Shown here: in pieces, positions 1-64,000 of the stretch
How positions within the stretch are numbered: the stretch's first letter is position 1
Layout: every line of letters begins with the position of its first letter
Assembly: GCF_018070075.1 (NCBI RefSeq)
Contig: NZ_JAGPXE010000007.1
Coordinates: 186,001-250,000 of the forward strand
Reading direction: 5' to 3'
Length of the DNA stretch: 64,000 nt
Source: Saccharopolyspora endophytica
GTDB lineage: Bacteria > Actinomycetota > Actinomycetes > Mycobacteriales > Pseudonocardiaceae
Program-made: the position numbers and the translations under genes
The notes under the pieces: generated by a model
Databases searched by the model: none
Told to the model about the DNA's origin: nothing
What the model saw: the letters and a program-made list of their open reading frames with translations, nothing else

Positions 1-13
1 TGGTGTCCGGGGG

Positions 14-883
14 TTACGGGTTGCAGCATTCGCAGAACGTGGGATCGGCACGTCGTTGGCCGTCATCGCGAGGGTGGCGGCCGCGGTGCGGGCAGCGGGC
101 ACACCCGTGGATCGTTGCCAGGGTCAGGCGGGTGGGCTCGCCACACGTGCCGCAGGGCAGACCAGGTTCGCGGTCCACCGGGCCGAATCCGGGGGTGCCG
201 CAGGCCGGGCACAGGGTGGCCAGACGCGAGGCGAGTTGGTGGGCGAGCACGCTGATCTCCCGCATGCGGGTGGGGTTGACGTGCGCGCGCATGTCGGTCT
301 CCAGTCGCGCCAGGCCATCGGTGGAGTGCGCGGTGCACCGGCTGATCGCCGCATCGAGGTCGGCACGGGTCTGGATGCCCTTGCAGATGGGGCCTGGAGC
401 CCGCACGTCGGCGGGGCTGTGGGGACGGACGATGACCGCGTGGGCACCGAAACCGACGCGCGCCAGGTAGGCGTCGGTTTCCTCGTCGAGGCGGCGGGTC
501 GTGGTGTGGCTGAAGTTCGTCGGTGTGGTTCGGCGCTCCAGGATGCAGACGTCCCGCACCGTGTCGAGGAAGGCGAGGATCTCCTGGCCGGCGCTCAGCA
601 TTGGCGCGACCGGGTGCGGGCCGAAGGAGCCTTCGCTGGCCACGGCGAGTCCGAGGCCGGTCGACTCGATCGCGAGGCGCGCCTTGCGGACCGCGGTCTC
701 GGCCGCCGACCCGGCGCGGGGGATCTCACCGGTGAAGGTGCCGAGCTGATCGGTGTCCACATCGTGGGCGAGCACAAGCCGCATGCCGGGGATCCGCGCC
801 AGGGCGGCAGCGAGGGCTCGCTGCTTGCCGTGTCGGGTGGCCATCGCGACCGGTGCGCCCGCGTAGGGGTGCACGGCGAGCAT
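14..883 (-). CDS. DUF6671 family zinc-ribbon protein
   Basis: A 289-residue protein of unknown function. The first ~190 residues resemble the DUF6671 family (recalled, not searched). The C-terminal ~90 residues carry paired cysteines typical of zinc ribbons (CPACG, CGTCG, CARC and a terminal CECC). No membrane segment or signal peptide is visible. Its ATG overlaps the stop of the upstream wHTH gene (TAATG), so the two are probably translated together. It lies divergent from the DAB carbon-pump operon, which is the only clue to its role. Function unknown. Confidence 0.75.
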   Translation of the reverse strand: MLAVHPYAGAPVAMATRHGKQRALAAALARIPGMRLVLAHDVDTDQLGTFTGEIPRAGSAAETAVRKARLAIESTGLGLAVASEGSFGPHPVAPMLSAGQEILAFLDTVRDVCILERRTTPTNFSHTTTRRLDEETDAYLARVGFGAHAVIVRPHSPADVRAPGPICKGIQTRADLDAAISRCTAHSTDGLARLETDMRAHVNPTRMREISVLAHQLASRLATLCPACGTPGFGPVDREPGLPCGTCGEPTRLTLATIHGCARCPHRGRHPRDDGQRRADPTFCECCNP

Positions 884-1182
884 TACACGAGGTTGCCGGA
901 TCGGGCGTCGATGCCGGTGAGCAGGGCCACGAGCTGCCCGATGGCGGTGTCACGGTCCATCGGGTGCCGCAGCGGCAAATCCGGATGCAACCGGTACCGG
1001 TTGCGCCGCCCCTCCCTGGTGCGTTCCAGGTAGCCCGCCTCGACGAGGTCGGCCACGATGCGCTGCGCCGCCCGCTCGGTGATGCCCACCACCTCGGCCA
1101 CATCCCGCAACCGAACTTGTGGATCCCGCACCACGCACAGCAGTACGTGGGCGTGATTGGTCAAGAACGTCCACTCCTGCAT
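883..1182 (-). CDS. Winged-helix (MarR/ArsR-like) transcriptional regulator
   Basis: A 99-residue DNA-binding protein. Residues ~5-65 form a wHTH fold: a recognition region (VAEVVGITERAAQRIV) followed by a wing rich in Arg (ERTREGRRNRYRL). The ATG at 1182 (MQEWTFLTNH) is chosen because the longer reading frame upstream has no family similarity and runs into the divergent promoter region. It is translationally coupled to the DUF6671 gene. Its position back-to-back with the dabB/dabA operon makes it the obvious candidate local regulator; ligand unknown. Confidence 0.75.
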   Translation of the reverse strand: MQEWTFLTNHAHVLLCVVRDPQVRLRDVAEVVGITERAAQRIVADLVEAGYLERTREGRRNRYRLHPDLPLRHPMDRDTAIGQLVALLTGIDARSGNLV

Positions 1183-1308
1183 GGCCGCAACTGTACCTCG
1201 TCGGGGGTAACGCATGTCACGCTTGCCAAAGCACGTCATCAATGTCGTATGATTCATATCGCGTATTAGAACACAGGTCATTGGTAGCGTGCTTGGGAGG
1301 TGGGTGTC
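1183..1308. promoter_or_regulatory. Divergent promoter region between the wHTH gene and the DAB operon
   Basis: A 126-bp spacer that is clearly more AT-rich than its flanks. On the plus strand TTGCCA (1223-1228) and TATGAT (1248-1253), 19 bp apart, make a plausible sigma-70-type promoter. ATGATTCAT next to the -10 is palindromic and could be an operator for the adjacent wHTH protein. GGGAGG at 1295-1300 is the ribosome site for the ATG at 1309. Promoter and operator are inferred from sequence only. Confidence 0.5.
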
Positions 1309-1767
1309 ATGGGCGACGAGGAGATGGCGCTCCCGTGGGAGAACCTGCTGCGGGAGGTGGGCGCGGTGGTCGACGCCGAGATGGCGGGCGTACTGACCGG
1401 CGAGCGCGCGGCCGATGAGGTGGCGCGGCGCTGGGCGCACCGGTGGGCCTCGCCGCCGCCGGACGTGGTGATCGACACCAGCCCGCCGGGCGTGCGGCGG
1501 GGGGCCGCGCAGAGCGTGGGTGCCTACATCGCCCGGGAGCTGGAACGGGGGCGGTCGCTGTACTGCGTGGTCCACGACGAGTTCGTCCGGGTGCGGATCG
1601 GGGGTTTCGACGGGCGTGCGTTGCCTCCGCATTGCCTGGAACACCTCGGTTCGCCGCCCGAGCCCGCTGCGGGCACCGGTGCTGAGCCGCGCGCCACCGA
1701 CCTCGCCGGAGCCCCGGCGACGCGCGGCGCGGCGGCGCGCGCGGGTCAGGAAGGTACGACGGCGTGA
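1309..1767 (+). CDS. Hypothetical protein, first gene of the DAB operon
   Basis: A 152-residue soluble protein that I do not recognise. The first ~115 residues are compact and mixed alpha/beta in character, with a Trp-rich region around residues 40-50. The last ~35 residues are Ala/Gly/Arg-rich and probably disordered. The start is the ATG with GGGAGG 8 bp upstream. Its stop overlaps the GTG of dabB (1764), so it is coupled to the carbon pump and may be an accessory or regulatory subunit; that is inference. Confidence 0.65.
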
Positions 1768-3347
1768 CAGGGGTGACGCTGCTCGTTTTGGTGGCCCTTC
1801 CCGCTGTTGCGGCCATGGCCGGGTCGATCCGGCGGCTACGAAGCTTGGCGCCCGCGTTGGGTGCGGGTGCGGCGCTGGTGGCCACCGCGCTGGCGGGGAC
1901 GCTGGCCGTGACGGTGGTAGTCGGCGGGCCGGTGGCGATGGTGCTGGCCAACCCGGACGGGCGAGCCTGGACCGGGCTGGTGGTCGACCACGTCGGGGCG
2001 ATCGTTCTGCTGCTGGTGTGCACGGTCAGCGCCGTGGTCCAGGCGTTCGCCCGCCGCTACCTGCACGGCGATCCGGCCGCGGCCCGCTTCGCTGTCGCGG
2101 CGGGGGCGCTGACCGCCGCGACCACGGTGATGGTGACCGCGGCGACTCTCGTCACCCTGGCGGTGGCGTGGACGCTGACCGGGGTGATCTTGTGCCGTCT
2201 GGTGGGGATGTATCGGCCGGCGCCCTCGGCCGTCGATGCCGCACGGCGCACCACCCGTGCCGTCGTCGCCGGGGACGCCGCGTTGTGGACTGGGGTTGTC
2301 CTCGCGGTCACGGTCTGGGGGGATCTCGACCTGCGCCACCAGGGCGACGCGGCCCTCGGCGGTGCGGTGGGCACGGTGGTGGCCTGTTCGCTGGTGGTCG
2401 CCGCGGCCGTGCGGTGCGCGCAGCTGCCCTGGCACCGATGGCTGCCGGCGACCCTGGCGGCACCGACCCCGGTTTCGGCTCTGCTGCACGCCGGCGTGGT
2501 CAACGCCGGCGGGGTGCTGCTGGTGAAGCTGTCGCCGATCGTCGGTGCCGCGCCGGTGGCGACACACCTGGCGTTCGCCATCGGAGCCGCCAGCGTCGTG
2601 GCCGCCACCGCGATCATGCTGACCCGCCCCGACATCAAAGGGGCGCTGGTGCACTCCACGATCGGGCAGATGGGGTTCATGCTCATGACCTGCGGGCTCG
2701 GCCTCTACGCCGCGACGGTGGTGCACCTGGTGGCGCACGGGCTGTTCAAAGCCACCCTGTTCCTCGGCTCGGGGTCGGCCGTGCAGCGGCACGCTGGCCA
2801 CACTGCGGCTCCTCCCGCGCCTCGGTTGGCTCCTGCCCGCGCAGCGCAGGTCGCTGTCCTCGCCGGGGTCGCCGCCGTCGCGGCGGTCGGGGTGGCGGCC
2901 TGGTTGCTACCCCTTCATGCCGGTGGCGTCGCGTTGTCGCTCTTCGCCGTGGCCACCGCCGCGCGGCTGGCGTGGGGCTGGCTGCGTCGTCACCCGACCG
3001 GCGGCGCGCTGGTCACGGTGGTGATCGTGCTGCCGGGCGTGGCGATCGGGTACCTGGCCCTGGTGGGCGCGGTCACCGAGCTCCTGGCCCCGAGCCTGCC
3101 CGCAAGCGGGCCCGCCGCTGTCTCGGCCTGGGTTCTCGCGACCGTGGTGGCGGTGCTGGCGGCCGGTGCGCTGCTGCTCCACCTGGCACCCGCGGTCGGT
3201 CTGGGCCGGTGGCGCGACCGGCTGTACGTGGCGGCGTTGTCCGCCGGGCAGCAGCGCACGTACACCGCCGCCTGGGGTCACCCGCCATGGCTGGTACCGA
3301 CACCGCGTCCGCGGCCGGTTCCCCAACTGGAAGGAGCTCGGGCGTGA
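1764..3347 (+). CDS. dabB: DabB, membrane subunit of the DAB inorganic-carbon pump (NuoL-like)
   Basis: A 527-residue polytopic membrane protein of the proton-conducting NADH-quinone oxidoreductase L/Mrp antiporter family (proton_antipo_M), with roughly 14 hydrophobic segments. Conserved features include [19 protein letters not shown] and [15 protein letters not shown] in the middle and the later [16 protein letters not shown]. Isolated NuoL-like genes followed by a DUF2309 gene define DAB systems, in which DabB couples ion movement to DabA-catalysed CO2 hydration. The GTG start overlaps the end of the preceding gene. No other Nuo or Mrp genes are nearby, which argues against complex I or an Mrp antiporter. 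Confidence 0.9.
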
Positions 3348-3501
3348 CTCGCCCCCACGCGCTCGACGGCATCCCGCGCAAGCGGGTCGCCGCCATGACA
3401 GGTGAGTCACCGGCTGTCCCGCACGCGTGGCTTCCCCTGTTCTCCACGGTCGCACGTTCCGCCACTTGTCGCGTCGTGCTCGCGCAGGAGGGTTCACACT
3501 C

Positions 3502-6132
3502 ATGACCACCGGCCCCGCCACCAACCTCGCCCCCGATGCCGTCTCTGACGTCGCCACACAGCAGGCGGCAGTGCGCGCCGAGATCGCCGACGCGGCCGGA
3601 TTCCTGGCTCCGACCTGGCCATTGGCGGACTTCATCGCGGTCAACCCGTTGTCCGGCCTGCTGGACCGCCCGTTCGCCGACGCGGCCACCACCGCCGCGG
3701 ATCTGCTCGGAGCACGAGTCACCCCAGACGAGACCTGGCTACGTGCCGCCTGGCAGCGCGGCCGGATCACCGACGACGACCTGCGCGCCGCGCTGGCCCG
3801 CCGCCACCCCACGGCGCTACAGCGGGGCCCGCTCACTCTCGGCAACCGCGCCTACGACCCGGTCGACCTGCTGGTGGCCGATCTGCACCAGGGCATCGCG
3901 TGTCCACCGCCGCGCCGTCAGGCACGCACCGCGGCCGAAGCACTGGCCCCGGAGGTGGCCGCCCTGCTCAACACCCACACGATCCAGTGGTGCGCGGCCT
4001 ACCTGGACGAAGGCCAGTCCACCTGGCGGATGCCGGGTCGTGACCGCGGCTTCTACTCGGCGTGGCGGGCGCTGGCCGCCCATGACGGAACCTTGCCGCG
4101 GCCGGTGCGGGCGCGGCTGCGGCACCTGCCCGAACGCGCCGAGCACACCATCCTGGACGCGCTGGCCGCGCTCGGTGTCCCGGACGACCAGCGGACCCGC
4201 TACCTGCAGGCCCACCTGGCCTGCTTGCCCGGCTTCGCCGCCCACGTCCGGTGGCGCGGCGAGCGGCCCGACAGCGGCATCGACCTCGTCGACTACCTCG
4301 CGTTGCGGTTGGCCGTCGAAGCCGCCGCGCTCGCCGGCTCCCACGCTCCCGGCACAGCGTGGTCCTGGGCCTCCGCGAGCCGGTTCGACACCCGGCAGGC
4401 CACCGTCGACCCGCACGACCGGGCCTACCACCTGTTGGGAGCGCTGGAAGTCACCGACACCGATGCCGCCCAACGGAGCGAGCTGGTGGAGCTGCTCGAC
4501 CAGCTGCCGATCCAGCAGCGGGCGCTGGTCTGGCTGGACGCCTACGAGGACCACTACCGGAGCCGGCTGCTGCTGCGCATCCTCGGCCGGCCCCAGCCCG
4601 AACTGCCCGAAGCCCCACCGCGGGCGCAGGTGGTGTGCTGCATCGATCCCCGCTCCGAAGGACTGCGCCGCCACCTGGAGGTCCTCGGCAGCTACCAGAC
4701 CCTGGGCTTCGCCGGTTTCTTCGCCGTCGCCATGCGCTACCGCGACCTCGCCGGGGGTGCCGCTCGCACCCAGTGTCCCGGCCCGATCACGCCTCGCCAC
4801 ACCCTCACCGAGCACCCCGCCCCTGGTCGGCGGCGCGCGGCCGAGCGGTCACTGGCCGGCCGCAGGGTGCTCGCCGCCGCCGAGCACTCCCTGCACGCCG
4901 CCAAGGACGACCTGCTGGCGCCGTTCGCCCTCGCCGAAGCCGCCGGCTGGCTGGCCGGGCCGCTGGCCGCGGCCAAGACCTTCACTCCCCGTGCCGCCGG
5001 CGCCACAGGCGCGTGGTGGGCCCGCCGCATCACGCCCGAGCCGCAGACCGAGATCTCCATCGCCGAGGCGCTCACCCCCGAGGAGCGTGCCGCGACCGCC
5101 GAAACCATCCTGACGTTGATGGGCCTGACCCGCGGGTTCGCGCGGCTGGTCGTGTTCTGCGGGCACCGCGCCCACACCGACAACAACCCCTACCAGGCCG
5201 CGCTGGACTGCGGCGCCTGCGGGGGACATCCCGGAGGTCCCAACGCCCGCACGGCCGCCGCCCTGCTCAACGATCCGCAGGTCCGCCTTCACCTGGCCGA
5301 CCGCGGCATCACCGTTCCCGACGACACCTGGTTCGTCCCGGCCGAACACGACACCACCACCGACACCGTACGCCTGCTGGACACCCACCTCCTGCCCGCC
5401 ACCCACCGCCGCGACGCTGACAGGCTCACCGCCGACCTCCGCACGGCCGGCACCCGGCTGGCCGCCGAACGCTGCGCCATCCTGCCGGGCGCACCCACCC
5501 GGCCCCGCCCGCGGCACGCGACGCGCCACACCCGCGCCCGGGCCCGTGACTGGGCCCAGGTCTTCCCGGAATGGGGTCTCGCCGACAACGCCGCCTTCCT
5601 CATCGCGCCCCGCGCCCTCACCCGCGGCATCGACCTGCACAGCCGCGTGTTCCTCCACGACTACGATCCCGACCTCGACCCGACCGGCACCGTCCTGGAA
5701 ACAATCCTCACCGCGCCGCTCGTCGTCGCACACTGGATCAACAGCCAGTACTACTTCGCCACCGTCGACCCGCAGTCCTTCGGCGCCGGCAGCAAAACCC
5801 TGCACAACGTCACCGGTGGGGGCCTGGGCGTCATGACCGGCCACACCAGTGACCTCCAGCCCGGCCTGCCCTGGCAGTCCCTCACCGACGGCCACCACGC
5901 CCGACATGAACCGCAACGCCTGCTCGCCATCGTGCAGGCACCCCTGCCCAGGCTGGACACCCTCATCGCCCGCCACACAATGCTGCACCACATGTTCAGC
6001 CACGACTGGATTGGACTCGCCGCACGGGAACAGCCCGACGACCCGTGGCACCGCTACACCCCCACCGGGTGGCAGCCCTGGCACCCCAGCACCGACACGC
6101 CAGCACCGACATCCCGGCAGGCGCTCCCGTGA
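3502..6132 (+). CDS. dabA: DabA, beta-carbonic-anhydrase-like subunit of the DAB pump (DUF2309)
   Basis: An 876-residue DUF2309 protein. The beta-carbonic-anhydrase-like zinc site is intact: Cys380 and Asp382 in VCCIDPRSEG, His555 in FCGHRAH and Cys570 in LDCGACGGHPGG, with the H-to-C spacing of 15 seen in characterised DabA. It is expected to sit on the inner membrane face with DabB and hydrate CO2 to bicarbonate vectorially. ATG 3502 is preferred over in-frame upstream codons because GGAGG lies 11 bp before it and the N-terminal family region begins soon after. A 154-bp leader separates it from dabB. This is one of the firmest calls in the window. Confidence 0.93.
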   Translation: MTTGPATNLAPDAVSDVATQQAAVRAEIADAAGFLAPTWPLADFIAVNPLSGLLDRPFADAATTAADLLGARVTPDETWLRAAWQRGRITDDDLRAALARRHPTALQRGPLTLGNRAYDPVDLLVADLHQGIACPPPRRQARTAAEALAPEVAALLNTHTIQWCAAYLDEGQSTWRMPGRDRGFYSAWRALAAHDGTLPRPVRARLRHLPERAEHTILDALAALGVPDDQRTRYLQAHLACLPGFAAHVRWRGERPDSGIDLVDYLALRLAVEAAALAGSHAPGTAWSWASASRFDTRQATVDPHDRAYHLLGALEVTDTDAAQRSELVELLDQLPIQQRALVWLDAYEDHYRSRLLLRILGRPQPELPEAPPRAQVVCCIDPRSEGLRRHLEVLGSYQTLGFAGFFAVAMRYRDLAGGAARTQCPGPITPRHTLTEHPAPGRRRAAERSLAGRRVLAAAEHSLHAAKDDLLAPFALAEAAGWLAGPLAAAKTFTPRAAGATGAWWARRITPEPQTEISIAEALTPEERAATAETILTLMGLTRGFARLVVFCGHRAHTDNNPYQAALDCGACGGHPGGPNARTAAALLNDPQVRLHLADRGITVPDDTWFVPAEHDTTTDTVRLLDTHLLPATHRRDADRLTADLRTAGTRLAAERCAILPGAPTRPRPRHATRHTRARARDWAQVFPEWGLADNAAFLIAPRALTRGIDLHSRVFLHDYDPDLDPTGTVLETILTAPLVVAHWINSQYYFATVDPQSFGAGSKTLHNVTGGGLGVMTGHTSDLQPGLPWQSLTDGHHARHEPQRLLAIVQAPLPRLDTLIARHTMLHHMFSHDWIGLAAREQPDDPWHRYTPTGWQPWHPSTDTPAPTSRQALP

Positions 6133-6223
6133 CCGCTCCACACCACCCGATGGCGGCGTCCCACCCGGAACGACCTGTCCTAACTCCCCACGTAACAGAG
6201 CCGCTTGGAAAGAGAGGTACCCG

Positions 6224-6823
6224 ATGAGCGCGCTTCTACTGATCTCAAGTGTGGACCACGCCGAGGTCGCCGTCGAGCAGGCGAGCGACTACCTGGTCCA
6301 CCACCGGCGCTACGGCGGCGATCCAGCTCAGCGGGACGCCCTGCTCGGGATTTGGATCCGCCGCGAGCTTGACGCGGACCTGCCCACGTTGTTCCCGTGC
6401 GGCGAGCATGTGCAGACCTGCGGATGCGCCGTCGGGGACCCCACGGAAGGGCGCCCGCCAGCAGTGCCGGTGGGGATCCGGACCTCCTCCTCGGTGTCCG
6501 GGCTGTGGTCGCTGTGCTGGCTGGACGGTTCCGCCCTGCGCGAGGCACACAACCCCCACCAGCGACGGCGCCTGATCCTCGATGTCCTGGTGCAAGGCGC
6601 GGCGCCCGCAGCGAGCCTGCCGGGAGCGTTCTTTCCGGTCTTCGCGCACACCGACTCCCGCGACACCGTCCACGCCACCCTGACCGAACTCGGCAGCCGC
6701 TACCCGCGCCTGGTCGCGACCCACTGGTACATCGATGACCCAGAGCAGGGCATCAGTGGACCGTGCGGCACGACCAGCGCCGGATGCCGGCTCGCACGCG
6801 GCACCGCCACGACTCGCCCCTAG
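6224..6823 (+). CDS. Hypothetical protein between dabA and icd
   Basis: A 199-residue soluble protein that I cannot assign. A cysteine cluster (PCGEHVQTCGC) lies near residues 65-75 and the rest is mixed alpha/beta with no membrane segment. The ATG is preceded by AAAGAGAGG. It is on the same strand as dabA, 91 bp downstream, and 46 bp before the isocitrate dehydrogenase gene, so it is probably part of the same transcript. The C-terminal ~20 residues are low-complexity. Confidence 0.6.
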   Translation: MSALLLISSVDHAEVAVEQASDYLVHHRRYGGDPAQRDALLGIWIRRELDADLPTLFPCGEHVQTCGCAVGDPTEGRPPAVPVGIRTSSSVSGLWSLCWLDGSALREAHNPHQRRRLILDVLVQGAAPAASLPGAFFPVFAHTDSRDTVHATLTELGSRYPRLVATHWYIDDPEQGISGPCGTTSAGCRLARGTATTRP

Positions 6824-6869
6824 CCCATCCAGCGTCCCGTCCCGTCACGTCCTCGGTCTCAGGAGCAGC

Positions 6870-8315
6870 ATGACCACGCATTCCACATCCGCACCGATCA
6901 CCGTCGCCCACGGAGACGGAATCGGTCCGGAAATCATGGAAGCCACCCTTTCGGTGCTCAACGCCGCAGGCGCGGCCCTTGACATCGACACGATCACCAT
7001 CGGAGAGTCGGTCTATCAGGCTGGCAACCCCGCCGGCGTCACTCCCGAGGCGCTCGAGTCGATCCGCCGCACGGGTGTGTTCCTCAAGGCGCCCATCACC
7101 ACCCCGCAAGGCGGAGGGTTCAAGAGCCTCAACGTCACCGTGCGCAAGACGTTCGGTCTCTATGCCAACGTCCGGCCATGCGTCGCCTACGCACCGTTCG
7201 TCGCCACCAAGCACCCTGGCATGGACGTCGTCATCGTTCGGGAGAACGAAGAGGACCTCTACGCCGGCATCGAGCACCGCCAGACCGACGAGGTCGTGCA
7301 GTGCCTCAAGCTCATCTCCCGGCAGGGATGCGAGCGGGTAATTCGCTACGCCTTCGAGTACGCCACAGCCTATCGGCGAACCAAGGTGACAGCGTTCACC
7401 AAGGACAACATCATGAAGATGACCGACGGCCTGTTCCACCGGGTGTTCGACGAGGTCGCCGCCGACTACCCCGATATCCAGGCAGAGCATTGGATCGTCG
7501 ACATCGGTGCGGCCAAGCTCGCCGACACCCCCGAGGCGTTCGACGTCGTCGTCCTGCCGAACCTCTACGGCGACATCCTCTCCGACGTCGCCGCCCAGAT
7601 CGCCGGATCTGTCGGCCTCGCCGGAAGCGCGAACATCGGCGAGCGAGTCGCCATGTTCGAAGCCATCCACGGATCCGCCCCCCGGCGAGCCGGCCAAGAC
7701 GTTGCGAATCCTTCAGGGCTGCTGCTGGCCGCGGTACAGATGCTGGTCCACATCGGACAAGCCGACGTCGCGAGCCGAGTCCACAACGCCTGGCTGCGGA
7801 CCATCGAAGACGGCATCCACACCTACGACATCTACGAGCCCGATACCAGCACCTCCAAGGTCGGCACCACGGCGTTCGCGGCATCGGTCATCGACCGTCT
7901 CGGCCAAGAACCCACCCGGCTGCCGGCAACGCACTACGCCCAGCACAGGCCGATCACCGTCAAGCTCGCGGGCCGATCCGCTGCCGCCAAGACCCAGCTC
8001 GGCGTCGACGTGTTCGTCCACAGCCCAGACACCACCCCAGACGAACTCGCCGCCAAGCTTCGTCCGTTCGCCGCACCCCTGCACCTTGACATGATCTCCA
8101 ACCGGGGACAGAAGGTCTGGCCAGGCGGCGCGCCCGAGACCCTGCTCACCGACCACTGGCGATGCCGCTTCCTCGACCCGCGCGGGACCACCACCGCCGC
8201 CGAGGTCGTCGCCCTCCAGGCCCGCATGGTCGAGCACGGCATCGAACCGATCAAGACCGAAGGACTCTACGCCTTCGACGGCGAACCCGCATTCACCCGA
8301 GGCCAGGGCCAATGA
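6870..8315 (+). CDS. icd: NADP-dependent isocitrate dehydrogenase (Thermus/Rickettsia type)
   Basis: A 481-residue isocitrate/isopropylmalate dehydrogenase-family enzyme. Core motifs are GDGIGPEI near the N-terminus, [34 protein letters not shown] and FEAIHGSAP. After residue ~340 there is the extra ~140-residue C-terminal domain found in the ~480-500-residue Thermus/Rickettsia isocitrate dehydrogenases and absent from LeuB. It should interconvert isocitrate and 2-oxoglutarate plus CO2 with NADP(H). AGGAG sits just before the ATG. The TGA overlaps a possible early ATG of ilvD. It may be a second copy beside the chromosomal enzyme (not checkable here). Confidence 0.85.
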
Positions 8316-8350
8316 AGGGCCGAGCTGACCAAGCGAAGCCGGGAGAAGAC

Positions 8351-10033
8351 ATGGACCCGCGTCACCGTAGCCGAATCGTCACCGACGGCGTCACCCGAGC
8401 ACCGGCCCGGGCGATGCTGCGGGCAGTCGGGTTCGCCGACGAGGACTTCACCCGGCCGCAGATCGGTGTGGCCGCGGCCGCCAACGACCTCACACCCTGC
8501 AACATCGCCCTGGACCGCCTGGCAGGCGCGACGGCCGACGGGGTCAGGAAGGCGGGCGGGGTGGCGATGCGGTTCTCGACCATCGCCATGTCCGATGGGA
8601 TCGCCATGGGGCACCGCGGCATGCGCGCGTCCCTTCCCAGCCGGGACCTCATCGCAGACTCGGTCGAGTGTGTCATGGAGGCCGAACAACTCGACGCGAT
8701 GGTCACCATCGCCGGCTGCGACAAGAGCCTTCCCGGGATGCTCATGGCCGCCGCACGCCTCAACGTACCCACGGCGTTCTTGTACGGCGGCTCCTCCCTC
8801 CCCGGGAGCTGGCAGGGTCGGCCGGTGACGATCCAGGACGTGTTCGAGGCCGTCGGCGCGCAGGCAAGCGGCCTGCTCAGCACCGACGACCTCGACGAGC
8901 TGGAGCGCGCCGCGTGCCCAGGAGCCGGATCGTGCGCCGGCATGTACACCGCCAACACGATCGCCGCCGAAGCCGAAGCCCTCGGTATCGCACTGCCCGG
9001 CTCGGCATCCGCCCCCGCCATCGACCCCACACGCCCCGGCATCGCCCACGACACCGGAGCGGCCGCCGTCGCCGCCCTGCGCGCCGGGATCCGCCCACGC
9101 GACATCCTCACCCGCGAAGCCTTCGAGAACGCCATCACCGTGGTCATGGCCCTGGGCGGGTCGACCAACGCCGCGCTGCACCTACCCGCCATCGCCCACG
9201 AAGCCGGCGTCCGCCTGACCCTCGACGACTTCGACCGGATCAGCCGACACACCCCCCACATCGCCGATCTCCGTCCCGGTGGGCGCCACGTCATGGCCGA
9301 CCTGCACCAGGTCGGTGGCGTGCCCGCAGTGCTCGCCGCGCTGCTGGACGCCGGACTGCTCCACGGCGACTGCCTGACCGTGACCGGAGCCACCCTGGCC
9401 GAGAACCTCGCCGAACTCGCAGCCCCGAAACCCGACGGTACGGTCCTCCGAACGCCAGATGACCCGCTCCGCCCCGACGGCGGCCTGGCCATCCTCCGCG
9501 GGGCACTCGCCCCCAGCGGCGCGGTGGTCAAGATGGCCGGCCTGACCGTCGACCGCTTCCACGGCACAGCCCGGGTCTTCGACAACGAAGACGCCGCCAT
9601 GGGCTACGTCTCAGGCGGTCGCCTCACCGCAGGCGAGGTGATCGTGATCCGGTACGAAGGCCCACGCGGCGGACCGGGAATGCCGGAGATGCTCGCCGTC
9701 ACCGCCGCTGTCCGCGGCACCGGCCTGGGTGACCAGGTGGCGCTGGTCACTGACGGCCGCTTCTCCGGCGCCACCACCGGCCTCTGCGTCGGCCACGTCG
9801 CCCCCGAGGCCGCTGCCGGCGGGCCGCTGGCGCTGGTCGCCGACGGCGACCCGATCATGATCGACATCCCGGCACGCACCATCGATCTCGACGTCAACCC
9901 TGCCGAACTCGAACGACGCCGTCACCGCTGGCACCCACCCCCTGCCCCGACCGGCAACGGCTTCCTAGCCAAGTACAGCCGCCTCGTCGGCTGCGCCTCG
10001 CAGGGGGCGCTCGTCGGCGCCACCCCACGATGA
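8351..10033 (+). CDS. ilvD: Dihydroxy-acid dehydratase
   Basis: A 560-residue IlvD/Edd-family dehydratase for the valine/isoleucine/pantothenate pathway. Iron-sulphur ligands are in place at Cys50 (DLTPCN), Cys123 ([10 protein letters not shown]) and Cys195 (GAGSCAGM). Lys125 is the expected carbamylated magnesium ligand. The C-terminal [19 protein letters not shown] segment is typical. ATG 8351 is chosen because GGGAGAA lies just upstream; an alternative ATG at 8312 overlaps the icd stop (ATGA) and would add 13 residues without homology. The enzyme is generic; what is odd is its place beside a carbon pump rather than with ilvB/N/C. Confidence 0.88.
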
Positions 10034-10272
10034 GCAGCCCCACCCGACGCAAACACCATCATGTCACGCGAGCGATCCGGCTTTTCTCCCATCGCCGTGC
10101 CGGCGGCACGGCCTGCGGGGCGCATCGGCGGTGCCGCCAGCGCCGACCGCCCTGTCGAAGGAATCACCGCCACGACCGGACCCTGCATCCGCCGGGCCAT
10201 CGACGTCCACCAAGCGGTCACGACCCACGCCTGCCGGGCCGCACACACCAACCCCCGCGAAGGAGCCGCACT
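10034..10272 (+). other. 239-bp spacer inside the operon, no convincing gene
   Basis: The genes before it in this operon are close or overlapping, but ilvD and the enoyl reductase are separated by 239 bp. A short open frame from 10061 has no recognisable domain and no good ribosome site, so I do not call it. AGGAG at 10261-10265 serves the downstream GTG. The spacer may be a scar of rearrangement. Confidence 0.4.
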
Positions 10273-11058
10273 GTGTTGGACGGCAAGCACATCCTGGTGA
10301 CCGGGGTCGTCACCACCGACAGCATCGCCTTCGCCGTCGCCCGCCGCGCCCAACAACTCGGCGCCGAGGTGCTGCTCACCGGGCTCCCCCGCGATCTCGA
10401 TCGGGCCCGTGCGGCGGCAGCGCAGCTCACCGGCGACATCGACGTCATCCCCTTCGACGCCACTGCCTCCCACGACACCGCCCGGCTCACCGCAACGATC
10501 GCTGAGCGGTGGGAGAGACTCGACGGCGCCCTGCACGCCATCGCCTTCGCACCCGCCGACGCCCTGGAAGGCCCCCTACTCAACGCCCGCCCCGAAGGGA
10601 TCGGACTGGCGTTCCAGACCAGCACCGTATCCCTCGCCGCGCTCGCCGCGGCGGTGAACCGGCTCGCCCCACCCTCCGGCGCCAGCCTGGTCGGGCTCGA
10701 CTTCGACGCCAGCGCCGCGTGGCCGGTCTACAACTGGATGGGCGTCTGCAAAGCCGGACTGGAGTCGCTCAACCGGTACCTCGCACGCGACCTCGGGCCT
10801 GCCGGAATCCGGGTCAACCTCGTCGCGGCCGGGCCGATCCATACCCGGGCGGCCACCGGCATCCCCGGCTTCGAAGCCCTGCTCGACGCCTGGGCAACCC
10901 GTTCGCCCTTGCGGTGGGACCCAGCCGACTCGACCCCGGTGGCCGACGCCGTCTGCTTCCTGTTCTCCGACCTCGCCCGCGCTATCACCGGCGAGATCCT
11001 CCACGTCGACGGCGGCTACCACGCCATGGCCGCGCCCCTGCGCCAACAGGGATCATGA
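10273..11058 (+). CDS. fabI: NADH-dependent enoyl-ACP reductase, InhA/FabI type
   Basis: A 261-residue short-chain dehydrogenase closely resembling mycobacterial InhA. It starts LDGKHILVTGVVTTDSIAF (cofactor site), has the Y-x6-K pair Tyr153/Lys160 within DFDASAAWPVYNWM, and LVAAGPIHT and TPVADAVCFLFSD later on. It should reduce enoyl-ACP in fatty-acid elongation. The GTG start has AGGAG 8 bp upstream. The residue matching InhA Ser94 is Ala89 (LHAIAFAP), and the Gly96 equivalent is Ala91. Ser94Ala in InhA is a known isoniazid/ethionamide-resistance change. This may be a second, altered enoyl reductase rather than the housekeeping one. Confidence 0.85.
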   Translation: MLDGKHILVTGVVTTDSIAFAVARRAQQLGAEVLLTGLPRDLDRARAAAAQLTGDIDVIPFDATASHDTARLTATIAERWERLDGALHAIAFAPADALEGPLLNARPEGIGLAFQTSTVSLAALAAAVNRLAPPSGASLVGLDFDASAAWPVYNWMGVCKAGLESLNRYLARDLGPAGIRVNLVAAGPIHTRAATGIPGFEALLDAWATRSPLRWDPADSTPVADAVCFLFSDLARAITGEILHVDGGYHAMAAPLRQQGS

Positions 11059-11155
11059 TGGGCCACGAGGACATCCAACACCTCCACACTGACCAGGGCA
11101 GGTGCCCTGGCGCAGACTGGGCAAGATCTCGGCTGGTTGACCCGGTGGGCGCTCC

Positions 11156-11836
11156 ATGACCCGACCTAGCCGACTCATCCTGGTCACCGGCACCGGCACC
11201 GAGGTCGGCAAGACCTGGGTGACCGCCGCCTTGTCGCGACGATTGCGAGCATTTGGCATCGAGGTCGCGGCCCGCAAACCGGCGCAGTCGTTCACACCCG
11301 GTGATACCGCGACCGACGCCGCCGTGCTCGGCGAGGCAACTGACACGCCCGCCGACACGGTGTGCCCGCCACACCGGTGGTACCCGGTACCCCTCGCGCC
11401 ACCGATGGCCGCCGACACCCTACAACTGGCTCCGATCCTGCTCGACGACCTCGTCGCCGAACTCGACTGGCCCTCAGACGTCGCCATCGGCTTCGTCGAG
11501 GGCGCAGGCGGGCTGTGCTCACCAATCGCCCATGACGGCGACACCCTCTCACTGGCGCAGCGGGTGAGACCGGACCTCGTGCTACTGGTCACCGAGCCTG
11601 TCCTAGGAGTTGTGTCCCAGGTGCGCCTCGCCGCGCGAGCCCTCACCGGACACGAGGTGCTAGTCGTCCTGAACCGATACGACCCCAGCGACGAGGTGCA
11701 CCGGCGTAGCCGCGACTGGCTGACAGCCATCGACGCGCTCGCCGTACTCACCAACCACGACCTCGCCGACACCGTTGATTCCGACGCGGCCTGGCGCGCC
11801 ATCAGCGGCGAGCCCCCCTCGGCACGCAATCCCTGA
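11156..11836 (+). CDS. bioD: Dethiobiotin synthase
   Basis: A 226-residue P-loop enzyme that makes dethiobiotin from 7,8-diaminopelargonate, CO2 and ATP. The N-terminus has the BioD signature TGTGTEVGKTW, followed by ARKPAQSF and the VEGAGGLCSP loop. It is the last gene of the operon, 97 bp after the enoyl reductase. BioD consumes CO2 directly and its product ends as the cofactor of bicarbonate-using carboxylases, which links it to the DAB pump at the front of the operon. No bioA, bioB or bioF is in the window. Confidence 0.85.
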   Translation: MTRPSRLILVTGTGTEVGKTWVTAALSRRLRAFGIEVAARKPAQSFTPGDTATDAAVLGEATDTPADTVCPPHRWYPVPLAPPMAADTLQLAPILLDDLVAELDWPSDVAIGFVEGAGGLCSPIAHDGDTLSLAQRVRPDLVLLVTEPVLGVVSQVRLAARALTGHEVLVVLNRYDPSDEVHRRSRDWLTAIDALAVLTNHDLADTVDSDAAWRAISGEPPSARNP

Positions 11837-11895
11837 CCACGCCCCTCGGTCACTGACCCGCTTACCCACGTCCTGGACCCGAGCGGTTGGTCAGA

Positions 11896-11914
11896 CCGGG
11901 TCAGTTTCACCCGG
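11896..11914 (+). terminator. Weak stem-loop after bioD
   Basis: CCGGGT (11896-11901) and ACCCGG (11909-11914) form a 6-bp stem with a 7-nt loop, 60 bp after the bioD stop. There is no T-tract, so this is only a possible end for the operon transcript. Confidence 0.35.
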
Positions 11915-11932
11915 CAGCGACAGTCACCATGA

Positions 11933-12784
11933 GTGATCGCGAGAGGTGAGAACTCGACGCGGAACGGTATTGCTCTGCGCCAGCAGGCTCGCCTGAGTCG
12001 TGGCGAGGCTGCCAGCAGCGGCCGGCGCACTGTCGACACCTGGCTTCCGATCCACGACTGGACCGAAACCCAGGTATGGCAACGCATCCATGCGTCAGGT
12101 GTGCCGTACCACCCGGCCTACGACCAGGGCATGACCCGCCTGTCGTGCTCCCTCTGTGTGCTCGCCAGCCGCGCGGATCTGGTTCGCGCCGCACAACTAC
12201 GCCCGGAACTGGCCGCCGAGTACGCGGAGCTGGAAGCCGAGATCGGGCACCGGTTCCGCAACGACCTGTCCATGGCCGAGATCATCACCGCCGCCGAGCA
12301 AGCCGCAACCGCGGGACACACCGAGGAGACAGCCACGATCGAGCTCGGCCAGGGCCAACTGTGGTGGCCGAGGTTCGAACGCCAGTCCGACCGCTACGGC
12401 ACCGTGTTCCTGCTCACCGGTCCGGATGCCGAGGACTACGTCTCGTTCGAGAACGCACCCGTCGGCCAACCGGGACGACTCGTCGCCATCGTGGTCGAGA
12501 CACGTCGCTCCGAGCACTGTGGCGACATAGCGCGGTCCCTGGCACCCGTCACGCCGACGGTCGGCGAGGAGATCACGCTCGGCGCCGGCACGTTGTTCAC
12601 CGACACCGATGCCGATCTCGGCATACCCACCGCCGTCGGCCTCGCGCCGGACGACAACCGGGACGCCGACTGGCTCGACCCACGCGCCTTGTACCGCTGC
12701 CACAACCAAACCGTGCGGCTCGAACTCCGCATCAGCAGCCACACCAACAAGCGCGCACACGACACCAGGCCACGCGCAGCCTGA
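11933..12784 (+). pseudogene. N-terminally truncated phosphoadenosine-phosphosulfate-reductase-family protein
   Basis: Residues from ~33 onward carry the C-terminal half of a PP-loop/PAPS-reductase-family protein common on actinobacterial mobile DNA: WLPIHDWTETQVW, ASGVPYHPAYDQGM, RLSCSLCVLA and EIGHRFRNDLSMAE. The N-terminal ATP-binding half is missing, and a stop codon (TGA 11930-11932) precedes the first usable GTG. The last ~150 residues (Asp/Thr-rich) are a domain I do not recognise. The frame is still open, but without its PP-loop the protein is probably inactive. It marks the start of the mobile-DNA region. Confidence 0.6.
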
Positions 12785-12869
12785 GAGCCGTCGCTGGCGC
12801 GGCGAACAAAGTCACAAAGGCCGTCCCTGCTCAATCGCCACACGAACCCCACCGCACACGCCGAGTGCG

Positions 12870-13150
12870 GGAAGAAGGAGAACGTACGTGACCAGGCTGA
12901 TCGAGTCCGGCTATGACGGGCAGTTCGTCACTGACCAGGTCGGTCATTCCCACGCGGCGACCACGGCGATCTACACGGCGGTCAGCAGCGACTTCAAGAA
13001 CCTAAAGGTCCGCGAGCACCTGGACGCGGTGCCGAGGAAGCCGTGCTGCAACGCGCCTTCGCGATGGCCGAGACGGAGGCGGAGATGGACGACGACTTCA
13101 GCGATCACACGTCAGGTGAGCCTGCTGGCCGCCGGAGGAGGGTGCGATGA
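12870..13150 (+). pseudogene. C-terminal remnant of a tyrosine recombinase
   Basis: The frame gives RRTYVTRLIESGYDGQFV, DQVGHSHAATTAIY and SSDFKNLKVREHL, the final catalytic His and Tyr region of a tyrosine recombinase. Everything upstream of the HxxR box is missing. Around 13030 the reading shifts: the family-like continuation (EEAVLQRAFAMAETEAEMDD) lies in another frame and ends at 13150. That frame's stop overlaps the ATG of the HTH gene (ATGA), which shows the original gene order. Non-functional. Confidence 0.65.
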
Positions 13151-13530
13151 ACGCGGTGTCCCGGCAAGGACCGGACGAGCAGAACGACGACGTGCAGGTC
13201 CGGCAGCCGCGCTACGAGTGGCGGCTGCGTGAGCTGATGGCGGTCCGCAAGAACTGGTACACCACCACGAAGCTGATCCCGGAGTTGCGCAAGTACGGCT
13301 TCGAGTTCGACCGCAGCTCGATCTACCGGCTCGTCAGCACCGAACGTCCGCCGAAGATGCCGATCGAGTTGATCCTGGCCTTGTGCAAGATCCTCGACTG
13401 CCGCTTCGAGGACCTGGCGGTGGAGGTCGAGCCGCAATCGGCCACCGAGGAGCCGGCTCGCCGGGGTCCGCGGCCGGCCGTGCCGGACATGCCGTTGTTG
13501 TCCGCGGACTTCTTCGACGCCGAGAGCTGA
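13147..13530 (+). CDS. Cro/C1-type helix-turn-helix protein of an integrase element
   Basis: A 127-residue protein. Residues ~25-85 form an HTH domain (LRELMAVRKNWYTTTKL, DRSSIYRLVSTERP, LILALCKILDCRFEDLA) of the Cro/C1-like type with the closing 'CKxLDC..DL' motif. A proline-rich tail follows. It sits between a tyrosine-recombinase remnant and a cysteine-rich zinc-ribbon gene and overlaps the former's ancestral stop (ATGA). It is probably the element's regulator or a recombination accessory factor. Confidence 0.7.
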   Translation: MNAVSRQGPDEQNDDVQVRQPRYEWRLRELMAVRKNWYTTTKLIPELRKYGFEFDRSSIYRLVSTERPPKMPIELILALCKILDCRFEDLAVEVEPQSATEEPARRGPRPAVPDMPLLSADFFDAES

Positions 13531-13550
13531 CCGGACACCGGGTCACGCAC

Positions 13551-14800
13551 GTGGGGAAAGGGCGAGGTGTCTGCGCCAGCTGTGGATGCGACCGATCTCT
13601 GGTCGCTAGCGGGCTGTGCCATACCTGCTACCACGCCCGCCGGGACAAGGAGAGCTGTGTCGGGTGTGGCCGTCTGACCGTTCCGATTGGACGTACGGCG
13701 GAGGGGGCGTGGTGCCAGAACTGCAACGGAAAGCGCCGGGCCGAACCGTGCTCGCTGTGCGGTCGGTCGGGGCGGGTGGCCGCGCGGCGCTACGGGCAGC
13801 CGGTGTGTTCGCGGTGTTGGCAGCGCGAGCGGCGCGTCCCGCTGCCCTGCTCGGTATGCGGGCGGACGATGAAGGCCACGAAGAACAGCCCGCAGGGCCG
13901 GGTCTGCTACACCTGCCACCGCAAGACCGTTCCCCGCGAGCCCTGCTGGATGTGCGGCAAGGTCGTGCTGGCCGCCGCCCACACCGAGGAAGGAGCGTGG
14001 TGCGAACGATGCCGCCGGACGCATCTGGCCGAGCCCTGCTCACGATGCGGCCAGACGGCGCCGGTCACCGTCCGCGACGACGAGAAACGGCCGGTGTGCC
14101 GGCGGTGTTGGCAGCGCGGGCATCAACGGCCGCTGCGCCGGTGCATCGACTGCGGCGAGGACAAGCCTGCGGCTCGGCTCATCGAGGACGGGCCACTGTG
14201 CGAGAAGTGCGACAACCGGCGTGCGCCGGAGGTGCTGTGCCCGCGCTGCGGGAAGACCCGCAAGGTCGGGATTCTGAGCACGGGGGTTTGCCGGGCCTGC
14301 GCCCAGCAAGCTGGGCCACGCCAGCCGTGCCACAACTGCGGCCGGACCAGGTTGGTGGCCTACCGCGACGCCGACGGCGAACCGTGGTGCGACGGCTGCC
14401 GCCGCCAGACGCTGGCCGAACCGTGCTCGGGCTGCGGCGTCCACAAGGTGGTGTGCGCGCGTGACCATAATGGACCGTGGTGCAAAGCGTGCTGGGAAGT
14501 GGTGCGGCCCGGTCCGCCGTGTACCGACTGCGGGCAACGACCGTCGATGTCCGTGCCAGCTACGGACGGTGTGGCCAGGTGCGTGCCGTGCTACCTGGCC
14601 GCCCAGGTCCCCTGCACCCGATGCGGAACCACCGCCCGCGCCGAACGACATTGGCCGGAGGGCCCGGTCTGCCTGTCCTGTGTGGACGCGGTACGGCTCA
14701 CACACGAGCACTGCCACTGCTGCGGCCAACTAGCCGCGGTGTTCCGCCGCGAGCCCGCCGGGCCGTTGTGCCCGGACTGCGCGGGCGTCACCTTCTCCTA
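13551..14800 (+). pseudogene. Cysteine-rich multi-zinc-ribbon protein, 5' part (split by the transposon)
   Basis: From GTG 13551 the frame encodes ~416 residues made almost wholly of CxxC knuckles, about two dozen pairs spaced 15-25 residues apart (CASCG, CVGCG, CSLCG, CWMCG, CPRCG, CHCCG and so on), which would give roughly ten or more zinc ribbons in tandem. The Tn3-family transposon entered at a Tyr codon (TA at 14799-14800). Deleting it and one target copy restores GVTFS-Y-RCPTCGAMGRLL and continues at 21844. The preceding HTH gene lies directly upstream, suggesting one operon. Function unknown; possibly a DNA- or RNA-binding partner of the element's recombinases. Confidence 0.7.
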
Positions 14801-14854
14801 GGGGGACCGCCGGGATACGGGAGAAACCTGCCAAGTGGTCGGGTAGTGCCTGGT
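14801..14854 (+). repeat. Left terminal inverted repeat of the Tn3-family transposon
   Basis: 54 bp beginning GGGGGACCGCCGGGATACGG and ending in ...TAGTGCCTGGT. It is complementary to 21785-21838 except for one G/A difference near position 37. It is longer than the classical 38-bp Tn3 repeat. Confidence 0.95.
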
Positions 14855-14956
14855 AGAGGGCGCTAGAGATCGTTAGAGAGCCCGTGTGACGTGGGTGCGG
14901 CGGGTGTTGGTTAGGGTGCGCTGGGTTACGTCCGCTGGCTGGGCCTGGGGTGCTGG

Positions 14957-17900
14957 GTGGCTTCGATCGATCGGACCGCCTATCCTCGGTTCAAGCGGGT
15001 GGTGTCGGTCCGTGAGCTGGCGGAGGCGTTCACGCCGGTCGCCGGCGAGATTGAGTGGGCTCGGGGGCGGAGTCAGGGCGAGCCGAACTTCCTGGCGTTG
15101 GTGGTGCTGCTGAAGTGCTACCAGCGGCTGGGGCATTTCCCGAAGCTGGCTGACGTGCCGGTGGTGGTGATCAACCATGTCCGGGCCGCGCTGGGCCTGG
15201 CCGAGGACGTCCTGGCGGTGCACGAGTCGGATCGGACGTTGTGTCGCCACCGTGACTACGTCCGTGACCGACTGAATGTGGTCTACAAGCCCGCCGAGGC
15301 ACGCGCGATCGCCGAGAAAGCGATCCGCAAGGCGGTCACCACGAAGGACAACCCGGCCGACCTGATCAACGTCGCGCTGGAGGAGCTGGTCCGGGCACGG
15401 CGCGAGCTGCCGGGGTTCACCACGCTGGACAAGATGGTCTCCGCGAGCCGCACCGAGACGAACACCGCGTTGTTCGGGCTGGTCGCGACCCGGCTGGACG
15501 CGGCGGACCGGCGGCGGCTCGCGCGGCTGCTGTGGCTGGACCCGACATCGCGGCGCAGCGAGTTTGACCGGCTGAAGACGCCGGCGAAGGCGGCGTCGGT
15601 GGGAAAGTTCAAGCTTCGCCTGGCCCACCTGCAAGCGCTGGACGAGCTCGGCGCGACCGAGCAGTGGCTCGACGGCATCCCGGCGACGAAGATCGCGCAT
15701 TTCGCCGGGGAGGCGCGGGTGACCGACGTCGGCGACATGCGGGATATCGGCGAGGCGAAGCGGTGGACGTTGCTGGCGAGCCTGATCCACGAGTGCCGGA
15801 CCACGGCCCGGGACGAGGTCGCGACGATGTTCTGCAAGCGGATGGCGGTGATCCACAAGAAGGGCAAGGAGCGGCTGGTCGAGCTGCATGAGCAGCACCG
15901 CGCCGAGTCCGAGCGGCTGCTGGACGTGTTCGGTGATGTCCTGGCCGGCGCCCGGGAGGCCACCGCACCAGACAACGACGGCGCGACCGCGCCGGAACCC
16001 GCGGCCGCGGTGGCCGAGCGGGCCGGGCGGCTGCTGCTCAAGACGCTGGCCGACGCGGGCGGGGTGGAGCAGCTCTCGGCAGCGCATGAGGTGGTGTCGG
16101 CGCACCACGGCAACAACTACCTGCCGTTGCTGGAGAAGTTCTACAAGAGCCACCGCTCGGCGCTGTTCACCCTGCTCGACACCCTCGACCTGGAGCCGAC
16201 CAGCGCGGATCACAGCGTGGCCGACGCGGTGGAGTTCCTGCGCGCGATCCGGGGCCGCACCGGCGAGTACGTCCCGGAGAAGGTGACCGTCGGGCGTGGG
16301 GCGGACGCGGTGACGGTGGCGATCGACATCGACTTCGTCACTGAGGCGTGGCGCAAGATCCTGGTGGTGAAGGACCGGCCGGGCAAGCTGGTGCGCCGTC
16401 ACCTGGAGGTGTGCGTGTTCTCCTACCTCGCCTCCGAGCTGCGCTCCGGGGACATCGCGGTGGTCGGCGCCGACTCCTACGCCAACCTGCACGCGCAGCT
16501 GATGTCCTGGGATGAGTGCGTCCCGCTGGCCGAGCAGTTCTGCGGCCAGGCCGGGATTCCCTCGGACCCGAAGGAGCTCACGGCGCACTACCGGGCGGCG
16601 CTGACCGATATCGCCGCGGTGGTGGACGCCGGGTTCCCGCACAACACCGACCTGTCCTTCGAGGACGGCCGCCCGGTCCTGCGGCGCCGCAAGGGTGCCG
16701 ACCGGCGCCCGTCCGCGCTGGCGCTGGAGGAGTCGATTCACCAGCGGCTGCCCGAACGCGGGCTGCTGGACATCCTGGCCCGCACCGCGCACCTGGTCGG
16801 CTGGCCGCGGCACTTCGGGCCGGCGTCGGGATCGGACCCGAAGATCCGCGACGCGATGGCCCGCTACGTCCTGACCGTGTTCGCCAACGGCACGCTTCTC
16901 GGCCCCGCGCAGGTCGCGCGGCACATGCGTGACCAGGTCAGCGCGCACGAGCTGTCGATCGCGGCGAACAAGCACACCACTTGCGCCAAGATCGACGCCG
17001 CGTCCACCGACGTGATCAACGAGTTCGCGAAGCTCGACGTCGCCGGGATGTGGGGCGACGGCCGGGTGGTCGCGGTGGACGGCACGCAGGTGGACACGTG
17101 GGAGAACAACATCCTCGCCGAGTCCCACATCCGCTACGGCGGCTACGGCGGGATCGCCTACCGGCACATCTCCGACACCTACATCGCCCTGTTCTCCCAC
17201 TTCATCCCGTGCGGGGTGTGGGCGGCCGTCTATATCATCGAAGGGTTGCTGCGCAACGACTCGGAGATCCAGCCCGACACGATCCACGCCGACACCCAAG
17301 GCCAGTCCCTGCCTGTTTTCGGGCTCGCCGCGCTGCTCGGCTTCGACCTGCTCCCGCGCATCCGCAACTGGGCGGATCTGAACTTCTACCGGCCCAGCGC
17401 GGACACCGGGTTCGCGCACATCGACTCGCTGTTCGGCGACAACGTGATCGACTGGGGCCTGATCGAGACGCATTGGACGGACCTGCTGCGCACCGCGATC
17501 TCGATCAGCGAGGGCCGGTTGTCGTCGATGACGCTGCTGCGCCGGCTGGGCAACAACTCGCGGAAGAACCGCCTGTACCGGGCGTTCCGGGAGCTGGGCC
17601 GGGTCATCCGCACGATCACGCTGCTGCGGTTCCTCGCGGACGCGCAGTTGCGGGAGCAGATCACCGCGATCACCAACAAGGCCGAGGCGTTCCACGGGTT
17701 CTCCGCGTGGCTGCGTTTCGGCGGGGAGGCGGTCGGGCGTAACGACCCGGACTACCAGGAAAAGATCATCAAGTTCAACGAGCTGCTCGCGAACTGCGTG
17801 ATCTACTCCAACGCCTGCGACATCACCGCCGCGGCGAACGCGCTGGCCTCCGACGGGCACCCGATCGACACCGACGATCTGGCCACGATCTCCCCGTACA

Positions 17901-18055
17901 TCACCCACACCATCCGCCGCTTCGGGGACTGGGTGCTCGATCTGTCGCCGCCTGACGCGGTGCCGGTCACTACGCTGGACCTGGTGCCGGGGGCGCTGTT
18001 CCCCGGCGACGCCACCGCGCCGCGCCGGACAAGGGCGCGCGTCACCGCGAAGTAA
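14957..18055 (+). CDS. tnpA: Tn3-family transposase
   Basis: A 1032-residue DDE transposase, full length for the family (~950-1030). The N-terminal half is the DNA-binding region with a coiled stretch around residues 300-340. The catalytic domain is in the last third: first Asp in VVAVDGTQVDT, second in IHADTQGQSLPVFGLA, Glu in ISISEGRLSSMTLLRRLG. The start is GTG 14957, ~100 bp inside the left repeat; no strong ribosome site is seen. A long antisense frame covers it but has no protein-like features. It should catalyse replicative transposition of the 7-kb unit. Confidence 0.92.
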   Translation: MASIDRTAYPRFKRVVSVRELAEAFTPVAGEIEWARGRSQGEPNFLALVVLLKCYQRLGHFPKLADVPVVVINHVRAALGLAEDVLAVHESDRTLCRHRDYVRDRLNVVYKPAEARAIAEKAIRKAVTTKDNPADLINVALEELVRARRELPGFTTLDKMVSASRTETNTALFGLVATRLDAADRRRLARLLWLDPTSRRSEFDRLKTPAKAASVGKFKLRLAHLQALDELGATEQWLDGIPATKIAHFAGEARVTDVGDMRDIGEAKRWTLLASLIHECRTTARDEVATMFCKRMAVIHKKGKERLVELHEQHRAESERLLDVFGDVLAGAREATAPDNDGATAPEPAAAVAERAGRLLLKTLADAGGVEQLSAAHEVVSAHHGNNYLPLLEKFYKSHRSALFTLLDTLDLEPTSADHSVADAVEFLRAIRGRTGEYVPEKVTVGRGADAVTVAIDIDFVTEAWRKILVVKDRPGKLVRRHLEVCVFSYLASELRSGDIAVVGADSYANLHAQLMSWDECVPLAEQFCGQAGIPSDPKELTAHYRAALTDIAAVVDAGFPHNTDLSFEDGRPVLRRRKGADRRPSALALEESIHQRLPERGLLDILARTAHLVGWPRHFGPASGSDPKIRDAMARYVLTVFANGTLLGPAQVARHMRDQVSAHELSIAANKHTTCAKIDAASTDVINEFAKLDVAGMWGDGRVVAVDGTQVDTWENNILAESHIRYGGYGGIAYRHISDTYIALFSHFIPCGVWAAVYIIEGLLRNDSEIQPDTIHADTQGQSLPVFGLAALLGFDLLPRIRNWADLNFYRPSADTGFAHIDSLFGDNVIDWGLIETHWTDLLRTAISISEGRLSSMTLLRRLGNNSRKNRLYRAFRELGRVIRTITLLRFLADAQLREQITAITNKAEAFHGFSAWLRFGGEAVGRNDPDYQEKIIKFNELLANCVIYSNACDITAAANALASDGHPIDTDDLATISPYITHTIRRFGDWVLDLSPPDAVPVTTLDLVPGALFPGDATAPRRTRARVTAK

Positions 18056-18064
18056 GGGATCCTG

Positions 18065-18145
18065 ATGACCACCCGTTGGGTCCGCTACGTCGTTCCGGTC
18101 ATGGTCGAGATCGACTGCGACAACGACTCCATCGCGGGCTGCGCG
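18065..18145 (+). pseudogene. Truncated small transposon protein
   Basis: Nine bp after tnpA, an ATG opens MTTRWVRYVVPVMVEIDCDN, which looks like the beginning of a small ~65-residue protein that often follows such transposases (recalled, not searched). After about residue 27 the frame becomes Pro/Arg-rich without similarity, so the gene was probably cut where the DUF4241 segment joined. Confidence 0.45.
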
Positions 18146-18256
18146 CAACCCCAATCGCCGGGAAGCGCCCCCTGGGGGAAACTGCCTCGCGCGCGACGCG
18201 CATGCGTCTCGCCACTTAGGGCGCGATCCGACGCCCCAACCCCGCACGACGAGGTT

Positions 18257-19129
18257 TCACGTTTCATCGCTGCTCGGGGAGCGGCGTGCCCGGATGTTCG
18301 GAGTCGCCGGACTGGCGATCCCGGTGGGGGGCCGCACTGGAGACCGTTGCACTGGAGACAGTGGCTGTGGCCTGGCCGCATATGGCGGGCGTGGTGGCGT
18401 GGTCGAGTCCTCCGGGACGCTTATCGGACCGTTGCCTGAGGGTGGCTCGTCATTCTCGCTATCGCCATCCCCGGTCAGGATGCAAAAGTCGGTGAGGAAG
18501 CAAGCGACCTCGCCGTCGGCGGTGCGCCCAACCCAGGTTGGATAGTGCCCGTCTCCGCTACCAGAGGGAAACGCCACCGCAAGGGGCCGGTCCCCGTCGT
18601 CGGCCAGTGTGGCGGGCGCGGTGCGGTCGGTCTCGCCGAGGATGTGGATGTCCAGGTTAGATAGCAGCTGGTTGCTGTAGTCGTCGTTCTCGCGCAGCGC
18701 CGCGATGTTCGCCGCGTCCACGAAGCCGCCGGCGCCGCCGTCGACCGGATAGCCGAAGTACTCGTCGTCGCCCAGTTCGGCGGCATCCTGGCCCGCGCAC
18801 GTCGCCATCTCCCAGGAGGCGGCTGGCTCGTCCCGGATCATCAGCCGGGCCGCCGCGACCCACTCCTGCGCATCCTGCTCGTCCGGTTCGCCGAACACGG
18901 CGAGCACCAGCACCACCGGATACCGGCCCGGTGGCACCTGTTGGACAAACCTGTCCTCGGAGCCGGACATCGACAAGAACATGGCCGGCTCGCCGGCGAC
19001 GACCCGCCCGGACGGCAGCCACAGCGAGGCGTCCTGCCGCAGCCGGACGGTGGCGACATCGCCGCGGGACAGTGTGTGATGCGTTCCTGGGGCGAACAGC
19101 CATTCGAAATCGGGTGCGGACACCGGCAT
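18257..19129 (-). CDS. DUF4241 domain protein, transposon cargo
   Basis: A 290-residue protein with a DUF4241-like arrangement: SAPDFEWLFAPGTHH at the start, GDVATVRLRQDASLWLPSGRVVAGEP, PPGRYPVVLVLAVF in the middle, and GHYPTWVGRTADGEVACFLTDF as the usual C-terminal block. The ATG at 19129 has AAGGAG upstream. The final ~60 residues are Pro/Ser-rich and lie beyond the normal end of the domain, probably translated junction DNA. It is the only non-transposition gene in the transposon and lies antisense to it. Function unknown; immunity or toxin association has been suggested for such proteins but nothing here proves it. Confidence 0.65.
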   Translation of the reverse strand: MPVSAPDFEWLFAPGTHHTLSRGDVATVRLRQDASLWLPSGRVVAGEPAMFLSMSGSEDRFVQQVPPGRYPVVLVLAVFGEPDEQDAQEWVAAARLMIRDEPAASWEMATCAGQDAAELGDDEYFGYPVDGGAGGFVDAANIAALRENDDYSNQLLSNLDIHILGETDRTAPATLADDGDRPLAVAFPSGSGDGHYPTWVGRTADGEVACFLTDFCILTGDGDSENDEPPSGNGPISVPEDSTTPPRPPYAARPQPLSPVQRSPVRPPTGIASPATPNIRARRSPSSDET

Positions 19130-19478
19130 AACTGCTCCTTCGACGAGTTTCTTCACTGTCCACCGGCGCCGAAGACGGATGACACCTTGGCGACACCTGA
19201 TGAAGCGATCGTAGCCACCTCTTCTCCCCGGCCTAGCCATGTCCACCGGCAAATGTCCTAACGGATCCGATCGGATACCTGGAAGGGCACCGGTGTCAGG
19301 CTTCGCGCGGCAAGGGACCTGTAGTTTCTCTCATAAATGAACAGTTGTGACAGTTCTGCGAACAGCCCGATCCGCCCCGAAGATCCGCAGGTCGCGATTC
19401 GCACAAAACCTCTCAGACCCCCCCCGTTACCTTTTTCGTAGCTCCTGATCAAGGAGTCGTGGTCGCCAGGTCCGGCAT
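19130..19478. other. Non-coding stretch upstream of the DUF4241 gene and left of the IS110
   Basis: About 350 bp without a credible gene. It holds the upstream region of the DUF4241 gene. GACAGTTCTG at 19349-19358 resembles GACAGAGTTCTG at 20888-20899 on the other side of the IS110, so these may be subsites of the transposon's resolution (res) region. The sequence around 19300-19450 is noticeably more AT-rich. Confidence 0.4.
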
Positions 19479-19519
19479 GACTGACGCCCCCAGTCGAGCG
19501 CATGATCCGGGGGGTGGTG

Positions 19520-19652
19520 TCACCGGACCTGGTGGCATCGAGGGACCGCTGATAGGGACACGGCCGCCCGCCGGGCAGGTCTCGTCGTAACGTGGGTGCC
19601 GGCCGTCGATGCCCGACCGGCGACCACCCGCGACGAACGAACGGCAGGACGG
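19520..19652 (+). ncRNA. Candidate bridge RNA of the IS110 element
   Basis: IS110-group elements are known to encode a bridge RNA in the non-coding left end before the transposase. This 130-bp leader is structured: GTGG-gt-GCCGG pairs with CCGGC-ga-CCAC (about 19592-19627) around a large loop, which resembles a bridge-RNA stem with internal bulges. GCCCGCCGGGC nearby is a second small hairpin. Boundaries and guide loops were not determined. Inference from family and structure. Confidence 0.35.
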
Positions 19653-20858
19653 ATGACCAGCGGTTACCAGGTGTTCCTCGGCCTGGACGTCGGGAAGGGC
19701 GAACACCACGCCGTCGGCCTGGACCCGGCGGGCAAGCGGCTTCACGACGCGCCGCTGCCCAACAGCGAACCGAAGCTGCGGGCGCTGTTCGACAAGCTCG
19801 CCGCGCACGGGCCGTTGCTGGTGGTGGTCGATCAACCGGCGACGATCGGCGCGCTGCCGGTCGCGGTGGCCCGCGCGGCCGGCCACCGGGTGGCCTACCT
19901 GCCCGGCCTGGCCATGCGACGCATCGCCGACCTCTACCCCGGCCGCGCGAAAACCGACGCCCGGGACGCGTTCGTCATCGCCGACGCCGCCCGCTCGCTG
20001 CCGCACACGCTGCGCCCGGTCGACGTCGGCGACGACGCCCTGGCCGAGCTGGACGTGCTGGTCGGGTTCGACGACGACCTGGCCGGTGAGGCCACCCGGA
20101 TCGGCAACCGCATCCGCGGCCTGCTCACCGGCGTCCACCCCGCCCTGGAACGCGCGATCGGCCCGAGGATCAGTCACCCGGCGGTGCTGGAGATCCTGTC
20201 CCGCTGCGGCGGCCCGACCGGCATCCGCGCCGCCGGCCGCCGCAAGCTCACCGCGATCGCCACCGCGCACGCGCCCCGCATGGGCGACAAACTCGTCACC
20301 GCGATCCTGGCCGCGCTGGACGAGCAGACCGTCGTCGTCCCGGGCACAACGGCGGCCGACACCGTCCTGCCCCGTCTGGCCGACAGCCTGAAAACCGTTC
20401 TCCAGCAACGCAAACAGGTCGCCACCGAGGTCGAAGGGATACTCGATGCGCACCCTCTTGCCGGGGTCCTGACCTCCATGCCCGGCGTCGGGGTCAGGAC
20501 CGCAGCCCGCATCCTGCTGGAGATCGGCGACGCCACGGCGTTCAAGTCCTCCGGCCACCTGGCCGCCTACGCCGGCATCGCCCCGGTCACCCGCAGCTCG
20601 GGCTCCTCCATCAAGGGCGAGCACCCGGCCCGCACCGGCAACCGCAAACTCAAGCGGGCGTTCTTCCTCGCCGCGTTCGCAGCCTTGTCCGACCCCACCA
20701 GCAGGGCCTATTACCAGCGAAAACGCGATGAAGGGAAGAAGCACAACGCCGCGCTGATCTGCCTGGCGCGGCGCCGCTGCGACGTCCTGTTCGCCATGCT
20801 CCGCAACAAGACCTACTACCGGCACCCCGAGACCACTCCTGCCCCGGCTGCGGCTTGA
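19653..20858 (+). CDS. IS110-family transposase (DEDD recombinase)
   Basis: A 401-residue protein. The N-terminal RuvC-like DEDD domain is seen in FLGLDVGKGEHH, VVVDQPATIGALPV and GRAKTDARDAFVIADAAR. The C-terminal Tnp_20 domain is seen in LTSMPGVGVRTAARILLEIG, GHLAAYAGIAPVTRSSG and GNRKLKRAFFLAAF with the conserved serine region. Start ATG 19653. Length and motifs are complete, so it is probably active. Confidence 0.9.
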   Translation: MTSGYQVFLGLDVGKGEHHAVGLDPAGKRLHDAPLPNSEPKLRALFDKLAAHGPLLVVVDQPATIGALPVAVARAAGHRVAYLPGLAMRRIADLYPGRAKTDARDAFVIADAARSLPHTLRPVDVGDDALAELDVLVGFDDDLAGEATRIGNRIRGLLTGVHPALERAIGPRISHPAVLEILSRCGGPTGIRAAGRRKLTAIATAHAPRMGDKLVTAILAALDEQTVVVPGTTAADTVLPRLADSLKTVLQQRKQVATEVEGILDAHPLAGVLTSMPGVGVRTAARILLEIGDATAFKSSGHLAAYAGIAPVTRSSGSSIKGEHPARTGNRKLKRAFFLAAFAALSDPTSRAYYQRKRDEGKKHNAALICLARRRCDVLFAMLRNKTYYRHPETTPAPAAA

Positions 20859-20912
20859 CAACCACATAGGGACACCCCCCCGGTTTTGACAGAGTTCTGA
20901 GAGACTGGAGGT

Positions 20913-21785
20913 ATGCAACTCGGACCCGACGACGCAGCGGCCGCGGTCGAACGCCACCCCTGCCCGCAATGCGACGTCCCCGCCGGCAGCGCCTGCCGCA
21001 CCCGCGCCGGGAAGACCGCCGCGAAGTACCACACCGCGCGCTTCATCCTCGTGCCCGCGCTACGCGACGAACTCACCGTACCCGTCCCGGCCGATCGCGG
21101 GCCCGGCAAGAAGTGGACGCAGTGCCCCGAGGTCGCCGCGCCGGCGCCTGAGACGAACGGGGCGCCGATCCGGATCGGCTACGCTCGCTGCTCGACGGCC
21201 ACCCAGGAGTTGCAAAGCCAGCTCGACGCGCTCGCGGCCGCGCACTGCACGCGGGTGTTCTCCGAGAAGATCAGCACCCGCATCAAGATCCGCCCCGAGC
21301 TGGAGAAGGCACTCACCCTCGCCCACGAGATCAAGATCGCGGCACCGGACCAGCCGGTGATCCTGACCGTGCACGAGATGAAACGCCTTGCCCGCAACGC
21401 CGCCGAGCTGATGACGCTGTCCGCCCAGCTGCAAGGTGGCGGGGTGCAGCTGGAGCTGCTGAGTGGGCCGCTGACCGGCATCTACGACCCACACGGTATG
21501 GGATCGATGCTCTTCGCCGTGCTCGCCGTCGCCGCCCAGCTCGACCGCGACTACATCCGCGAAAAGACCCTCGAAGGCCAGCAGGCCGCCGCCGCACGCG
21601 GCAACCACGGCGGCCGACCCAAGGTGATCGACGAAGACGACGTGCTCTTCGCCCGCGCCCTGCGCGACAAGGGCACCCCGATGCCCGACATCGTCAAGAA
21701 GCTGACCATCAAGACCGGCAAGAACGCCGGCCGGCACCCCTCAGTTGCCTCGCTCTACCGCGCCCTCGCCGACAACGACGCCTGA
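20913..21785 (+). CDS. tnpR: Serine resolvase of the Tn3 transposon with an N-terminal zinc-finger extension
   Basis: A 290-residue protein. Residues ~86-230 are a resolvase catalytic domain: catalytic Ser94 in IGYARCSTATQ, then HEMKRLARNAAELM and LFAVLAVAAQLDRDYIREKT. A C-terminal HTH follows (RPKVIDEDDVLFARALRD...PSVASLYRAL). The first ~75 residues are unusual: Cys17, Cys20, Cys28 and His40 could hold a zinc. TGGAGG precedes the ATG. It should resolve the cointegrates made by tnpA. Its reading frame ends at the edge of the right inverted repeat. Confidence 0.88.
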   Translation: MQLGPDDAAAAVERHPCPQCDVPAGSACRTRAGKTAAKYHTARFILVPALRDELTVPVPADRGPGKKWTQCPEVAAPAPETNGAPIRIGYARCSTATQELQSQLDALAAAHCTRVFSEKISTRIKIRPELEKALTLAHEIKIAAPDQPVILTVHEMKRLARNAAELMTLSAQLQGGGVQLELLSGPLTGIYDPHGMGSMLFAVLAVAAQLDRDYIREKTLEGQQAAAARGNHGGRPKVIDEDDVLFARALRDKGTPMPDIVKKLTIKTGKNAGRHPSVASLYRALADNDA

Positions 21786-21838
21786 CCAGGCACTACCCGA
21801 CTACTTGGCAGGTTTCTCCCGTATCCCGGCGGTCCCCC
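21785..21838 (-). repeat. Right terminal inverted repeat of the Tn3-family transposon
   Basis: Inverse copy of 14801-14854, ending GGTCCCCC at 21838 and followed directly by the second TCCTA target copy. The last base of the resolvase stop codon (21785) is the first base of the repeat. Confidence 0.95.
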
Positions 21839-22222
21839 TCCTACCGCTGCCCGACCTGTGGGGCCATGGGCCGTCTGCTGCGCGGGCACTGCGTATCCTG
21901 CATCGCGCGTCGGGACTTGGTCGAGCTGTTCACCCAGCCCGACGGGCAACCGGCCGCCTGGTTGGCGCCGCTGGCCGAGCTGCTGGAGAGCTACGACAAC
22001 CCGTACTCGCTGTGCCTGTATCTGCGCCGGCCCGGCGGACAACTCATCCGCCGCATGGTCACCGGCGAACTGGCTTGCTCGCACGAGGCACTCGACGAGC
22101 TCCGGCAGACCACCGCGGTCCAGCACCTGCGCGGTACTCGCCGAGATCCTCGAACCCCGCGAGGAAGAACTCGCCCAGCTCACCCGCGACGTCCAGACCC
22201 TGCTGGCCCGAGTAACCGTCCA
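21839..22222 (+). pseudogene. Cysteine-rich zinc-ribbon protein, 3' part
   Basis: Continuation of the gene starting at 13551. After the second TCCTA the frame reads Y-RCPTCGAMGRLLRG, HCVSCIARRDLVEL, PLAELLESYDNPYSL and LYLRRPGGQLIRRMVTGEL. Near 22125 the family-like sequence switches frame (VLAEILEPREEELAQLTRDV), so there is a frameshift. At about 22222 it ends abruptly against a recombinase gene on the opposite strand. The protein was thus broken twice besides the transposon. Confidence 0.65.
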
Positions 22223-23194
22223 GTGTTTGATCTTCCGCTGGCGGTGGACGGCTTCCATGAAGGCGACCAGGTCAGCGCGGTGCAACTGGTCGAGGTTGGC
22301 GATGTGGGGGCGTTCGGTGTCCAGCCAGAGCCCAAACCGGCGCAACCCCCCGCGCAGGCTGGACATCGACTCGGCTCGCAGGACCAGCGCGCGCTCAGCG
22401 AGGTAGCGGTCCATCACCGCAGCGATGCGGGGCTTGCTGCTCAACGCGTGGCGGGGCAAGCCGCGATAGGGCACCGGCTGGGAGTTGATGATGCCGGCGT
22501 GGAACAGCGCCAACCCGGCGCGGAACGCATTGGTTCCCCACGCTGCGCTCAATCCGGCCAGGCGAGCTGGTGGAACAACCTCGCCGATCCCGGGCACCCG
22601 GTCCAAGTGCTGGATCGTGCGCCGCATCCCCTCCACATCGTCGGCGGTGACGGCGCCCAGATCCGGATCACCGCGGCGCAGTACCAGCCGGATCAGCGCC
22701 CACGACAGCCGGAAGCTCTGCTCGTCGTCGACGTGCCCGAGCGCGATCAATCGCTCTCGCAGGTCGTCGGCTTGCAGGCTCAGCGGCAGACCGAGCTGGT
22801 CGGCGACCCGCCACGGCTTGAGCACGCCGATGCCCAGCAGCCAACCCCAATCCAGGCGCAGACGGCCGGTCAACGCGAGATAGGTCAGGTAGGTGCGGGC
22901 GTTGAAGTTGATCCATCCCAGCGTCGGATCGGCATCCGCAGCCGGGCTGGCACGTTGGTTCTGGGACTCGCCGGCCCGCCAGCCGAGCCGTTGCCGCAAC
23001 GGCAGATCGAACCAGACCGTCAGGTCCGGATAGGTGCCCCTGAACCGGCGGGAGAAGTTCAAGTGCTTGCGCCGCCCAGGTTCGGTCAGCGGCATCCGCG
23101 AGGTGAAGGCCGCGTACTCGACGTCGTCGCAGTGGCAGGGGATCGTCCGGCCGGAGGTGGGCAGTGAAGCGCGTAGCGCCCCGTTCCCGCTCAC
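22222..23194 (-). pseudogene. Truncated second tyrosine recombinase
   Basis: The ATG at 23194 overlaps the stop of the upstream recombinase (ATGA). About 320 residues of the N-terminal part of a large (~650-740-residue) actinobacterial tyrosine recombinase are present (WINFNARTYLTYLALTGR, WGWLLGIGVLKPWRVADQ, MSSLRGGLRRFGLWL). The sequence ends after HRQRKIKHWT, where it runs antisense into the zinc-ribbon gene. No catalytic Arg/His/Tyr region remains, so it is non-functional. Confidence 0.65.
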
Positions 23195-24324
23195 CGCGGT
23201 TGGTCCCCGACCGCGTGCCGGTAGTCCTTGACGACTTCCGGATCACTGACGCGGATGTAGACCTGCATCGACTCCGGGGTGGCGTGTCCGAGCCGGGTCA
23301 TCAGCGTGAGCTCCCGCATCCCGCCCTCGAACATTCGCGTGGCGTGGGTGTGGCGAAGGCTGTGCGGCGTCAACCACGCATCCCGCACCCCGGCCCGTTC
23401 GGCGGCGCGGGCGAACATCCGCACCGCACCGTCATAGCCGAGCGGTTCGCAACGACGTTTTCCCTTGCCACCAACCAGAAACACCCACGAATCCTCGGCG
23501 TCTGCGGGTCGTTCGTGCATCACGTAATCGGTGAGCGCGGGCAGGGCACGGCCCTCCAACAGGTCGACGACCCGGTCGCGGCGCGACTTCTGGCGAACTC
23601 CTCGTGGATGGTCGTTCCGCTTCCGGATGGTGACCCGCCGCTGCCCGTAGGAGATGTCCTCCAGCCGCAGACCGAGCGCCTCGCCGGGGCGCAGGCCGCC
23701 TTCCCACATCACCTCCAGCAACGCCCGATCCCGCCGCTTGCGCAGCTGGCCCAGCAGCGCCGAATAGACCTCCGCAGCCATCGGGCGCGGCAACGCCTCC
23801 ACCGTCTTCACCCGCAACACTCTGCGCACCGGCCGCTGTTTCCGAGCGTTGTCCAGCGGCGGGCGCGACCGTCCCGGCACCCTCGCCGCGGCCTGGTCCG
23901 TCACCTTGACAATCGGGTTCTCGCGGCCCGCGTAGCTCTCGCTGGCGATCAGGAACTCGTAGAACGACGACACCGCGGCCATGATCCGATTGCACGTCTT
24001 CGCCGACAGCACCCGGCCCTCACCAGCGACCACGCCCAACTCCAGACGCTGTGCCCGCCGCGACGAGGACACCAGCCGCAACCACTGCAAGAACTCCATC
24101 GCCCGCGCCGGAGTGAACTCACCGGCCGCCAGCCCCGCCTCGGCCAGGAACAAGTACAGCTTCTGCAGGTCATGGGCATACGCCCGAACCGTATTCGGCG
24201 AGAACTCCCGAACAGCCAGCAACCGCAGAAACCCCTCGACCTCGACCACGGACGCGCCGGTTCCGTCAACCAGACGCACAGCCGGCTGACCAGGACCAGC
24301 ACCAACCACTTTCACCACGTGCAT
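23191..24324 (-). CDS. Tyrosine recombinase (XerD-like integrase)
   Basis: A 377-residue recombinase. The N-terminal core-binding domain (FLRLLAVREFSPNTVRAYAHDL) is followed by a complete catalytic domain: Arg in MWEGGLRPGEALGLRLEDI, His-x-x-Arg in LTPHSLRHTHATRMF, then MTRLGHATPESMQVYIRV with the nucleophilic Tyr. ATG 24324 (MHVVKVVGAG) is preferred; the frame is open further upstream but without similarity. It is the first gene of a recombinase pair whose partner is truncated. Together with the HTH and zinc-ribbon genes it appears to derive from one multi-recombinase element family. Confidence 0.85.
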   Translation of the reverse strand: MHVVKVVGAGPGQPAVRLVDGTGASVVEVEGFLRLLAVREFSPNTVRAYAHDLQKLYLFLAEAGLAAGEFTPARAMEFLQWLRLVSSSRRAQRLELGVVAGEGRVLSAKTCNRIMAAVSSFYEFLIASESYAGRENPIVKVTDQAAARVPGRSRPPLDNARKQRPVRRVLRVKTVEALPRPMAAEVYSALLGQLRKRRDRALLEVMWEGGLRPGEALGLRLEDISYGQRRVTIRKRNDHPRGVRQKSRRDRVVDLLEGRALPALTDYVMHERPADAEDSWVFLVGGKGKRRCEPLGYDGAVRMFARAAERAGVRDAWLTPHSLRHTHATRMFEGGMRELTLMTRLGHATPESMQVYIRVSDPEVVKDYRHAVGDQPR

Positions 24325-24409
24325 GTGCCGAACCCTAAGCCCGTCACGCACCAGCCGCCGTGGCAACAAAGAGTGAACTGTCCAGATAAGACGGTCGCCT
24401 GGCCCCGCC

Positions 24410-25239
24410 CCGTTGCCTCCCCGGATGCTGCCGACCCCGCAGGCCCGCGACGGCGACAACCGAGGTCCGGCGGACCCGGTGCGGCGTCGAGCTGGTGGGC
24501 ATCAAGTGAATCTGCACGACGCGGTGGACGCGGTGATGAAGCTGCTGCCTACGCCGACCGCCTCGGATGCGAAGAACTGCACTCACAGGACGCAGGGTGG
24601 TGGTCCGTCGCTGCCCGACGAGGCGCGGCTGCTGCCGACGCCGAGGGCGTCGGACACCGGCACGGCGGGTCGCCGGGCGGGTGCGGGTTTCCGGCCGCCG
24701 TTGTCGCAGCAGGTGCTTCCGCTGGTCGACCCCGAGGCGTTCCTGCCGACGCCTCGGGCGACCGACGGGACGAAGGGCTGCCCGGCGCAGCGGGGGTCGA
24801 AGGGCGACCTGATGCTTCCGTCGGCGATCATGCGGCTGCTCGCACCGGACGCCGACGGCGGCATCTCGTAGCCGTCGCCGACCCGGATCTCGCCTCGCCA
24901 GCATCGGTGCATCCCGAGGTGGACTGGGGCGACTACGCGCCGGCCGTGCGGCGCTGGGAACAGGTGCTCGGGCGACCCGCACCGTTCCCCACGCAACCGG
25001 GCGTCCATGGGCGCCCCGTGCTGGCCCCGGCCTTCGTCGAATGGCTCCAAGGGCTCGAGCCGGGCTGGGTAACGGGACTCCCGCTGCCGCGCACCGCGCA
25101 ACTTCGTGCGTTGGGCAACGGCGTCGTTCCGCAGCAGGCCACGTATGCCGTCGGGTTGCTGCTCGCCGACCTCGCCGCGCTCCTCGGCGCCGGTTCCACC
25201 GAGCCCTCCGGATATGCGGAGGAGGCGAACGCGGCATGA
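24410..25239 (+). pseudogene. C-terminal remnant of a DNA cytosine-5 methyltransferase
   Basis: The frame from ~24413 has the repeated LLPTPxASD motifs seen in phage/ICE-type Dcm enzymes (MLPTPQARDGDN, LLPTPTASDAKN, LLPTPRASDT, FLPTPRATDGTKG). Near 24870 a frameshift moves the reading to another frame with the real C-terminus: YAPAVRRWEQVLGRPAP, FVEWLQGLEPGWVTGLPL and AQLRALGNGVVPQQA. The catalytic Cys domain is missing, cut off by the recombinase element at its 5' side. Its stop overlaps the ATG of the next gene (ATGA), so it was the first visible gene of the modification operon. Confidence 0.7.
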
Positions 25240-25841
25240 CCAATCCAGCCTCCGTTCACGACGCCGGTCCGGTCTTGCGATGCCTCTCGCTCGGCGCCGG
25301 AGTCCAGAGCAGCGCCGTCCTGCTGCTGGCCTGCGAGGGCGTGATCCCGCGCTTCGATGTCGCGCTGTTTGCTGACACCGGCTGGGAACCACGCGCGGTG
25401 TACGCGAACCTCGCCCGGCTCCGTGCGCACGCGGCGAAGTTCGGCATTCCGGTGCGCACGGTGTCGGCGGGCAACATCCGCGACGACGCGCTCGACCCGG
25501 CCCACCGGTTCGTGTCGATGCCACTGCATGTCCTCAACCCCGACGGCAGCCGTGGCTTGGCGCGTAGGCAATGTACTAGCGAGTACAAAATTTCGCCGCT
25601 GAAGAAGACGGCACGCGAACTGCTCGGCTACCCGCATCCACGACGGGTGCCGCGCGGGGTGTACGTCGAGCAGGCCATCGGCATCAGCACCGACGAGTTC
25701 ACCCGCGCGAAGGACTCGGGCGTGCGCTACCTGCGCAACGTCTTCCCGCTGATCGACCTCGGCTGGGACCGCACGCGGTGCGCCGACTATCTCGCCGAGC
25801 GCGGGTTCGGCGAGACGGTGAAAAGCGCCTGCGTCGGGTGC
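25236..25841 (+). pseudogene. PP-loop (PAPS-reductase-like) protein, 5' part, interrupted by an integrase element
   Basis: 202 codons of an adenine-nucleotide alpha-hydrolase/PAPS-reductase-like protein. The PP-loop is CLSLGAGVQSSAVLL near residue 20, followed by ALFADTGWEP and ARRQCTSEYKISPLK. After KSACVGC the reading frame passes into foreign DNA. The rest of the gene (PFHGNAGWRWLRDND...) resumes at 30301 in frame. The ATG overlaps the methyltransferase stop. Such proteins are common on actinobacterial integrative elements; the substrate is unknown. Confidence 0.8.
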
Positions 25842-25877
25842 CTTATGTGGAATCTGAGCTGGCTAGGTTGCCAGTTC

Positions 25878-26900
25878 ATGATCACAGTGCAGTGGGAGCG
25901 CTATCCCCTGGTAGACCAGCATCCTGAAGGCCGTCGATGGTTGCAGTTCACAGCGAACATCGGGCGAGCCTGGAACACGGTGGACGCCTACGGACGCGCG
26001 GTGGATGACCATCTCGCGTTCTGCTTGACGATCGGCACCAGCCCGGAAGCGGCGCGGCCGGATGTCGTCGCGGCGTGGATCGGTGACATGCATCAGCGGC
26101 CGAACCGGAACGGCGGCGTCGGGCTGGCGAACTCGACCATCCAGGTACGGATCATTGGTGTCCGGTCGTTCTACGATTTCCTTGTCGAGGAAGGGATCCG
26201 GGAACGCAACCCGGTCCGGCGTGGACAGTCCAGCCGCCGAGGAGGTCAGGCGAGGCAGGGCTTGGTACGGCGGGTGGAGAAGGCGCCGTGGATCCCGAAC
26301 GACCATGCCTGGGACCGCATCCTGCGGGCGTGTGAGCACGAGCCGGTGCGCAACCGGCTGATGGTGACCTTCGCCTACGACGGCGCGCTGCGCCGCGAGG
26401 AGCTGGTGTCGCTGGAGCCGGGGGACCTGGAACCGGCCTGGTCGTTGATTCACCTGCGGGCGGAGACGACCAAGTCCAAACGCGCCCGCGAGGTGTCCTT
26501 CGGCACCACCTCCGCGCAGCTGCTGGTGGCCTACCTGCGCCAGCGCGGCGAGCTGTTCGGCCGAGTCGACAGCGGCCTGTTCCTCAGCGAGTCCCGCCGC
26601 AACCGCGGCGAACCGCTGGGCCGATCGAGCTGGTCGAAGATCGTTACCGGCGTCGCGAAACGGGCCGAGGTTCCGCAGCTGTCCACCCACACCTTCCGGC
26701 ACCTGCGGCTGACCGACCTGGCTCGCGCGGGGTGGAGCATCGACGAGATCGCCCAGTACGCCGGTCACCGTGACCTGTCCACGACGCTGAAGTACATCCA
26801 TCTGTCCGGTCGGGAACTGGCCGCCAAGCTGCACAAGGCCACCCGCTCGTTGCAGGCTGACCGCGAGCGCCGTCTCGCCGCTCTGGTGGAGGCATGGTGA
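25878..26900 (+). CDS. Tyrosine recombinase, first of the pair
   Basis: A 340-residue recombinase. The N-terminal SAM-like core-binding region (WNTVDAYGRAVDDHLAF, FYDFLVEEGIRERNPV) is followed by the catalytic domain: Arg in FAYDGALRREELVSLEPGD, His-x-x-Arg in STHTFRHLRLTDLARAGWS, and AQYAGHRDLSTTLKYIHLS with the terminal His and Tyr. ATG 25878 is used because the upstream part of the open frame belongs to the interrupted PP-loop gene. Its last 7 bases overlap the next recombinase gene, so both are made from one message. Confidence 0.88.
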   Translation: MITVQWERYPLVDQHPEGRRWLQFTANIGRAWNTVDAYGRAVDDHLAFCLTIGTSPEAARPDVVAAWIGDMHQRPNRNGGVGLANSTIQVRIIGVRSFYDFLVEEGIRERNPVRRGQSSRRGGQARQGLVRRVEKAPWIPNDHAWDRILRACEHEPVRNRLMVTFAYDGALRREELVSLEPGDLEPAWSLIHLRAETTKSKRAREVSFGTTSAQLLVAYLRQRGELFGRVDSGLFLSESRRNRGEPLGRSSWSKIVTGVAKRAEVPQLSTHTFRHLRLTDLARAGWSIDEIAQYAGHRDLSTTLKYIHLSGRELAAKLHKATRSLQADRERRLAALVEAW

Positions 26901-29113
26901 CCGCGCGGAACGGCGAGCTGACCGTCACCGAGCGGGAGGCGCTCGCCAAGACCTACGACCAGCCCTGCCCTCGGTCGAGCCAGGCGCGCAGGCTGGTGCT
27001 GCGGAGGCTGCTGGAGCCGATCAACGAGGTGACCGGTCACTGGGGCGAGAAGAACGCCGCCCGCGTCTGCAACAGCGTACTGGGCCGGGTGCACAAGGAA
27101 CAGCGGCCGTACTGGCGCTGGGATGAGGCGACCTGGATCGACCTCGCCGAGCAGGCCGGAGTCTCCAGCGACCGCGCGCAGCGCGCGCCGGTGATCGCCG
27201 TGGCGCACCTGCTGGGCCTGCACCGCAGCTTGCACCACCATGTGCAGGTTCAGGAATCGAGGGTTGCCGACCTGGTGTTCGGCCGCGACGCGTTCCAGGT
27301 GGTGTTGGCCGAGGTGATCGACACGTTGCGCTCGTGGGACGCGTCCCAGCACACCGTGGTCGGCCAGATCCCGGCGGCGTTGAGCGACCTGCTGCTGGTG
27401 ACCGGCACGCCGCGCCTGCAGGACATCACCGAGCAGCGGATCCGCGAACTGGCCGAGCGGTATCCGGCAGGTGCGCGGCGGCGCGGGCTGATCAAGATTT
27501 CGCGGGTGCTCGCGCACAAGGGCATCATCGCCACGGCGCTGCACGGTAACGACACTCAGCGCGGACCGCGGCCGGACACCCTGGCCACGGTGCCACCGAG
27601 CTGGCTGGCCTGGGCGCAGCGCTGGCGAGACCTGTCCACTCATGAGCCGGGCACGATCCGCGGGATGTTCTCGGTGATCCTCATCGCCGGACGCTGGGCG
27701 GCCGAGAAACACCCCGAGGCGCTCGAACCGCAGCTGTGGACCCGCGATATCGCCGCCGAGTACGTCGCCGACACCCTGCACGCGGTCCACGGGCAATGGG
27801 CCGGGCACAACCGCAACACCACCAAGCGCGGCCAGCCGCTGACCGCCGTGGGCAAGGTGCAGCGCATCGACAGCCTGCGCGGGTTCTTCTCCGACTTGAT
27901 CGAGTGGGAGTGGATCAAACCCAGGTTCGACCCGCGCAAGGCCCTGGCCGGACCGCTGTCGGTGCGCGCCCAGATCGGCCCGAATCCACGGATCATCGAC
28001 GAGGTCTCCTGGGCCAAGCTGATGGCCGCCGGGCTCACGCTCAACAGCGAGGACCTCAACGAATACGGCACCCCGCGGGCCAAGGCCACCGCCGATGGCC
28101 GGCGGTTGTACTACCCGATCGAGATGGTCCGCGCCCTGGTCGGCGTGTGGCTGTTCGCCGGGTGCCGCATCGACGAGATCCGCCGACTGGACGTCGACTG
28201 CATCGACCGGGACGAGGGCCGCGACGACAAGACCGGGGAGACCTTCCCGATCTGCCTGCTGCGAGTGCCGCAGAACAAGACCTCGCGGCCGTTCTCCAAG
28301 CCGGTCGACCCGATCGTCGGCCAGCTCATCGATGCGTGGAAGCACGTCCGGCCGTCGCAACCCAAGATCGTGGACCGCAAGACCGGTGAGCACCGCGAGT
28401 TCCTGTTCTGCGTCCGCGGCGAGCAGATCGGCCGGGCCTACCTCAACGACACCGTGCTGCCCGCGCTCTGCCGCAAGGCCGGTATCCCCGAATCCGACTC
28501 CCGAGGAGCGCTGACCAGCCACCGCGCCCGGTCCACCATCGCCACCCAACTACTCAACGCACTTGAGCCACTGTCCATTGCGGACCTGAAGGAATGGTTG
28601 GGGCACAAGCACTTCTCCAGCACCCGGCACTACGCTGCGATCCTGCAACGCCGACTCACCGCCGCCTACCGCAAGGCCGACTACTTCGCCCGCAACGTGC
28701 GCACCATCCAGGTGCTCATCGACCGGGAGACCATCCTGTCCGGCGGCGCGACCGATGGTGAGCAGCCGTGGAAGTACTACGACCTCGGGGACGGGTACTG
28801 CACCTACGACTTCTTCGCCAAATGCCCGCACCGGCTCGCTTGCGCCCGCTGCCCGTTCTACCTGCCCAAGGAATCCAGCGCCGGGCGCTTGCTCGAAGTC
28901 AAAGACGGCGTCGACCAGATGCTCGAACGCCTCACCCTCACCGACGACGAACGCGCCGCCCTCGAAGGCGACCGCGACGCCCTCGCCACGCTGGCCGAAC
29001 GCCTCGCCAAAGTCCCCACCCCCGCCGGGCCTACACCGGAGCAACTCGGCACAGATCGCGCGTTCGTCGCGCTCACCACCGTTCAGGACAGCCTCACCGG
29101 AGGACGACCATGA
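26894..29113 (+). CDS. Large tyrosine recombinase, second of the pair
   Basis: A 739-residue recombinase. The N-terminal ~350 residues are helical and family-specific. Catalytic residues follow: Arg in LFAGCRIDEIRRLDVDC, the SHRARSTIATQLLN helix in the His-x-x-Arg position, and LKEWLGHKHFSSTRHYAAI with His and Tyr. A C-terminal cysteine cluster (YCTYDFFAKCPHRLACARC) is probably a zinc knuckle. It starts inside the end of the first recombinase gene. Paired unequal recombinases like these usually act together on one element. Confidence 0.88.
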   Translation: MVTARNGELTVTEREALAKTYDQPCPRSSQARRLVLRRLLEPINEVTGHWGEKNAARVCNSVLGRVHKEQRPYWRWDEATWIDLAEQAGVSSDRAQRAPVIAVAHLLGLHRSLHHHVQVQESRVADLVFGRDAFQVVLAEVIDTLRSWDASQHTVVGQIPAALSDLLLVTGTPRLQDITEQRIRELAERYPAGARRRGLIKISRVLAHKGIIATALHGNDTQRGPRPDTLATVPPSWLAWAQRWRDLSTHEPGTIRGMFSVILIAGRWAAEKHPEALEPQLWTRDIAAEYVADTLHAVHGQWAGHNRNTTKRGQPLTAVGKVQRIDSLRGFFSDLIEWEWIKPRFDPRKALAGPLSVRAQIGPNPRIIDEVSWAKLMAAGLTLNSEDLNEYGTPRAKATADGRRLYYPIEMVRALVGVWLFAGCRIDEIRRLDVDCIDRDEGRDDKTGETFPICLLRVPQNKTSRPFSKPVDPIVGQLIDAWKHVRPSQPKIVDRKTGEHREFLFCVRGEQIGRAYLNDTVLPALCRKAGIPESDSRGALTSHRARSTIATQLLNALEPLSIADLKEWLGHKHFSSTRHYAAILQRRLTAAYRKADYFARNVRTIQVLIDRETILSGGATDGEQPWKYYDLGDGYCTYDFFAKCPHRLACARCPFYLPKESSAGRLLEVKDGVDQMLERLTLTDDERAALEGDRDALATLAERLAKVPTPAGPTPEQLGTDRAFVALTTVQDSLTGGRP

Positions 29114-29124
29114 ACACCCCACCA

Positions 29125-29361
29125 CTACTCGGATCCAGGCCCGAACAACACCTCGCCGTCACTGCCACCGAGCAGAAGCGTGAACCGGTTGAGATCGTTG
29201 CGCAGCTGGCGGGTGTCGTAGGCGCGGTTGCCGACGAAGCTGCTCAGCGACTCGTCGACGTGATCGGCCTCGGTGGCAAGCCAGTCGTGGACGAACTGAA
29301 ACAGCTCGACGAGCTCGGCCGCGTCGCCGATGTCCAGATTTACAGAGGGCATGATGGGCAC
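29125..29361 (-). CDS. Small hypothetical cargo protein
   Basis: A 78-residue acidic protein (VNLDIGDAAELVELFQFV, ESLSSFVGNRAYDTRQL) that I do not recognise. GTG 29361 is preceded by AAGGA. It runs opposite to the recombinases, converges with the end of the second one, and follows the next gene by 33 bp, so the two probably form a cargo operon. Confidence 0.55.
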   Translation of the reverse strand: MPIMPSVNLDIGDAAELVELFQFVHDWLATEADHVDESLSSFVGNRAYDTRQLRNDLNRFTLLLGGSDGEVLFGPGSE

Positions 29362-29394
29362 AATCCTTGGTCAGGGTTGGCTGAAGGTTGGGGA

Positions 29395-30099
29395 TCAGCC
29401 AGACGAGTCTGTGCCGGACTCCTGCTGGCCAGCGGGCAACGGGATTGGGACAGTGGTCTGCCCGCCGGGATGTTCAACGACCAGGGTGAGAGCGCGTGCT
29501 TGTTCCGGTGGGCCTGGTTCAAGCGTGCACCTCTCGACAAACAAGACGTGCGACCCCGATCCACCCCCGCCTCCGCCTCGATACTGGGTTCCGACATCAT
29601 CCCACCCGCGCCAGCGCACACCTGGTCCGAACCGTTCTCGCATCCGACGCGCATCGATGTCGACATGCGCGAGATTCAGCGCGAGGAAGGTCGACCACAC
29701 CTCCAGGCTCACCAGATTCGCCGTTACCTCCCCGATCGTGAGGCTGCGTCCCACCAACGGAACAATGTGGCGCAGTACGGGAGTGGGCGGATCTTCGATT
29801 GCCCGCCGCCACTCGGGTCGCTCAATGCCCACTCGCCTGGCCACAGCCTCGCCGCTGCTCGTGGCCGACGTCTCCTGTCGCACGACCGTGAGCCAACCGG
29901 AACGCTGCAGGGTCACCTCCAGGTCGGCGAGGATCTGCTCGGCCTCCTCCTGACGGAGTGCCCCCGCGGCCACCAGCCCGATCGCCACCCCACGGATCTC
30001 AAACCGGTTGAAGCTATTTTGCCTGCCGAGTGCCGGCTGTCCCTTGCCCGCTCCCAGACTGTCGGCAATCAGCTTCTCCAGATATCCACGCCCGTCCAT
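29395..30099 (-). CDS. Hypothetical cargo protein with a glycine-rich linker
   Basis: About 234 residues from ATG 30099 (MDGRGYLEKLIADSLG), which has AGGA at a suitable distance; a TTG at 30174 would add 25 residues. It has a helical N-terminal part (GLVAAGALRQEEAEQILADL) and a beta-rich C-terminal part (VEVWSTFLALNLAHVDIDA-like). A short poly-Gly run (YRGGGGGGSGSH) comes just before the C-terminal ~50 residues. There is no signal peptide. I know no family for it. Its position suggests an accessory gene carried by the recombinase element. Confidence 0.5.
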   Translation of the reverse strand: MDGRGYLEKLIADSLGAGKGQPALGRQNSFNRFEIRGVAIGLVAAGALRQEEAEQILADLEVTLQRSGWLTVVRQETSATSSGEAVARRVGIERPEWRRAIEDPPTPVLRHIVPLVGRSLTIGEVTANLVSLEVWSTFLALNLAHVDIDARRMRERFGPGVRWRGWDDVGTQYRGGGGGGSGSHVLFVERCTLEPGPPEQARALTLVVEHPGGQTTVPIPLPAGQQESGTDSSG

Positions 30100-30297
30100 A
30101 CCGTCATCCTGCACCACCGAGAGCGGGAAACGGGCCTCGTTCTGCGAAGTCTCGTGTCGCTGGAGCAGAGGCAAGGATCATTGCCCGCCTTGTCTCGGCA
30201 GCAGCGGCCCGGTCGAACCAATCGACTCCCAACCAGCGTCACCCTCGCGCGACAGCACAGCAGGCGGGCACATCGTTACCGGATATTCGCAATAACT

Positions 30298-30615
30298 TGC
30301 CCATTCCACGGCAACGCGGGCTGGCGCTGGCTGCGCGACAACGACCCCGACGGCTGGGCCGAGGCGGTCGAGTTCGACAAAGCCATCCGCGACGGCTACC
30401 CGCACGCCACGACTCAAGGTCAGCAATTGCGCGGGCAGTACTTCTTGCACCGGTCTTGTCGACCACTCGGCGAAGTCGACCTCGACCCGCCCGCTCTCGG
30501 AAAGCGGCACCTGCGGCTGGTCTCCACCAAGGCGGTGGAGGAGGACGATCCCGACGGCTGCTCGCCGTGGTCGTGCCGGTCCGGCGCACCGGTCACTGTG
30601 GAGCGTGCGGCATGA
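30298..30615 (+). pseudogene. PP-loop (PAPS-reductase-like) protein, 3' part
   Basis: The second half of the gene beginning at 25236: C-PFHGNAGWRWLRDNDPDGW, EFDKAIRDGYPHATTQGQQL, GQYFLHRSCRPLGEVDLDPP and a cysteine-containing end (DGCSPWSCRSGAP). It is cut off from its start by the inserted element. Its stop overlaps the ATG of the VUT gene (ATGA), so downstream genes may have lost their normal translational coupling. Confidence 0.8.
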
Positions 30616-31161
30616 CCGGGCTGCCGCGCTCGCCCGCGACGGCGGGGCACGGGCTCGTCTGGGCGGGTCTGGCGGTGTCGGCCGCCTACGTCGGCTCGGT
30701 GGTGATGGCGAACTGGGCCTTCCACGCACTGGTCGGCTCTGCTCGTCAGCTCGCTGATCGTGCCCGCCGGCACGCTGTGGGCCGGGGTGACGCTGACGCT
30801 GCGAGACCTGCTGCACGAGACCCTGGGCACGTCGGGCGTTCTCGCCGCGATCGTGGTGGGGGCGTGGCTGTCCTGGTCGTTGGCCTCACCGCAGATCGCC
30901 GTCGCGAGCGTTGTCGCGTTCGCCGTGTCCGAGTGCGTCGACTCGGTCATCTACGGCCGGATTCGGGGCCGGTCGCGGCTGGGCGCGGTCGTCGGCTCGA
31001 ACGTCGTCGGGCTGGTGAGCGACAGCGTGCTGTTCGTGCCGCTGGCGTTCGGGTCCTTCGCCGCAGTGCCCGGTCAGATCCTCGGCAAGGCGGTCGCGAC
31101 CGCGCTCACCGTTGCGGTGTTGCTGCTCGCGAATACCGCTCGGCGGGCGGTGTCACGATGA
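30612..31161 (+). pseudogene. VUT-family (YhhQ/QueT-like) membrane transporter, frameshifted
   Basis: The first frame (from ATG 30612) gives HGLVWAGLAVSAAYVGSVV and a first membrane segment. Around 30720 the family-like sequence changes frame and continues as ALLVSSLIVPAGTLWAGVTL, LRDLLHETLGTSGVL, FAVSECVDSVIYGRIRGR and LFVPLAFGSFAAVPGQILG, to a stop at 31161. The whole would be ~182 residues with five or six membrane helices. VUT-family members include transporters of queuosine precursors (7-deazaguanines). Both ends overlap neighbours by ATGA. A single-base error in the assembly cannot be excluded. Confidence 0.7.
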
Positions 31162-32054
31162 GGTTCTTCCTTGGGACCCATCAGCCGTCCTGGCTCGCCC
31201 GCGATCTCGGTGTCCCACTGTTGGTCTCCCACCGCAGGCTGGCCGATCGGCGCAGCCTTCCGCGCGCGAGCGCGCCGTGGGCGTGCGACTCCGGAGGCTT
31301 CACGGAGTTGTCGATGCACGGCAGGTGGCGCATCGACGAACGCGGCTACGTCGCGGCGCTTCGCCGCTACGCCACCGAGATCAGCAACCTCGCGTGGGCC
31401 GCGCCAATGGACCACATGACGGAGGCTCATGTCTTGGCACGCACCGGTGCGACGGTGCGCGTCCATCAGCACCGCACGGTCGCGAACTACCTGCGGCTGC
31501 GTGATCTCGCCCCCGAGTTGCCGATCATCCCCGTACTGCAAGGCCAGTCCATTGCGGACTACAACCGGTGCGCGGACTTCTACGAACGACACGGCGTCGA
31601 TCTCGCCGCACTGCCGCTGGTCGGGGTGGGCAGTGTGTGCCGACGCCAGCACACCGCTGAAGTCGAGCAGATCATGCGGTCGCTGTCGGCTCGCGGGTAC
31701 CGCTTGCACGCTTTCGGAGCGAAGGTGCTCGGGCTGGGGCGCTATGCCGACGCGATCTCCAGCAGTGACTCGGCGGCCTGGAGTTTCCGGGGCAGGTATG
31801 TGCCCGGCTGCACGCCCAGCCACCGCAGCGAATCCAACTGCCTGCGCTTCGCGCTGGCTTGGCACACCAGGCTTCTGACCTCCTTGCGCGCCGAAGAACC
31901 CGGCCATCAGTCCGACCGCGGGCCGACTTCCGCGCGCGGCAAGGGACCGCGAGCAGGCGGCCAGAGAACCGGACGCACCCGCCCTGGCTCGCCGCGTCCG
32001 CGCCAGGCCGGAGGCCGGACGGCCGCTCGCACGCAGAACTCGCGCGCCTCATAG
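31158..32054 (+). CDS. DpdA-like deazapurine DNA/tRNA transglycosylase
   Basis: A 298-residue protein related to tRNA-guanine transglycosylases and to DpdA, which inserts preQ0-type bases into DNA. Diagnostic features are Asp44 in ACDSGGFTEL (the TGT base-binding DSGGF motif), APMDHM, PIIPVLQGQS, VGVGSVCRR, LHAFGAKVLGLGR and Asp204 in SSSDSAAWS (the nucleophile position). The C-terminal ~60 residues after LAWHTRLLTSL are Arg/Gly/Pro-rich and probably disordered. It overlaps the transporter gene (ATGA). It is the only intact gene of the four-gene operon. DNA rather than tRNA as substrate is inferred from the neighbours. Confidence 0.75.
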   Translation: MRFFLGTHQPSWLARDLGVPLLVSHRRLADRRSLPRASAPWACDSGGFTELSMHGRWRIDERGYVAALRRYATEISNLAWAAPMDHMTEAHVLARTGATVRVHQHRTVANYLRLRDLAPELPIIPVLQGQSIADYNRCADFYERHGVDLAALPLVGVGSVCRRQHTAEVEQIMRSLSARGYRLHAFGAKVLGLGRYADAISSSDSAAWSFRGRYVPGCTPSHRSESNCLRFALAWHTRLLTSLRAEEPGHQSDRGPTSARGKGPRAGGQRTGRTRPGSPRPRQAGGRTAARTQNSRAS

Positions 32055-32079
32055 CCCTTCACGGAATTGGAGAACCGCC

Positions 32080-32820
32080 ATGCCTTCGAACACCACCGCG
32101 CAGGATGAGTCCGGCGACCGCATTCCGCGTTGGGCTGCGACCGCCGGCCGCCAGACTTTCGGGCAGCGCCTCACAGCGATGGGCGTCCGGCTGTTCGGGT
32201 CGGCGACGGAGCCGGACACCGGTGAGGTCACGCCGTCGTGGCGCGTGCGGCAGCACGTCCTGCGCGACTACCACGCCGCGAACCTTGTTGCGGCCCGCAC
32301 CGTGTCCGAGGAATTGGTTCGCGCCGGTTTCAACACCGGAGACGTGCCTTATGGCTATCGCGCTCGGCGGGTCCGGGTCACTCCGGCGGGCCGACGAGCG
32401 CGCTGGCGCACTCGGCTGCAGATCGAACCGGTCGAAGCGTCCACGGTGCGGATGATTTTCGTGTGGAGGGGCGAGGATCGCTTGTCCACCACGGAGATCC
32501 GTCGCCGACTCGCCGCGTCCCGCTACCCCGCGCCGTTGGACCCCGAGACAGGCGAGCCAGGCGTGTGGACGGTGGCGATTGTGCGGGCGATCCTGCGTAA
32601 CCCGAAGTACCTCGGCCGCCAGGTCTGGGGGCGCACCCACCACGGAAAGCCGACTCCGCAAGCTGACTGGGTCTGGTCGGAGGTGTGGGTGCACCCGCCG
32701 CTGGTGACCGCCGAGGAGTTCGCCGCCGCCGACCGGCGCTGGTGGGGTGTCCCCGCCTCGGCCGGGGCCAACGACTTCTCCGCGAATGCGCTGCCGCCCG
32801 ACCAACGGCGGGCCGCGTGA
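32080..32820 (+). CDS. Recombinase-domain-only protein (serine-recombinase relative without catalytic domain)
   Basis: A 246-residue protein with the central 'Recombinase' DNA-binding domain of large serine recombinases (VPYGYRARRVRVTPAGRR, IEPVEASTVRMIFVWR, WTVAIVRAILRNPKYLGRQ, PPLVTAEEFAAADRRW). It has no N-terminal resolvase domain and no catalytic serine. A TTGGAG ribosome site precedes the ATG. It lies upstream of a full large serine recombinase and could be a DNA-binding accessory or directionality factor. Its stop overlaps the next gene's start (TGATG). Confidence 0.7.
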   Translation: MPSNTTAQDESGDRIPRWAATAGRQTFGQRLTAMGVRLFGSATEPDTGEVTPSWRVRQHVLRDYHAANLVAARTVSEELVRAGFNTGDVPYGYRARRVRVTPAGRRARWRTRLQIEPVEASTVRMIFVWRGEDRLSTTEIRRRLAASRYPAPLDPETGEPGVWTVAIVRAILRNPKYLGRQVWGRTHHGKPTPQADWVWSEVWVHPPLVTAEEFAAADRRWWGVPASAGANDFSANALPPDQRRAA

Positions 32821-33125
32821 TGGCCACGAACCACTACCCGGACGGGTTGACGATCGAAGCCATCACCGCACTGCAGCGGGAAGTCGACGATGAACTCCGG
32901 CGGGAGGGCTACCCCGTTCCGCCAGTCCAGCAGGCGTTCGTGGCGGTCCGGCCAGCCCCGGCCCACAGGCTCCGGGCTGACCACTCGTCACCACGAGCCG
33001 AGGGCTCGCCTACGCGGTCGCTGCCGACCGGAGATGGCCCCGTCCGGAGCCCCCAGCGGTCCAGCGGACAACGAGTGCGCCCGGCCGACGACGTGGCCTC
33101 CCGTTCCGGGTCGGGTGACCTATGA
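32820..33125 (+). CDS. Small hypothetical protein in the serine-recombinase module
   Basis: A 101-residue protein. The N-terminal ~50 residues (GLTIEAITALQREVDDELRR) look helical, and the rest is Ser/Pro/Arg-rich and probably disordered. It overlaps both neighbours (TGATG before, ATGA after), so it belongs to one operon. Family unknown. Confidence 0.5.
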   Translation: MATNHYPDGLTIEAITALQREVDDELRREGYPVPPVQQAFVAVRPAPAHRLRADHSSPRAEGSPTRSLPTGDGPVRSPQRSSGQRVRPADDVASRSGSGDL

Positions 33126-33358
33126 CTCCGCAGAGAAAGAGAAGGCAGAGAAAACGCCATCCCGCCAATTCTGGGGGCGTTGCGATCCGAGGCATTCGTC
33201 ACGATCCGCCTGACATTCGCAAGCTCGCAAAAGTCATCGTGAGTCTCGCAACAACAGCAAGGCAAGACGAAGACGCGCCCGAAAACGACTCGTTCGGTAC
33301 GCAAGAATCAAACGTTGCATCGGAAGAGCAGCAAATCGACCATTCGGAAGCGGCGTAA
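33122..33358 (+). CDS. Small basic-then-acidic protein in the serine-recombinase module
   Basis: A 78-residue protein. It has a very basic start (PQRKRRQRKRH), a central helix (PPDIRKLAKVIVSLATTAR) and an acidic tail (DEDAPENDSF). Similar short proteins with the PPDxRKLA helix accompany actinobacterial serine integrases (recalled). The ATG overlaps the previous stop. It is coded in DNA of lower GC than the surroundings. Confidence 0.5.
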   Translation: MTPQRKRRQRKRHPANSGGVAIRGIRHDPPDIRKLAKVIVSLATTARQDEDAPENDSFGTQESNVASEEQQIDHSEAA

Positions 33359-33469
33359 AGAATCACGGCACATCGAGGTAATATTTGAATTGAAAAAGGA
33401 GACGCCGACTTTCGAGCGGCAGCCATTTTGTGGCGATCTCCATTCCGAAATAGACGAGAAGAGCGTGGG
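33359..33469 (+). promoter_or_regulatory. AT-rich gap with a likely promoter for the serine recombinases
   Basis: 111 bp, clearly AT-rich for this genome. It includes TAATAT at about 33380 as a possible -10 and AAAAAGGAG shortly after, which lacks a start codon at the right distance. It breaks the otherwise overlapping gene chain. Inferred promoter only. Confidence 0.4.
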
Positions 33470-33730
33470 ATGACGGGCGCGAACGCAGAACCTTCCGGAA
33501 ACTGGTGCAAAGGTGTTTTCTCCGCAACGCTATCGGCGGCCTCGACCGCAGCGGAGCCGAAGCTTCGGGTCGTCACCTACCGGCGTATGGCATCAGACGC
33601 CCCGGCCACGGCTGCCTCCCTGGACGCGCAGCGCGCGGCGTGCCAACGCCTTATCGAAGAGCTCGGCCTGCACCTCGTTGACGTGTTCATCGAGCCCGAG
33701 CACTCGGCGACCGAGACGAGCGCGCGATGA
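33470..33730 (+). CDS. Serine-recombinase N-terminal fragment lacking the canonical catalytic motif
   Basis: An 86-residue product from ATG 33470. It parallels the start of the next gene (SLDAQRAACQRLIEELGLHL against SIPAQRVKCQRKAEQLGLTI; EPEHSATETS against EPGRTATEMS). The strand that carries the catalytic serine reads VVTYRRMASDAP instead of VIYLRVSSAGQ, and the domain is cut after ~85 residues. It could be a decayed duplicate or a small partner that regulates the full recombinase. The end overlaps the next ATG. Confidence 0.55.
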   Translation: MTGANAEPSGNWCKGVFSATLSAASTAAEPKLRVVTYRRMASDAPATAASLDAQRAACQRLIEELGLHLVDVFIEPEHSATETSAR

Positions 33731-35625
33731 CCAGTGCATACGACGATCTCGTCGACGAACTGCTCGGGGATGACGCTCTCCCTGCCGTCCTATCGACGGT
33801 CGCCGAAGCGGTGGAGCCGGGAAGCCGGGCAGTGATCTATCTGCGGGTGTCATCGGCTGGCCAGGTCAAGAACGACTACGACCCCGAAGGTATCTCGATA
33901 CCCGCCCAGCGCGTCAAATGCCAGCGCAAAGCCGAGCAACTCGGCTTGACGATCATTGATGAATACGTCGAGCCTGGTCGCACAGCGACCGAGATGTCGA
34001 AGCGAGTCGAGTTCCAGCGGATGCTCACGCGAGTTCGCAACGCGGGCGACGTCGACTACATCATCGTCTACAAGCTGTCCCGGATGGCGCGGAACCGGCT
34101 CGACGACGCCATCGTCATGGCCGATCTCCGTAAGCGCGGGGTCACCCTCGTGTCGGCCACCGAGTCCATCGACGACTCGCCGGTCGGTCAGCTCATGCAC
34201 GGCATCCTGGCCACCTTCAACGAGTATCAGTCGCGGGAGTCCGGCGCGGACATCGCGTACAAGATGAAGCAGAAAGCCAAGAATGGCGGCACGATCGGCC
34301 GCGCGCCGCTGGGCTACCTCAACGTCCGAGACCGGTTCGACGGCCGCGAAATCCGCACCATCGCCGTCGACCCCGAACGCGCGCCCTTTGTCCAGCTTGC
34401 TTTCGAGCTCTACGTCACCGGTGACTACTCGTTGGAAGACCTGTCCGACGAGCTCTACGATCGCGGCCTGCGCACCCGGCCCACCGGTCGCCATCCCGCC
34501 AAGCAAGTCTCGATCAACAAGCTCTCCATGATGCTGCGAGACCGCTACTACCTCGGATACGTAGAGGTCGATGGCGAGGAGGTCCAAGGCCGGCACGAGC
34601 CACTCATCGACGAGGACCTGTTCGATCGCGTCCAGGATCTCCTCGAGTCCCGCTCCACGGCAGGAGAACGCCGCCGCGAGCACCCCCACTACCTCAAGGG
34701 CTCGTTGTTCTGCGGACGCTGCAAACGAGCGGGCATCACCCAGCGGCTGATCGTCCAGCACACCGTCAACTCCCGAGGCAGCGAATACACCTACTTCTTC
34801 TGCCGCAACAAGCAGAACGGCAGCTGTGAAGCACCGCACATCAACGTCGCCCTTATCGAAGACGCCGTGGAAAACCACTACGCCACGATCCGCTTCAGCG
34901 CCAAGTTCGTCGCCACCGTCCGCGCCGAAGTCGCCCGCACCATCGACGAGCAAGAAGCGTCCGAGCGACTGCTCCACAAACAACTCACCACCGAGTTGCA
35001 GGCGCTGGACACCCGCGAAGAGAACCTCATCGAACTGGCGGCCGACTCCACCATCGGGCAGGACAAGATCAAGACCAAGCTCCGCGAGATCGCCCGCCAG
35101 CGACGACGCCTCGGCGAACGCCTCACCACCACGACCGAGAACCTCTCCGACAGCGCCCGGCTCATCGAAGCCGCGCTCACCTTGCTGGAGAACCCCCAAG
35201 AGCTCTACCGCCGCTGCGACGAACAGCAACGCCGCATGCTCAACCAAGCGATCTTCCACAGCATCTACGTCGATGACGACCAGATCGCCGACCACAGCCT
35301 CCGAGAGCCCTTCGCACATCTGCACGCCGTCCAGAGCGACTGGCAGACCACCGACGTGACCGTGCCGGAGCCACGAACCGACACCCGACCCCGAAATGCC
35401 AAAAGGGCCGCCTCCCAAAAGGGAGGCGGCCCCGTGGCTACCAACGGTCTTCAGGTCCTACTACGTGGCGTTGTTTCGGTGCCGTGTTCTAGTAAGACCC
35501 CTAGGGTGGAGCTGAGGGGAATCGAACCCCTGACCTTCTCGATGCGAACGAGACGCGCTACCAACTGCGCTACAGCCCCTCACCAGAGGTTCAAGCCCTC
35601 CGGCTTTGTTGTGAAGGAAGCTTAG
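33727..35625 (+). CDS. Large serine recombinase (integrase)
   Basis: Up to 632 residues. The resolvase domain has catalytic Ser42 in IYLRVSSAGQ and VYKLSRMARNRLDDA. Then come the Recombinase domain (APLGYLNVRDRFDGREI), a zinc ribbon (FCGRCKRAGITQ...FFCRNKQNGSCEAPH) and a long coiled-coil (residues ~390-500). The frame runs on through a strong hairpin and antisense through tRNA-Ala, so the last ~65 residues are probably not native; the functional protein may end near 35400. It is the likely integrase of the island that abuts the tRNA. Confidence 0.85.
   Translation: MTSAYDDLVDELLGDDALPAVLSTVAEAVEPGSRAVIYLRVSSAGQVKNDYDPEGISIPAQRVKCQRKAEQLGLTIIDEYVEPGRTATEMSKRVEFQRMLTRVRNAGDVDYIIVYKLSRMARNRLDDAIVMADLRKRGVTLVSATESIDDSPVGQLMHGILATFNEYQSRESGADIAYKMKQKAKNGGTIGRAPLGYLNVRDRFDGREIRTIAVDPERAPFVQLAFELYVTGDYSLEDLSDELYDRGLRTRPTGRHPAKQVSINKLSMMLRDRYYLGYVEVDGEEVQGRHEPLIDEDLFDRVQDLLESRSTAGERRREHPHYLKGSLFCGRCKRAGITQRLIVQHTVNSRGSEYTYFFCRNKQNGSCEAPHINVALIEDAVENHYATIRFSAKFVATVRAEVARTIDEQEASERLLHKQLTTELQALDTREENLIELAADSTIGQDKIKTKLREIARQRRRLGERLTTTTENLSDSARLIEAALTLLENPQELYRRCDEQQRRMLNQAIFHSIYVDDDQIADHSLREPFAHLHAVQSDWQTTDVTVPEPRTDTRPRNAKRAASQKGGGPVATNGLQVLLRGVVSVPCSSKTPRVELRGIEPLTFSMRTRRATNCATAPHQRFKPSGFVVKEA
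35405..35432 (+). terminator. Strong hairpin near the end of the serine recombinase gene
   Basis: GGGCCGCCTCCC - AAAA - GGGAGGCGGCCC: a perfect 12-bp GC-rich stem with a 4-nt loop, preceded by AAAA, with no T-tract after it. It lies between the recombinase coiled-coil and the tRNA-Ala gene and may terminate transcription in either direction. Confidence 0.7.
35507..35579 (-). tRNA. tRNA-Ala(CGC)
   Basis: A 73-nt gene that folds into a complete cloverleaf: acceptor GGGGCTG/CAGCTCC with the alanine-specific G3-U70 pair, anticodon stem TCTCG/CGAGA with loop TTCGCAT (anticodon CGC), T-arm AGGGG-TTCGATT-CCCCT and discriminator A. CCA is not encoded. Its 3' end faces the serine-recombinase module, making it the probable attachment target of the left island. 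Confidence 0.96.
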
Positions 35626-35670
35626 CAAGTCCCGCATCGGGCTCGTGCGGCACCCCCCTCTTCGCGAGGA

Positions 35671-36549
35671 TCACTCGCCGGCTGCCCTCCGGTAGGGCTC
35701 CCAGGTGCGCTCGTCGAGCTCGTCGAAGACCGGGTCCTCGTCGTCGATCTCGACGCGGACGCCGGGGACGACGGGACGGATGTCGGCGTTGCGGTCCTGG
35801 GCGGAGACGGGCTCCGGCCTGCGGTCGTCGACGACCTCGTCCTCGTAGTCCTCCACGAACTCGTCGAGCTCGTCGAACTCCGGGTCACCGGCGTAGTCGT
35901 AGTCGTCGTCGAGGTCGTCGCGGCGGTAGTCGTCGCGCTCGTCGTAGTCGACCTCGTCCTCTTCGAGCTCGACGTCGTCGCGCTCGCCGTTGATGCGCGC
36001 GAGGCGGCGGGCCCGGATGTCCTCTTCGATGCGGACCTGCCTGCGCAGGTAGGTGAGGTAGCCGACCAGCGACAGGTCGACGAGGGCGTGCCCCCACCAC
36101 AGGACCGGCCACAGCAGCGCGGCCAGCAGCCCGGTGGTCACCGCGAGCAGCAGCATCGTGAGGACGATGCGCTGCCTGCGCGCGTACTTGGCGCGGGCGA
36201 CCAGCGCCGCGGCTTCGGGGTCGTAGCCGCCCCGGCCAGGACGGTAGCGGCGCCCGGCGCGGACGTCCTCGCTGTTGACGGGGCGCCAGTCCTCGTCGTG
36301 CTCCTCGAAGGTCTCGTCCACGTCCTGCTCGTCCACGTCCAGCCCGGGTTCAGGCATCCCGACCTCCACCCTGTCGGTTGTCGCGGCTTCCGACCTCGCC
36401 GGTCGCCGATCACTGCCGCGTCGCACGACTCGGGCGGCGAGCGCGGAATCGGTGGTCTTGGACACTTCTTGCCGGCGGCGGGCGAACATGGGCACCAGGA
36501 CGACCAACCAGGCCGCCGCCAGCGCAGCGAAGATCAATGAGCTCGGCAT
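35671..36549 (-). CDS. sepX: Divisome protein SepX/GlpR
   Basis: A 292-residue membrane protein. There is one hydrophobic segment at the extreme N-terminus (SLIFAALAAAWLVVLVPMF) and a hydrophobic hairpin near residues 125-160 (LTMLLLAVTTGLLAALLWPV, LVDLSLVGYLTYL). Between and after these are long acidic, disordered regions rich in Asp/Glu/Tyr. The family is known from Streptomyces SepX and mycobacterial GlpR (Rv0996 region) as a cell-division component. The neighbouring order with the GNAT gene, moeA and galU matches mycobacteria and supports the call. Confidence 0.82.
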   Translation of the reverse strand: MPSSLIFAALAAAWLVVLVPMFARRRQEVSKTTDSALAARVVRRGSDRRPARSEAATTDRVEVGMPEPGLDVDEQDVDETFEEHDEDWRPVNSEDVRAGRRYRPGRGGYDPEAAALVARAKYARRQRIVLTMLLLAVTTGLLAALLWPVLWWGHALVDLSLVGYLTYLRRQVRIEEDIRARRLARINGERDDVELEEDEVDYDERDDYRRDDLDDDYDYAGDPEFDELDEFVEDYEDEVVDDRRPEPVSAQDRNADIRPVVPGVRVEIDDEDPVFDELDERTWEPYRRAAGE

Positions 36550-36814
36550 TCCTCGCCACCTCCCCTGGCCACCGGCAGTGCACAAATCTGCGATCGCCAC
36601 GCTAGTCACATCAGTCACTCGTGTCTCGCAGCCACGCCGCGCAACACTTGTGCCTCCGACTACAGAACCGCACGAACAGAGCAGTCGCGAGCAACATCGA
36701 CACCGGCGTGTCGCCTTCCGCACCGCCGAATGCGCTCGTTCGAACGACCATCCGGCCCAACCTCGGGCGCGTTGCCGCAGATCAGTGGTAACGGTGTGCG
36801 TTCGATCTCAGAAG
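36550..36814. other. Intergenic region upstream of sepX
   Basis: 265 bp with no gene. The part near sepX holds its promoter and the part near 36800 the tail of the GNAT gene. No clear hairpin or repeat was seen. Confidence 0.4.
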
Positions 36815-37480
36815 TCAGCAGCGGGTGGCGCCGCCGGAGCGGATCAAGCGGGCGACGGCTCCGTCGGGGATTTCCTCGGTGGTCAGGGCGTAGACGTAGT
36901 GGTCCCGCCAGGCACCGGCGACGTCGAGGTACCGCTGGAACAGCCCTTCTCGGCGGAACCCGGACTTCTCCAGCACGCGGATGCTGCGGTCGTTCTCCGG
37001 GCGGACCGTGGCCTCCAGCCGGTGCAGCCCGACGGAGCCGAAGCAGTGGTCGACGGCCAGCGCCACGGCTGCCGGGGCCACTCCCCCACCGGCGAGCCTG
37101 CTGGCCACCCAGTACCCGACCCACGCCGAGCGCAGCGCACCGCGAACGACGTTGCCGATGGTCAGCTGACCTGCGAACTCGCCGTCGACGACGATCGCGA
37201 ACGGCAGCGCCTGGCCTCGGCGGGCCATGCCGCGCAGCGCCGCCCACTGGGCGGGCCAGGCCGAGGGCGAGTTGCGCTCCCGCCAGCCGCCGAGGGCGGT
37301 CGGCTCCCACTTCTGCAGGTAGTCGCGGTCCTGCAGACGGGTTCGGCTCCACAGCCCGGCGTCGCGGAGCCGGAGCGGGCGCAGGGCCACGGTGCCGCGG
37401 GCGGTCCGCAGCGGACCGAGTCGCGCGGGCCAGCCGGGGTGGCGCCCGATCGGGAACCCATCAGAGTCGGTGGGCTGCAT
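36815..37480 (-). CDS. GNAT-family N-acetyltransferase (RimJ-like)
   Basis: A 221-residue acetyltransferase of the RimJ/RimL type. Motifs are LRPLRLRDAGLWSRTR, IVVDGEFAGQLTIGNVVRG, WVGYWVASRLAGGGVAPAAV (acetyl-CoA loop) and LEATVRPENDRSIRVLEKSGF. Family members acetylate the N-termini of ribosomal or other proteins; the substrate here is unknown. It lies between sepX and moeA, as the homologue does in mycobacteria (Rv0995), and ends 6 bp after moeA's coding end, so they are probably co-transcribed. Confidence 0.82.
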   Translation of the reverse strand: MQPTDSDGFPIGRHPGWPARLGPLRTARGTVALRPLRLRDAGLWSRTRLQDRDYLQKWEPTALGGWRERNSPSAWPAQWAALRGMARRGQALPFAIVVDGEFAGQLTIGNVVRGALRSAWVGYWVASRLAGGGVAPAAVALAVDHCFGSVGLHRLEATVRPENDRSIRVLEKSGFRREGLFQRYLDVAGAWRDHYVYALTTEEIPDGAVARLIRSGGATRC

Positions 37481-37486
37481 CCGCGC

Positions 37487-38710
37487 TCACGAACGCTGCG
37501 AGAGGAACCGCACCTGCACGTCCTCGCCCGCCGCGACCTCCGTGATGTCCTCTTCCACGACGATCAAGCAGTTCGCCTCGGCCAGCGACGCCAGCAGGTG
37601 CGAACCGGAGGTGCCCAGCGGCTGCACCAGGTAGGAGCCGTTCTTGGGGTCGCGCAGCAGCTGCCCGCGCAGGAATCCGCGACGGCCCTTGGTCGCCGTG
37701 ATCGGCGAGAGCAGTTCGGCGGAGACGCTGCGGCGGTTCGGGTTCTCCTTGCCCAGCGCCGAGCGGATCAGCGGCCGGACCAGCACCTCGAAGACCACCA
37801 GCGCGCTGACCGGGTTGCCGGGCAGCACGAACGTCGGGATCTCGTCAGGGCCGAGCCGGCCGAAGCTCTGCACCGAGCCGGGCTGCATCGCGACCCGGTC
37901 GTCATCGAGCGATCCGAGGTCGGCCAGCGCCGAGCGCACGTCGCCCCCTGCGGTGCCTCCGACGCCGCCCGCGATCACCACGATCTCCGACAGCAGCAGC
38001 CGTCCTTCGACGACCTCGCGCAACCGGCGCGGGTCGTTGCTGGCGATGCCGACGCGGGTGACCTCGGCTCCGGCGTCGCGCGCCGCGGCGGCGAGGGCGT
38101 AGGAGTTGACGTCGTAGACCTGGCCCTGGCCGGGCGTGCGGTCGACGTCGACGAGCTCGTCACCCAGGGAGATGATCGAGACGCGGGGACGCGGGTGCAC
38201 CAGCACCTTGTCGCGGCCCACCGCGGCCAGCAGCCCGACCTGCGCGGAGCCGATGGGCGCCCCGCGCCGCACGGCGACGTCGCCGGTCTGCACGTCCTCG
38301 CCGGTGCGGCGGACGAACGCCGCCGACGGGACCGGCTGCTGCACGGTGATCTTGGCGGGGTGCTCGTCGGTGTAGCCCAGCGGGACGACGGCGTCGGCGA
38401 GCGTCGGCAGCGGGGCGCCGGTGGCGACCCGCACGGCCTGTCCGGGCTGCAGCCTGCGCGGCTGCCGCGAACCGGCCGGGATCTCCCCGACCACCGGGAG
38501 CACGATCGACTCCTCGGCGGCCGTCTGCACGTCGACGCTGCGCACCGCGTAGCCGTCGACCGCGGCCTGGTCGAATCCGGGCAGCGCCCGTTCGGCCACG
38601 ACCTCTTCGGCGCACAGCAGCCCCTGCGCCTCCGAGATCGCCACCCGAACTGGGGCGGGCCGGACGGCGGCCGTGAGCACGCGCGCCAGCTGCTCGTCCA
38701 CTGACCTCAT
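37487..38710 (-). CDS. moeA: Molybdopterin molybdotransferase MoeA (Glp)
   Basis: A 407-residue enzyme that inserts molybdenum into molybdopterin. Motifs: AVDGYAVRSVDV in domain III, GEIPAGS, the MPT-binding SLGDELVD, VVIAGGVGGTAGGDV, and FVLPGNPVSALVVFEVLVRP. It has a complete C-terminal domain IV. ATG 38710 (MRSVDEQLARVL) is chosen over an upstream start because the family begins there. It is probably co-transcribed with the GNAT gene. Confidence 0.9.
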   Translation of the reverse strand: MRSVDEQLARVLTAAVRPAPVRVAISEAQGLLCAEEVVAERALPGFDQAAVDGYAVRSVDVQTAAEESIVLPVVGEIPAGSRQPRRLQPGQAVRVATGAPLPTLADAVVPLGYTDEHPAKITVQQPVPSAAFVRRTGEDVQTGDVAVRRGAPIGSAQVGLLAAVGRDKVLVHPRPRVSIISLGDELVDVDRTPGQGQVYDVNSYALAAAARDAGAEVTRVGIASNDPRRLREVVEGRLLLSEIVVIAGGVGGTAGGDVRSALADLGSLDDDRVAMQPGSVQSFGRLGPDEIPTFVLPGNPVSALVVFEVLVRPLIRSALGKENPNRRSVSAELLSPITATKGRRGFLRGQLLRDPKNGSYLVQPLGTSGSHLLASLAEANCLIVVEEDITEVAAGEDVQVRFLSQRS

Positions 38711-38770
38711 GGCTGTCGCCTCTTCCCCGCTCCTCACCGGTGCCGGGGTCGGCCTACCCGGCGCTCGGCA

Positions 38771-39673
38771 TCAGCTTCTGTCGATCCGGTCGGCGAGCCA
38801 GTCCCGCAGGTCCGGCCCGTACTCGGGATCCGCTAGCGCGAAGTCCACCGCAGCTTTCAGGAAACCGCCAGGATTTCCCAAGTCGTGTCGCCCACCGTGA
38901 TGGACCACGACGTGAACCGGGTGTCCCTCGGAGATCAGCAACGCTACGGCATCGGTGAGCTGAAGTTCGCCACCGGCGCCGGGCTCGATGCGGCGCAGCG
39001 CGTCGAAGATGGCCCGGTCCAGCAGGTATCGGCCCGCGGCGGCCAGCGTCGACGGCGCGTCGCCCGGGGCGGGTTTCTCGACCATGCCGTTGACGATCTT
39101 GACGTCGTCGGAGTCGGTGTCGGCGACGTCGAAGACGCCGTAGGCGGAGATCTTGTCCCGGGGGACGTCGAAGGCGCACAGCACGCTGCCGCCGTAGCGG
39201 GCGCGGACCTCGGCCATCCGCTTCAGCACCCCGGTCGGCAGCACCAGGTCGTCGGGCAGCAGCACGGCGACCGCGTCATCGTCGTCGGCGAGGGCGGATT
39301 CGGCGCACCCCACGGCGTGTCCGAGGCCGAGGGCCTTCTCCTGCAGCGCGGTCTCGGCCTCGATCAGCTCCGAGGCCCGGTGCACCTTGGCCAGCAGGTC
39401 GTCCTTGCCGCGGGCCTTGAGGGTCTGCTCCAGCTCGGGGCTGGGTTGGAAGTAGTCGGCGACCGCGCCCTTGTCGGGCGACGTGACGATGATCAGGCGC
39501 TGCGCACCGGCCTCGGCAGCCTCGGCCGCCACCAGCTCGATCCCGGGGGTGTCCACGACCGGGAGCAACTCCTTGGGCACCGCTTTCGTGGTGGGCAGGA
39601 ACCTGGTCCCCAGTCCTGCCGCCGGCACGATGGCGGTCCGGAACGCGGTCGGCGTGCTCGTCGGGCTGCTCAT
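38771..39673 (-). CDS. galU: UTP-glucose-1-phosphate uridylyltransferase
   Basis: A 300-residue nucleotidyltransferase making UDP-glucose. The signature GLGTRFLPTTKAVPKELLPV is near residue 18, followed by PGIELVAAEAAEAG, DLVLPTGVLKRM, EKPAPGDAPSTLAAAGRYLL and GELQLTDAVALL. Full length. The start lies only 37 bp from the divergent cyclo-ligase gene, so both promoters must be very compact and at least one transcript may be leaderless. Confidence 0.93.
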   Translation of the reverse strand: MSSPTSTPTAFRTAIVPAAGLGTRFLPTTKAVPKELLPVVDTPGIELVAAEAAEAGAQRLIIVTSPDKGAVADYFQPSPELEQTLKARGKDDLLAKVHRASELIEAETALQEKALGLGHAVGCAESALADDDDAVAVLLPDDLVLPTGVLKRMAEVRARYGGSVLCAFDVPRDKISAYGVFDVADTDSDDVKIVNGMVEKPAPGDAPSTLAAAGRYLLDRAIFDALRRIEPGAGGELQLTDAVALLISEGHPVHVVVHHGGRHDLGNPGGFLKAAVDFALADPEYGPDLRDWLADRIDRS

Positions 39674-39710
39674 GACGCCGCAGCTTATCGGTCAAACCTA
39701 CAGTGAACCC

Positions 39711-40307
39711 GTGAGCTCACTGGATGAATTTCGTACGTCGAAAGCGGAATGGCGGAGCCGACTCCTGCTCCAACGCGACGAGCTGGACGAACCAGCCAGG
39801 AAAGCCGACGACCAGGCACTTCTGTCGAACCTGCTGGGCTGGTTGGCCCAACGCGAGCTGACCGCGGTGGCCGCCTACGTGCCCGTCGGCCCGGAGCCGG
39901 GAACGGATGTCCCGTCGGTGCTGCACGAGGCCGGCCTGCGCGTGCTGCTGCCGATCGTGGCGGGCAAGCGGCAGCCGCTGGAGTGGGCCGAGTACACGGG
40001 CCCGGACTCGCTGCGACCGGCCGCGTTCGGACTGCTGGAACCCGCGGGCGAGCGGCTGGGCGCCGCGGCGATCGGCCAGGCCGAGGTGATCTTGGTCCCC
40101 GCGCTGGGCATCGATCACCAGGGCGTCCGGCTCGGGCGCGGCGCCGGGTACTACGACCGGTCGCTGGTGCTGCGCGACCCGGCGGCGGAGCTGCTGGGCG
40201 TGGTGCGCGATTCCGAGTTCGTCCCCTCGCTGCCCGGCGAGGACCACGACGTGCGGATGACCAGCGTCATCACGCCTGCGCGCGGGGTCGTGGAGCTGCC
40301 GGTGTGA
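39711..40307 (+). CDS. 5-formyltetrahydrofolate cyclo-ligase
   Basis: A 198-residue enzyme converting 5-formyl-THF to 5,10-methenyl-THF with ATP. The family motif is clear: LVPALGIDHQGVRLGRGAGYYDR near residue 130, with PVGPEPGTDV earlier. GTG 39711 is the only start close to the family N-terminus; no ribosome site is visible, in keeping with a leaderless message. Conserved next to galU in mycobacteria (Rv0992c). Confidence 0.88.
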   Translation: MSSLDEFRTSKAEWRSRLLLQRDELDEPARKADDQALLSNLLGWLAQRELTAVAAYVPVGPEPGTDVPSVLHEAGLRVLLPIVAGKRQPLEWAEYTGPDSLRPAAFGLLEPAGERLGAAAIGQAEVILVPALGIDHQGVRLGRGAGYYDRSLVLRDPAAELLGVVRDSEFVPSLPGEDHDVRMTSVITPARGVVELPV

Positions 40308-40352
40308 CGTAGCGCTGTTTGCACTGGACACCCGTTGTCTAGCATTATCGGG

Positions 40353-40379
40353 TTAGCACTCCCGTAGTTTGAGTGCCAA
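40353..40379 (+). promoter_or_regulatory. CIRCE element (HrcA operator)
   Basis: TTAGCACTC - 9 bp - GAGTGCCAA, one mismatch from the universal CIRCE (TTAGCACTC-N9-GAGTGCTAA). It lies 25 bp before the start of the ruc/fmdB-like gene, where HrcA binding would block expression until heat shock. Confidence 0.93.
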
Positions 40380-40404
40380 GCCCAGATTTCGGAGGTTCGC
40401 GGCC

Positions 40405-40722
40405 GTGCCCACATATCAGTACGCCTGCACCGAATGTGACCATCGCTTCGAGCAGGTGCAGTCGTTCAGCGAGGACTCCCTCACCGAGTGCCCGCAGTGC
40501 AACGGCCGACTCCGCAAGCTGTTCAACGCCGTCGGCATCGTGTTCAAGGGCAGCGGCTTCTACCGTACCGACAACCGGTCGTCCTCGTCCTCGTCGAGCA
40601 CGAGCGGTTCGTCGTCGAGCTCCTCGGACTCCGGTTCGTCGTCGAGCTCCTCCTCGTCGGGTTCGTCGGGCACGTCGGCTTCGAGCTCGTCGTCGAGCAG
40701 CACCACCGCCGCGGCTTCCTGA
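40405..40722 (+). CDS. ruc: FmdB-type zinc-ribbon chaperone, homologue of mycobacterial Ruc (Rv0991c)
   Basis: A 105-residue protein. Residues 1-50 are an FmdB-family zinc ribbon with two Cys pairs (YACTECDHRF and LTECPQCNG). The remaining ~50 residues are almost pure Ser with a few Gly/Thr/Ala, so disordered. Mycobacterium Rv0991c (Ruc) is an HrcA-regulated, oxidation-activated chaperone with the same layout and position next to the cyclo-ligase and galU. GTG 40405 has GGAGG 10 bp upstream, and the CIRCE site before it fits heat-shock control. Redox-chaperone function is inferred by homology. Confidence 0.82.
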   Translation: MPTYQYACTECDHRFEQVQSFSEDSLTECPQCNGRLRKLFNAVGIVFKGSGFYRTDNRSSSSSSSTSGSSSSSSDSGSSSSSSSSGSSGTSASSSSSSSTTAAAS

Positions 40723-40735
40723 TTCCGCACAATTC

Positions 40736-40770
40736 AACCGCCGGTCACTCGAATGTGGCCGGCGGTTTTG
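40736..40770 (+). terminator. Rho-independent terminator after ruc
   Basis: AACCGCCGG (40736-40744) pairs with CCGGCGGTT (40759-40767), with further GTCAC/GTGGC pairing inside, followed by TTTTG. It lies 13 bp after the ruc stop. Confidence 0.85.
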
Positions 40771-40963
40771 TCATGCGCACGAAAAGTCCGATTTCCGTCG
40801 GCATTTCATGATCAACAATCACACTTGTTAATTCTTCCGGGTGATGCGGGTTGTCCCCAGGTGCCGAATCCATCCACAGATTCGCGCTTCCCCCTTCCTC
40901 GCCACCGGGCACGTCCTTAACTTCGAACGCGTCCGATCTCTCCCGAAGGCACGAGGGGGCGAC

Positions 40964-41140
40964 ATGCCCGCAGACTCCCGGCTCGACCCCACACCGCTCG
41001 ACCGGCTCCGCCACCTGCTGCCGAGCAGGCGAGGCGTGCTGTGGCTGCGCCGGATCACGGCCGCGGTCCTGCTGCTGCTCGCCCTGGCTCTGGCGATCAG
41101 CCAGCACTCCGTTGTGGACATCGCCACAGCCGCCACCTGA
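40964..41140 (+). CDS. Short membrane protein, possibly a truncated SAF-domain protein
   Basis: A 58-residue product from ATG 40964 with GAGGGGG upstream. It has a basic N-terminus (RLDPTPLDRLRHLLPSRR), one hydrophobic segment (ITAAVLLLLALALAIS) and a short outside end. In relatives a longer SAF-domain protein with a similar N-terminus lies between the fmdB-like gene and mscL (recalled), so this may be a shortened version that kept only the membrane anchor. Confidence 0.45.
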   Translation: MPADSRLDPTPLDRLRHLLPSRRGVLWLRRITAAVLLLLALALAISQHSVVDIATAAT

Positions 41141-41287
41141 ACGGCTCAACGGTGAGCAATTGCTTTCCCCCATTCGGTTACCGTTACGCTGCCCTCCAGT
41201 GCCCGCGCCCGCGCCGATCCGCGGCGAATGCGGCGCGATCATCGATCCGGGAAATCCGGACTCGCATTCTTCGAGAGGAGTTTCAAC

Positions 41288-41758
41288 GTGCTCAAGGGAT
41301 TCAAGGACTTCCTGATGCGCGGCAACATCATCGACCTCGCCGTCGCGGTTGTCGTCGGTAGCGCTTTCACCGCCCTGGTCACGGCGTTCACCACCAGCAT
41401 CATCAAGCCGCTGATCGCGGCCACCGGCGGCGGGAACGTCACCGGTCTGAGCATCGAGATCGTCGCGGGCAACAAGGCCTCGACCATCGACTTCGCCGCG
41501 GTGATCAACGCCGTGATCACGTTCCTCATCACGGCGGCGGTCGTTTACTTCCTGTTCGTCGTTCCGATGAACAAGATTTCCGAGCGCCGCAAGAAGGGCA
41601 AGGAAGAGGGCCAGTCCGAGCCCACCGACGTGGAGCTGCTGATGGAGATCCGCAACCTGCTGCGCGCCGAGCAGGGCCTGCCGCGCATCGAGGGACTCGC
41701 CACCGAGGAGCAGGCCACCACGGGCACCGGCAACGGCAACGCCGCTTCGCGCAACTGA
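41288..41758 (+). CDS. mscL: Large-conductance mechanosensitive channel
   Basis: A 156-residue MscL. The N-terminal helix and TM1 are LKGFKDFLMRGNIIDLAVAVVVG. TM2 is AVINAVITFLITAAVVYFLFVV, followed by the charged RRKKGKEE linker and the cytoplasmic helix VELLMEIRNLLRAEQ. A ~20-residue Thr/Gly/Asn tail follows. GTG 41288 has GAGAGGAG upstream. It opens on membrane tension during hypo-osmotic shock. Confidence 0.93.
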   Translation: MLKGFKDFLMRGNIIDLAVAVVVGSAFTALVTAFTTSIIKPLIAATGGGNVTGLSIEIVAGNKASTIDFAAVINAVITFLITAAVVYFLFVVPMNKISERRKKGKEEGQSEPTDVELLMEIRNLLRAEQGLPRIEGLATEEQATTGTGNGNAASRN

Positions 41759-41762
41759 CGCC

Positions 41763-41939
41763 CTAGCGGGCGTCGTGGTGCGGCGGCCGGTTCTCGCGGT
41801 ACCAGCTCTCGCGGGTGTTCGCCGAGGTCGGCTCGGGGCGGTCGTCGGAGGTCGTCTCCGGCAGCACGTCTCCGAAGATCTCGGCGAGCCTGCGGCGCTT
41901 CTCGCGTTCGGGCTTCGCCTGGGGCGATTCGCTGGTCAC
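41763..41939 (-). CDS. Small conserved hypothetical protein
   Basis: A 58-residue charged protein (PEREKRRRLAEIFGDVLPE, RESWYRENRPPHHDAR) from GTG 41939; an ATG at 41975 would add 12 residues. Small proteins of this kind sit beside mscL in related genera (recalled). It converges with mscL, 4 bp apart. Function unknown. Confidence 0.6.
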   Translation of the reverse strand: MTSESPQAKPEREKRRRLAEIFGDVLPETTSDDRPEPTSANTRESWYRENRPPHHDAR

Positions 41940-42058
41940 CTGTCCATCCTGCCTCGATCGCAGCGGTGCGCGCACGGACCGGTATCACCGAGTGTGAAAT
42001 CGGTTACAGTGAGTACGTGTCTCGCCGTCGCGGGAGACAGCGACGCAGGGAGGCTGCG

Positions 42059-42364
42059 ATGAGTTTCCTCGACAAGGCCAAGGAACTGGCCGGCCAAGCC
42101 AAGGGCAAGGCGGAGGAGTTCGCCGAGAAGGCGGGCCCCAGCGCCGCCAAGGGGCTCGATGCCGCCAAGTCGAGCCTGGACAAGGCCACCGGCGGCAAGT
42201 ACCACGACCGCATCGAGTCGGTGAGCGGCAAGGTGGAGGGCGTGCTCAAGCGGGACTCCTCGAACGGGGATTCCGCCAAGGACGACCCCGGCCCCGGACC
42301 CGGCTCGAACGGTTCGCAGGACAAGGGCCCGGACGACCCCACCGGCGGCTCGAAACCCGGCTGA
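42059..42364 (+). CDS. Antitoxin-like (Rv0909/MT0933 family) protein
   Basis: A 101-residue protein with a basic amphipathic helix (FLDKAKELAGQAKGKAEEF, GLDAAKSSLDKATGGKYHD) typical of the MT0933-like antitoxin family, and a Gly/Pro/Asp tail. No toxin gene is adjacent, so the antitoxin role is doubtful. AGGGAGG precedes the ATG. A strong hairpin follows. Confidence 0.65.
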   Translation: MSFLDKAKELAGQAKGKAEEFAEKAGPSAAKGLDAAKSSLDKATGGKYHDRIESVSGKVEGVLKRDSSNGDSAKDDPGPGPGSNGSQDKGPDDPTGGSKPG

Positions 42365-42375
42365 TCAGCTCTGCA

Positions 42376-42423
42376 GAGGAAAGGGGGGGGGGTTCCCGCG
42401 CGGGAACCGCCACCGCTTTCCTC
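42376..42423. terminator. Bidirectional terminator between convergent genes
   Basis: An inner hairpin GGTTCCCGC/GCGGGAACC (42391-42408) sits inside an outer pairing GAGGAAAG/CTTTCCTC (42376-42383 with 42416-42423), with a run of ten G in between. It separates the convergent antitoxin-like gene and moaB. Confidence 0.7.
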
Positions 42424-42432
42424 GTTCCGAGC

Positions 42433-43038
42433 TCAGGGGGTGTCGAGCCCCGAGAGCTGCTCGATCACGTGGGCCACCAGCGGCGTCAGGGTCGCCATGC
42501 CGTCGCGGACCGAGGCCCGCGAACCGGACAGGTTCACCACCAGCGTGCTGCCCGACACACCGACGAGACCGCGCGACACCCCGGCGTCGACCGCACCCGC
42601 GGCCAGTCCGGAGGCCCGGAGCGCCTCGGCGATGCCCGGGATCGGCCGGTCCAGCACCCCGGCGGTGGCGTCCGGAGTGACGTCCCGGGGCGAGACCCCG
42701 GTGCCGCCGACCGTGATCACCACGTCGACGCCGCCGATCACCGCGGTGTTCAGCGCGTTGCGGATGTCCACCGTCTCCCCGGCCACCGCGACGGTTCCGT
42801 CGACGATGAATCCGGCTTCTTCCAGCAACTCGGTCACCAGCGGACCGATGTTGTCTTCCTGCTCTCCTTGGGCGACCCGGTCGTCCACCACGACCACGAG
42901 AGCCCGCCCCAGCCGCTGCGCGCTGCGTTCCATGCCGGTAACCGTAGTGCCAAGGTCGGGTTCGGTCAGTTCATAGGAGTCGGTGAGCTCCACCAATTTC
43001 GGCGCGATGCCGGTCACGGTGGTCGTTTTGTCGGACAT
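42433..43038 (-). CDS. moaB: MoaB/MogA-family molybdenum cofactor protein
   Basis: A 201-residue protein of the MoaB/MogA family: ALVVVVDDRVAQGEQEDN, DVVITVGGTGVSPRDVTPDA and PIPGIAEALRASG are the MPT-binding motifs. The N-terminal ~45 residues are an extension. It is expected to adenylylate molybdopterin before MoeA, which is 4 kb away. Mycobacteria have moaB2 at the same place next to pepD. Confidence 0.85.
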   Translation of the reverse strand: MSDKTTTVTGIAPKLVELTDSYELTEPDLGTTVTGMERSAQRLGRALVVVVDDRVAQGEQEDNIGPLVTELLEEAGFIVDGTVAVAGETVDIRNALNTAVIGGVDVVITVGGTGVSPRDVTPDATAGVLDRPIPGIAEALRASGLAAGAVDAGVSRGLVGVSGSTLVVNLSGSRASVRDGMATLTPLVAHVIEQLSGLDTP

Positions 43039-43202
43039 GGTCCTCCCCAGGTGTCGATCGATCTTCACTACCACCCCACCACTGACGCCGCCGGCGGCTG
43101 AGGTCAGAACGAGCTCGTCAGACGGGCTTTGGACACGTCGGCCGGTCCCGCGGCGCAGGAAGGGGGCATAGGCCGCGGGAACTCGGCCGACGCGATCAGG
43201 GG

Positions 43203-44561
43203 TCAGCCCTTCTGGCCGGTGAGCGTCACGTCGACCGTGCGCTCCCCGCCGGGGCCGCCGATGGTGAACCGGACGTGGTCACCGGGGTTGTGCGAGCGGA
43301 CCGCCGCGACCAGGGCGTCCGCGTCGAGGATGGCCCGGTCGTCGATCTTGGTGATCACATCGCCCGGCTTCATCCCGGCCGCCTGGGCGGGCCCGTTCGG
43401 GATGACGTCGCGGACCTGCGCGCCGGGCTGGCCGGCGTTGGTGATCGTCACGCCGAGCGTGGTCTGGGTGGCGGAGCCGGTCTCCTTGAGCTCGTTGGCG
43501 ATGCGGCGGGCCTGGTCGATCGGGATCGCGAAGCCCAGTCCCACCGAGCCGGCCTGCTCCTGGCCGGTGCCGGGGCTGTAGATCGCGGAGTTGATGCCGA
43601 CGACGCGGCCGTCCATGTCGACCAGCGGGCCACCGGAGTTGCCGGGGTTGATCGCGGCGTCGGTCTGCAGCGCGTTGAGCACCGTGTCCTGGCTGCCCGA
43701 CTCGCCGCCCGCGCGCACCGGGCGGTCCTTGGCGCTGATGATTCCGCTGGTCACCGTGCCGGACAGGCCGAAGGGCGAACCGATGGCCACGACCTGCGAT
43801 CCGACGGCCAGATCATCACTGCGGCCGAGCTCGGCCGGGGTCAGCCCGGTGATGTCGGCCTTGACCACGGCCAGGTCGGACTTCGGGTCGGTGCCCACGA
43901 CGCGCACCGGCGCGGTGCGGTTGTCGTGGAACAGCGCGGTCAACCGCCCGCTCTGGGCGCCCTCGGCGACGTGGTTGTTGGTGAGGATGAGGCCGTCGCT
44001 GCTGAGCACGATGCCCGATCCCTCGCCGGAGCCCTGCGCGCTGGAGATCTGGATCTGCACGACGCTCGGCAGGACCTTCTGCGCGACCTGCTGGACGGAC
44101 CCCTGCGGAGCGGTGCTGGCGCTGCGGGCGGGCTTGGACTCGTCGAGCGCGCTGGCACCGGTGCTGCTGTCACCGCCGAGCTGGTACCCGACGAACCCGC
44201 CGACACCGCCTCCGACCAGGCCGCACACCAGCGCGAGCGCGGCCACGCCGGTCACCAGGCCGCGGCCGGACTTCTTCTGCTGCGTCGCCTGGCCGGAGGC
44301 GTACCCGGGCCAGGGCTGCGCGTACTGCTGGGTCTGCTGCGGCTGCTGGTGCATGCCGTACGGGTACTGCTGGGTCCCGTACTGCCCGACGGGCTGGCCC
44401 TGCGGCTGGGCGGGCTGGGTCGGCTGCTGCGACGGGCCGGGATGAGCGCTCTGCTGCTGGGACGACACCCCGGATGGAGGGGTGTCGCCCGCACCGAGGC
44501 CATCTCCGCTCGGCTTCGGCTCTTCCGGCTTGTCACCGAATTCCGGGGTGTGTTCGGTCAT
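43203..44561 (-). CDS. pepD: HtrA/DegP-type membrane serine protease (PepD)
   Basis: A 452-residue protein. A cytoplasmic Pro/Gln-rich N-terminus (~110 residues) is followed by one membrane helix (GLVTGVAALALVCGLVGGG), a trypsin-like domain with His in LTNNHVAEGA, Asp in KSDLAVVKAD and Ser in NPGNSGGPLVD, and a C-terminal PDZ domain (PAQAAGMKPGDVITKIDD). It acts outside the membrane on misfolded proteins. In mycobacteria pepD belongs to the MprAB regulon and adjoins mprAB; here deoR-galT lies between. Confidence 0.9.
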   Translation of the reverse strand: MTEHTPEFGDKPEEPKPSGDGLGAGDTPPSGVSSQQQSAHPGPSQQPTQPAQPQGQPVGQYGTQQYPYGMHQQPQQTQQYAQPWPGYASGQATQQKKSGRGLVTGVAALALVCGLVGGGVGGFVGYQLGGDSSTGASALDESKPARSASTAPQGSVQQVAQKVLPSVVQIQISSAQGSGEGSGIVLSSDGLILTNNHVAEGAQSGRLTALFHDNRTAPVRVVGTDPKSDLAVVKADITGLTPAELGRSDDLAVGSQVVAIGSPFGLSGTVTSGIISAKDRPVRAGGESGSQDTVLNALQTDAAINPGNSGGPLVDMDGRVVGINSAIYSPGTGQEQAGSVGLGFAIPIDQARRIANELKETGSATQTTLGVTITNAGQPGAQVRDVIPNGPAQAAGMKPGDVITKIDDRAILDADALVAAVRSHNPGDHVRFTIGGPGGERTVDVTLTGQKG

Positions 44562-44762
44562 GGCTCCCACTGTGCTCCGGGCATCTGAGAAGTGCCTGAG
44601 ATCTGACTGTGGGCACGCATGATAAGTCCCATGATCGTCCTCACCCACCCCGACCAATCCGGCAATTGCGGACGAAGGGCGTGGGGCCGGGGCGGATCTG
44701 GTCCGAACGCCCGGCACAACTCGGGCCACAACCGCTCTGCCCACCGACGACGGCGGGACGCC

Positions 44763-45836
44763 TCAGCGGAGGCGCGCGGCGATCTGCTCCGGGGTCGCAT
44801 CGTTGATCCAGACGGCCATGCCCGACTCGGACCCCGCGAGGTACTTGAGCTTGTCCGCGCTGCGCAGCACCGAGAACAGCTCCAGGTGCAGCCACGACAG
44901 ATCGCGCCCGGTGTTCACCGGCGCCTGGTGCCAGGCGGCGATGTAGGGCAGCGGCTTGTCGTAGAGCCGGTCGAGGCGGCCGAGCACGTCGAGGTAGGTG
45001 GTGGCGAAGTCGTCCCGCTCGTCGTCGGTGAGCGCGGCGATGTCGGGGACCTGGCGGTGCGGCACGATCTGCACCTCGACGGGCCAGCGGGCGGCGGCCG
45101 GGACGAACGCCGTCCAGTGCTCGGAATCGATGAGCACCCGCTCCCCGCTCGCGCGCTCGGCGGCCAGCACGTCGCCCATGACGTGAGTGCCGTGCTCGGC
45201 GCGGTACTGCTCGGCGACGCGCAGCATGGTCTCGGTCTTGGGCGTGACGAACGGGTAGCCGTAGATCTGCCCGTGCGGGTGGTGCAGCGTCACGCCGATC
45301 TCCTCACCGCGGTTCTCGAAGCAGAAGACCTGCTCGACGCCCGGGGTGTCGTTGAGGGCGGCGGTGCGGTCGGCCCAGACGTCGACGACGCTGCGGACCC
45401 GCTTCGCGCTCAGCGAGCCGAAGGAGGAGTTGTGGTCGGAGGTGAAGCAGACGACCTCGCAGCGTCCCCGGGCCGGTGCGGCGGGCACCATCGGCATGCC
45501 GTCGACGGTGGTCGGCTCGCCGGGGATGCCCTGCGCGAACGACGGGAACTGGTTCTCGAAGACGACCACGTCGTAGTCGGATTCGGGGATCTCGCTGGGA
45601 CGTCCCGGGGAGCTGGGGCACAGCGGGCACATCGCGGCCGGCGGCTTGTAGGTGCGGGACTGCCGGTGCGCGGCGATGGCCACCCACTCACCGGTCAGCG
45701 GATCACGCCGCATCTCCGACGCCGGGGCCTGGGGCGGGAGCTCGCGGGTGTCCTCCGCGGTGCGCTCCCGTCCCGGTTCGTCGTCGAAGTAGATGATCTC
45801 CCGACCGTCGGCCAGGCGGCGCGCGGTGCGCTTCAC
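44763..45836 (-). CDS. galT: Galactose-1-phosphate uridylyltransferase
   Basis: A 357-residue enzyme of the Leloir pathway. The active-site motif is TLHHPHGQIYGYP with the nucleophilic HPH, and MCPLCPS is a metal-binding site. EMRRDPLTGEWVAIAAHR is near the start and SWLHLELFSVLRSADKLKY near the end. GTG 45836 overlaps the DeoR stop (GTGA) and has GAGGAGG before it. No galK or galE is seen nearby. Confidence 0.9.
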   Translation of the reverse strand: MKRTARRLADGREIIYFDDEPGRERTAEDTRELPPQAPASEMRRDPLTGEWVAIAAHRQSRTYKPPAAMCPLCPSSPGRPSEIPESDYDVVVFENQFPSFAQGIPGEPTTVDGMPMVPAAPARGRCEVVCFTSDHNSSFGSLSAKRVRSVVDVWADRTAALNDTPGVEQVFCFENRGEEIGVTLHHPHGQIYGYPFVTPKTETMLRVAEQYRAEHGTHVMGDVLAAERASGERVLIDSEHWTAFVPAAARWPVEVQIVPHRQVPDIAALTDDERDDFATTYLDVLGRLDRLYDKPLPYIAAWHQAPVNTGRDLSWLHLELFSVLRSADKLKYLAGSESGMAVWINDATPEQIAARLR

Positions 45837-46630
45837 ACTTCCTCCTCGGTTGACCGCTGCTCGGCCAGCAGCAGTTCGACGTGCTCGCCCAGCAGCTCTC
45901 GCGCGTCCGGCGGCAGCCCCTCGTCGCTGATCAGCAGGTCGACCTCGTCGAAGTCGACGATCGTGGAGATGCCGACGGTCGACCACTTGGAGCTGTCGGC
46001 GACCACCACCAACCGGCCCGCGGCTTCGGCGAAGGCCCGGTTGGTCTCGCTCTCGTTGAGGTTCGGCGTGGTGAAGCCGGCGCGCGGGGCCATCCCGTGC
46101 ACGCCCAGGAACACCAGGTCCAGGTGCAGCGAGCGCAGCGACTGCACGGCCACGGGTCCGACGAGCGCGTCGGACGGGGTGCGGACACCACCGGTGAGCA
46201 CGACGGTCCGGTCGACGCGGCCGCGCTGCTGCAGCGCGTCGGCGACGCGAACCGAGTTGGTGACGATGGTCAGGTCCGGGATGTCGTCGAGCTGGCGCGC
46301 GAGCGTCCAGGTGGTGGTTCCGGCGGACAGGCCGATCGCCATGCCGGGCTGGATCTCGTCGGCGGCGAGCTTCGCGATGGCTTCCTTCTCGGTGAGCTGC
46401 CGGACGGACTTGGCCTCGAAGCCCGGTTCGTCGGTGCTGGTGCCGATCGTGGAGGTCGCGCCGCCGTAGACCTTCTCGACGAGGCCCCGGCGGGCGAGGG
46501 CGTCGAGGTCGCGGCGGATCGTCATGTCCGACACGCCGAGCCGTTGCACCAGCTCGCCCACCTGCACGGCTCCGGTGCGCCGCACTTCGTCGAGGATCAC
46601 TTCCTGGCGTTGTCGTGCGAGCACGTCCAC
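45833..46630 (-). CDS. DeoR-family transcriptional regulator
   Basis: A 265-residue repressor. The N-terminal HTH (RQEVILDEVRRTGAVQV, LGVSDMTIRRDLDALARRG) is followed by the DeoR sensor domain (GLSAGTTTWTLARQL, TIVTNSVRVADAL, VVLTGGVRTPSDALVGP, DSSKWSTVGI). It is translationally coupled to galT and probably controls it in response to a phosphorylated sugar. The GTG start has GGGAG upstream. Confidence 0.87.
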   Translation of the reverse strand: MDVLARQRQEVILDEVRRTGAVQVGELVQRLGVSDMTIRRDLDALARRGLVEKVYGGATSTIGTSTDEPGFEAKSVRQLTEKEAIAKLAADEIQPGMAIGLSAGTTTWTLARQLDDIPDLTIVTNSVRVADALQQRGRVDRTVVLTGGVRTPSDALVGPVAVQSLRSLHLDLVFLGVHGMAPRAGFTTPNLNESETNRAFAEAAGRLVVVADSSKWSTVGISTIVDFDEVDLLISDEGLPPDARELLGEHVELLLAEQRSTEEEV

Positions 46631-46741
46631 TCCCTGGCCGGGCGTCAGCTTTCCGTCATCAAGTCAACAAAAACCAACAATACCTGACGGATTACCGGCC
46701 CGACAGCCGGGGAGTTGGGGCTTGAACTTGCGAATGGGTGT

Positions 46742-48181
46742 TCATTGCTGTTCGTTTTGCTGAGAGTTTCCCGGCAGCGTCATGCGCAGCAGCGCACCGC
46801 CCTCGGGGGCCTCCGCAGCCAGCACCGATCCGCCGTGGCGCTCGGCGACCTGCTTGACGATCGACAGCCCGAGCCCGGAACCAGGCAGCGTCCGCGCGTC
46901 CGACGACCGGTAGAAGCGCTCGAAGACGTAGGGACGGTCGGCTTCGGTGATGCCCGGTCCGCTGTCGGCGACCTCCAGAGCCGTCAGCCCGGTGCCCTCC
47001 TCGGGCTGCAGGTCGACCCGCACGTGGCCGCCCTCGGGACTCCACTTCGCCGCGTTGTCCAGCAGGTTCAGCACCGCCCGCTCCAGCGCGGTCGCATCGC
47101 CCATCATGACCCACGGGTGCAGCCGCACGTCGAACTCGGTGCGCGGCGCGCGCCTGCGGGCCCGGCCCAGCGCGCGCTCGACGACGTCGACCAGGTCCAC
47201 CGTTTCGTGCACGGCCTGCGGGGTGTCCTCGCGGGCGAGCTCGACCAGGTCGCCGACCAGCGCGGACAGCTCCTCCACCTGGGCCTGGACGTCGGAGAAC
47301 ATCTCCTGCCGGTCCTGCTCGGACAGCGCGGGCGCGTCCGGCCGGGCGGCCGCGAGCAGCAGCTCCAGATTGGTGCGCAACGAGGTCAGCGGCGTGCGCA
47401 GCTCGTGGCCGGCGTCGGCGACCAGCCGTCGCTGCCGCTCCTGGGACTCGGCCAGGGCGCTGAGCATCCCGTTGAAGCTCGCGGTCAGCCGCGCCAGCTC
47501 GTCGTCGCCGCTGACCGGGATCGGCCGCAGATCACCGGTCAGCGCGACGCGTTCGGTGGCCGCGGTCAGCCGCTGCACCGGTCTCAGACCGGCGCGCGCC
47601 ACCGCGGTTCCGGCGGCCGCGGCGAGCAGGATGCCGGCTCCGCCCATCACCACCAGGACCACGCTGAGCTGCGCCAACGTCCGCTGAGTGGGCTGCAGGG
47701 AGGTCGACATGACCAGGGCCGCGTTGCGCCCGGTGGGCACCGCGACGACGCGGCTGTTGCTCGGCTTGTCGGTGCGCAGCGAGCGCTGGACCTCGCCCTT
47801 GGCCACCGACAGCTCCAGCACGCTCATCGGCGGTCGCTGCTCCGGGCCGAACACGGTGCCGTCGGCGGAGAGGACGTTGATCTTGAAGTTCGTGGCGACG
47901 AAGAACGCCACCGGGACCTGCTGCAAGTCGGCGGTGCGCACCAGCGGCCCCTCGGCCGCCTCCACCGCGCGCTCGGTGAGGCTGTCGTCGAGCTGCTGGT
48001 AGAGGCTGTCGCGCACCGTCACGAACGCCCCGACCGACACCAGCGCCACCGCACCGGCCACGCACATCGCGGCCAGCCAGGTGACGCGGTTGCGCAGCGA
48101 CACCCGCTGCAACCTGCTGGGCGGCGGCGGGTCGTCCAGGTCGGGTGGTGGCGGCGCGGGAACGGCCATCGGATTGCCCAT
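46742..48181 (-). CDS. mprB: Sensor histidine kinase MprB
   Basis: A 479-residue kinase. TM1 is VTWLAAMCVAGAVALVSVGAF, an extracytoplasmic domain covers residues ~55-165, and TM2 is LSVVLVVMGGAGILLAAAAG. HAMP, the H-box DAGHELRTPLTSL, and N/G boxes (LLDNAAKWS, DSGPGI, FYRSSDARTLPGSGLGL) follow. ATG 48181 overlaps the mprA stop (TGATG). The MprA/MprB pair senses envelope stress and, with PepD, forms a feedback loop in mycobacteria. Confidence 0.9.
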   Translation of the reverse strand: MGNPMAVPAPPPPDLDDPPPPSRLQRVSLRNRVTWLAAMCVAGAVALVSVGAFVTVRDSLYQQLDDSLTERAVEAAEGPLVRTADLQQVPVAFFVATNFKINVLSADGTVFGPEQRPPMSVLELSVAKGEVQRSLRTDKPSNSRVVAVPTGRNAALVMSTSLQPTQRTLAQLSVVLVVMGGAGILLAAAAGTAVARAGLRPVQRLTAATERVALTGDLRPIPVSGDDELARLTASFNGMLSALAESQERQRRLVADAGHELRTPLTSLRTNLELLLAAARPDAPALSEQDRQEMFSDVQAQVEELSALVGDLVELAREDTPQAVHETVDLVDVVERALGRARRRAPRTEFDVRLHPWVMMGDATALERAVLNLLDNAAKWSPEGGHVRVDLQPEEGTGLTALEVADSGPGITEADRPYVFERFYRSSDARTLPGSGLGLSIVKQVAERHGGSVLAAEAPEGGALLRMTLPGNSQQNEQQ

Positions 48182-48876
48182 CACGGCGGCGTCTCGCGGA
48201 GCACGTAGCCAACACCGCGCACGGTGTGGATGAGCCTCGTCTCCCCCTCGGCCTCGGTCTTGCGGCGCAGGTAGCCGATGTAGACCTCCAGGGCGTTGCC
48301 CGAGGTCGGGAAGTCGTAACCCCACACGTCCTCGAGCAACCTGCTGCGGGTGAGCACCTGCTTGGGGTGCGCCATCAGCAGTTCCAGCAGGGCGAACTCG
48401 GTGCGGGTGAGGCTGATCGAGCGCTCGCCGCGGCGGACCTCGCGGGTTCCCGGGTCCAGCTCCAGGTCGGCGAAGCGCAGCGCCGCGGGCTGCGCGTCGG
48501 GTCCGCCTTCGGGCGGGGTGGCGCGGCGCAGCAGCGCGCGCAGCCGGGCGAGGAGCTCTTCGAGGGCGAAGGGCTTGGGCAGGTAGTCGTCGGCGCCGGC
48601 GTCGAGCCCGGCGACCCGGTCGGAGACGGCGTCGCGGGCGGTGAGCACCAGGATCGGCAGGTCGTCGCCGGTGCTGCGCAGCCGCCGCGCGACCTCCAGA
48701 CCGTCGAGCCGGGGCATCATCACGTCGAGGACCATGGCGTCCGGGCGGTTGTCGGCCAGGTGGTCCAGTGCTTGTTGACCGTCCGCGGCGAGCTCCACTT
48801 GGTACCCGTTGAACTGCAGGGACCTTCGCAGCGACTCCCGCACGGCACGATCGTCGTCGACGACGAGGATGCGCAT
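48181..48876 (-). CDS. mprA: Response regulator MprA (OmpR family)
   Basis: A 231-residue regulator. The receiver domain has [15 protein letters not shown], phospho-acceptor Asp in [14 protein letters not shown] and Lys in [11 protein letters not shown]. The C-terminal winged helix has [16 protein letters not shown] and [15 protein letters not shown]. First gene of the mprA-mprB operon; the 127-bp gap to rpmF holds its promoter. Confidence 0.92.
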
Positions 48877-49003
48877 GCGGACAGTGTTACCCGTTGCCCT
48901 GAGAACGAGCTGAGAGCCCCGCCGGACCTCGCCCGTCGAGGTGACGGCCGTCTCGGTCCGGCGCGCGTCGTTCACTCGGCGTGACGACGCGCGCCGGTTG
49001 CGC

Positions 49004-49156
49004 TCACTTCTCCTGGAAGTGCCGGATCAGCGCGCGCGGCACCAGCTTCCGCTCGCCGTCGACCACGATCGGCACCAGCTCGGGCGCCTTCGCCTTCCAC
49101 TGCGAGCGGCGGTGCCGGGTGTTGGCCCGCGAGGTCTTGCGCTTCGGAACTGCCAT
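49004..49156 (-). CDS. rpmF: 50S ribosomal protein L32
   Basis: A 50-residue basic protein ([20 protein letters not shown]) without any cysteine, as in mycobacterial L32. AAAGGA precedes the ATG. Only 28 bp separate it from rpmE2, so it may be the last gene of the mrf-rpmE2-rpmF transcript. Confidence 0.92.
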
Positions 49157-49184
49157 GTCGGGTCCTTTCGGGGAGTCGAGCGGT

Positions 49185-49436
49185 TCAGCGGCGGCGGTCG
49201 CCGTAGCGGCGGCGGAACTTCTCGACGCGGCCCTGGGTGTCCATGACCCGCTGGTTGCCGGTCCAGAACGGGTGCGAGTAGGCGGTCACGTCGATCGTGA
49301 TCAGCGGGTAGGTGTTGCCGTCCTCCCACTCGATGCGCGCGTCGGAGGTCGCGGTGGAGCGGGTGAGGAAGCTCTTGCCGGTCGTGCGGTCCTGGAACAC
49401 CACGGGCTCGTAGCGGGGGTGGATGTCGGGTTTCAC
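49185..49436 (-). CDS. rpmE2: Zinc-independent ribosomal protein L31 type B
   Basis: An 83-residue L31 of type [41 protein letters not shown] and [10 protein letters not shown]. It lacks the CxxC motif of zinc-binding L31. The GTG overlaps the mrf stop (GTGA). Such paralogues replace the zinc form under zinc starvation. Confidence 0.92.
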
Positions 49437-50659
49437 TGGTTTCCCTTCAACTCGGATTCAGCGGGTTCGGCGCACGGTTCGGTGCGCCAGTCGGCGAACG
49501 GGTCCGGGTACTGCGCCCACTCCTGCTCGCCCGCGGCGAGCTCGTCGTCGGTGAGCACGGCGTCGCGCAGCGCGCGGACGATCTCGTGCGGGTCGGCTTC
49601 GTGGGCGATGACCACGAGCTCGTTCATCCGGTCGCCGTAGTAGTCGTCCCAGGTCAGCGCGGCCCGCAGCCGCCGGTCGTCGGACAGGCCGTCCCAGTCG
49701 TCGACGGTCGCCAGCCACGGCCCGGCGTGGGCGACGGCGAGCCCGCCGCCCGCGGATTCCAGCCACAGCGAGTCGTCGGGCTGGCTGGCCACCCAGAACC
49801 GGCCGCGGGTGCGGATCACGCCGTCCAGCAGCATGTCGACGGCCTCGTGCAGCCGCTTCGGGTGGAACGGGCGGCGCTCCTCGAACAGGACGGTGGCCAC
49901 GCCCGCGTCGGTGTCCAGCGACGGCTGGCCGCGCAGCAGCCGGCCGTGCGGCCCGTCGACCTCGCCTCGCCGGGAGTCCTCGGGGATGCGCGCCAGGAGT
50001 GCGGGCAAGTCCAGGTGGTCGAGGTGGGCCAGCGGTGCCGACGGGGTGAGCCGGGCGAGCACGGCCTCGGTGCGGACCCGCTGCCAGCGGTCCTCGGCGG
50101 CTCCGACCAGCACGATCGCGTCGGCGAACTCGGCCTGCCCGACGGCCACCTGGGCCACGGTGCGCTCGTCGTCGGCGCTGCCGCCCAGTCCGCGCTCGGC
50201 GAGCTCCTCCTCGCCGGAGGCGTCGGGCAGCCAGGTCTCGAGGTCGACGGTGGTCAGCACGGCCTCGATGGCGACGTCGGTGAGCAGCGGGCGGCCGTCG
50301 ACCTCGACGTGGCGCAGCGCCCAGCAGATCGCCTCGGGCTCCAGCGCCGGGTCGAGCCGGATGACGATGCGGTTGATGTCGGGCGCGGCGGCGAGCCTGC
50401 GCAGCAGCGGCAGCAGGTCTTCGCGCAGGGTGCAGGACACGCAGCCGTGCGCGAGTTCGAGGACGTGGCTGTCGACGTGATCGCCGTGCCGGACCTCGCG
50501 GCGCACCACTCCTTCGGCGACCGAGCGCAGGTCGGCGTGCACCAGCGCGGTTCCTGACGGGTCGCGGAGGCGCGCGACCTCGGCCGCCTCGGCGACCTGG
50601 CTTTCGCGGAGGCCGGCCACCAGCAGCAGCGGCGTCCGGTCGGACGGATCGGTGAACAT
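49433..50659 (-). CDS. mrf: CobW/COG0523-family protein, homologue of Mrf (ribosome-hibernation recruiting factor)
   Basis: A ~408-residue protein of the CobW family. It carries the metal-site motif [51 protein letters not shown] and [21 protein letters not shown]. The GTPase P-loop is not present; the N-terminus reads [16 protein letters not shown], as in mycobacterial Mrf, which recruits the hibernation factor MPY to zinc-free ribosomes. ATG 50659 is used; GTG 50665 is equally possible. It is divergent from the zinc-free rpmB-rpmG-rpsN-rpsR operon, with Zur-like sites between. Confidence 0.83.
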
Positions 50660-50756
50660 CCCCACCTCAATCGACAACGGTTTTCATCTTCGCTGCCGAC
50701 ACGCTACCCTGGCCGTCAGCTATATGAAAATGGATGTCGTTATCGAGAGGTAGGTC
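50660..50756. promoter_or_regulatory. Bidirectional promoter with two Zur-box-like sequences
   Basis: GACAACGGTTTTCATC (50673-50688) close to mrf and ATGAAAATGGATGTCGTTATC (50724-50744; first part TGAAAATG) close to rpmB both resemble the actinobacterial Zur operator (core TGAAAATGATTTTCA). They lie where Zur would repress both divergent transcripts in zinc-replete cells. Inferred from pattern and gene content. Confidence 0.65.
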
Positions 50757-50993
50757 ATGTCAGTCCGCTGCCAGGTGACCGGCAAGAAGCCGGGCTACGG
50801 CAACCAGATCTCGCACTCCCACCGCAAAACCCGCCGCCGCTGGTTGCCCAACGTGCAGAACAAGCGCTACTGGCTGCCCGCCGAGAACCGGTGGATCCGG
50901 CTGCGGGTGTCGACCAAGGGGATGAAGACGATCGAGAAGCGCGGCATCGACGCGGTCGTCGCCGACATGCGCGCACGAGGGGAACGCTTCTGA
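50757..50993 (+). CDS. rpmB: Zinc-independent ribosomal protein L28
   Basis: A 78-residue L28: [40 protein letters not shown], and a C-terminal helical part. Only one cysteine is left where zinc forms have paired CxxC motifs. First gene of the plus-strand alternative ribosomal protein operon; its stop overlaps rpmG (TGATG). Confidence 0.92.
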
Positions 50994-51160
50994 TGGCCAA
51001 GAGCACCGACACCCGTCCGGTGATCAAGCTCCGCTCCACCGCGGGCACCGGATTCACCTACGTCACCACCAAGAACCGGCGCAACAACCCCGACCGCATG
51101 CGCCTCCGCAAGTACGACCCGGTCGCCCGCAAGCACGTCGAGTTCAGAGAAGAACGCTGA
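50993..51160 (+). CDS. rpmG: Zinc-independent ribosomal protein L33
   Basis: A 55-residue L33: [40 protein letters not shown]. No cysteines, so it is the zinc-free paralogue. Starts within the rpmB stop. Confidence 0.92.
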
Positions 51161-51206
51161 CCCGCCCAAACCCCAGGTCAGGCGCACACCCCCGGGAGCG
51201 ACCGGG

Positions 51207-51268
51207 TTTCAGTGGAAATCAGGAACCCGATCTCCACTGAATTCCGCACCCCGATTTCCACTGAAATC
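51207..51268. repeat. Three palindromic repeats between rpmG and rpsN
   Basis: TTTCAGTGGAAATC (51207-51220), GATCTCCACTGAATT (51229-51243) and GATTTCCACTGAAATC (51253-51268). The first and third are exact inverse copies over 14 bp and can form a long hairpin; the third is itself a palindrome (GATTTC/GAAATC). They occupy most of the 148-bp gap inside the zinc-free ribosomal protein operon. Confidence 0.75.
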
Positions 51269-51308
51269 ACGAGACCACTGGTCGAGGACGCACAGCAGAG
51301 AGGACATC

Positions 51309-51614
51309 GTGGCCAAGAAGTCGAAGATCGCTCGGAACGAGCAGCGCAAGGAGGTCGTCGAGCGGTACGCCGAGCGGCGGGCCGAGCTGAAGCGGATCAT
51401 CGCCTCGCCCGAGACCGAGCCGGAGGCCCGTTTCGAGGCCCAGAGCGAGCTGCAGCGGCAGCCGCGGGACGCCAGCCGGGTCCGGCTGCGCAACCGGGAC
51501 ACCGTGGACGGGCGTCCGCGCGGCTACTTCCGCAAGTTCGGGCTGTCGCGCGTGCGCCTGCGCGAGATGGCGCACAAGGGCGAGCTGCCCGGCGTGACCA
51601 AGTCGAGCTGGTGA
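51309..51614 (+). CDS. rpsN: Zinc-independent ribosomal protein S14
   Basis: A 101-residue S14 of the long, cysteine-free type: [56 protein letters not shown]. It replaces the short zinc-binding S14 under zinc limitation. Confidence 0.92.
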
Positions 51615-51618
51615 TCGC

Positions 51619-51843
51619 GTGCGCCGACCCGTCGAACGCCGCAAGAAGCCGAACCTCCTGCAGCGCGAGGGCGTCGTCCAGGTCGATTGGAAGGACGTGG
51701 CGCTGCTGCGCAAGTTCATCTCCGACCGGGGCAAGATCCGCTCGCGCCGGGTCACCGGACTGACCGCGCAGGAGCAGCGCGACGTCGCCAAGGCGATCAA
51801 GAACGCCCGCGAGATGGCGCTGCTCCCGTATCACCACAAATAG
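51619..51843 (+). CDS. rpsR: Zinc-independent ribosomal protein S18
   Basis: A 74-residue S18 ([40 protein letters not shown]) with no cysteines. The GTG start is 4 bp after rpsN. Last gene of the operon. Confidence 0.9.
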
Positions 51844-51922
51844 GACGATCCGGTCGAACGCCGTGCGATACCGGTCACCCTGGACCCGGGTGGCCGGTAT
51901 CCCCGGTGCAGCATTGATCGCG

Positions 51923-52603
51923 ATGAAGACCCCTGGACACAACCCCAGCCTGACCGATTCCGCTCCCGCCGCCGAGCTCTACGACGTGATCAACCGCAGG
52001 CGGGACGTCCGCCGCGAGTTCTCCGGCGCCGAACTCCCCGAGCCGGTGCTGCGCCGCGTGCTCAACGCCGCGCACACCGCGCCGAGCGTCGGGCTCTCCC
52101 AGCCTTGGGACTTCATCCTGGTCCGCGACGCGAACACGCGCCGCACGTTCCGCGAGCACGTCCTGGCCGAGCGCAGCGTGTTCGCCAGCAAGCTCGACGG
52201 CGAGCGGGCCGACACCTTCAGCAAGATCAAGGTCGAGGGCATCGTGGAGTCCTCGCTGGGCATCGCCGTCACCTACGACCCGCGCCGAGGTGCGCCGCAG
52301 GTGCTGGGCAGGCACGCCATCGCCGACGCCGGCCTGTACTCGGTGTGCCTGGCGATCCAGAACCTGTGGCTGGCGGCGACCGCCGAAGGTCTCGGGGTCG
52401 GCTGGGTCAGCTTCTACCGCGAGGAGTTCCTCCGACGCCTGCTGGGAGTTCCCTCCGAGGTCAGGCCGGTGGCATGGTTGTGCGTGGGACCGGTTCGCGA
52501 GCTCGCCGAGACCCCGGACCTGGAACGGCACGGCTGGCGCCAGCGGATGCCTCTGGACGACGTCATCCACTACGAAGCGTACGGGCGCGGTCGCAACCGG
52601 TAA
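51923..52603 (+). CDS. bluB: 5,6-dimethylbenzimidazole synthase
   Basis: A 226-residue nitroreductase-fold flavoenzyme that fragments FMNH2 to dimethylbenzimidazole, the lower ligand of cobalamin. Motifs: INRRRDVRREFSGAELPEPV, AAHTAPSVGLSQPWDFILV, LGRHAIADAGLYSVCLAIQN and GVGWVSFYREEFLRRLLGVP. ATG 51923 is at the family start. No cobalamin riboswitch or other B12 gene is adjacent. Confidence 0.88.
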   Translation: MKTPGHNPSLTDSAPAAELYDVINRRRDVRREFSGAELPEPVLRRVLNAAHTAPSVGLSQPWDFILVRDANTRRTFREHVLAERSVFASKLDGERADTFSKIKVEGIVESSLGIAVTYDPRRGAPQVLGRHAIADAGLYSVCLAIQNLWLAATAEGLGVGWVSFYREEFLRRLLGVPSEVRPVAWLCVGPVRELAETPDLERHGWRQRMPLDDVIHYEAYGRGRNR

Positions 52604-52660
52604 CCTCGGACAGGTCGCTCATCCGAGCGGCCACGATGACGTGCTCACGACGAGGTCGCG

Positions 52661-54151
52661 GTGCAGCCGGAGGAACAACCGCTCGCCGGGCACATCCCGG
52701 CCCAGGACCGCCAGGTGAGGCGGTTGCTCGACGCTGGCAGCTTCGCCGAGGCCGATGCCGCCTTCGACGAGCTGCTCGCCGGCGGCACGAACTTCGTCGA
52801 CGACCGCTGGGTCCGCTCCACGGTGCTGGTGCACCGCGCCCTGCTGGCCTGGCGGCTGGGCCGCATCCCGCTCGCCCTGGAGCTCATCGCCGAGGGCTGG
52901 ACCGAGCTCGACACGCAGCCGCCCAGCGGCGGATCGGCCGCGCACACCGTCAGCATGCTGGGATTCCTGCTGGAGGGCATCGGGCGGCGCGGTCCGGCGA
53001 TGGACCTGATGTCGCTGGCGGTGCAGATCGCCCGCGACTCGGGCGACCAGCCCTCACTCGCCCACTGCGAGCTCCGCGAAGGCATCGCCCGGGTGTTCCG
53101 CGCCGCGAACCAGCCCGAGCAGGCCGCCCACCAGTTCGCCGCGGCCCGCGAGCTCTGCGAAGAAGCCCAGTCGCTGGCCAAGCCGGGACGCGTCAAGCGC
53201 AGCGCCCTGGCCTGCCTGGCCCGGTCGCTGGTCGGCACCGGCGACGTGGAGTCGGGCGAGCGCGTCGCGCACGAGACGCTCACCCTCAGCCGCGACAACT
53301 CCGACGGCTACGCGATGGCGCTGGCGAACTGGGTGCTGGCCGTCATCAGACGCTCGCAGGGCGTCCTGACCGAGGCCCGCACCTTCGCCAGCCGCGCGCT
53401 CGAGAGCGCCGAGAACATCCACGAGTCGTTCCTGATGATGCGGTTCTCCCGCGAACTCGCCGAGATCTGCAAGCAGCTCGGCGACCCGGTGGGCGAGGCA
53501 GCGGCCCTGCGCCGCGCGGTGACGGCAGCCGTGTCGGCCGTGGACATCCTCAAAGAAGGCCTCGGCCAAGCCCTGGAGCAGCGCAGAGTCGCCACCCAGG
53601 CGCAGCGCATGGCGATGGCCGCCCGCGAAGCCGCCCTCCGCGACCCGCTCACCGGCCTCGCCAACCGCCTGGGCCTGGAACGCATGGCCCCGGTCCTGCT
53701 GGAACGCAACGCCTCCGCCGGCCGGGTCCCGTGGCTGGTGCTGCTCGACGTCGACTACTTCAAGGAGGTCAACGACTTCGCCGGCCACACCGCGGGCGAC
53801 GTCGTCCTGCAGGAGGTGGCCAACCTGCTGCGTCGCGAATGCCGCGCGGGCGACCTGCTGTGTCGGTGGGCGGGCGACGAGTTCGTGGTCCTGCTCGTCG
53901 ACGCCGCCGAGGACTCCCGCGAAGCCGGCCCGGTCGTCGCCGAACGCATCCGCGCAGCGGTCAACGCCCACGACTGGCGCCTGGTCCTGGGCAGGCTGGA
54001 GCAGAAACCCACGGTCAGCATCGGCGTGGCCTCAGGCCCCCACAACCTGGACCAACTCTTCGCAGCCGCCGACATCGGCCTCTACAAGGCCAAGAGAGCA
54101 GGCCGAAACAGAGTCGAGAACGGCACAGACCAACCGGAGACCACCCAATAA
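52661..54151 (+). CDS. TPR-containing diguanylate cyclase (GGDEF domain)
   Basis: A 496-residue cytoplasmic protein. The first ~310 residues are helical TPR-like repeats (FAEADAAFDELLAGG, EQAAHQFAAARELCEEA, ESGERVAHETLTLSRDN). After a coiled linker the GGDEF domain spans residues ~325-490: DPLTGLANRLGLERM, LLDVDYFKEVNDFAGHTAGD and the active loop RWAGDEFVVLL (AGDEF, a permitted variant), then KPTVSIGVASGP. It should make cyclic di-GMP in response to a protein partner bound by the TPRs. The start is GTG 52661. Confidence 0.87.
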   Translation: MQPEEQPLAGHIPAQDRQVRRLLDAGSFAEADAAFDELLAGGTNFVDDRWVRSTVLVHRALLAWRLGRIPLALELIAEGWTELDTQPPSGGSAAHTVSMLGFLLEGIGRRGPAMDLMSLAVQIARDSGDQPSLAHCELREGIARVFRAANQPEQAAHQFAAARELCEEAQSLAKPGRVKRSALACLARSLVGTGDVESGERVAHETLTLSRDNSDGYAMALANWVLAVIRRSQGVLTEARTFASRALESAENIHESFLMMRFSRELAEICKQLGDPVGEAAALRRAVTAAVSAVDILKEGLGQALEQRRVATQAQRMAMAAREAALRDPLTGLANRLGLERMAPVLLERNASAGRVPWLVLLDVDYFKEVNDFAGHTAGDVVLQEVANLLRRECRAGDLLCRWAGDEFVVLLVDAAEDSREAGPVVAERIRAAVNAHDWRLVLGRLEQKPTVSIGVASGPHNLDQLFAAADIGLYKAKRAGRNRVENGTDQPETTQ

Positions 54152-54417
54152 CCCGACCGATGAAGCTCGAAAACGCCGCCACACAGCCTGTTTCAGGCGT
54201 CCCCTATGGACCATCCAACCGGCGCGCGTTCGAGACCGAGAAACCACCGAGGACGCCGAGGCGGACAACGACGACGCCCCACGACCCGGCCACCCCAAAG
54301 CCCACCAACCGTAACGACCACCCGACCACGAGCAACGACCGCGAACAGCGGAGGAAACAGCCCGCAGACGCCACCAGGTGCCGAACCCGAACCCCCACCC
54401 AGGTACCCTCCGATCAG
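54152..54417. other. Non-coding gap before tRNA-Arg
   Basis: 266 bp of C/A-rich sequence with no credible gene. It should hold the tRNA promoter; no repeat or clear hairpin was seen. Confidence 0.4.
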
Positions 54418-54490
54418 GCCCTCGTAGCTCAGGGGATAGAGCACGGCTCTCCTAAAGCCGGTGTCGCAGGTTCGAATCCTGCCGGGGGCG
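54418..54490 (+). tRNA. tRNA-Arg(CCT)
   Basis: A 73-nt cloverleaf: acceptor GCCCTCG/CGGGGGC, anticodon stem CGGCT/AGCCG with loop CTCCTAA (anticodon CCT), T-arm GCAGG-TTCGAAT-CCTGC and discriminator G. CCA is not encoded. An integrase-bearing element follows on its 3' side, so its 3' end is the likely attachment site. Confidence 0.96.
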
Positions 54491-54538
54491 CTTCAGGCAA
54501 CCACGGGGTACTGGCTCTGACCAGGCATGGAGCACTTA

Positions 54539-54562
54539 GTGGCCGATCGCTCGATCGGCCAC
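54539..54562 (+). terminator. Palindromic hairpin downstream of tRNA-Arg
   Basis: GTGGCCGATCG-CT-CGATCGGCCAC is a perfect 24-bp palindrome 48 bp after the tRNA. It could stop the tRNA transcript or mark the start of the integrated element. No T-tract follows. Confidence 0.5.
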
Positions 54563-54747
54563 TGTCAGCCACCGTAAGCCGACAGCAGTCGGTATCTACG
54601 GGCGATTCACGGGCACAGCTGCTCTAACCTCTTGGCGCGACATGCACAGAGATCCACTTCTTCCCATAGCCAGGTATGTGTGCTTACTCCTGTCTGCCGT
54701 TCCGAAGATCAGGACATAAGGGCCGTAACGGGCACGTTGGGTATTGA

Positions 54748-56565
54748 TCACCGTTTGACACGATTCCTGATCGCCAACACTGCCAAACCGAGGAGGAGCG
54801 GACCTAAGAGCCGCATGGCCACCCTGACCACCTCGCCTTGCCAGGTGAGGCTAGGCAACCCGGCAAGTTTAGGCTGCAATGACACAACGCTCTCTACCAC
54901 AAACAGGAGACACGTTCCCAAGTTCGGCGGCGGCACGGCCCGAGAACCCGGTGGAGACCCACCAAATCCAACCAAGTACAAAATGACCATCGCTATAGCG
55001 ATCAGCGAAATTAAGCAGATCAGCGCTCGAGTCATCCGTAGCCCGTAACCCGAAACCAACCAGTACAGGAACAAGATCAGGCGTTCCGGCCATGCAGTGG
55101 AACGGTCTGTACGGCGCATCTCCATCTCGCCGTAGTAGAAGTCAGCGGCACCTGGCTCGTTCTTGCTGTCTTCCTGAGCCTTTCGCAGGTCCCGATACAC
55201 TGCGGCTACCCGCTTGGCATTCAACTGCACGGGCGGCACAGCGGACTGTGAGGCAGTCGTCCATTCGGGGTTTTTCAAGCCTGCTCGTCTGTTGCACTCC
55301 TCAGTTAGGACTTGCCGGCGTGTCCACCTCCATACCGGCGGCCATCTCCAGCCGCACTGGATACCTTTCGGGGGCAAAGCGAACTTGCAATCGCCCTCCA
55401 GCCGAAGCGTATCCAGGTGATGTGCGCCGGCGAACCTACAGCGCGACAGGTCGACGTCAGTGACCACCAGGTCCGTGACGTCCGCTCCTTCCAAGGAAGT
55501 CAACGCTGGGGTCCGCTGGCCGATTTCCACTTCCCACTCGACTATTTCCAGTTCGACTGATCTAACCCACCCTGCAGGCGGATGAGAAGCGTTGGCGATC
55601 GTGGATGGCGCCGCAAACTCCGCACGCCTGAAGGTTGCCTCTGCGTTGTGCAGCTGCAGCACCACCCCCGCCTCGAACCGAGTCTCGTTGCAATTGAATT
55701 TGGCGGCCGACACTTGCAACAAGACACGCCTGCTAAACACGACGTGAGAAAGATCTATTACTCTGGCCACCACTAGCCCGAACGACTCGGTCACCTCAAA
55801 GGCCGCCCGCTTGAACGAAACTTTGCCAGTAAATATCGCCCCGTAGAACCAGGATTTGCCACTAAATGCCACATCATTGAAGTGGGCGCCCGCACTGAAC
55901 GTAGCTTCTTCGAACCAAGCTTTGTCGGCGAACGCCGCGTGCTCGAACTGGGCCCTGCCACCAAAGGCTACTTCCTCAAACCGGGCCTCGCCGGTAAAGA
56001 TCGCACCGGAAAACCAAGCTTGCCCTCCGAAATTCACTCCGATGAAGGAGGCTTCGCGACCGAAGGTCGTTTCTTCGAACTGAGCGCCCGCGTTGAAGGT
56101 CGCTAGTTCAAACGATGCTTCGTTGCTGAAGTTCGAATTGCTGAACCAAGTATCACCAACGAACGTCGCCTCGTCAAACAAGGCATCTCTCTCGAAGGTC
56201 ACTCCGATGAACGAGGTTTCGCCACCGAAGGTCGCATTGCTGAACCGAGCGTCGTCCTTGAAGGTCGCCCCGTCAAACCATACGTCGCCCTCGAAAGCCG
56301 GATGACCATTGTCATCGCCTACTGCGTCGAGTATTAGCGCGAGCAGCTCCCGTGACATGTGAGTCCCACGGAAGTCAAGACGGCCGGACCGACACAGCCG
56401 CGATAGAGCCTCGTCTCGCTCCTCAGGAGATAAGTGAGCTAGGCACTTCCCAAAGCCATCGACCTGGACCCCGGTACACCGTGGCAACCGCCCAGGATGG
56501 CTGCACCTGGGCCAGTCCGGGTCGCGCCGCGTGTTCGATTCAGAGGTAGCCGGGAAGTTGGTCAT
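54748..56565 (-). CDS. Pentapeptide-repeat membrane protein, island cargo
   Basis: A 605-residue protein. Residues ~1-60 contain Cys/His pairs (WPRCSHPGRLPRCTGV, GKCLAHLSPEER). Residues ~85-330 are about 25-30 pentapeptide repeats of the F-x-x-A-x-F kind (WFDGATFKDDARFSNATF, WFSGAIFTGEARFEEVAF), which form a right-handed beta-helix. The C-terminal third has two hydrophobic segments (LICLISLIAIAMVILYLVGF and LLGPLLLGLAVLAI). GC content is visibly lower than in the core. It lies between tRNA-Arg and the integrase, a usual cargo position. Function unknown; defence or membrane signalling is speculative. Confidence 0.75.
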   Translation of the reverse strand: MTNFPATSESNTRRDPDWPRCSHPGRLPRCTGVQVDGFGKCLAHLSPEERDEALSRLCRSGRLDFRGTHMSRELLALILDAVGDDNGHPAFEGDVWFDGATFKDDARFSNATFGGETSFIGVTFERDALFDEATFVGDTWFSNSNFSNEASFELATFNAGAQFEETTFGREASFIGVNFGGQAWFSGAIFTGEARFEEVAFGGRAQFEHAAFADKAWFEEATFSAGAHFNDVAFSGKSWFYGAIFTGKVSFKRAAFEVTESFGLVVARVIDLSHVVFSRRVLLQVSAAKFNCNETRFEAGVVLQLHNAEATFRRAEFAAPSTIANASHPPAGWVRSVELEIVEWEVEIGQRTPALTSLEGADVTDLVVTDVDLSRCRFAGAHHLDTLRLEGDCKFALPPKGIQCGWRWPPVWRWTRRQVLTEECNRRAGLKNPEWTTASQSAVPPVQLNAKRVAAVYRDLRKAQEDSKNEPGAADFYYGEMEMRRTDRSTAWPERLILFLYWLVSGYGLRMTRALICLISLIAIAMVILYLVGFGGSPPGSRAVPPPNLGTCLLFVVESVVSLQPKLAGLPSLTWQGEVVRVAMRLLGPLLLGLAVLAIRNRVKR

Positions 56566-56723
56566 GATCCTCTTTTACTGCACGACGGACGTTCTTGGGC
56601 CGGAATGGGAAAATCGGAGCGCGACAAAACGCCTATCACCGTGACACACCGCCGCCCCAGCCAGGAACGGCTGGCTGGGGCAGCTAGGTCGGTTCGCGTT
56701 TTTAAGCCAGCTCTGACACCGTG

Positions 56724-58097
56724 TTACTCACGCCGGTACCCGAAGAAGTTCTCAACACGCTGGCGAGCGATCACGTCCTGACCGTGGAGACACGAGGCGT
56801 AGGTCTCCAGTAAGACCGCAACGGAGTGCCCAGCCCATCGAGCCACGGTTGTCGGATCAACGCCGGCAGTCAGCCAGGTGCTCACTGCTGCGTGCCGAAG
56901 CGAGTACGGTCGCTCCGCTAGGCGGGACTGGGCAGCCTTTTCCGTGAATGCAGCCGCCCGAGCTGCTCTCCACACTCGCGTGTAGGTGATCTTGGGGATG
57001 CCTCCGCCTTTGTCTCCTTCAAACAGGAGACCGCTATTTCCGTCGCCATACGCCTTGATGTGCTTGTGTAGTAGCTCCGTAAGTTCTGGCGGGCATGGCA
57101 CTGGGCGCCCCTCCCCCGCAGCTCGTGCCTTCACTCCGCGCTTTTCCCGCGCCTGGCCGGTTCCGGTCCAGTGCTTGCCGGCATGCGGGTGTGCTTTGCT
57201 GACGTAGATCTCGCCCCATCCCCGCTTCGGCAAGTTGAGATCGTCCTTGGTCAGAGCTGCGGCTTCTTCAGGTCGAAGTGCGGCGAAGTACATCACTGCG
57301 AAGAAGGCTTCCAGCCTCGGACCACTTCGTTGGATCTCGCTCACGGCTCGCAACAATGTCCGCGCCTGCACCGGGTTTGGCACCGTTCGGGGGTCGATCG
57401 AGCGGCTGCCTTTCGGCATGGATTCCCACTTCGCGTTCCGCAGCGGGTTTGCCTCTAGGGCCTTCTCGTCGACCGCGTAGGACAGGAAGTGCGAGAGCAC
57501 AGCGCGATTTCGACGCGCCACCGTTGCCGCGTACTTCTTGCCTCCCCGGCTCACGAGCGCTGCTTGCTGCAACTCGCGCTGCTTCGCCTCGTCCAGGACG
57601 ACGCTGATCGGCAGGCTATTCCGGATGCACCACTCAATCGCGTCGCGGTGCTCTTCTGGCACACCCTTGGCCCGCTGATCAGAGTTGAACGCCCAGCCCC
57701 GCAGCATCGAACGGATCTCCGCGTCGGCCGGCTTGCCCCTACCGCCGTTGAAGAAGACCGGTGACACCCTGATCAGGGCCTCCGCGATGGTCTGGCGCGT
57801 GTTCGCGGCAGCTTCCGTCCAGCGCATGTCGACGTAGTTGCAGGCCAACTCGAACCAACGCATGTCCCGCGTTGCCCTACCGAGCGATACGGGCCTACCG
57901 GTCAAGGTGTCGAACGGCTCGCCGCGGTTCTGGGCGGATACGATCTCAGCCCGAAGGCCATCGGCCTGCGCACGCTTCTTGAACGTCTCCTCGAACTCCT
58001 CGCGTCCGACTCGCCAACGGAGCCGGTAGCTCGTTACCTTCCCGTCCTTGTTCTTACGCGCGGTGATGGCCCAAATGCGCACGTCGTAGCTCTGCAT
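56724..58097 (-). CDS. int: Tyrosine integrase of the tRNA-Arg element
   Basis: A 457-residue integrase. The N-terminal arm-binding domain (TSYRLRWRVGREEFEETF), the core-binding region and the catalytic domain are all present: Arg in MYFAALRPEEAAALTKDDL, the YSLRHAAVSTWLTAGVDP box and VARWAGHSVAVLLETYASC with His and Tyr. Its ATG follows the excisionase stop directly. It probably recombines at the 3' end of tRNA-Arg(CCT). Confidence 0.92.
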   Translation of the reverse strand: MQSYDVRIWAITARKNKDGKVTSYRLRWRVGREEFEETFKKRAQADGLRAEIVSAQNRGEPFDTLTGRPVSLGRATRDMRWFELACNYVDMRWTEAAANTRQTIAEALIRVSPVFFNGGRGKPADAEIRSMLRGWAFNSDQRAKGVPEEHRDAIEWCIRNSLPISVVLDEAKQRELQQAALVSRGGKKYAATVARRNRAVLSHFLSYAVDEKALEANPLRNAKWESMPKGSRSIDPRTVPNPVQARTLLRAVSEIQRSGPRLEAFFAVMYFAALRPEEAAALTKDDLNLPKRGWGEIYVSKAHPHAGKHWTGTGQAREKRGVKARAAGEGRPVPCPPELTELLHKHIKAYGDGNSGLLFEGDKGGGIPKITYTRVWRAARAAAFTEKAAQSRLAERPYSLRHAAVSTWLTAGVDPTTVARWAGHSVAVLLETYASCLHGQDVIARQRVENFFGYRRE

Positions 58098-58340
58098 TCA
58101 GGCCACTTCCTTCCGGTCGTTCAGCCAGTCTTCGAGGTCGTCGCGGAGGATTCGGAGTGCTCCGTTCGGCAACTTCGTGCAGCGCGGCGCGGTCCCCCTG
58201 GCGCGCCACTTGTAGAAGGTGTCCCTGCTGATGCCGAGTTCGGCGCATAGATCGGGGATCGACAGGTACTCACGTCGGCGCGGCATCGGCGCTGTTCCCT
58301 TCGGTCGAGACGAACTGAGCGAACGGACTCGATCGGTCAT
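58098..58340 (-). CDS. xis: Excisionase / helix-turn-helix DNA-binding protein
   Basis: An 80-residue protein (or 62 from ATG 58286) with a MerR-like HTH_17 domain: YLSIPDLCAELGISRDTFYK, ARGTAPRCTKLPNGALRI, DDLEDWLNDRKEVA. ATG 58340 overlaps the stop of the DUF3631 gene (ATGA) and is preferred. Directly upstream of int, the normal arrangement for an excisionase. Confidence 0.82.
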   Translation of the reverse strand: MTDRVRSLSSSRPKGTAPMPRRREYLSIPDLCAELGISRDTFYKWRARGTAPRCTKLPNGALRILRDDLEDWLNDRKEVA

Positions 58341-59632
58341 GCGATCCCCCTCTGCTTCGCGGCGTGCGGGATTGCCGTCCCAGCCGTCCCATCCGTCCCG
58401 ATGCAGGTCAGCGCGGGACGGCTTGGGGTGTTGGGACAGCTTGTGCCGTCCCACGGGACTGGGCCGGTGTTCTGGGTGGGACGGCTGGTGCCGTCCCGGG
58501 CGGTGGTGCCGTCCCGCGCTGACCTGGGCTGGGACGCTTGGGACGGCTGGGACGCCTCTGCCGGAGGTGTCTCCGGCGGGCAGTAGCGCTGCCAGGCGTC
58601 GACAAAGTCCGATCGGCGGTAGCCCTTGGCTTGCGTGCCGTCCGGGAACCGCACGTTGCCGGAGCGGATTTCGAAGTCCGCCAGCAGCTTTGAGAGCTTG
58701 TTGGGGTTGAGGCCCAAGGGGCCGTACTCGCACCACGGTGCTTCCAGGTCGGCGTTGAGCTTGCCCAGGAGGTCGCTGGTGGAGATGGCCTGCTGATCGG
58801 CGAAGGCACGGCGGATGTCGACCAGCAGCCGAGTCCGGATGGTCCCCTGGTCGTTGTCGTTGGCTTCGGCCAAGAGGTCAACCGCGGATCGCCTTGCTCG
58901 CTCCGGCCACGTCCCTCCGGCGTGGTCGGCCAGGGCGATCAGCGGTTCCCAGGTGTCGGCCGCTCGGTCTTCCAGCGGCATTTCCGGTTCAGCGGCTTCG
59001 AGCTTGTCCAGGTCGGCGCGCAGCCACTCGTTGATCCGGTCGGCAAGGCGGGTCAGCGCTGGCCGGTCGCGGCGGTGGCGGAAGGGCGAGACCTTCTCGC
59101 CCGGCGCCCTGCGGCGCATCCGGATCACGACCGCTCGGTCTTCGATCGTGTCGGGCATGGCGCCGATCCCGGCCAACGCGGCCATTGCGAAGGTCGGAAT
59201 GGCTTCGACTTTGCGGGTGTTGGCGTCGAATCGGATCGCGGGGCGGTTGCGCTGGTGACCGGCGTTGAGCAGGCCGCGCAGGTCCTCGTTGCTGCCAGCG
59301 TCGGCGCCGAAAATCGTGTCGGCCTCGTCGACGAGCATCGTGGGCGGGTCCTCGTCGATCGAGCGGTACACCGCCGACGGCGAAGCGTTGACGGTGATCA
59401 ACGGCTCGTAGCAAGCGGCTTCGACGACGTCGAGGAGCCGAGACTTGCCGCAGCGCTTCTCGGGAGCACGGATGACCAGGCGCGGGGCGTGCGCCCACGC
59501 GGGCTGGGCGTGGGTCGCGGCGATCCACAAGACCACGGCGTCGACGGCCTGCGGGCTCGGTAGGATCACGTAGCGCGTCACCGCCTGGTGGAGCTCGTCC
59601 AGGAGCTCGGCGCCGGTGGTGGGTGCCGTCAT
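58337..59632 (-). CDS. DUF3631 protein (replication helicase/ATPase-like)
   Basis: A 431-residue protein. It has a P-loop-like segment (APEKRCGKSRLLDVVEAA), a Walker-B-like one (PTMLVDEADTIFG) and the DUF3631 C-terminal region (RSAVDLLAEANDNDQGTI, LLGKLNADLEAPWCEYG, YRRSDFVDAWQRY). The last ~60 residues are low-complexity (SARDGTTARDGTSRPTQ) because the DNA there is a repeat array. ATG 59632 has GGGAGGT upstream; ATG 59665 overlapping the primase stop is an alternative. It probably acts in element replication with the primase gene. Confidence 0.8.
   Translation of the reverse strand: MTAPTTGAELLDELHQAVTRYVILPSPQAVDAVVLWIAATHAQPAWAHAPRLVIRAPEKRCGKSRLLDVVEAACYEPLITVNASPSAVYRSIDEDPPTMLVDEADTIFGADAGSNEDLRGLLNAGHQRNRPAIRFDANTRKVEAIPTFAMAALAGIGAMPDTIEDRAVVIRMRRRAPGEKVSPFRHRRDRPALTRLADRINEWLRADLDKLEAAEPEMPLEDRAADTWEPLIALADHAGGTWPERARRSAVDLLAEANDNDQGTIRTRLLVDIRRAFADQQAISTSDLLGKLNADLEAPWCEYGPLGLNPNKLSKLLADFEIRSGNVRFPDGTQAKGYRRSDFVDAWQRYCPPETPPAEASQPSQASQPRSARDGTTARDGTSRPTQNTGPVPWDGTSCPNTPSRPALTCIGTDGTAGTAIPHAAKQRGIA
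58375..58555. repeat. Iteron-like array of CCGTCCC/GGGACGG
   Basis: Nine exact copies of the heptamer CCGTCCC or its complement start at 58375, 58384, 58393, 58415, 58446, 58478, 58491, 58509 and 58540, with further near copies (GGGACAG, GGGACGC) between. They lie in both orientations within 180 bp, at the 3' end of the DUF3631 gene. The density and spacing look like a replication origin; function is inferred. Confidence 0.7.
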
Positions 59633-59661
59633 CGGGCTACCTCCCTTCATGTCGGTGGTGG

Positions 59662-60662
59662 TCATGCCGCGCCTCGTCCCAGCAGGGATTCCGGGCCGTC
59701 GTGGGTTCCGCGCTCCCAACCCCGGAGGGCGTTGCGCCGGGCGGCGGCGGGTTCGAGCGGCTTGCCGGTGCGCTCGCGTCGACGGAGTGCAGCGGCGGTC
59801 AGGGCGTCGATCGCCTCGGTCGCCGTCCAGGGGGCGGTGTCGTGGGTGGCGAGGTTGGCCAGGCGCCGAGCGGCCGCATAGATGAGCCGCCAGCGCTCCC
59901 CCGGCTCGGTTTCGACCTTCGACAGCTGGCCTTCCCAGACGCGCTGCCAGTAGCCCGGCACGTGATCACCCGGGCGGGCTGCCGTGAGGTTGAGGGCTGC
60001 CGGTGCTGGTGCAGCCGGGGCATGACCCGGGGCCGCAACCAGCCGGGCAGCTCGGCGATCTCAGCGGCCGCTGAGATCCGTGTGTAGGACCCGGCGACGT
60101 CCTCCGGGGGTGTTGTGGTGCTGGTTCCGGGTGCCAGCACGTAGCCGCCCAGGGCACGGACGTCGATCTGGTGCCCCACTCGGCCCGTGGCGTCGCTGGG
60201 CACCCGCAGACCGTGCGGAGCGCGGAAGTACAGGTGGCGGCCACCGGAGGGCGTGGCGACGGTGAGCGTGGTCGGCCAAGATGCGCCGGCGGCGATGGCC
60301 AGGGCGTCGAGGGCTTCCAACCCGTCGCCCACCAGGCTCGGCACGTCGTGCGCGGCCGGGGCCGGCGGCTTGGGCTTGCGGTCGAGGTCCAGCACGACCA
60401 GCCCGGACGGCCCGGTCGCGATACCCACTCCGCCACCGGGGGCGCGGGTCCACCACTGCCGGATCAACTCCTGATCGATCGTGGCGGCGAGGAGCCCATG
60501 GCAGGGCTGCTCGGCGGTCAGGCACCGGCACGCGGCCGGGGCGGCGTGACCGGCCTTGCAGTGCGGGCAGTTGGCGAACGGGCGCTTGCTGCCGGGCCGC
60601 AGCGGGAAGACGTACATGCCCTGGGCGGCAAACCAGCTGGCGATGGTCAGGTTCGTGGTCAT
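59662..60662 (-). pseudogene. Bifunctional DNA primase/polymerase, frameshifted
   Basis: From ATG 60662 the product has the prim-pol fold: LTIASWFAAQGMYVFPLRPG, a zinc-type insert (FANCPHCKAGHAAPAACRC), GVGIATGPSGLVVLDLDRK with the catalytic Asp pair, and PSGGRHLYFRAPHGLRVP. After LPGWLRPRV (near 60020) the family-like sequence moves to another frame (PGYWQRVWEGQLSKVETEPG ... LLGRGAA) and ends at 59662. One missing or extra base explains it; a sequencing error is possible. If real, the element may have lost autonomous replication. Confidence 0.72.
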
Positions 60663-60675
60663 GGCTGCCCTCCTT

Positions 60676-60933
60676 TCAGTGGCGGTGGTGGTTGGCGCGG
60701 TGGATGCGGCGAGCGGCGTTGATGACCCGGCGACCCGCACGCAGACGGAGGCCGGTGCCGTTGCAGGGCGGGCAGAGACGGATGGCGCGCAGGAACGGAG
60801 AGCGCAATTTGCCGGAGCCTCGGCAGGTGCGGCAGGCCTTGAACGGCCAGAACCAGCACGTCACTCCGTAACCGAACGTGACCAACACGATGACGAGGAA
60901 CAGGACGGTGCTAGCGGAGTCGGCGGGGGTCAC
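60676..60933 (-). CDS. Small membrane-anchored zinc-knuckle protein
   Basis: An 85-residue protein. There is one N-terminal membrane helix (VLFLVIVLVTFGYGVTCW), then two CxxCxGxG-like knuckles (CRTCRGSGK and CPPCNGTGL), like those of DnaJ-type zinc fingers, and a basic tail. GTG 60933 has AGGAGG 7 bp upstream. It lies between the translocase and the primase. Function unknown. Confidence 0.65.
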   Translation of the reverse strand: MTPADSASTVLFLVIVLVTFGYGVTCWFWPFKACRTCRGSGKLRSPFLRAIRLCPPCNGTGLRLRAGRRVINAARRIHRANHHRH

Positions 60934-60978
60934 AGATGGCCTCCTGGGCCGTATTTGAGCGCACTGGCCCACGCGCCT

Positions 60979-61078
60979 CTAGGGACTAGGGCGCTGGTGA
61001 GAAGAGGGATGGGGGTCTAGCGGGGCCTCTAGACCTAGAAGGCCGGTCGTCTAGGTCTAGAGACCCGGCGAGGGCTAG
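60979..61078. repeat. CTAG-rich palindromic cluster beside the translocase gene
   Basis: Eight CTAG tetramers in 100 bp (60979, 60986, 61017, 61029, 61035, 61051, 61057, 61075). The core is an inverted repeat, CTCTAGACCTAGA (61027-61039) and TCTAGGTCTAGAG (61050-61062), with a 10-nt loop. It lies directly after the translocase stop. Possible terminator, operator or transfer (clt) locus. Confidence 0.7.
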
Positions 61079-63279
61079 CCGGACCCCTCGCGGCGATTAC
61101 GTTCCGCGACTTCTTGGGCGATGTCGGCGCGGGTGATGCCGATGCGGCTGGCGCCCTTGTTGTCGTCGGTGGTGCCCCACACCTGGGCGGTGCGGATGCC
61201 GTGCCGCTTCAAAGCCGCGGTGAGGTCGGCCGACTCCCGGTAGGTGCCGTAGACCTCCGGCCGCAGCTCGTAGAGCCGGGCGATGACACGCTCGTTCCAG
61301 ACCTTCTTCTCGGTCTCACCGACCACGGACAGGATGTCTTCGAGCAACGTGTCCTTCTTGGACACCGACTCGTCCACCTCCGGGGCCTCGCCGATGGCGT
61401 GACCGGTCAGTGTTCCGGCCTGCTCACGCAAGGTGCGGGCGTAGGCAGCGACCTTCTCCGAGGCCGGGCCATCCAAACCCGCGACGGTGCGGACGATTTG
61501 GGCGTCGGAGCCTTCGCCGACCAGGTAGCCGATGCCCTTGTCCGCCCACGCGAACGTCGTCGCACGGACGCCCTGTTTGTACTTGGAGGTGCCGAGGACC
61601 ATGTCGTTTTCGGTCTGGCCCTGCACCTTCAAGCAGAACCGCGTCGACACGTTCGCCGAGATCCCCGTGGGCAAGCTCTTCGCGTCCGGGCGCTGGGTGG
61701 CGAGCATGATGATGATCCCGAGGGCGGGTCCGCGTTTGACGAGGTCGGTGCAGATGGCTTCGAACTCCTCGCCGTGGTCGGGGTGTTCGAACCACACCTG
61801 GCACTCATCCACCCCGATCACGATCGGATGCAGACCCAAACTCTTCTTGCCCGCGAGTTCCGGGGTGACCTTGTTCTCCGGCGCGAGACCCTGCTTGGCC
61901 AGATCCCGGATGAGCTTGGCTCGGCGGCGGAGCTCGTCGCGGAGTTTCCGCAGGTCGGCAATAGCCTTTTTGATCTCTTCGTCGTCGTCTCCGACGCCGT
62001 GGGCGTGGGTGACCTTTTCCAGGGGGTCGAGGTCGCCGGTGCCCTTGAGGTCGTAGGTATGCAGCTCGGCGCGCGGGTCGAGTGCGGCGATGAGCAGGAG
62101 CTCGCGAAGCGCGAAGGTCTTGCCCATACGCGGGATCGCACCGATGGCCACCGAGGTGAACATCAACCGGAGGTCGACCCAGCGGCCGCGCTGGTCGGTG
62201 CCGAAGGGCTGCGGCTGGAAGAGATCCACGCGCACGCCCTTGCGCAGCGCCCAAGCGGGCTGTTTGGCCTTGCGCATGTCCTGATCCCCCACCCACAGGA
62301 CCAGGCGGCCGGCGTGCTCACCGTTGTCGGCCTCGGGCCACACACACCCCAGCGGGCGGCGGAGCCCGGAGGCGAGCTTTTCGCGGCGGTCCATGATGTC
62401 CCCCGGCGTCACCCCGTGCGGGAGATCGATATCCGCGCGCCAGCCCTTCCCGTCGCGCGAGATCGGCTTGGGGAACCCGATGCCTTCGCCGCCCTTGCCT
62501 ATTGCCTGGTTGATCCCGGAGATGCCCAGGGAGGCCAGGGCGATTTCGACGGCGTTGCTGGTCAGCTTCGGCACCTTCGTCGCCTCCACCGCACGCGAAG
62601 CGATCGGCTGATCCGCCGGAGCACCCAACCAACCCACCGCACCCACGGCGCCAGCCACGATCGCGTACTGCACCAGCTCCGGCAGCAGCTCACGGCCGAG
62701 AAAGAACGCCGCAAGGGCCGCCGCGCCCAGGCCCACTGTGGCGTAGACCCGCCCCCGAACCCGGCTATCACGCTGTCCGGACAGGCGGAGGTATTCGGCG
62801 GCGTCGGCGCGGTCAGCGGCAGCGTGCCGAACAGGCTGACCCTCGGCATCGGTCACCCATCGCAGGAAACCGCGCAGTAGCCGCAAGGTGCCTTGCGGGA
62901 CGCGGATGAGGATGCGGGCGAGGTAGACCGGGCACCGCACCGCGTGGAACGCCAGCGTGTGTCCCGCATAGCTGACCGCCCACCTCGCAGTCTCCCGGAA
63001 CTCCTCGACGCTGCTCGCCCAGGCGGGCAGGACGGGTTCGCGCTTCTCACGGCGAACCAGGCTCGAACCCGCCTCGGTCTGGGGCTGGTCGACCTGCTGG
63101 TCCTGGTCGTCGTCGACCAACTCGCCGTCGATCACCTGCGACTCAGCACCGGCCTCGGCCTCGACCTGGGCCTGGTCGTGGTTGAGGCGTTCGGAGGGGA
63201 AGCGCAGCACCCGCGCCTGCTCCTCCTCCGCCTGGTGCTCGCTGCCCGTGGGCTTGTGGTTCTGGGGCTGTTCGGTCAT
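61075..63279 (-). CDS. FtsK/SpoIIIE-type DNA translocase (conjugative, TraB-like)
   Basis: A 734-residue protein. The N-terminal ~85 residues are charged and disordered. Membrane segments lie near residues 160-205 (GLGAAALAAFFLGREL, VQYAIVAGAVGAVGWLG). The motor domain has Walker A AIGAIPRMGKTFALREL, Walker B PIVIGVDECQVWF and LATQRPDAKSLPTGISANV. The C-terminal ~110 residues form a winged-helix-like domain (LLEDILSVVGETEKKVW, ELRPEVYGTYRESADLTAAL), which could recognise a transfer site. Actinobacterial integrative elements move double-stranded DNA with a single protein of this kind. The ATG overlaps the upstream stop (ATGA). Confidence 0.87.
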   Translation of the reverse strand: MTEQPQNHKPTGSEHQAEEEQARVLRFPSERLNHDQAQVEAEAGAESQVIDGELVDDDQDQQVDQPQTEAGSSLVRREKREPVLPAWASSVEEFRETARWAVSYAGHTLAFHAVRCPVYLARILIRVPQGTLRLLRGFLRWVTDAEGQPVRHAAADRADAAEYLRLSGQRDSRVRGRVYATVGLGAAALAAFFLGRELLPELVQYAIVAGAVGAVGWLGAPADQPIASRAVEATKVPKLTSNAVEIALASLGISGINQAIGKGGEGIGFPKPISRDGKGWRADIDLPHGVTPGDIMDRREKLASGLRRPLGCVWPEADNGEHAGRLVLWVGDQDMRKAKQPAWALRKGVRVDLFQPQPFGTDQRGRWVDLRLMFTSVAIGAIPRMGKTFALRELLLIAALDPRAELHTYDLKGTGDLDPLEKVTHAHGVGDDDEEIKKAIADLRKLRDELRRRAKLIRDLAKQGLAPENKVTPELAGKKSLGLHPIVIGVDECQVWFEHPDHGEEFEAICTDLVKRGPALGIIIMLATQRPDAKSLPTGISANVSTRFCLKVQGQTENDMVLGTSKYKQGVRATTFAWADKGIGYLVGEGSDAQIVRTVAGLDGPASEKVAAYARTLREQAGTLTGHAIGEAPEVDESVSKKDTLLEDILSVVGETEKKVWNERVIARLYELRPEVYGTYRESADLTAALKRHGIRTAQVWGTTDDNKGASRIGITRADIAQEVAERNRREGSG

Positions 63280-64000
63280 TGCTGCACCTCCCGGTGGGTG
63301 TCTTTGATCAGGTGAGCCAGGCCCGCGCCCATGCCGAGCACGGCAACCGGCAGGCAGGCCACGGCAGCGGTGATGAGCCAGGGCGCCGAGGTCATCCCGG
63401 CGGCCTTCATCAGGTGGAAAGCGATCTGCCCCAGGGCACCGAGGGCGAGCGAGCCCAGGGCGGAGTACTTCGCAAACCGGCGAGCACGGGCCGGAACCTG
63501 GCCCGAGAGCCAGACCCGCAGGGCATAGGCGGCGTAGGTCTCGACCCCAATCGGCAGGGTGATCGCGGTGTTGATCGCGAACCCATCCGCGATCCCCGGA
63601 AGCGGGTGCACGATCCCGAACCCGGTCAGCTGACCGAGCCCGACCCACCCAGACCAGATCGCCACGAACGCTGGCAGAGCCAGCAACATGACCGGCCACA
63701 CCGCCATCGGCTTCACCGCCTGCTTGTCGGCGGGTTTGGCCGGGTCTGCGGTGGTCGTGGTCGGCGCAGACTCCGCCTCGTGTTCCGCCCCCTGCGCTTC
63801 CGTCGGAACCGGCTCAGGCTCGGTGGCCTGCTCCACCTCGGCGGCTTCGGCCTCGGTCTCGGTGCTCTCGTCGTGGTGGGCCTCGGCGGGTTCGGCGACC
63901 ACGTGCAGACCGCCCGGGTTGGGAGTCTTGGCCTGGTCCTCCTCGGCCAAACGGTCGAGGAGCTCGCGGGCCTTGGGAGCCCCGATTCGTAGTTCGGCCA
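63276..64000 (-). CDS. SpdB-like (DUF2637-type) membrane protein, partial at window edge
   Basis: At least 240 residues; the reading frame continues past 64000. A short helical start (AELRIGAPKARELLDRL) and an acidic linker (residues ~25-85) are followed by four hydrophobic segments (AVWPVMLLALPAFVAIWSGW, FAINTAITLPIGVETYAAYA, ALGSLALGALGQIAFHLM, LITAAVACLPVAVLGMGAG). Such proteins precede the FtsK-type translocase in pSAM2-like elements and are linked to spread between hyphae. Its TGA overlaps the translocase ATG. Confidence 0.75.
   Translation of the reverse strand, partial: AELRIGAPKARELLDRLAEEDQAKTPNPGGLHVVAEPAEAHHDESTETEAEAAEVEQATEPEPVPTEAQGAEHEAESAPTTTTADPAKPADKQAVKPMAVWPVMLLALPAFVAIWSGWVGLGQLTGFGIVHPLPGIADGFAINTAITLPIGVETYAAYALRVWLSGQVPARARRFAKYSALGSLALGALGQIAFHLMKAAGMTSAPWLITAAVACLPVAVLGMGAGLAHLIKDTHREVQQ

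Follow-up and report, generated by a model that had tools for sequence, protein, structure and literature searches.

Genes of the operon and its carrier element

The window is a 64,000-nucleotide stretch of DNA from the soil actinomycete Saccharopolyspora endophytica. Between positions 24394 and 32054 it holds what is left of a C5 methyltransferase gene, a PP-loop gene interrupted by an insertion, a VUT gene with a frameshift, and a DpdA-like gene that is intact. A first-pass annotation had named these four genes and placed ATGA overlaps between them at 25236, 30612, and 31158. Profile matches confirm its identifications (cytosine methyltransferase remnant, PP-loop protein, VUT transporter, and DpdA-like protein), and the letters at all three junctions read as ATGA at the positions given.

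The C-terminal remnant of the C5-cytosine DNA methyltransferase (24394–25239, plus strand; 281 residues) is open in one frame and is 88% identical to the C-terminal part of the protein from a related locus, L002. Within it, 24868–25236 matches phrog_1008 (E = 1e-34). The N-terminal half of the enzyme and the N4/N6 methyltransferase found upstream in relatives are absent from the window, and a tyrosine recombinase gene (23191–24459, minus strand; Phage_integrase, E = 3e-25) is located at the point where the methyltransferase is cut off. Inside the methyltransferase variable region, a +1 frame encoding LLPTP repeats overlaps the gene (24413–24871, plus strand; phrog_1008, E = 4e-12), and it is this frame that is under purifying selection there.

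The second gene encodes a PP-loop/PAPS-reductase-like (SspD-like) protein. Its N-terminal part, residues 1 to about 202 (25236–25842, plus strand; phrog_424, E = 5e-30; SspD, E = 2e-5), is separated from the C-terminal part (30298–30615, plus strand), recognized by comparison with relatives, by a 4.45-kb insertion (25843–30297, plus strand) carrying two tyrosine recombinase genes (matches at 26040–26900 and 26894–29113). The gene is uninterrupted at this point in L002, L003, L006, L009, and L015, and is split by a related insertion in Saccharopolyspora spinosa (L005). Structure prediction for the PP-loop protein (five sequences) gave a mean pLDDT of 36, and a search of solved structures returned one match at E up to 1, PptA (21fy, E = 0.0036).

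The VUT/QPTR transporter gene (30612–31161, plus strand; Vut_1, E = 7e-13) carries one frameshift near 30735–30746. Its in-frame part scores 49.7 bits against Vut_1 (cut-off 27.2), and the intact L002 transporter scores 43.1 bits; against TIGR00697, the in-frame part alone reaches 33.1 bits (E = 5e-8; cut-off 50.95). The last gene (31158–32054, plus strand) encodes an intact DpdA-family transglycosylase of 298 aa, with 298 codons and no defect. It matches PF23859 at 269.3 bits (cut-off 27; E = 4e-80; model positions 4–252 of 291) and phrog_1279 (E = 2e-81), and a whole-genome search with the protein found no second copy at E 0.001.

Because relatives from several genera keep the gene order, and because ATGA was found at all 13 junctions checked in L002, L003, L009, and L015 (the PP-loop/VUT junction in L002 only), this layout is more than chance. 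The proposed four-gene operon proved to be part of a larger unit: intact relatives do carry all four genes contiguously, but their operon comprises at least five, running N4/N6 methyltransferase, C5 methyltransferase, PP-loop, VUT, DpdA, and this full order is present in six loci (L002, L003, L009, L015, L054, and L055). Crossiella sp. S99.2, Kutzneria viridogrisea, and Actinokineospora pegani are strains whose operon is intact. Similarly, the start proposed at 24410 fits the methyltransferase remnant, but the N4/N6 methyltransferase of L002 starts ~1.8 kb further upstream. A still earlier open reading frame overlaps that gene by four bases in L002, L003, L009, and L015; the L002 version has no Pfam match. 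Riboswitch control of the operon was considered and rejected, as no preQ1 riboswitch reached the gathering score in the window or in these four relatives.

The suggestion that the operon belongs to an integrative element agrees with its surroundings. A stand-alone recombinase-domain protein (32080–32820, plus strand; PF07508), also present in L002 and L003, adjoins DpdA. The putative integrase of the element is a large serine recombinase (33727–35625, plus strand); in L002, the corresponding protein combines Resolvase, Recombinase, and Zn_ribbon_recom domains. The 3′ end of the recombinase gene in the window overlaps a tRNA-Ala (cgc) called at 35505–35579 on the minus strand, and close homology of the window to L002 and L003 stops at 35579; this tRNA-Ala is likely the attachment site and the right end of the element. 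In L002, a T4SS pilin gene lies ~2.7 kb upstream of the operon.

Pairing of transporter and transglycosylase genes

Our survey covered 298 genomes of a larger order, 54 of them Pseudonocardiaceae. VUT was detected in six Pseudonocardiaceae genomes and adjoins DpdA in five; the sixth VUT (G164) has QueD at a distance of ~1 kb and QueC at 2 kb. Among genomes with DpdA, 6 of 12 have VUT, compared with 0 of 42 others (p = 4e-5, at PF02592 sensitivity and with counts uncorrected for kinship), or 6 of 9 compared with 0 of 45 when three fragment-only genomes (G083, G158, and G182) are moved to the negatives. PF02592 misses some divergent VUTs, detecting none in G018 and G047, where a purpose-built profile finds VUT beside DpdA. 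Across the 298 genomes, eight low-scoring PF02592 VUTs lie beside DpdA (five), a phrog_15826 open reading frame (one), or QueD/QueC (two); the phrog_15826 frame beside VUT in G262 is possibly frameshifted. TGT (PF01702) was found in none of the 54 sampled Pseudonocardiaceae, the genome studied here included.

Embleya and Nocardia plasmids also show the pairing, and in a tree of 87 with poor resolution, VUT adjacency falls on scattered branches with 16 changes. These data support a DpdA-family transglycosylase and a VUT/QPTR transporter as a real, recurrent module. As to whether DpdA homologues occur without VUT, the pair recurs, but DpdA often stands without it: VUT is absent within 6 kb of DpdA in 17 of 26 actinomycete representatives and, among the matches listed, in 34 of 58 viral ones, making DpdA without VUT commoner than DpdA with it. 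Parts of the operon are also lost in relatives L004, L005, and L007.

Viral scans took the best 80 of 254, best 80 of 207, and best 80 of 377 relatives. Loci whose transglycosylases (PP-loop proteins in the PP-loop set) share at least 80% identity count as one, and a QueE match had to reach 1e-8 to be included. Viral DpdA representatives number 56 or 58 and actinomycete ones 27 or 26, as profiles and picking order differ. A second family, phrog_15826, yielded 98 loci, some from the same contigs, which were pooled into 74 representatives. Its proteins, DpdA-like by annotation in Phegasus and Aoka, resemble the window DpdA in being short, TGT-like, and encoded beside VUT or preQ0-synthesis genes, but form a separate family of about 200 aa. 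They have no Pfam match at E 0.01, and their similarity to PF23859-type DpdA profiles (E = 7e-4, probability 27) is suggestive only.

Among the matches listed, 57 of the 74 phrog_15826 representatives have VUT within 6 kb, 10 have preQ0-synthesis genes, and none has both (p = 3e-8). The pattern holds for the 46 loci flanked on each side by 3 kb or more (VUT 33, synthesis 7, both 0; p = 3e-5, among the matches listed), and the 58 viral PF23859 DpdA representatives gave VUT 24, synthesis 3, and both 0 within 6 kb (p = 0.26, among the matches listed). Beside phrog_15826, VUT and preQ0-synthesis genes thus replace each other. This replacement, together with the pairing of VUT with DpdA or phrog_15826, supports VUT as the precursor supplier. 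The exclusivity is not general, because phage CAjan has VUT inside a QueE-QueC-QueD-FolE-DpdA block and EC151, as described in PMC8310023, likewise has both. As a background control, VUT was found near 3 of 36 phage PP-loop genes (among the matches listed), each also with phrog_15826; on the strength of recurrence and this control, chance adjacency of VUT and transglycosylase was rejected. A second control, C5 methyltransferase in viral contigs, gave two loci, too few for use. Phages with the pair include Phegasus (gp53–54), Aoka (gp38 and gp40, with PP-loop gp36), ReqiPine5 (gp04-03-02: VUT, phrog_15826, PAPS reductase), and phiLM21 (p025–p026: DpdA, VUT).

The remaining genes are less constant. 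Intact copies had been expected to keep methyltransferase and PP-loop genes adjacent to the pair; the six full loci do, but some relatives have VUT-DpdA without them. Among the matches listed, a PP-loop gene lies within 6 kb of 4 of 56 viral DpdA representatives, and PF23859 DpdA within 6 kb of 0 of 36 representatives of phage PP-loop genes. The PP-loop gene was accordingly rejected as an obligatory partner, being a minority neighbor of DpdA or phrog_15826. The PP-loop and methyltransferase genes are accessory and optional.

Precursor supply and target of the transglycosylase

The locus is probably a decayed mobile DNA-modification operon. In intact copies, VUT would take up preQ0 or a closely related 7-deazaguanine precursor from the surroundings, and guanines in DNA would be exchanged for the imported base by the DpdA-family enzyme. 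The swapped base would most likely shield element DNA from restriction in new hosts, in keeping with the anti-restriction or self-marking role suggested in the first-pass annotation. VUT and DpdA would form the core; in the full version, the two methyltransferases and the PP-loop protein, all optional, may add further DNA modifications. From these genes we infer which substrate is transported and in which direction, that the base enters DNA and not RNA, and that it protects the element.

No preQ0-synthesis gene had been seen in the window, and the base was taken to be imported rather than made. Whole-genome searches agree on the window itself: queC/queD matches lie on contigs C2, C7, and C12, and the window on C32. 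The module that would import the base is real and recurrent, but the conclusion is weakened because it was drawn from the window alone, and genes for QueC, QueD, and a QueE-like protein lie on C2 of the same genome. Their neighbors there encode an aminotransferase, deacetylase, glycosyltransferase, and phosphoribosyltransferase, raising the alternative that DpdA elements survive chiefly in hosts whose preQ0 serves another end, such as a nucleoside-type cluster, with DNA still modified and VUT an auxiliary or an exporter. Full QueC occurs in 8 of 12 DpdA-bearing and 2 of 42 DpdA-negative Pseudonocardiaceae (p = 2e-5; 7 of 9 and 3 of 45 with the three fragment-only genomes moved), counts that leave out hits with E above 1e-9 (mostly 50–70 positions) and a partial 42.6-bit hit of G292. 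The VUT genes beside QueD/QueC in G160 and G164 also favor host synthesis. However, full-length QueC was not seen in 10 of 15 genomes (contigs of at least 3 kb, completeness not given), seven of which have VUT-DpdA; the mutual replacement seen beside phrog_15826 is likewise unexpected of an exporter. We regard host supply in place of import as unlikely. None of the 26 actinomycete representatives has QueC, QueD, or QueE within 6 kb of DpdA.

The first-pass view that this copy is probably inactive, with three of four genes broken, is weakened. The methyltransferase, PP-loop, and VUT genes are indeed broken, but DpdA is intact, and residual activity is possible because the QueC/QueD/QueE-like set elsewhere in the genome could supply preQ0. 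Between the window and L002, dN/dS is 0.05 for DpdA; this value averages the time since their split and does not prove present function.

A different alternative is that tRNA or another RNA is the substrate of the DpdA-like protein, which would give a minimal Q-like RNA modification system on mobile elements. By sequence search, no solved structure was found for DpdA or phrog_15826. The DpdA structure model (mean pLDDT 79) comprises an enzyme domain, residues 1 to about 245, and a low-confidence tail (248–298). Its best solved match is 7ui4, the DNA preQ0 insertase DpdA (Z 19.6, 3.3 Å over 231 residues), but tRNA TGT structures are close behind (Z 17.6–18.3), and the modeled fold hardly discriminates between enzymes acting on DNA and those acting on tRNA. 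The protein has the TGT/DpdA barrel, and D44-S-G, D85, Q128-G, G158, and D204 are invariant across 20 DpdA relatives, following one another, judged by eye, as DSGG, AFDE, VVQG, GIGG, and DTFD do in five TGTs from the same taxonomic order. From motif order we take D44, D85, and D204 to be the counterparts of the TGT catalytic positions, whose roles we presume. Profile comparison (hhalign) of DpdA, phrog_15826, and TGT was too weak for deciding kinship. PHROGs and many phage records label the protein queuine tRNA-ribosyltransferase, by annotation only, and in other bacteria, according to PMC11130926, QPTR transporters serve to salvage queuosine for tRNA. Against an RNA target, the 298-residue protein matches PF23859, whereas a search up to E 1 gave no hit to PF01702, the TGT family; its top structural match is a DNA enzyme, its operon neighbors are DNA methyltransferases, and phages, plasmids, or integrative elements account for many of the observed carriers. 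Action on RNA is quite improbable.

It is least plausible, indeed very improbable, that the locus is inert debris whose association is historical and that neither the window copy nor the family modifies DNA: the broken genes here, the losses in L004, L005, and L007, and the unmodified DNA reported for phage Orion (PMC6884629) would fit, but the five-gene order is complete in six loci, dN/dS is low (0.09 for the PP-loop N-terminal part, besides the DpdA value), and VUT adjacency recurs on scattered branches.

Relation to known systems and implications

The putative import-fed operon differs from known systems in recognizable ways. It shares an SspD-like PP-loop protein (PADLOC, E = 1.5e-11) with SspABCD phosphorothioation, but this protein stands alone among the eight L002 proteins scanned, with the other Ssp proteins absent and SspB, SspC, and SspD not found together. 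We take the DpdA of mycobacteriophage Orion to belong to the same family as the window DpdA. A mycobacteriophage protein of this singleton type, from DarthP, is 53.5% identical to the window DpdA, but VUT was not detected within about 6 kb of it. Singleton-DpdA phages likewise lack synthesis genes; as PMC6884629 describes, Orion DNA from M. smegmatis contains no 7-deazaguanine, and neither phage nor host makes the precursor. Rosebush- and CAjan-type phages also carry DpdA on mobile DNA, and CAjan a putative preQ0 transporter, but by the account in PMC6884629 they encode FolE, QueD, QueE, and QueC, in place of which the window-type operon has a transporter gene overlapping DpdA. For deazaguanine clusters of phages, preQ0 transporters are also mentioned in the case of EC151 (PMC8310023) and in a figure legend of PMC7472734. 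Bacterial dpd islands, given in PMC11888242 as dpdABC plus dpdD-K, share a chromosomal DpdA, with YhhQ in about 9% of islands; their DpdA is larger (7ui4, 413 residues), and the DpdB, DpdC, and restriction genes that belong to them were not recognized in the L002 operon. A DUF6884 (DpdC-type) protein, at 29.8 bits against a cut-off of 30, is encoded on another contig of the same genome.

A broader proposal is that import-fed DNA hypermodification is a strategy common to phages and mobile elements, with its clearest examples in actinobacteria and built on two separate transglycosylase families (PF23859 and phrog_15826), with the SspD-like PP-loop protein of the five-gene form tailoring the base, possibly with sulfur, to an undescribed deazaguanine; we consider this speculative and unlikely. 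The text available in open-licence papers yielded no account of VUT-DpdA pairing in actinomycete elements. For lone-DpdA phages without precursor genes, PMC6884629 calls modification status difficult to predict; a transporter gene that consistently takes the place of synthesis genes next to the transglycosylase offers a testable answer. If this is correct, modification would appear only with precursor import or a host-made precursor, laboratory growth without preQ0 would hide DNA modifications, and phrog_15826, a family without assigned function, would gain a likely role. Anti-restriction traits of mobile DNA could then depend on the metabolites of neighbors, and the pairing could explain DNA-disguising systems that do not make the base themselves.

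The operon remnant and its DpdA-family gene

The remnant at 24394-32054 retains the order reported in the first-pass annotation: a C5-cytosine methyltransferase gene reduced to its C-terminal part, a PP-loop gene, a gene for a VUT protein (a putative queuosine-precursor transporter) and a DpdA-family gene, with an ATGA overlap joining each to its successor. This copy is degraded save for DpdA. Set against L002, an intact Crossiella copy, it is missing two pieces, the N4/N6 methyltransferase gene upstream and the N-terminal portion of the C5 methyltransferase; its PP-loop gene is interrupted at 25843-30297 by an insertion bearing two tyrosine recombinases, and its VUT gene carries one frameshift. 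The DpdA gene is free of defects, with a dN/dS of 0.05 relative to L002. A related two-recombinase insertion occupies the same conserved PP-loop site in another locus (L005, about 3310-9100), and the presence of such insertions at one site in two genera suggests site-specific insertion.

Residues 2-242 of the window DpdA match the DpdA family PF23859 (269 bits), while the tRNA-guanine transglycosylase (TGT) family PF01702 gives no match at E up to 1. The best solved-structure match of its predicted model (mean pLDDT 79) is the DNA preQ0 insertase DpdA, 7ui4 (Z 19.6, 3.3 Å, 231 residues). The TGTs listed in the structure search follow closely (Z 17.6-18.3). The invariant motifs, read by eye, occur in the same order as in TGTs from the same bacterial order. 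The predicted fold and the motifs fit base exchange, and by themselves are compatible with either DNA or RNA as substrate.

Ten copies of the C5 methyltransferase were examined across its variable region (window 24413-24871, L002 7716-8171, and relatives); each of the eight in which both flanking motifs were found has two open frames there. Among L002, L003, L009 and the window, pairwise dN/dS is 0.06-0.11 in the +1 frame, which contains LLPTP repeats and one stop near its end, 2.4-6.9 in the main frame and 2.5-3.6 in the third; both flanks show selection on the main frame (0.13-0.23). Candidate explanations are a programmed frameshift, an overlapping gene or old compensating shifts.

Gene order in relatives and the carrier element

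A genome-contig scan yielded 14 DpdA loci, and a survey of 298 genomes of the order, 54 of them from Pseudonocardiaceae, added more. The genes for the N4/N6 methyltransferase, C5 methyltransferase, PP-loop protein, VUT and DpdA occur in this order in L002, L003, L009, L015, L054 and L055 (L056 repeats the L015 copy). An upstream ORF, without a Pfam match in L002, overlaps the first operon gene by four bases in the first four of these, so the operon may comprise six genes. The first gene of L006 is divergent (34% identity), L004 has lost almost all of the PP-loop gene, L007 lacks it and most of the C5 methyltransferase, and L008, L010, L011 and L060 keep VUT-DpdA with no PP-loop or C5 methyltransferase detected. 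The proposed adjacency of all four genes holds in six loci but not in several relatives. Because VUT-DpdA outlasts loss of the other genes, this pair is the operon core, although VUT is among the broken genes in the window itself. Roughly 3 kb downstream from the L015 operon, which is intact, a fragment of another DpdA (11195-11487) lies between CRISPR repeats (L015 10352-14623).

To the right of the window DpdA, a stand-alone recombinase-domain protein is followed by a large serine recombinase terminating in a tRNA-Ala gene; L002 and L003 share this arrangement, past which homology resumes at lower identity. A T4SS pilin gene lies about 2.7 kb upstream of the L002 operon. Given the recombinases, the tRNA-Ala end and the pilin gene, the carrier is most likely integrative, as initially proposed, and perhaps conjugative. 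The post-DpdA protein (window 32080-32820, L002 10904-11644; similar ORF in L003) has a PF07508 recombinase domain (Pfam) and no resolvase domain. On a Nocardia plasmid (L118, 5884-12417), TnsA-like, TniB and TniQ transposition genes lie just downstream of VUT-DpdA.

VUT and its genomic neighbors

No TGT was found in the 54 Pseudonocardiaceae genomes. PF02592 detects six VUT genes in this family; five directly adjoin DpdA and one (G164) lies about 1 kb from QueD. Its coverage is incomplete, since a custom profile recovered VUTs next to DpdA in G018 and G047 that PF02592 did not detect. High-scoring VUT genes outside the family (n = 56) are confined to three families (f3, f4, f8) in which TGT is common, the pattern expected for tRNA queuosine. 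Eight low-scoring VUT genes lie by DpdA (five), by QueD/QueC (two) or by a possibly frameshifted ORF (G262) of phrog_15826, a second transglycosylase-like family in phages.

On viral contigs, with non-redundant loci and neighbors within 6 kb counted, 24 of the 58 PF23859 DpdA loci have VUT, 3 have preQ0-synthesis genes, 31 have neither and none has both (p 0.26, not significant). The corresponding counts for 74 phrog_15826 loci are 57, 10, 7 and 0 (p 3e-8). As background, VUT occurs near phage PP-loop genes in 3 of 36 representatives, all three also with phrog_15826. On the simplest interpretation, a locus obtains one and the same base either through VUT or through synthesis genes; outside these sets, phages CAjan and EC151 are exceptions that have both, the latter according to an excerpt of PMC8310023.

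Members of phrog_15826 have roughly 200 residues and, by eye, TGT-like motifs; the records of Phegasus and Aoka call them DpdA-like, and they are otherwise listed as function unknown. They adjoin VUT or preQ0-synthesis genes in 67/74 non-redundant loci (viral L199-L218, L221-L298; L113-L115). A Roseivivax plasmid stretch (L386) with a PfkB kinase, a short QueC-like gene and VUT, adjoining conjugation genes, matches neither transglycosylase profile.

Import or synthesis of the base

The earlier proposal that the base is imported rather than made is weakened for the window strain. Another contig of its genome, C2, encodes QueC (TIGR00364, 188 bits against a cut-off of 150), QueD (TIGR03367, 91.1 against 89.25, from a 91-residue stretch) and a QueE-like protein (TIGR03365, 92, falling short of 206, its cut-off) in a stretch of about 13 kb (L219 12160-18421, L071 3536-8910). 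Within the family, full QueC is found in 8 of 12 DpdA genomes versus 2 of 42 others, counts uncorrected for kinship. The strain may therefore make the base itself, and DpdA could have stayed active despite the broken VUT. The suggested inactivity of this copy agrees with the broken PP-loop, VUT and C5 methyltransferase genes, although an intact DpdA and host preQ0 genes leave room for residual activity. Conversely, full-length QueC was not found in 10 of 15 genomes searched, whose completeness is not given; seven of these carry VUT-DpdA, and import is the sole source seen there.

Neighbors on C2 include glycosyltransferase, aminotransferase, deacetylase, phosphoribosyltransferase, 5'-3' exonuclease-like and DUF6884-like (29.8 bits against 30) genes. 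The set is probably a preQ0-based cluster and appears to resemble an aminosugar-nucleoside cluster. By eye, L073 also groups QueC, glycosyltransferase, phosphoribosyltransferase and exonuclease-like genes.

Excerpts of Hutinet and others (PMC6884629) report singleton-DpdA phages without precursor genes, unmodified DNA in phage Orion, and phage YhhQ homologues uncorrelated with any group. Parts of the GATOR-GC preprint (PMC11888242) report that about 9% of bacterial dpd islands contain YhhQ, with salvage proposed for islands lacking synthesis genes, and a figure in PMC7472734 marks preQ0 transporters in phage clusters. Neither the literature-search results nor the excerpts consulted contain an account of VUT paired with a singleton DpdA in actinomycete elements, or of the VUT/synthesis replacement with phrog_15826. 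Overall, the module is real and recurrent, a predicted variant of known 7-deazaguanine DNA modification whose operon would itself provide for import of the base.
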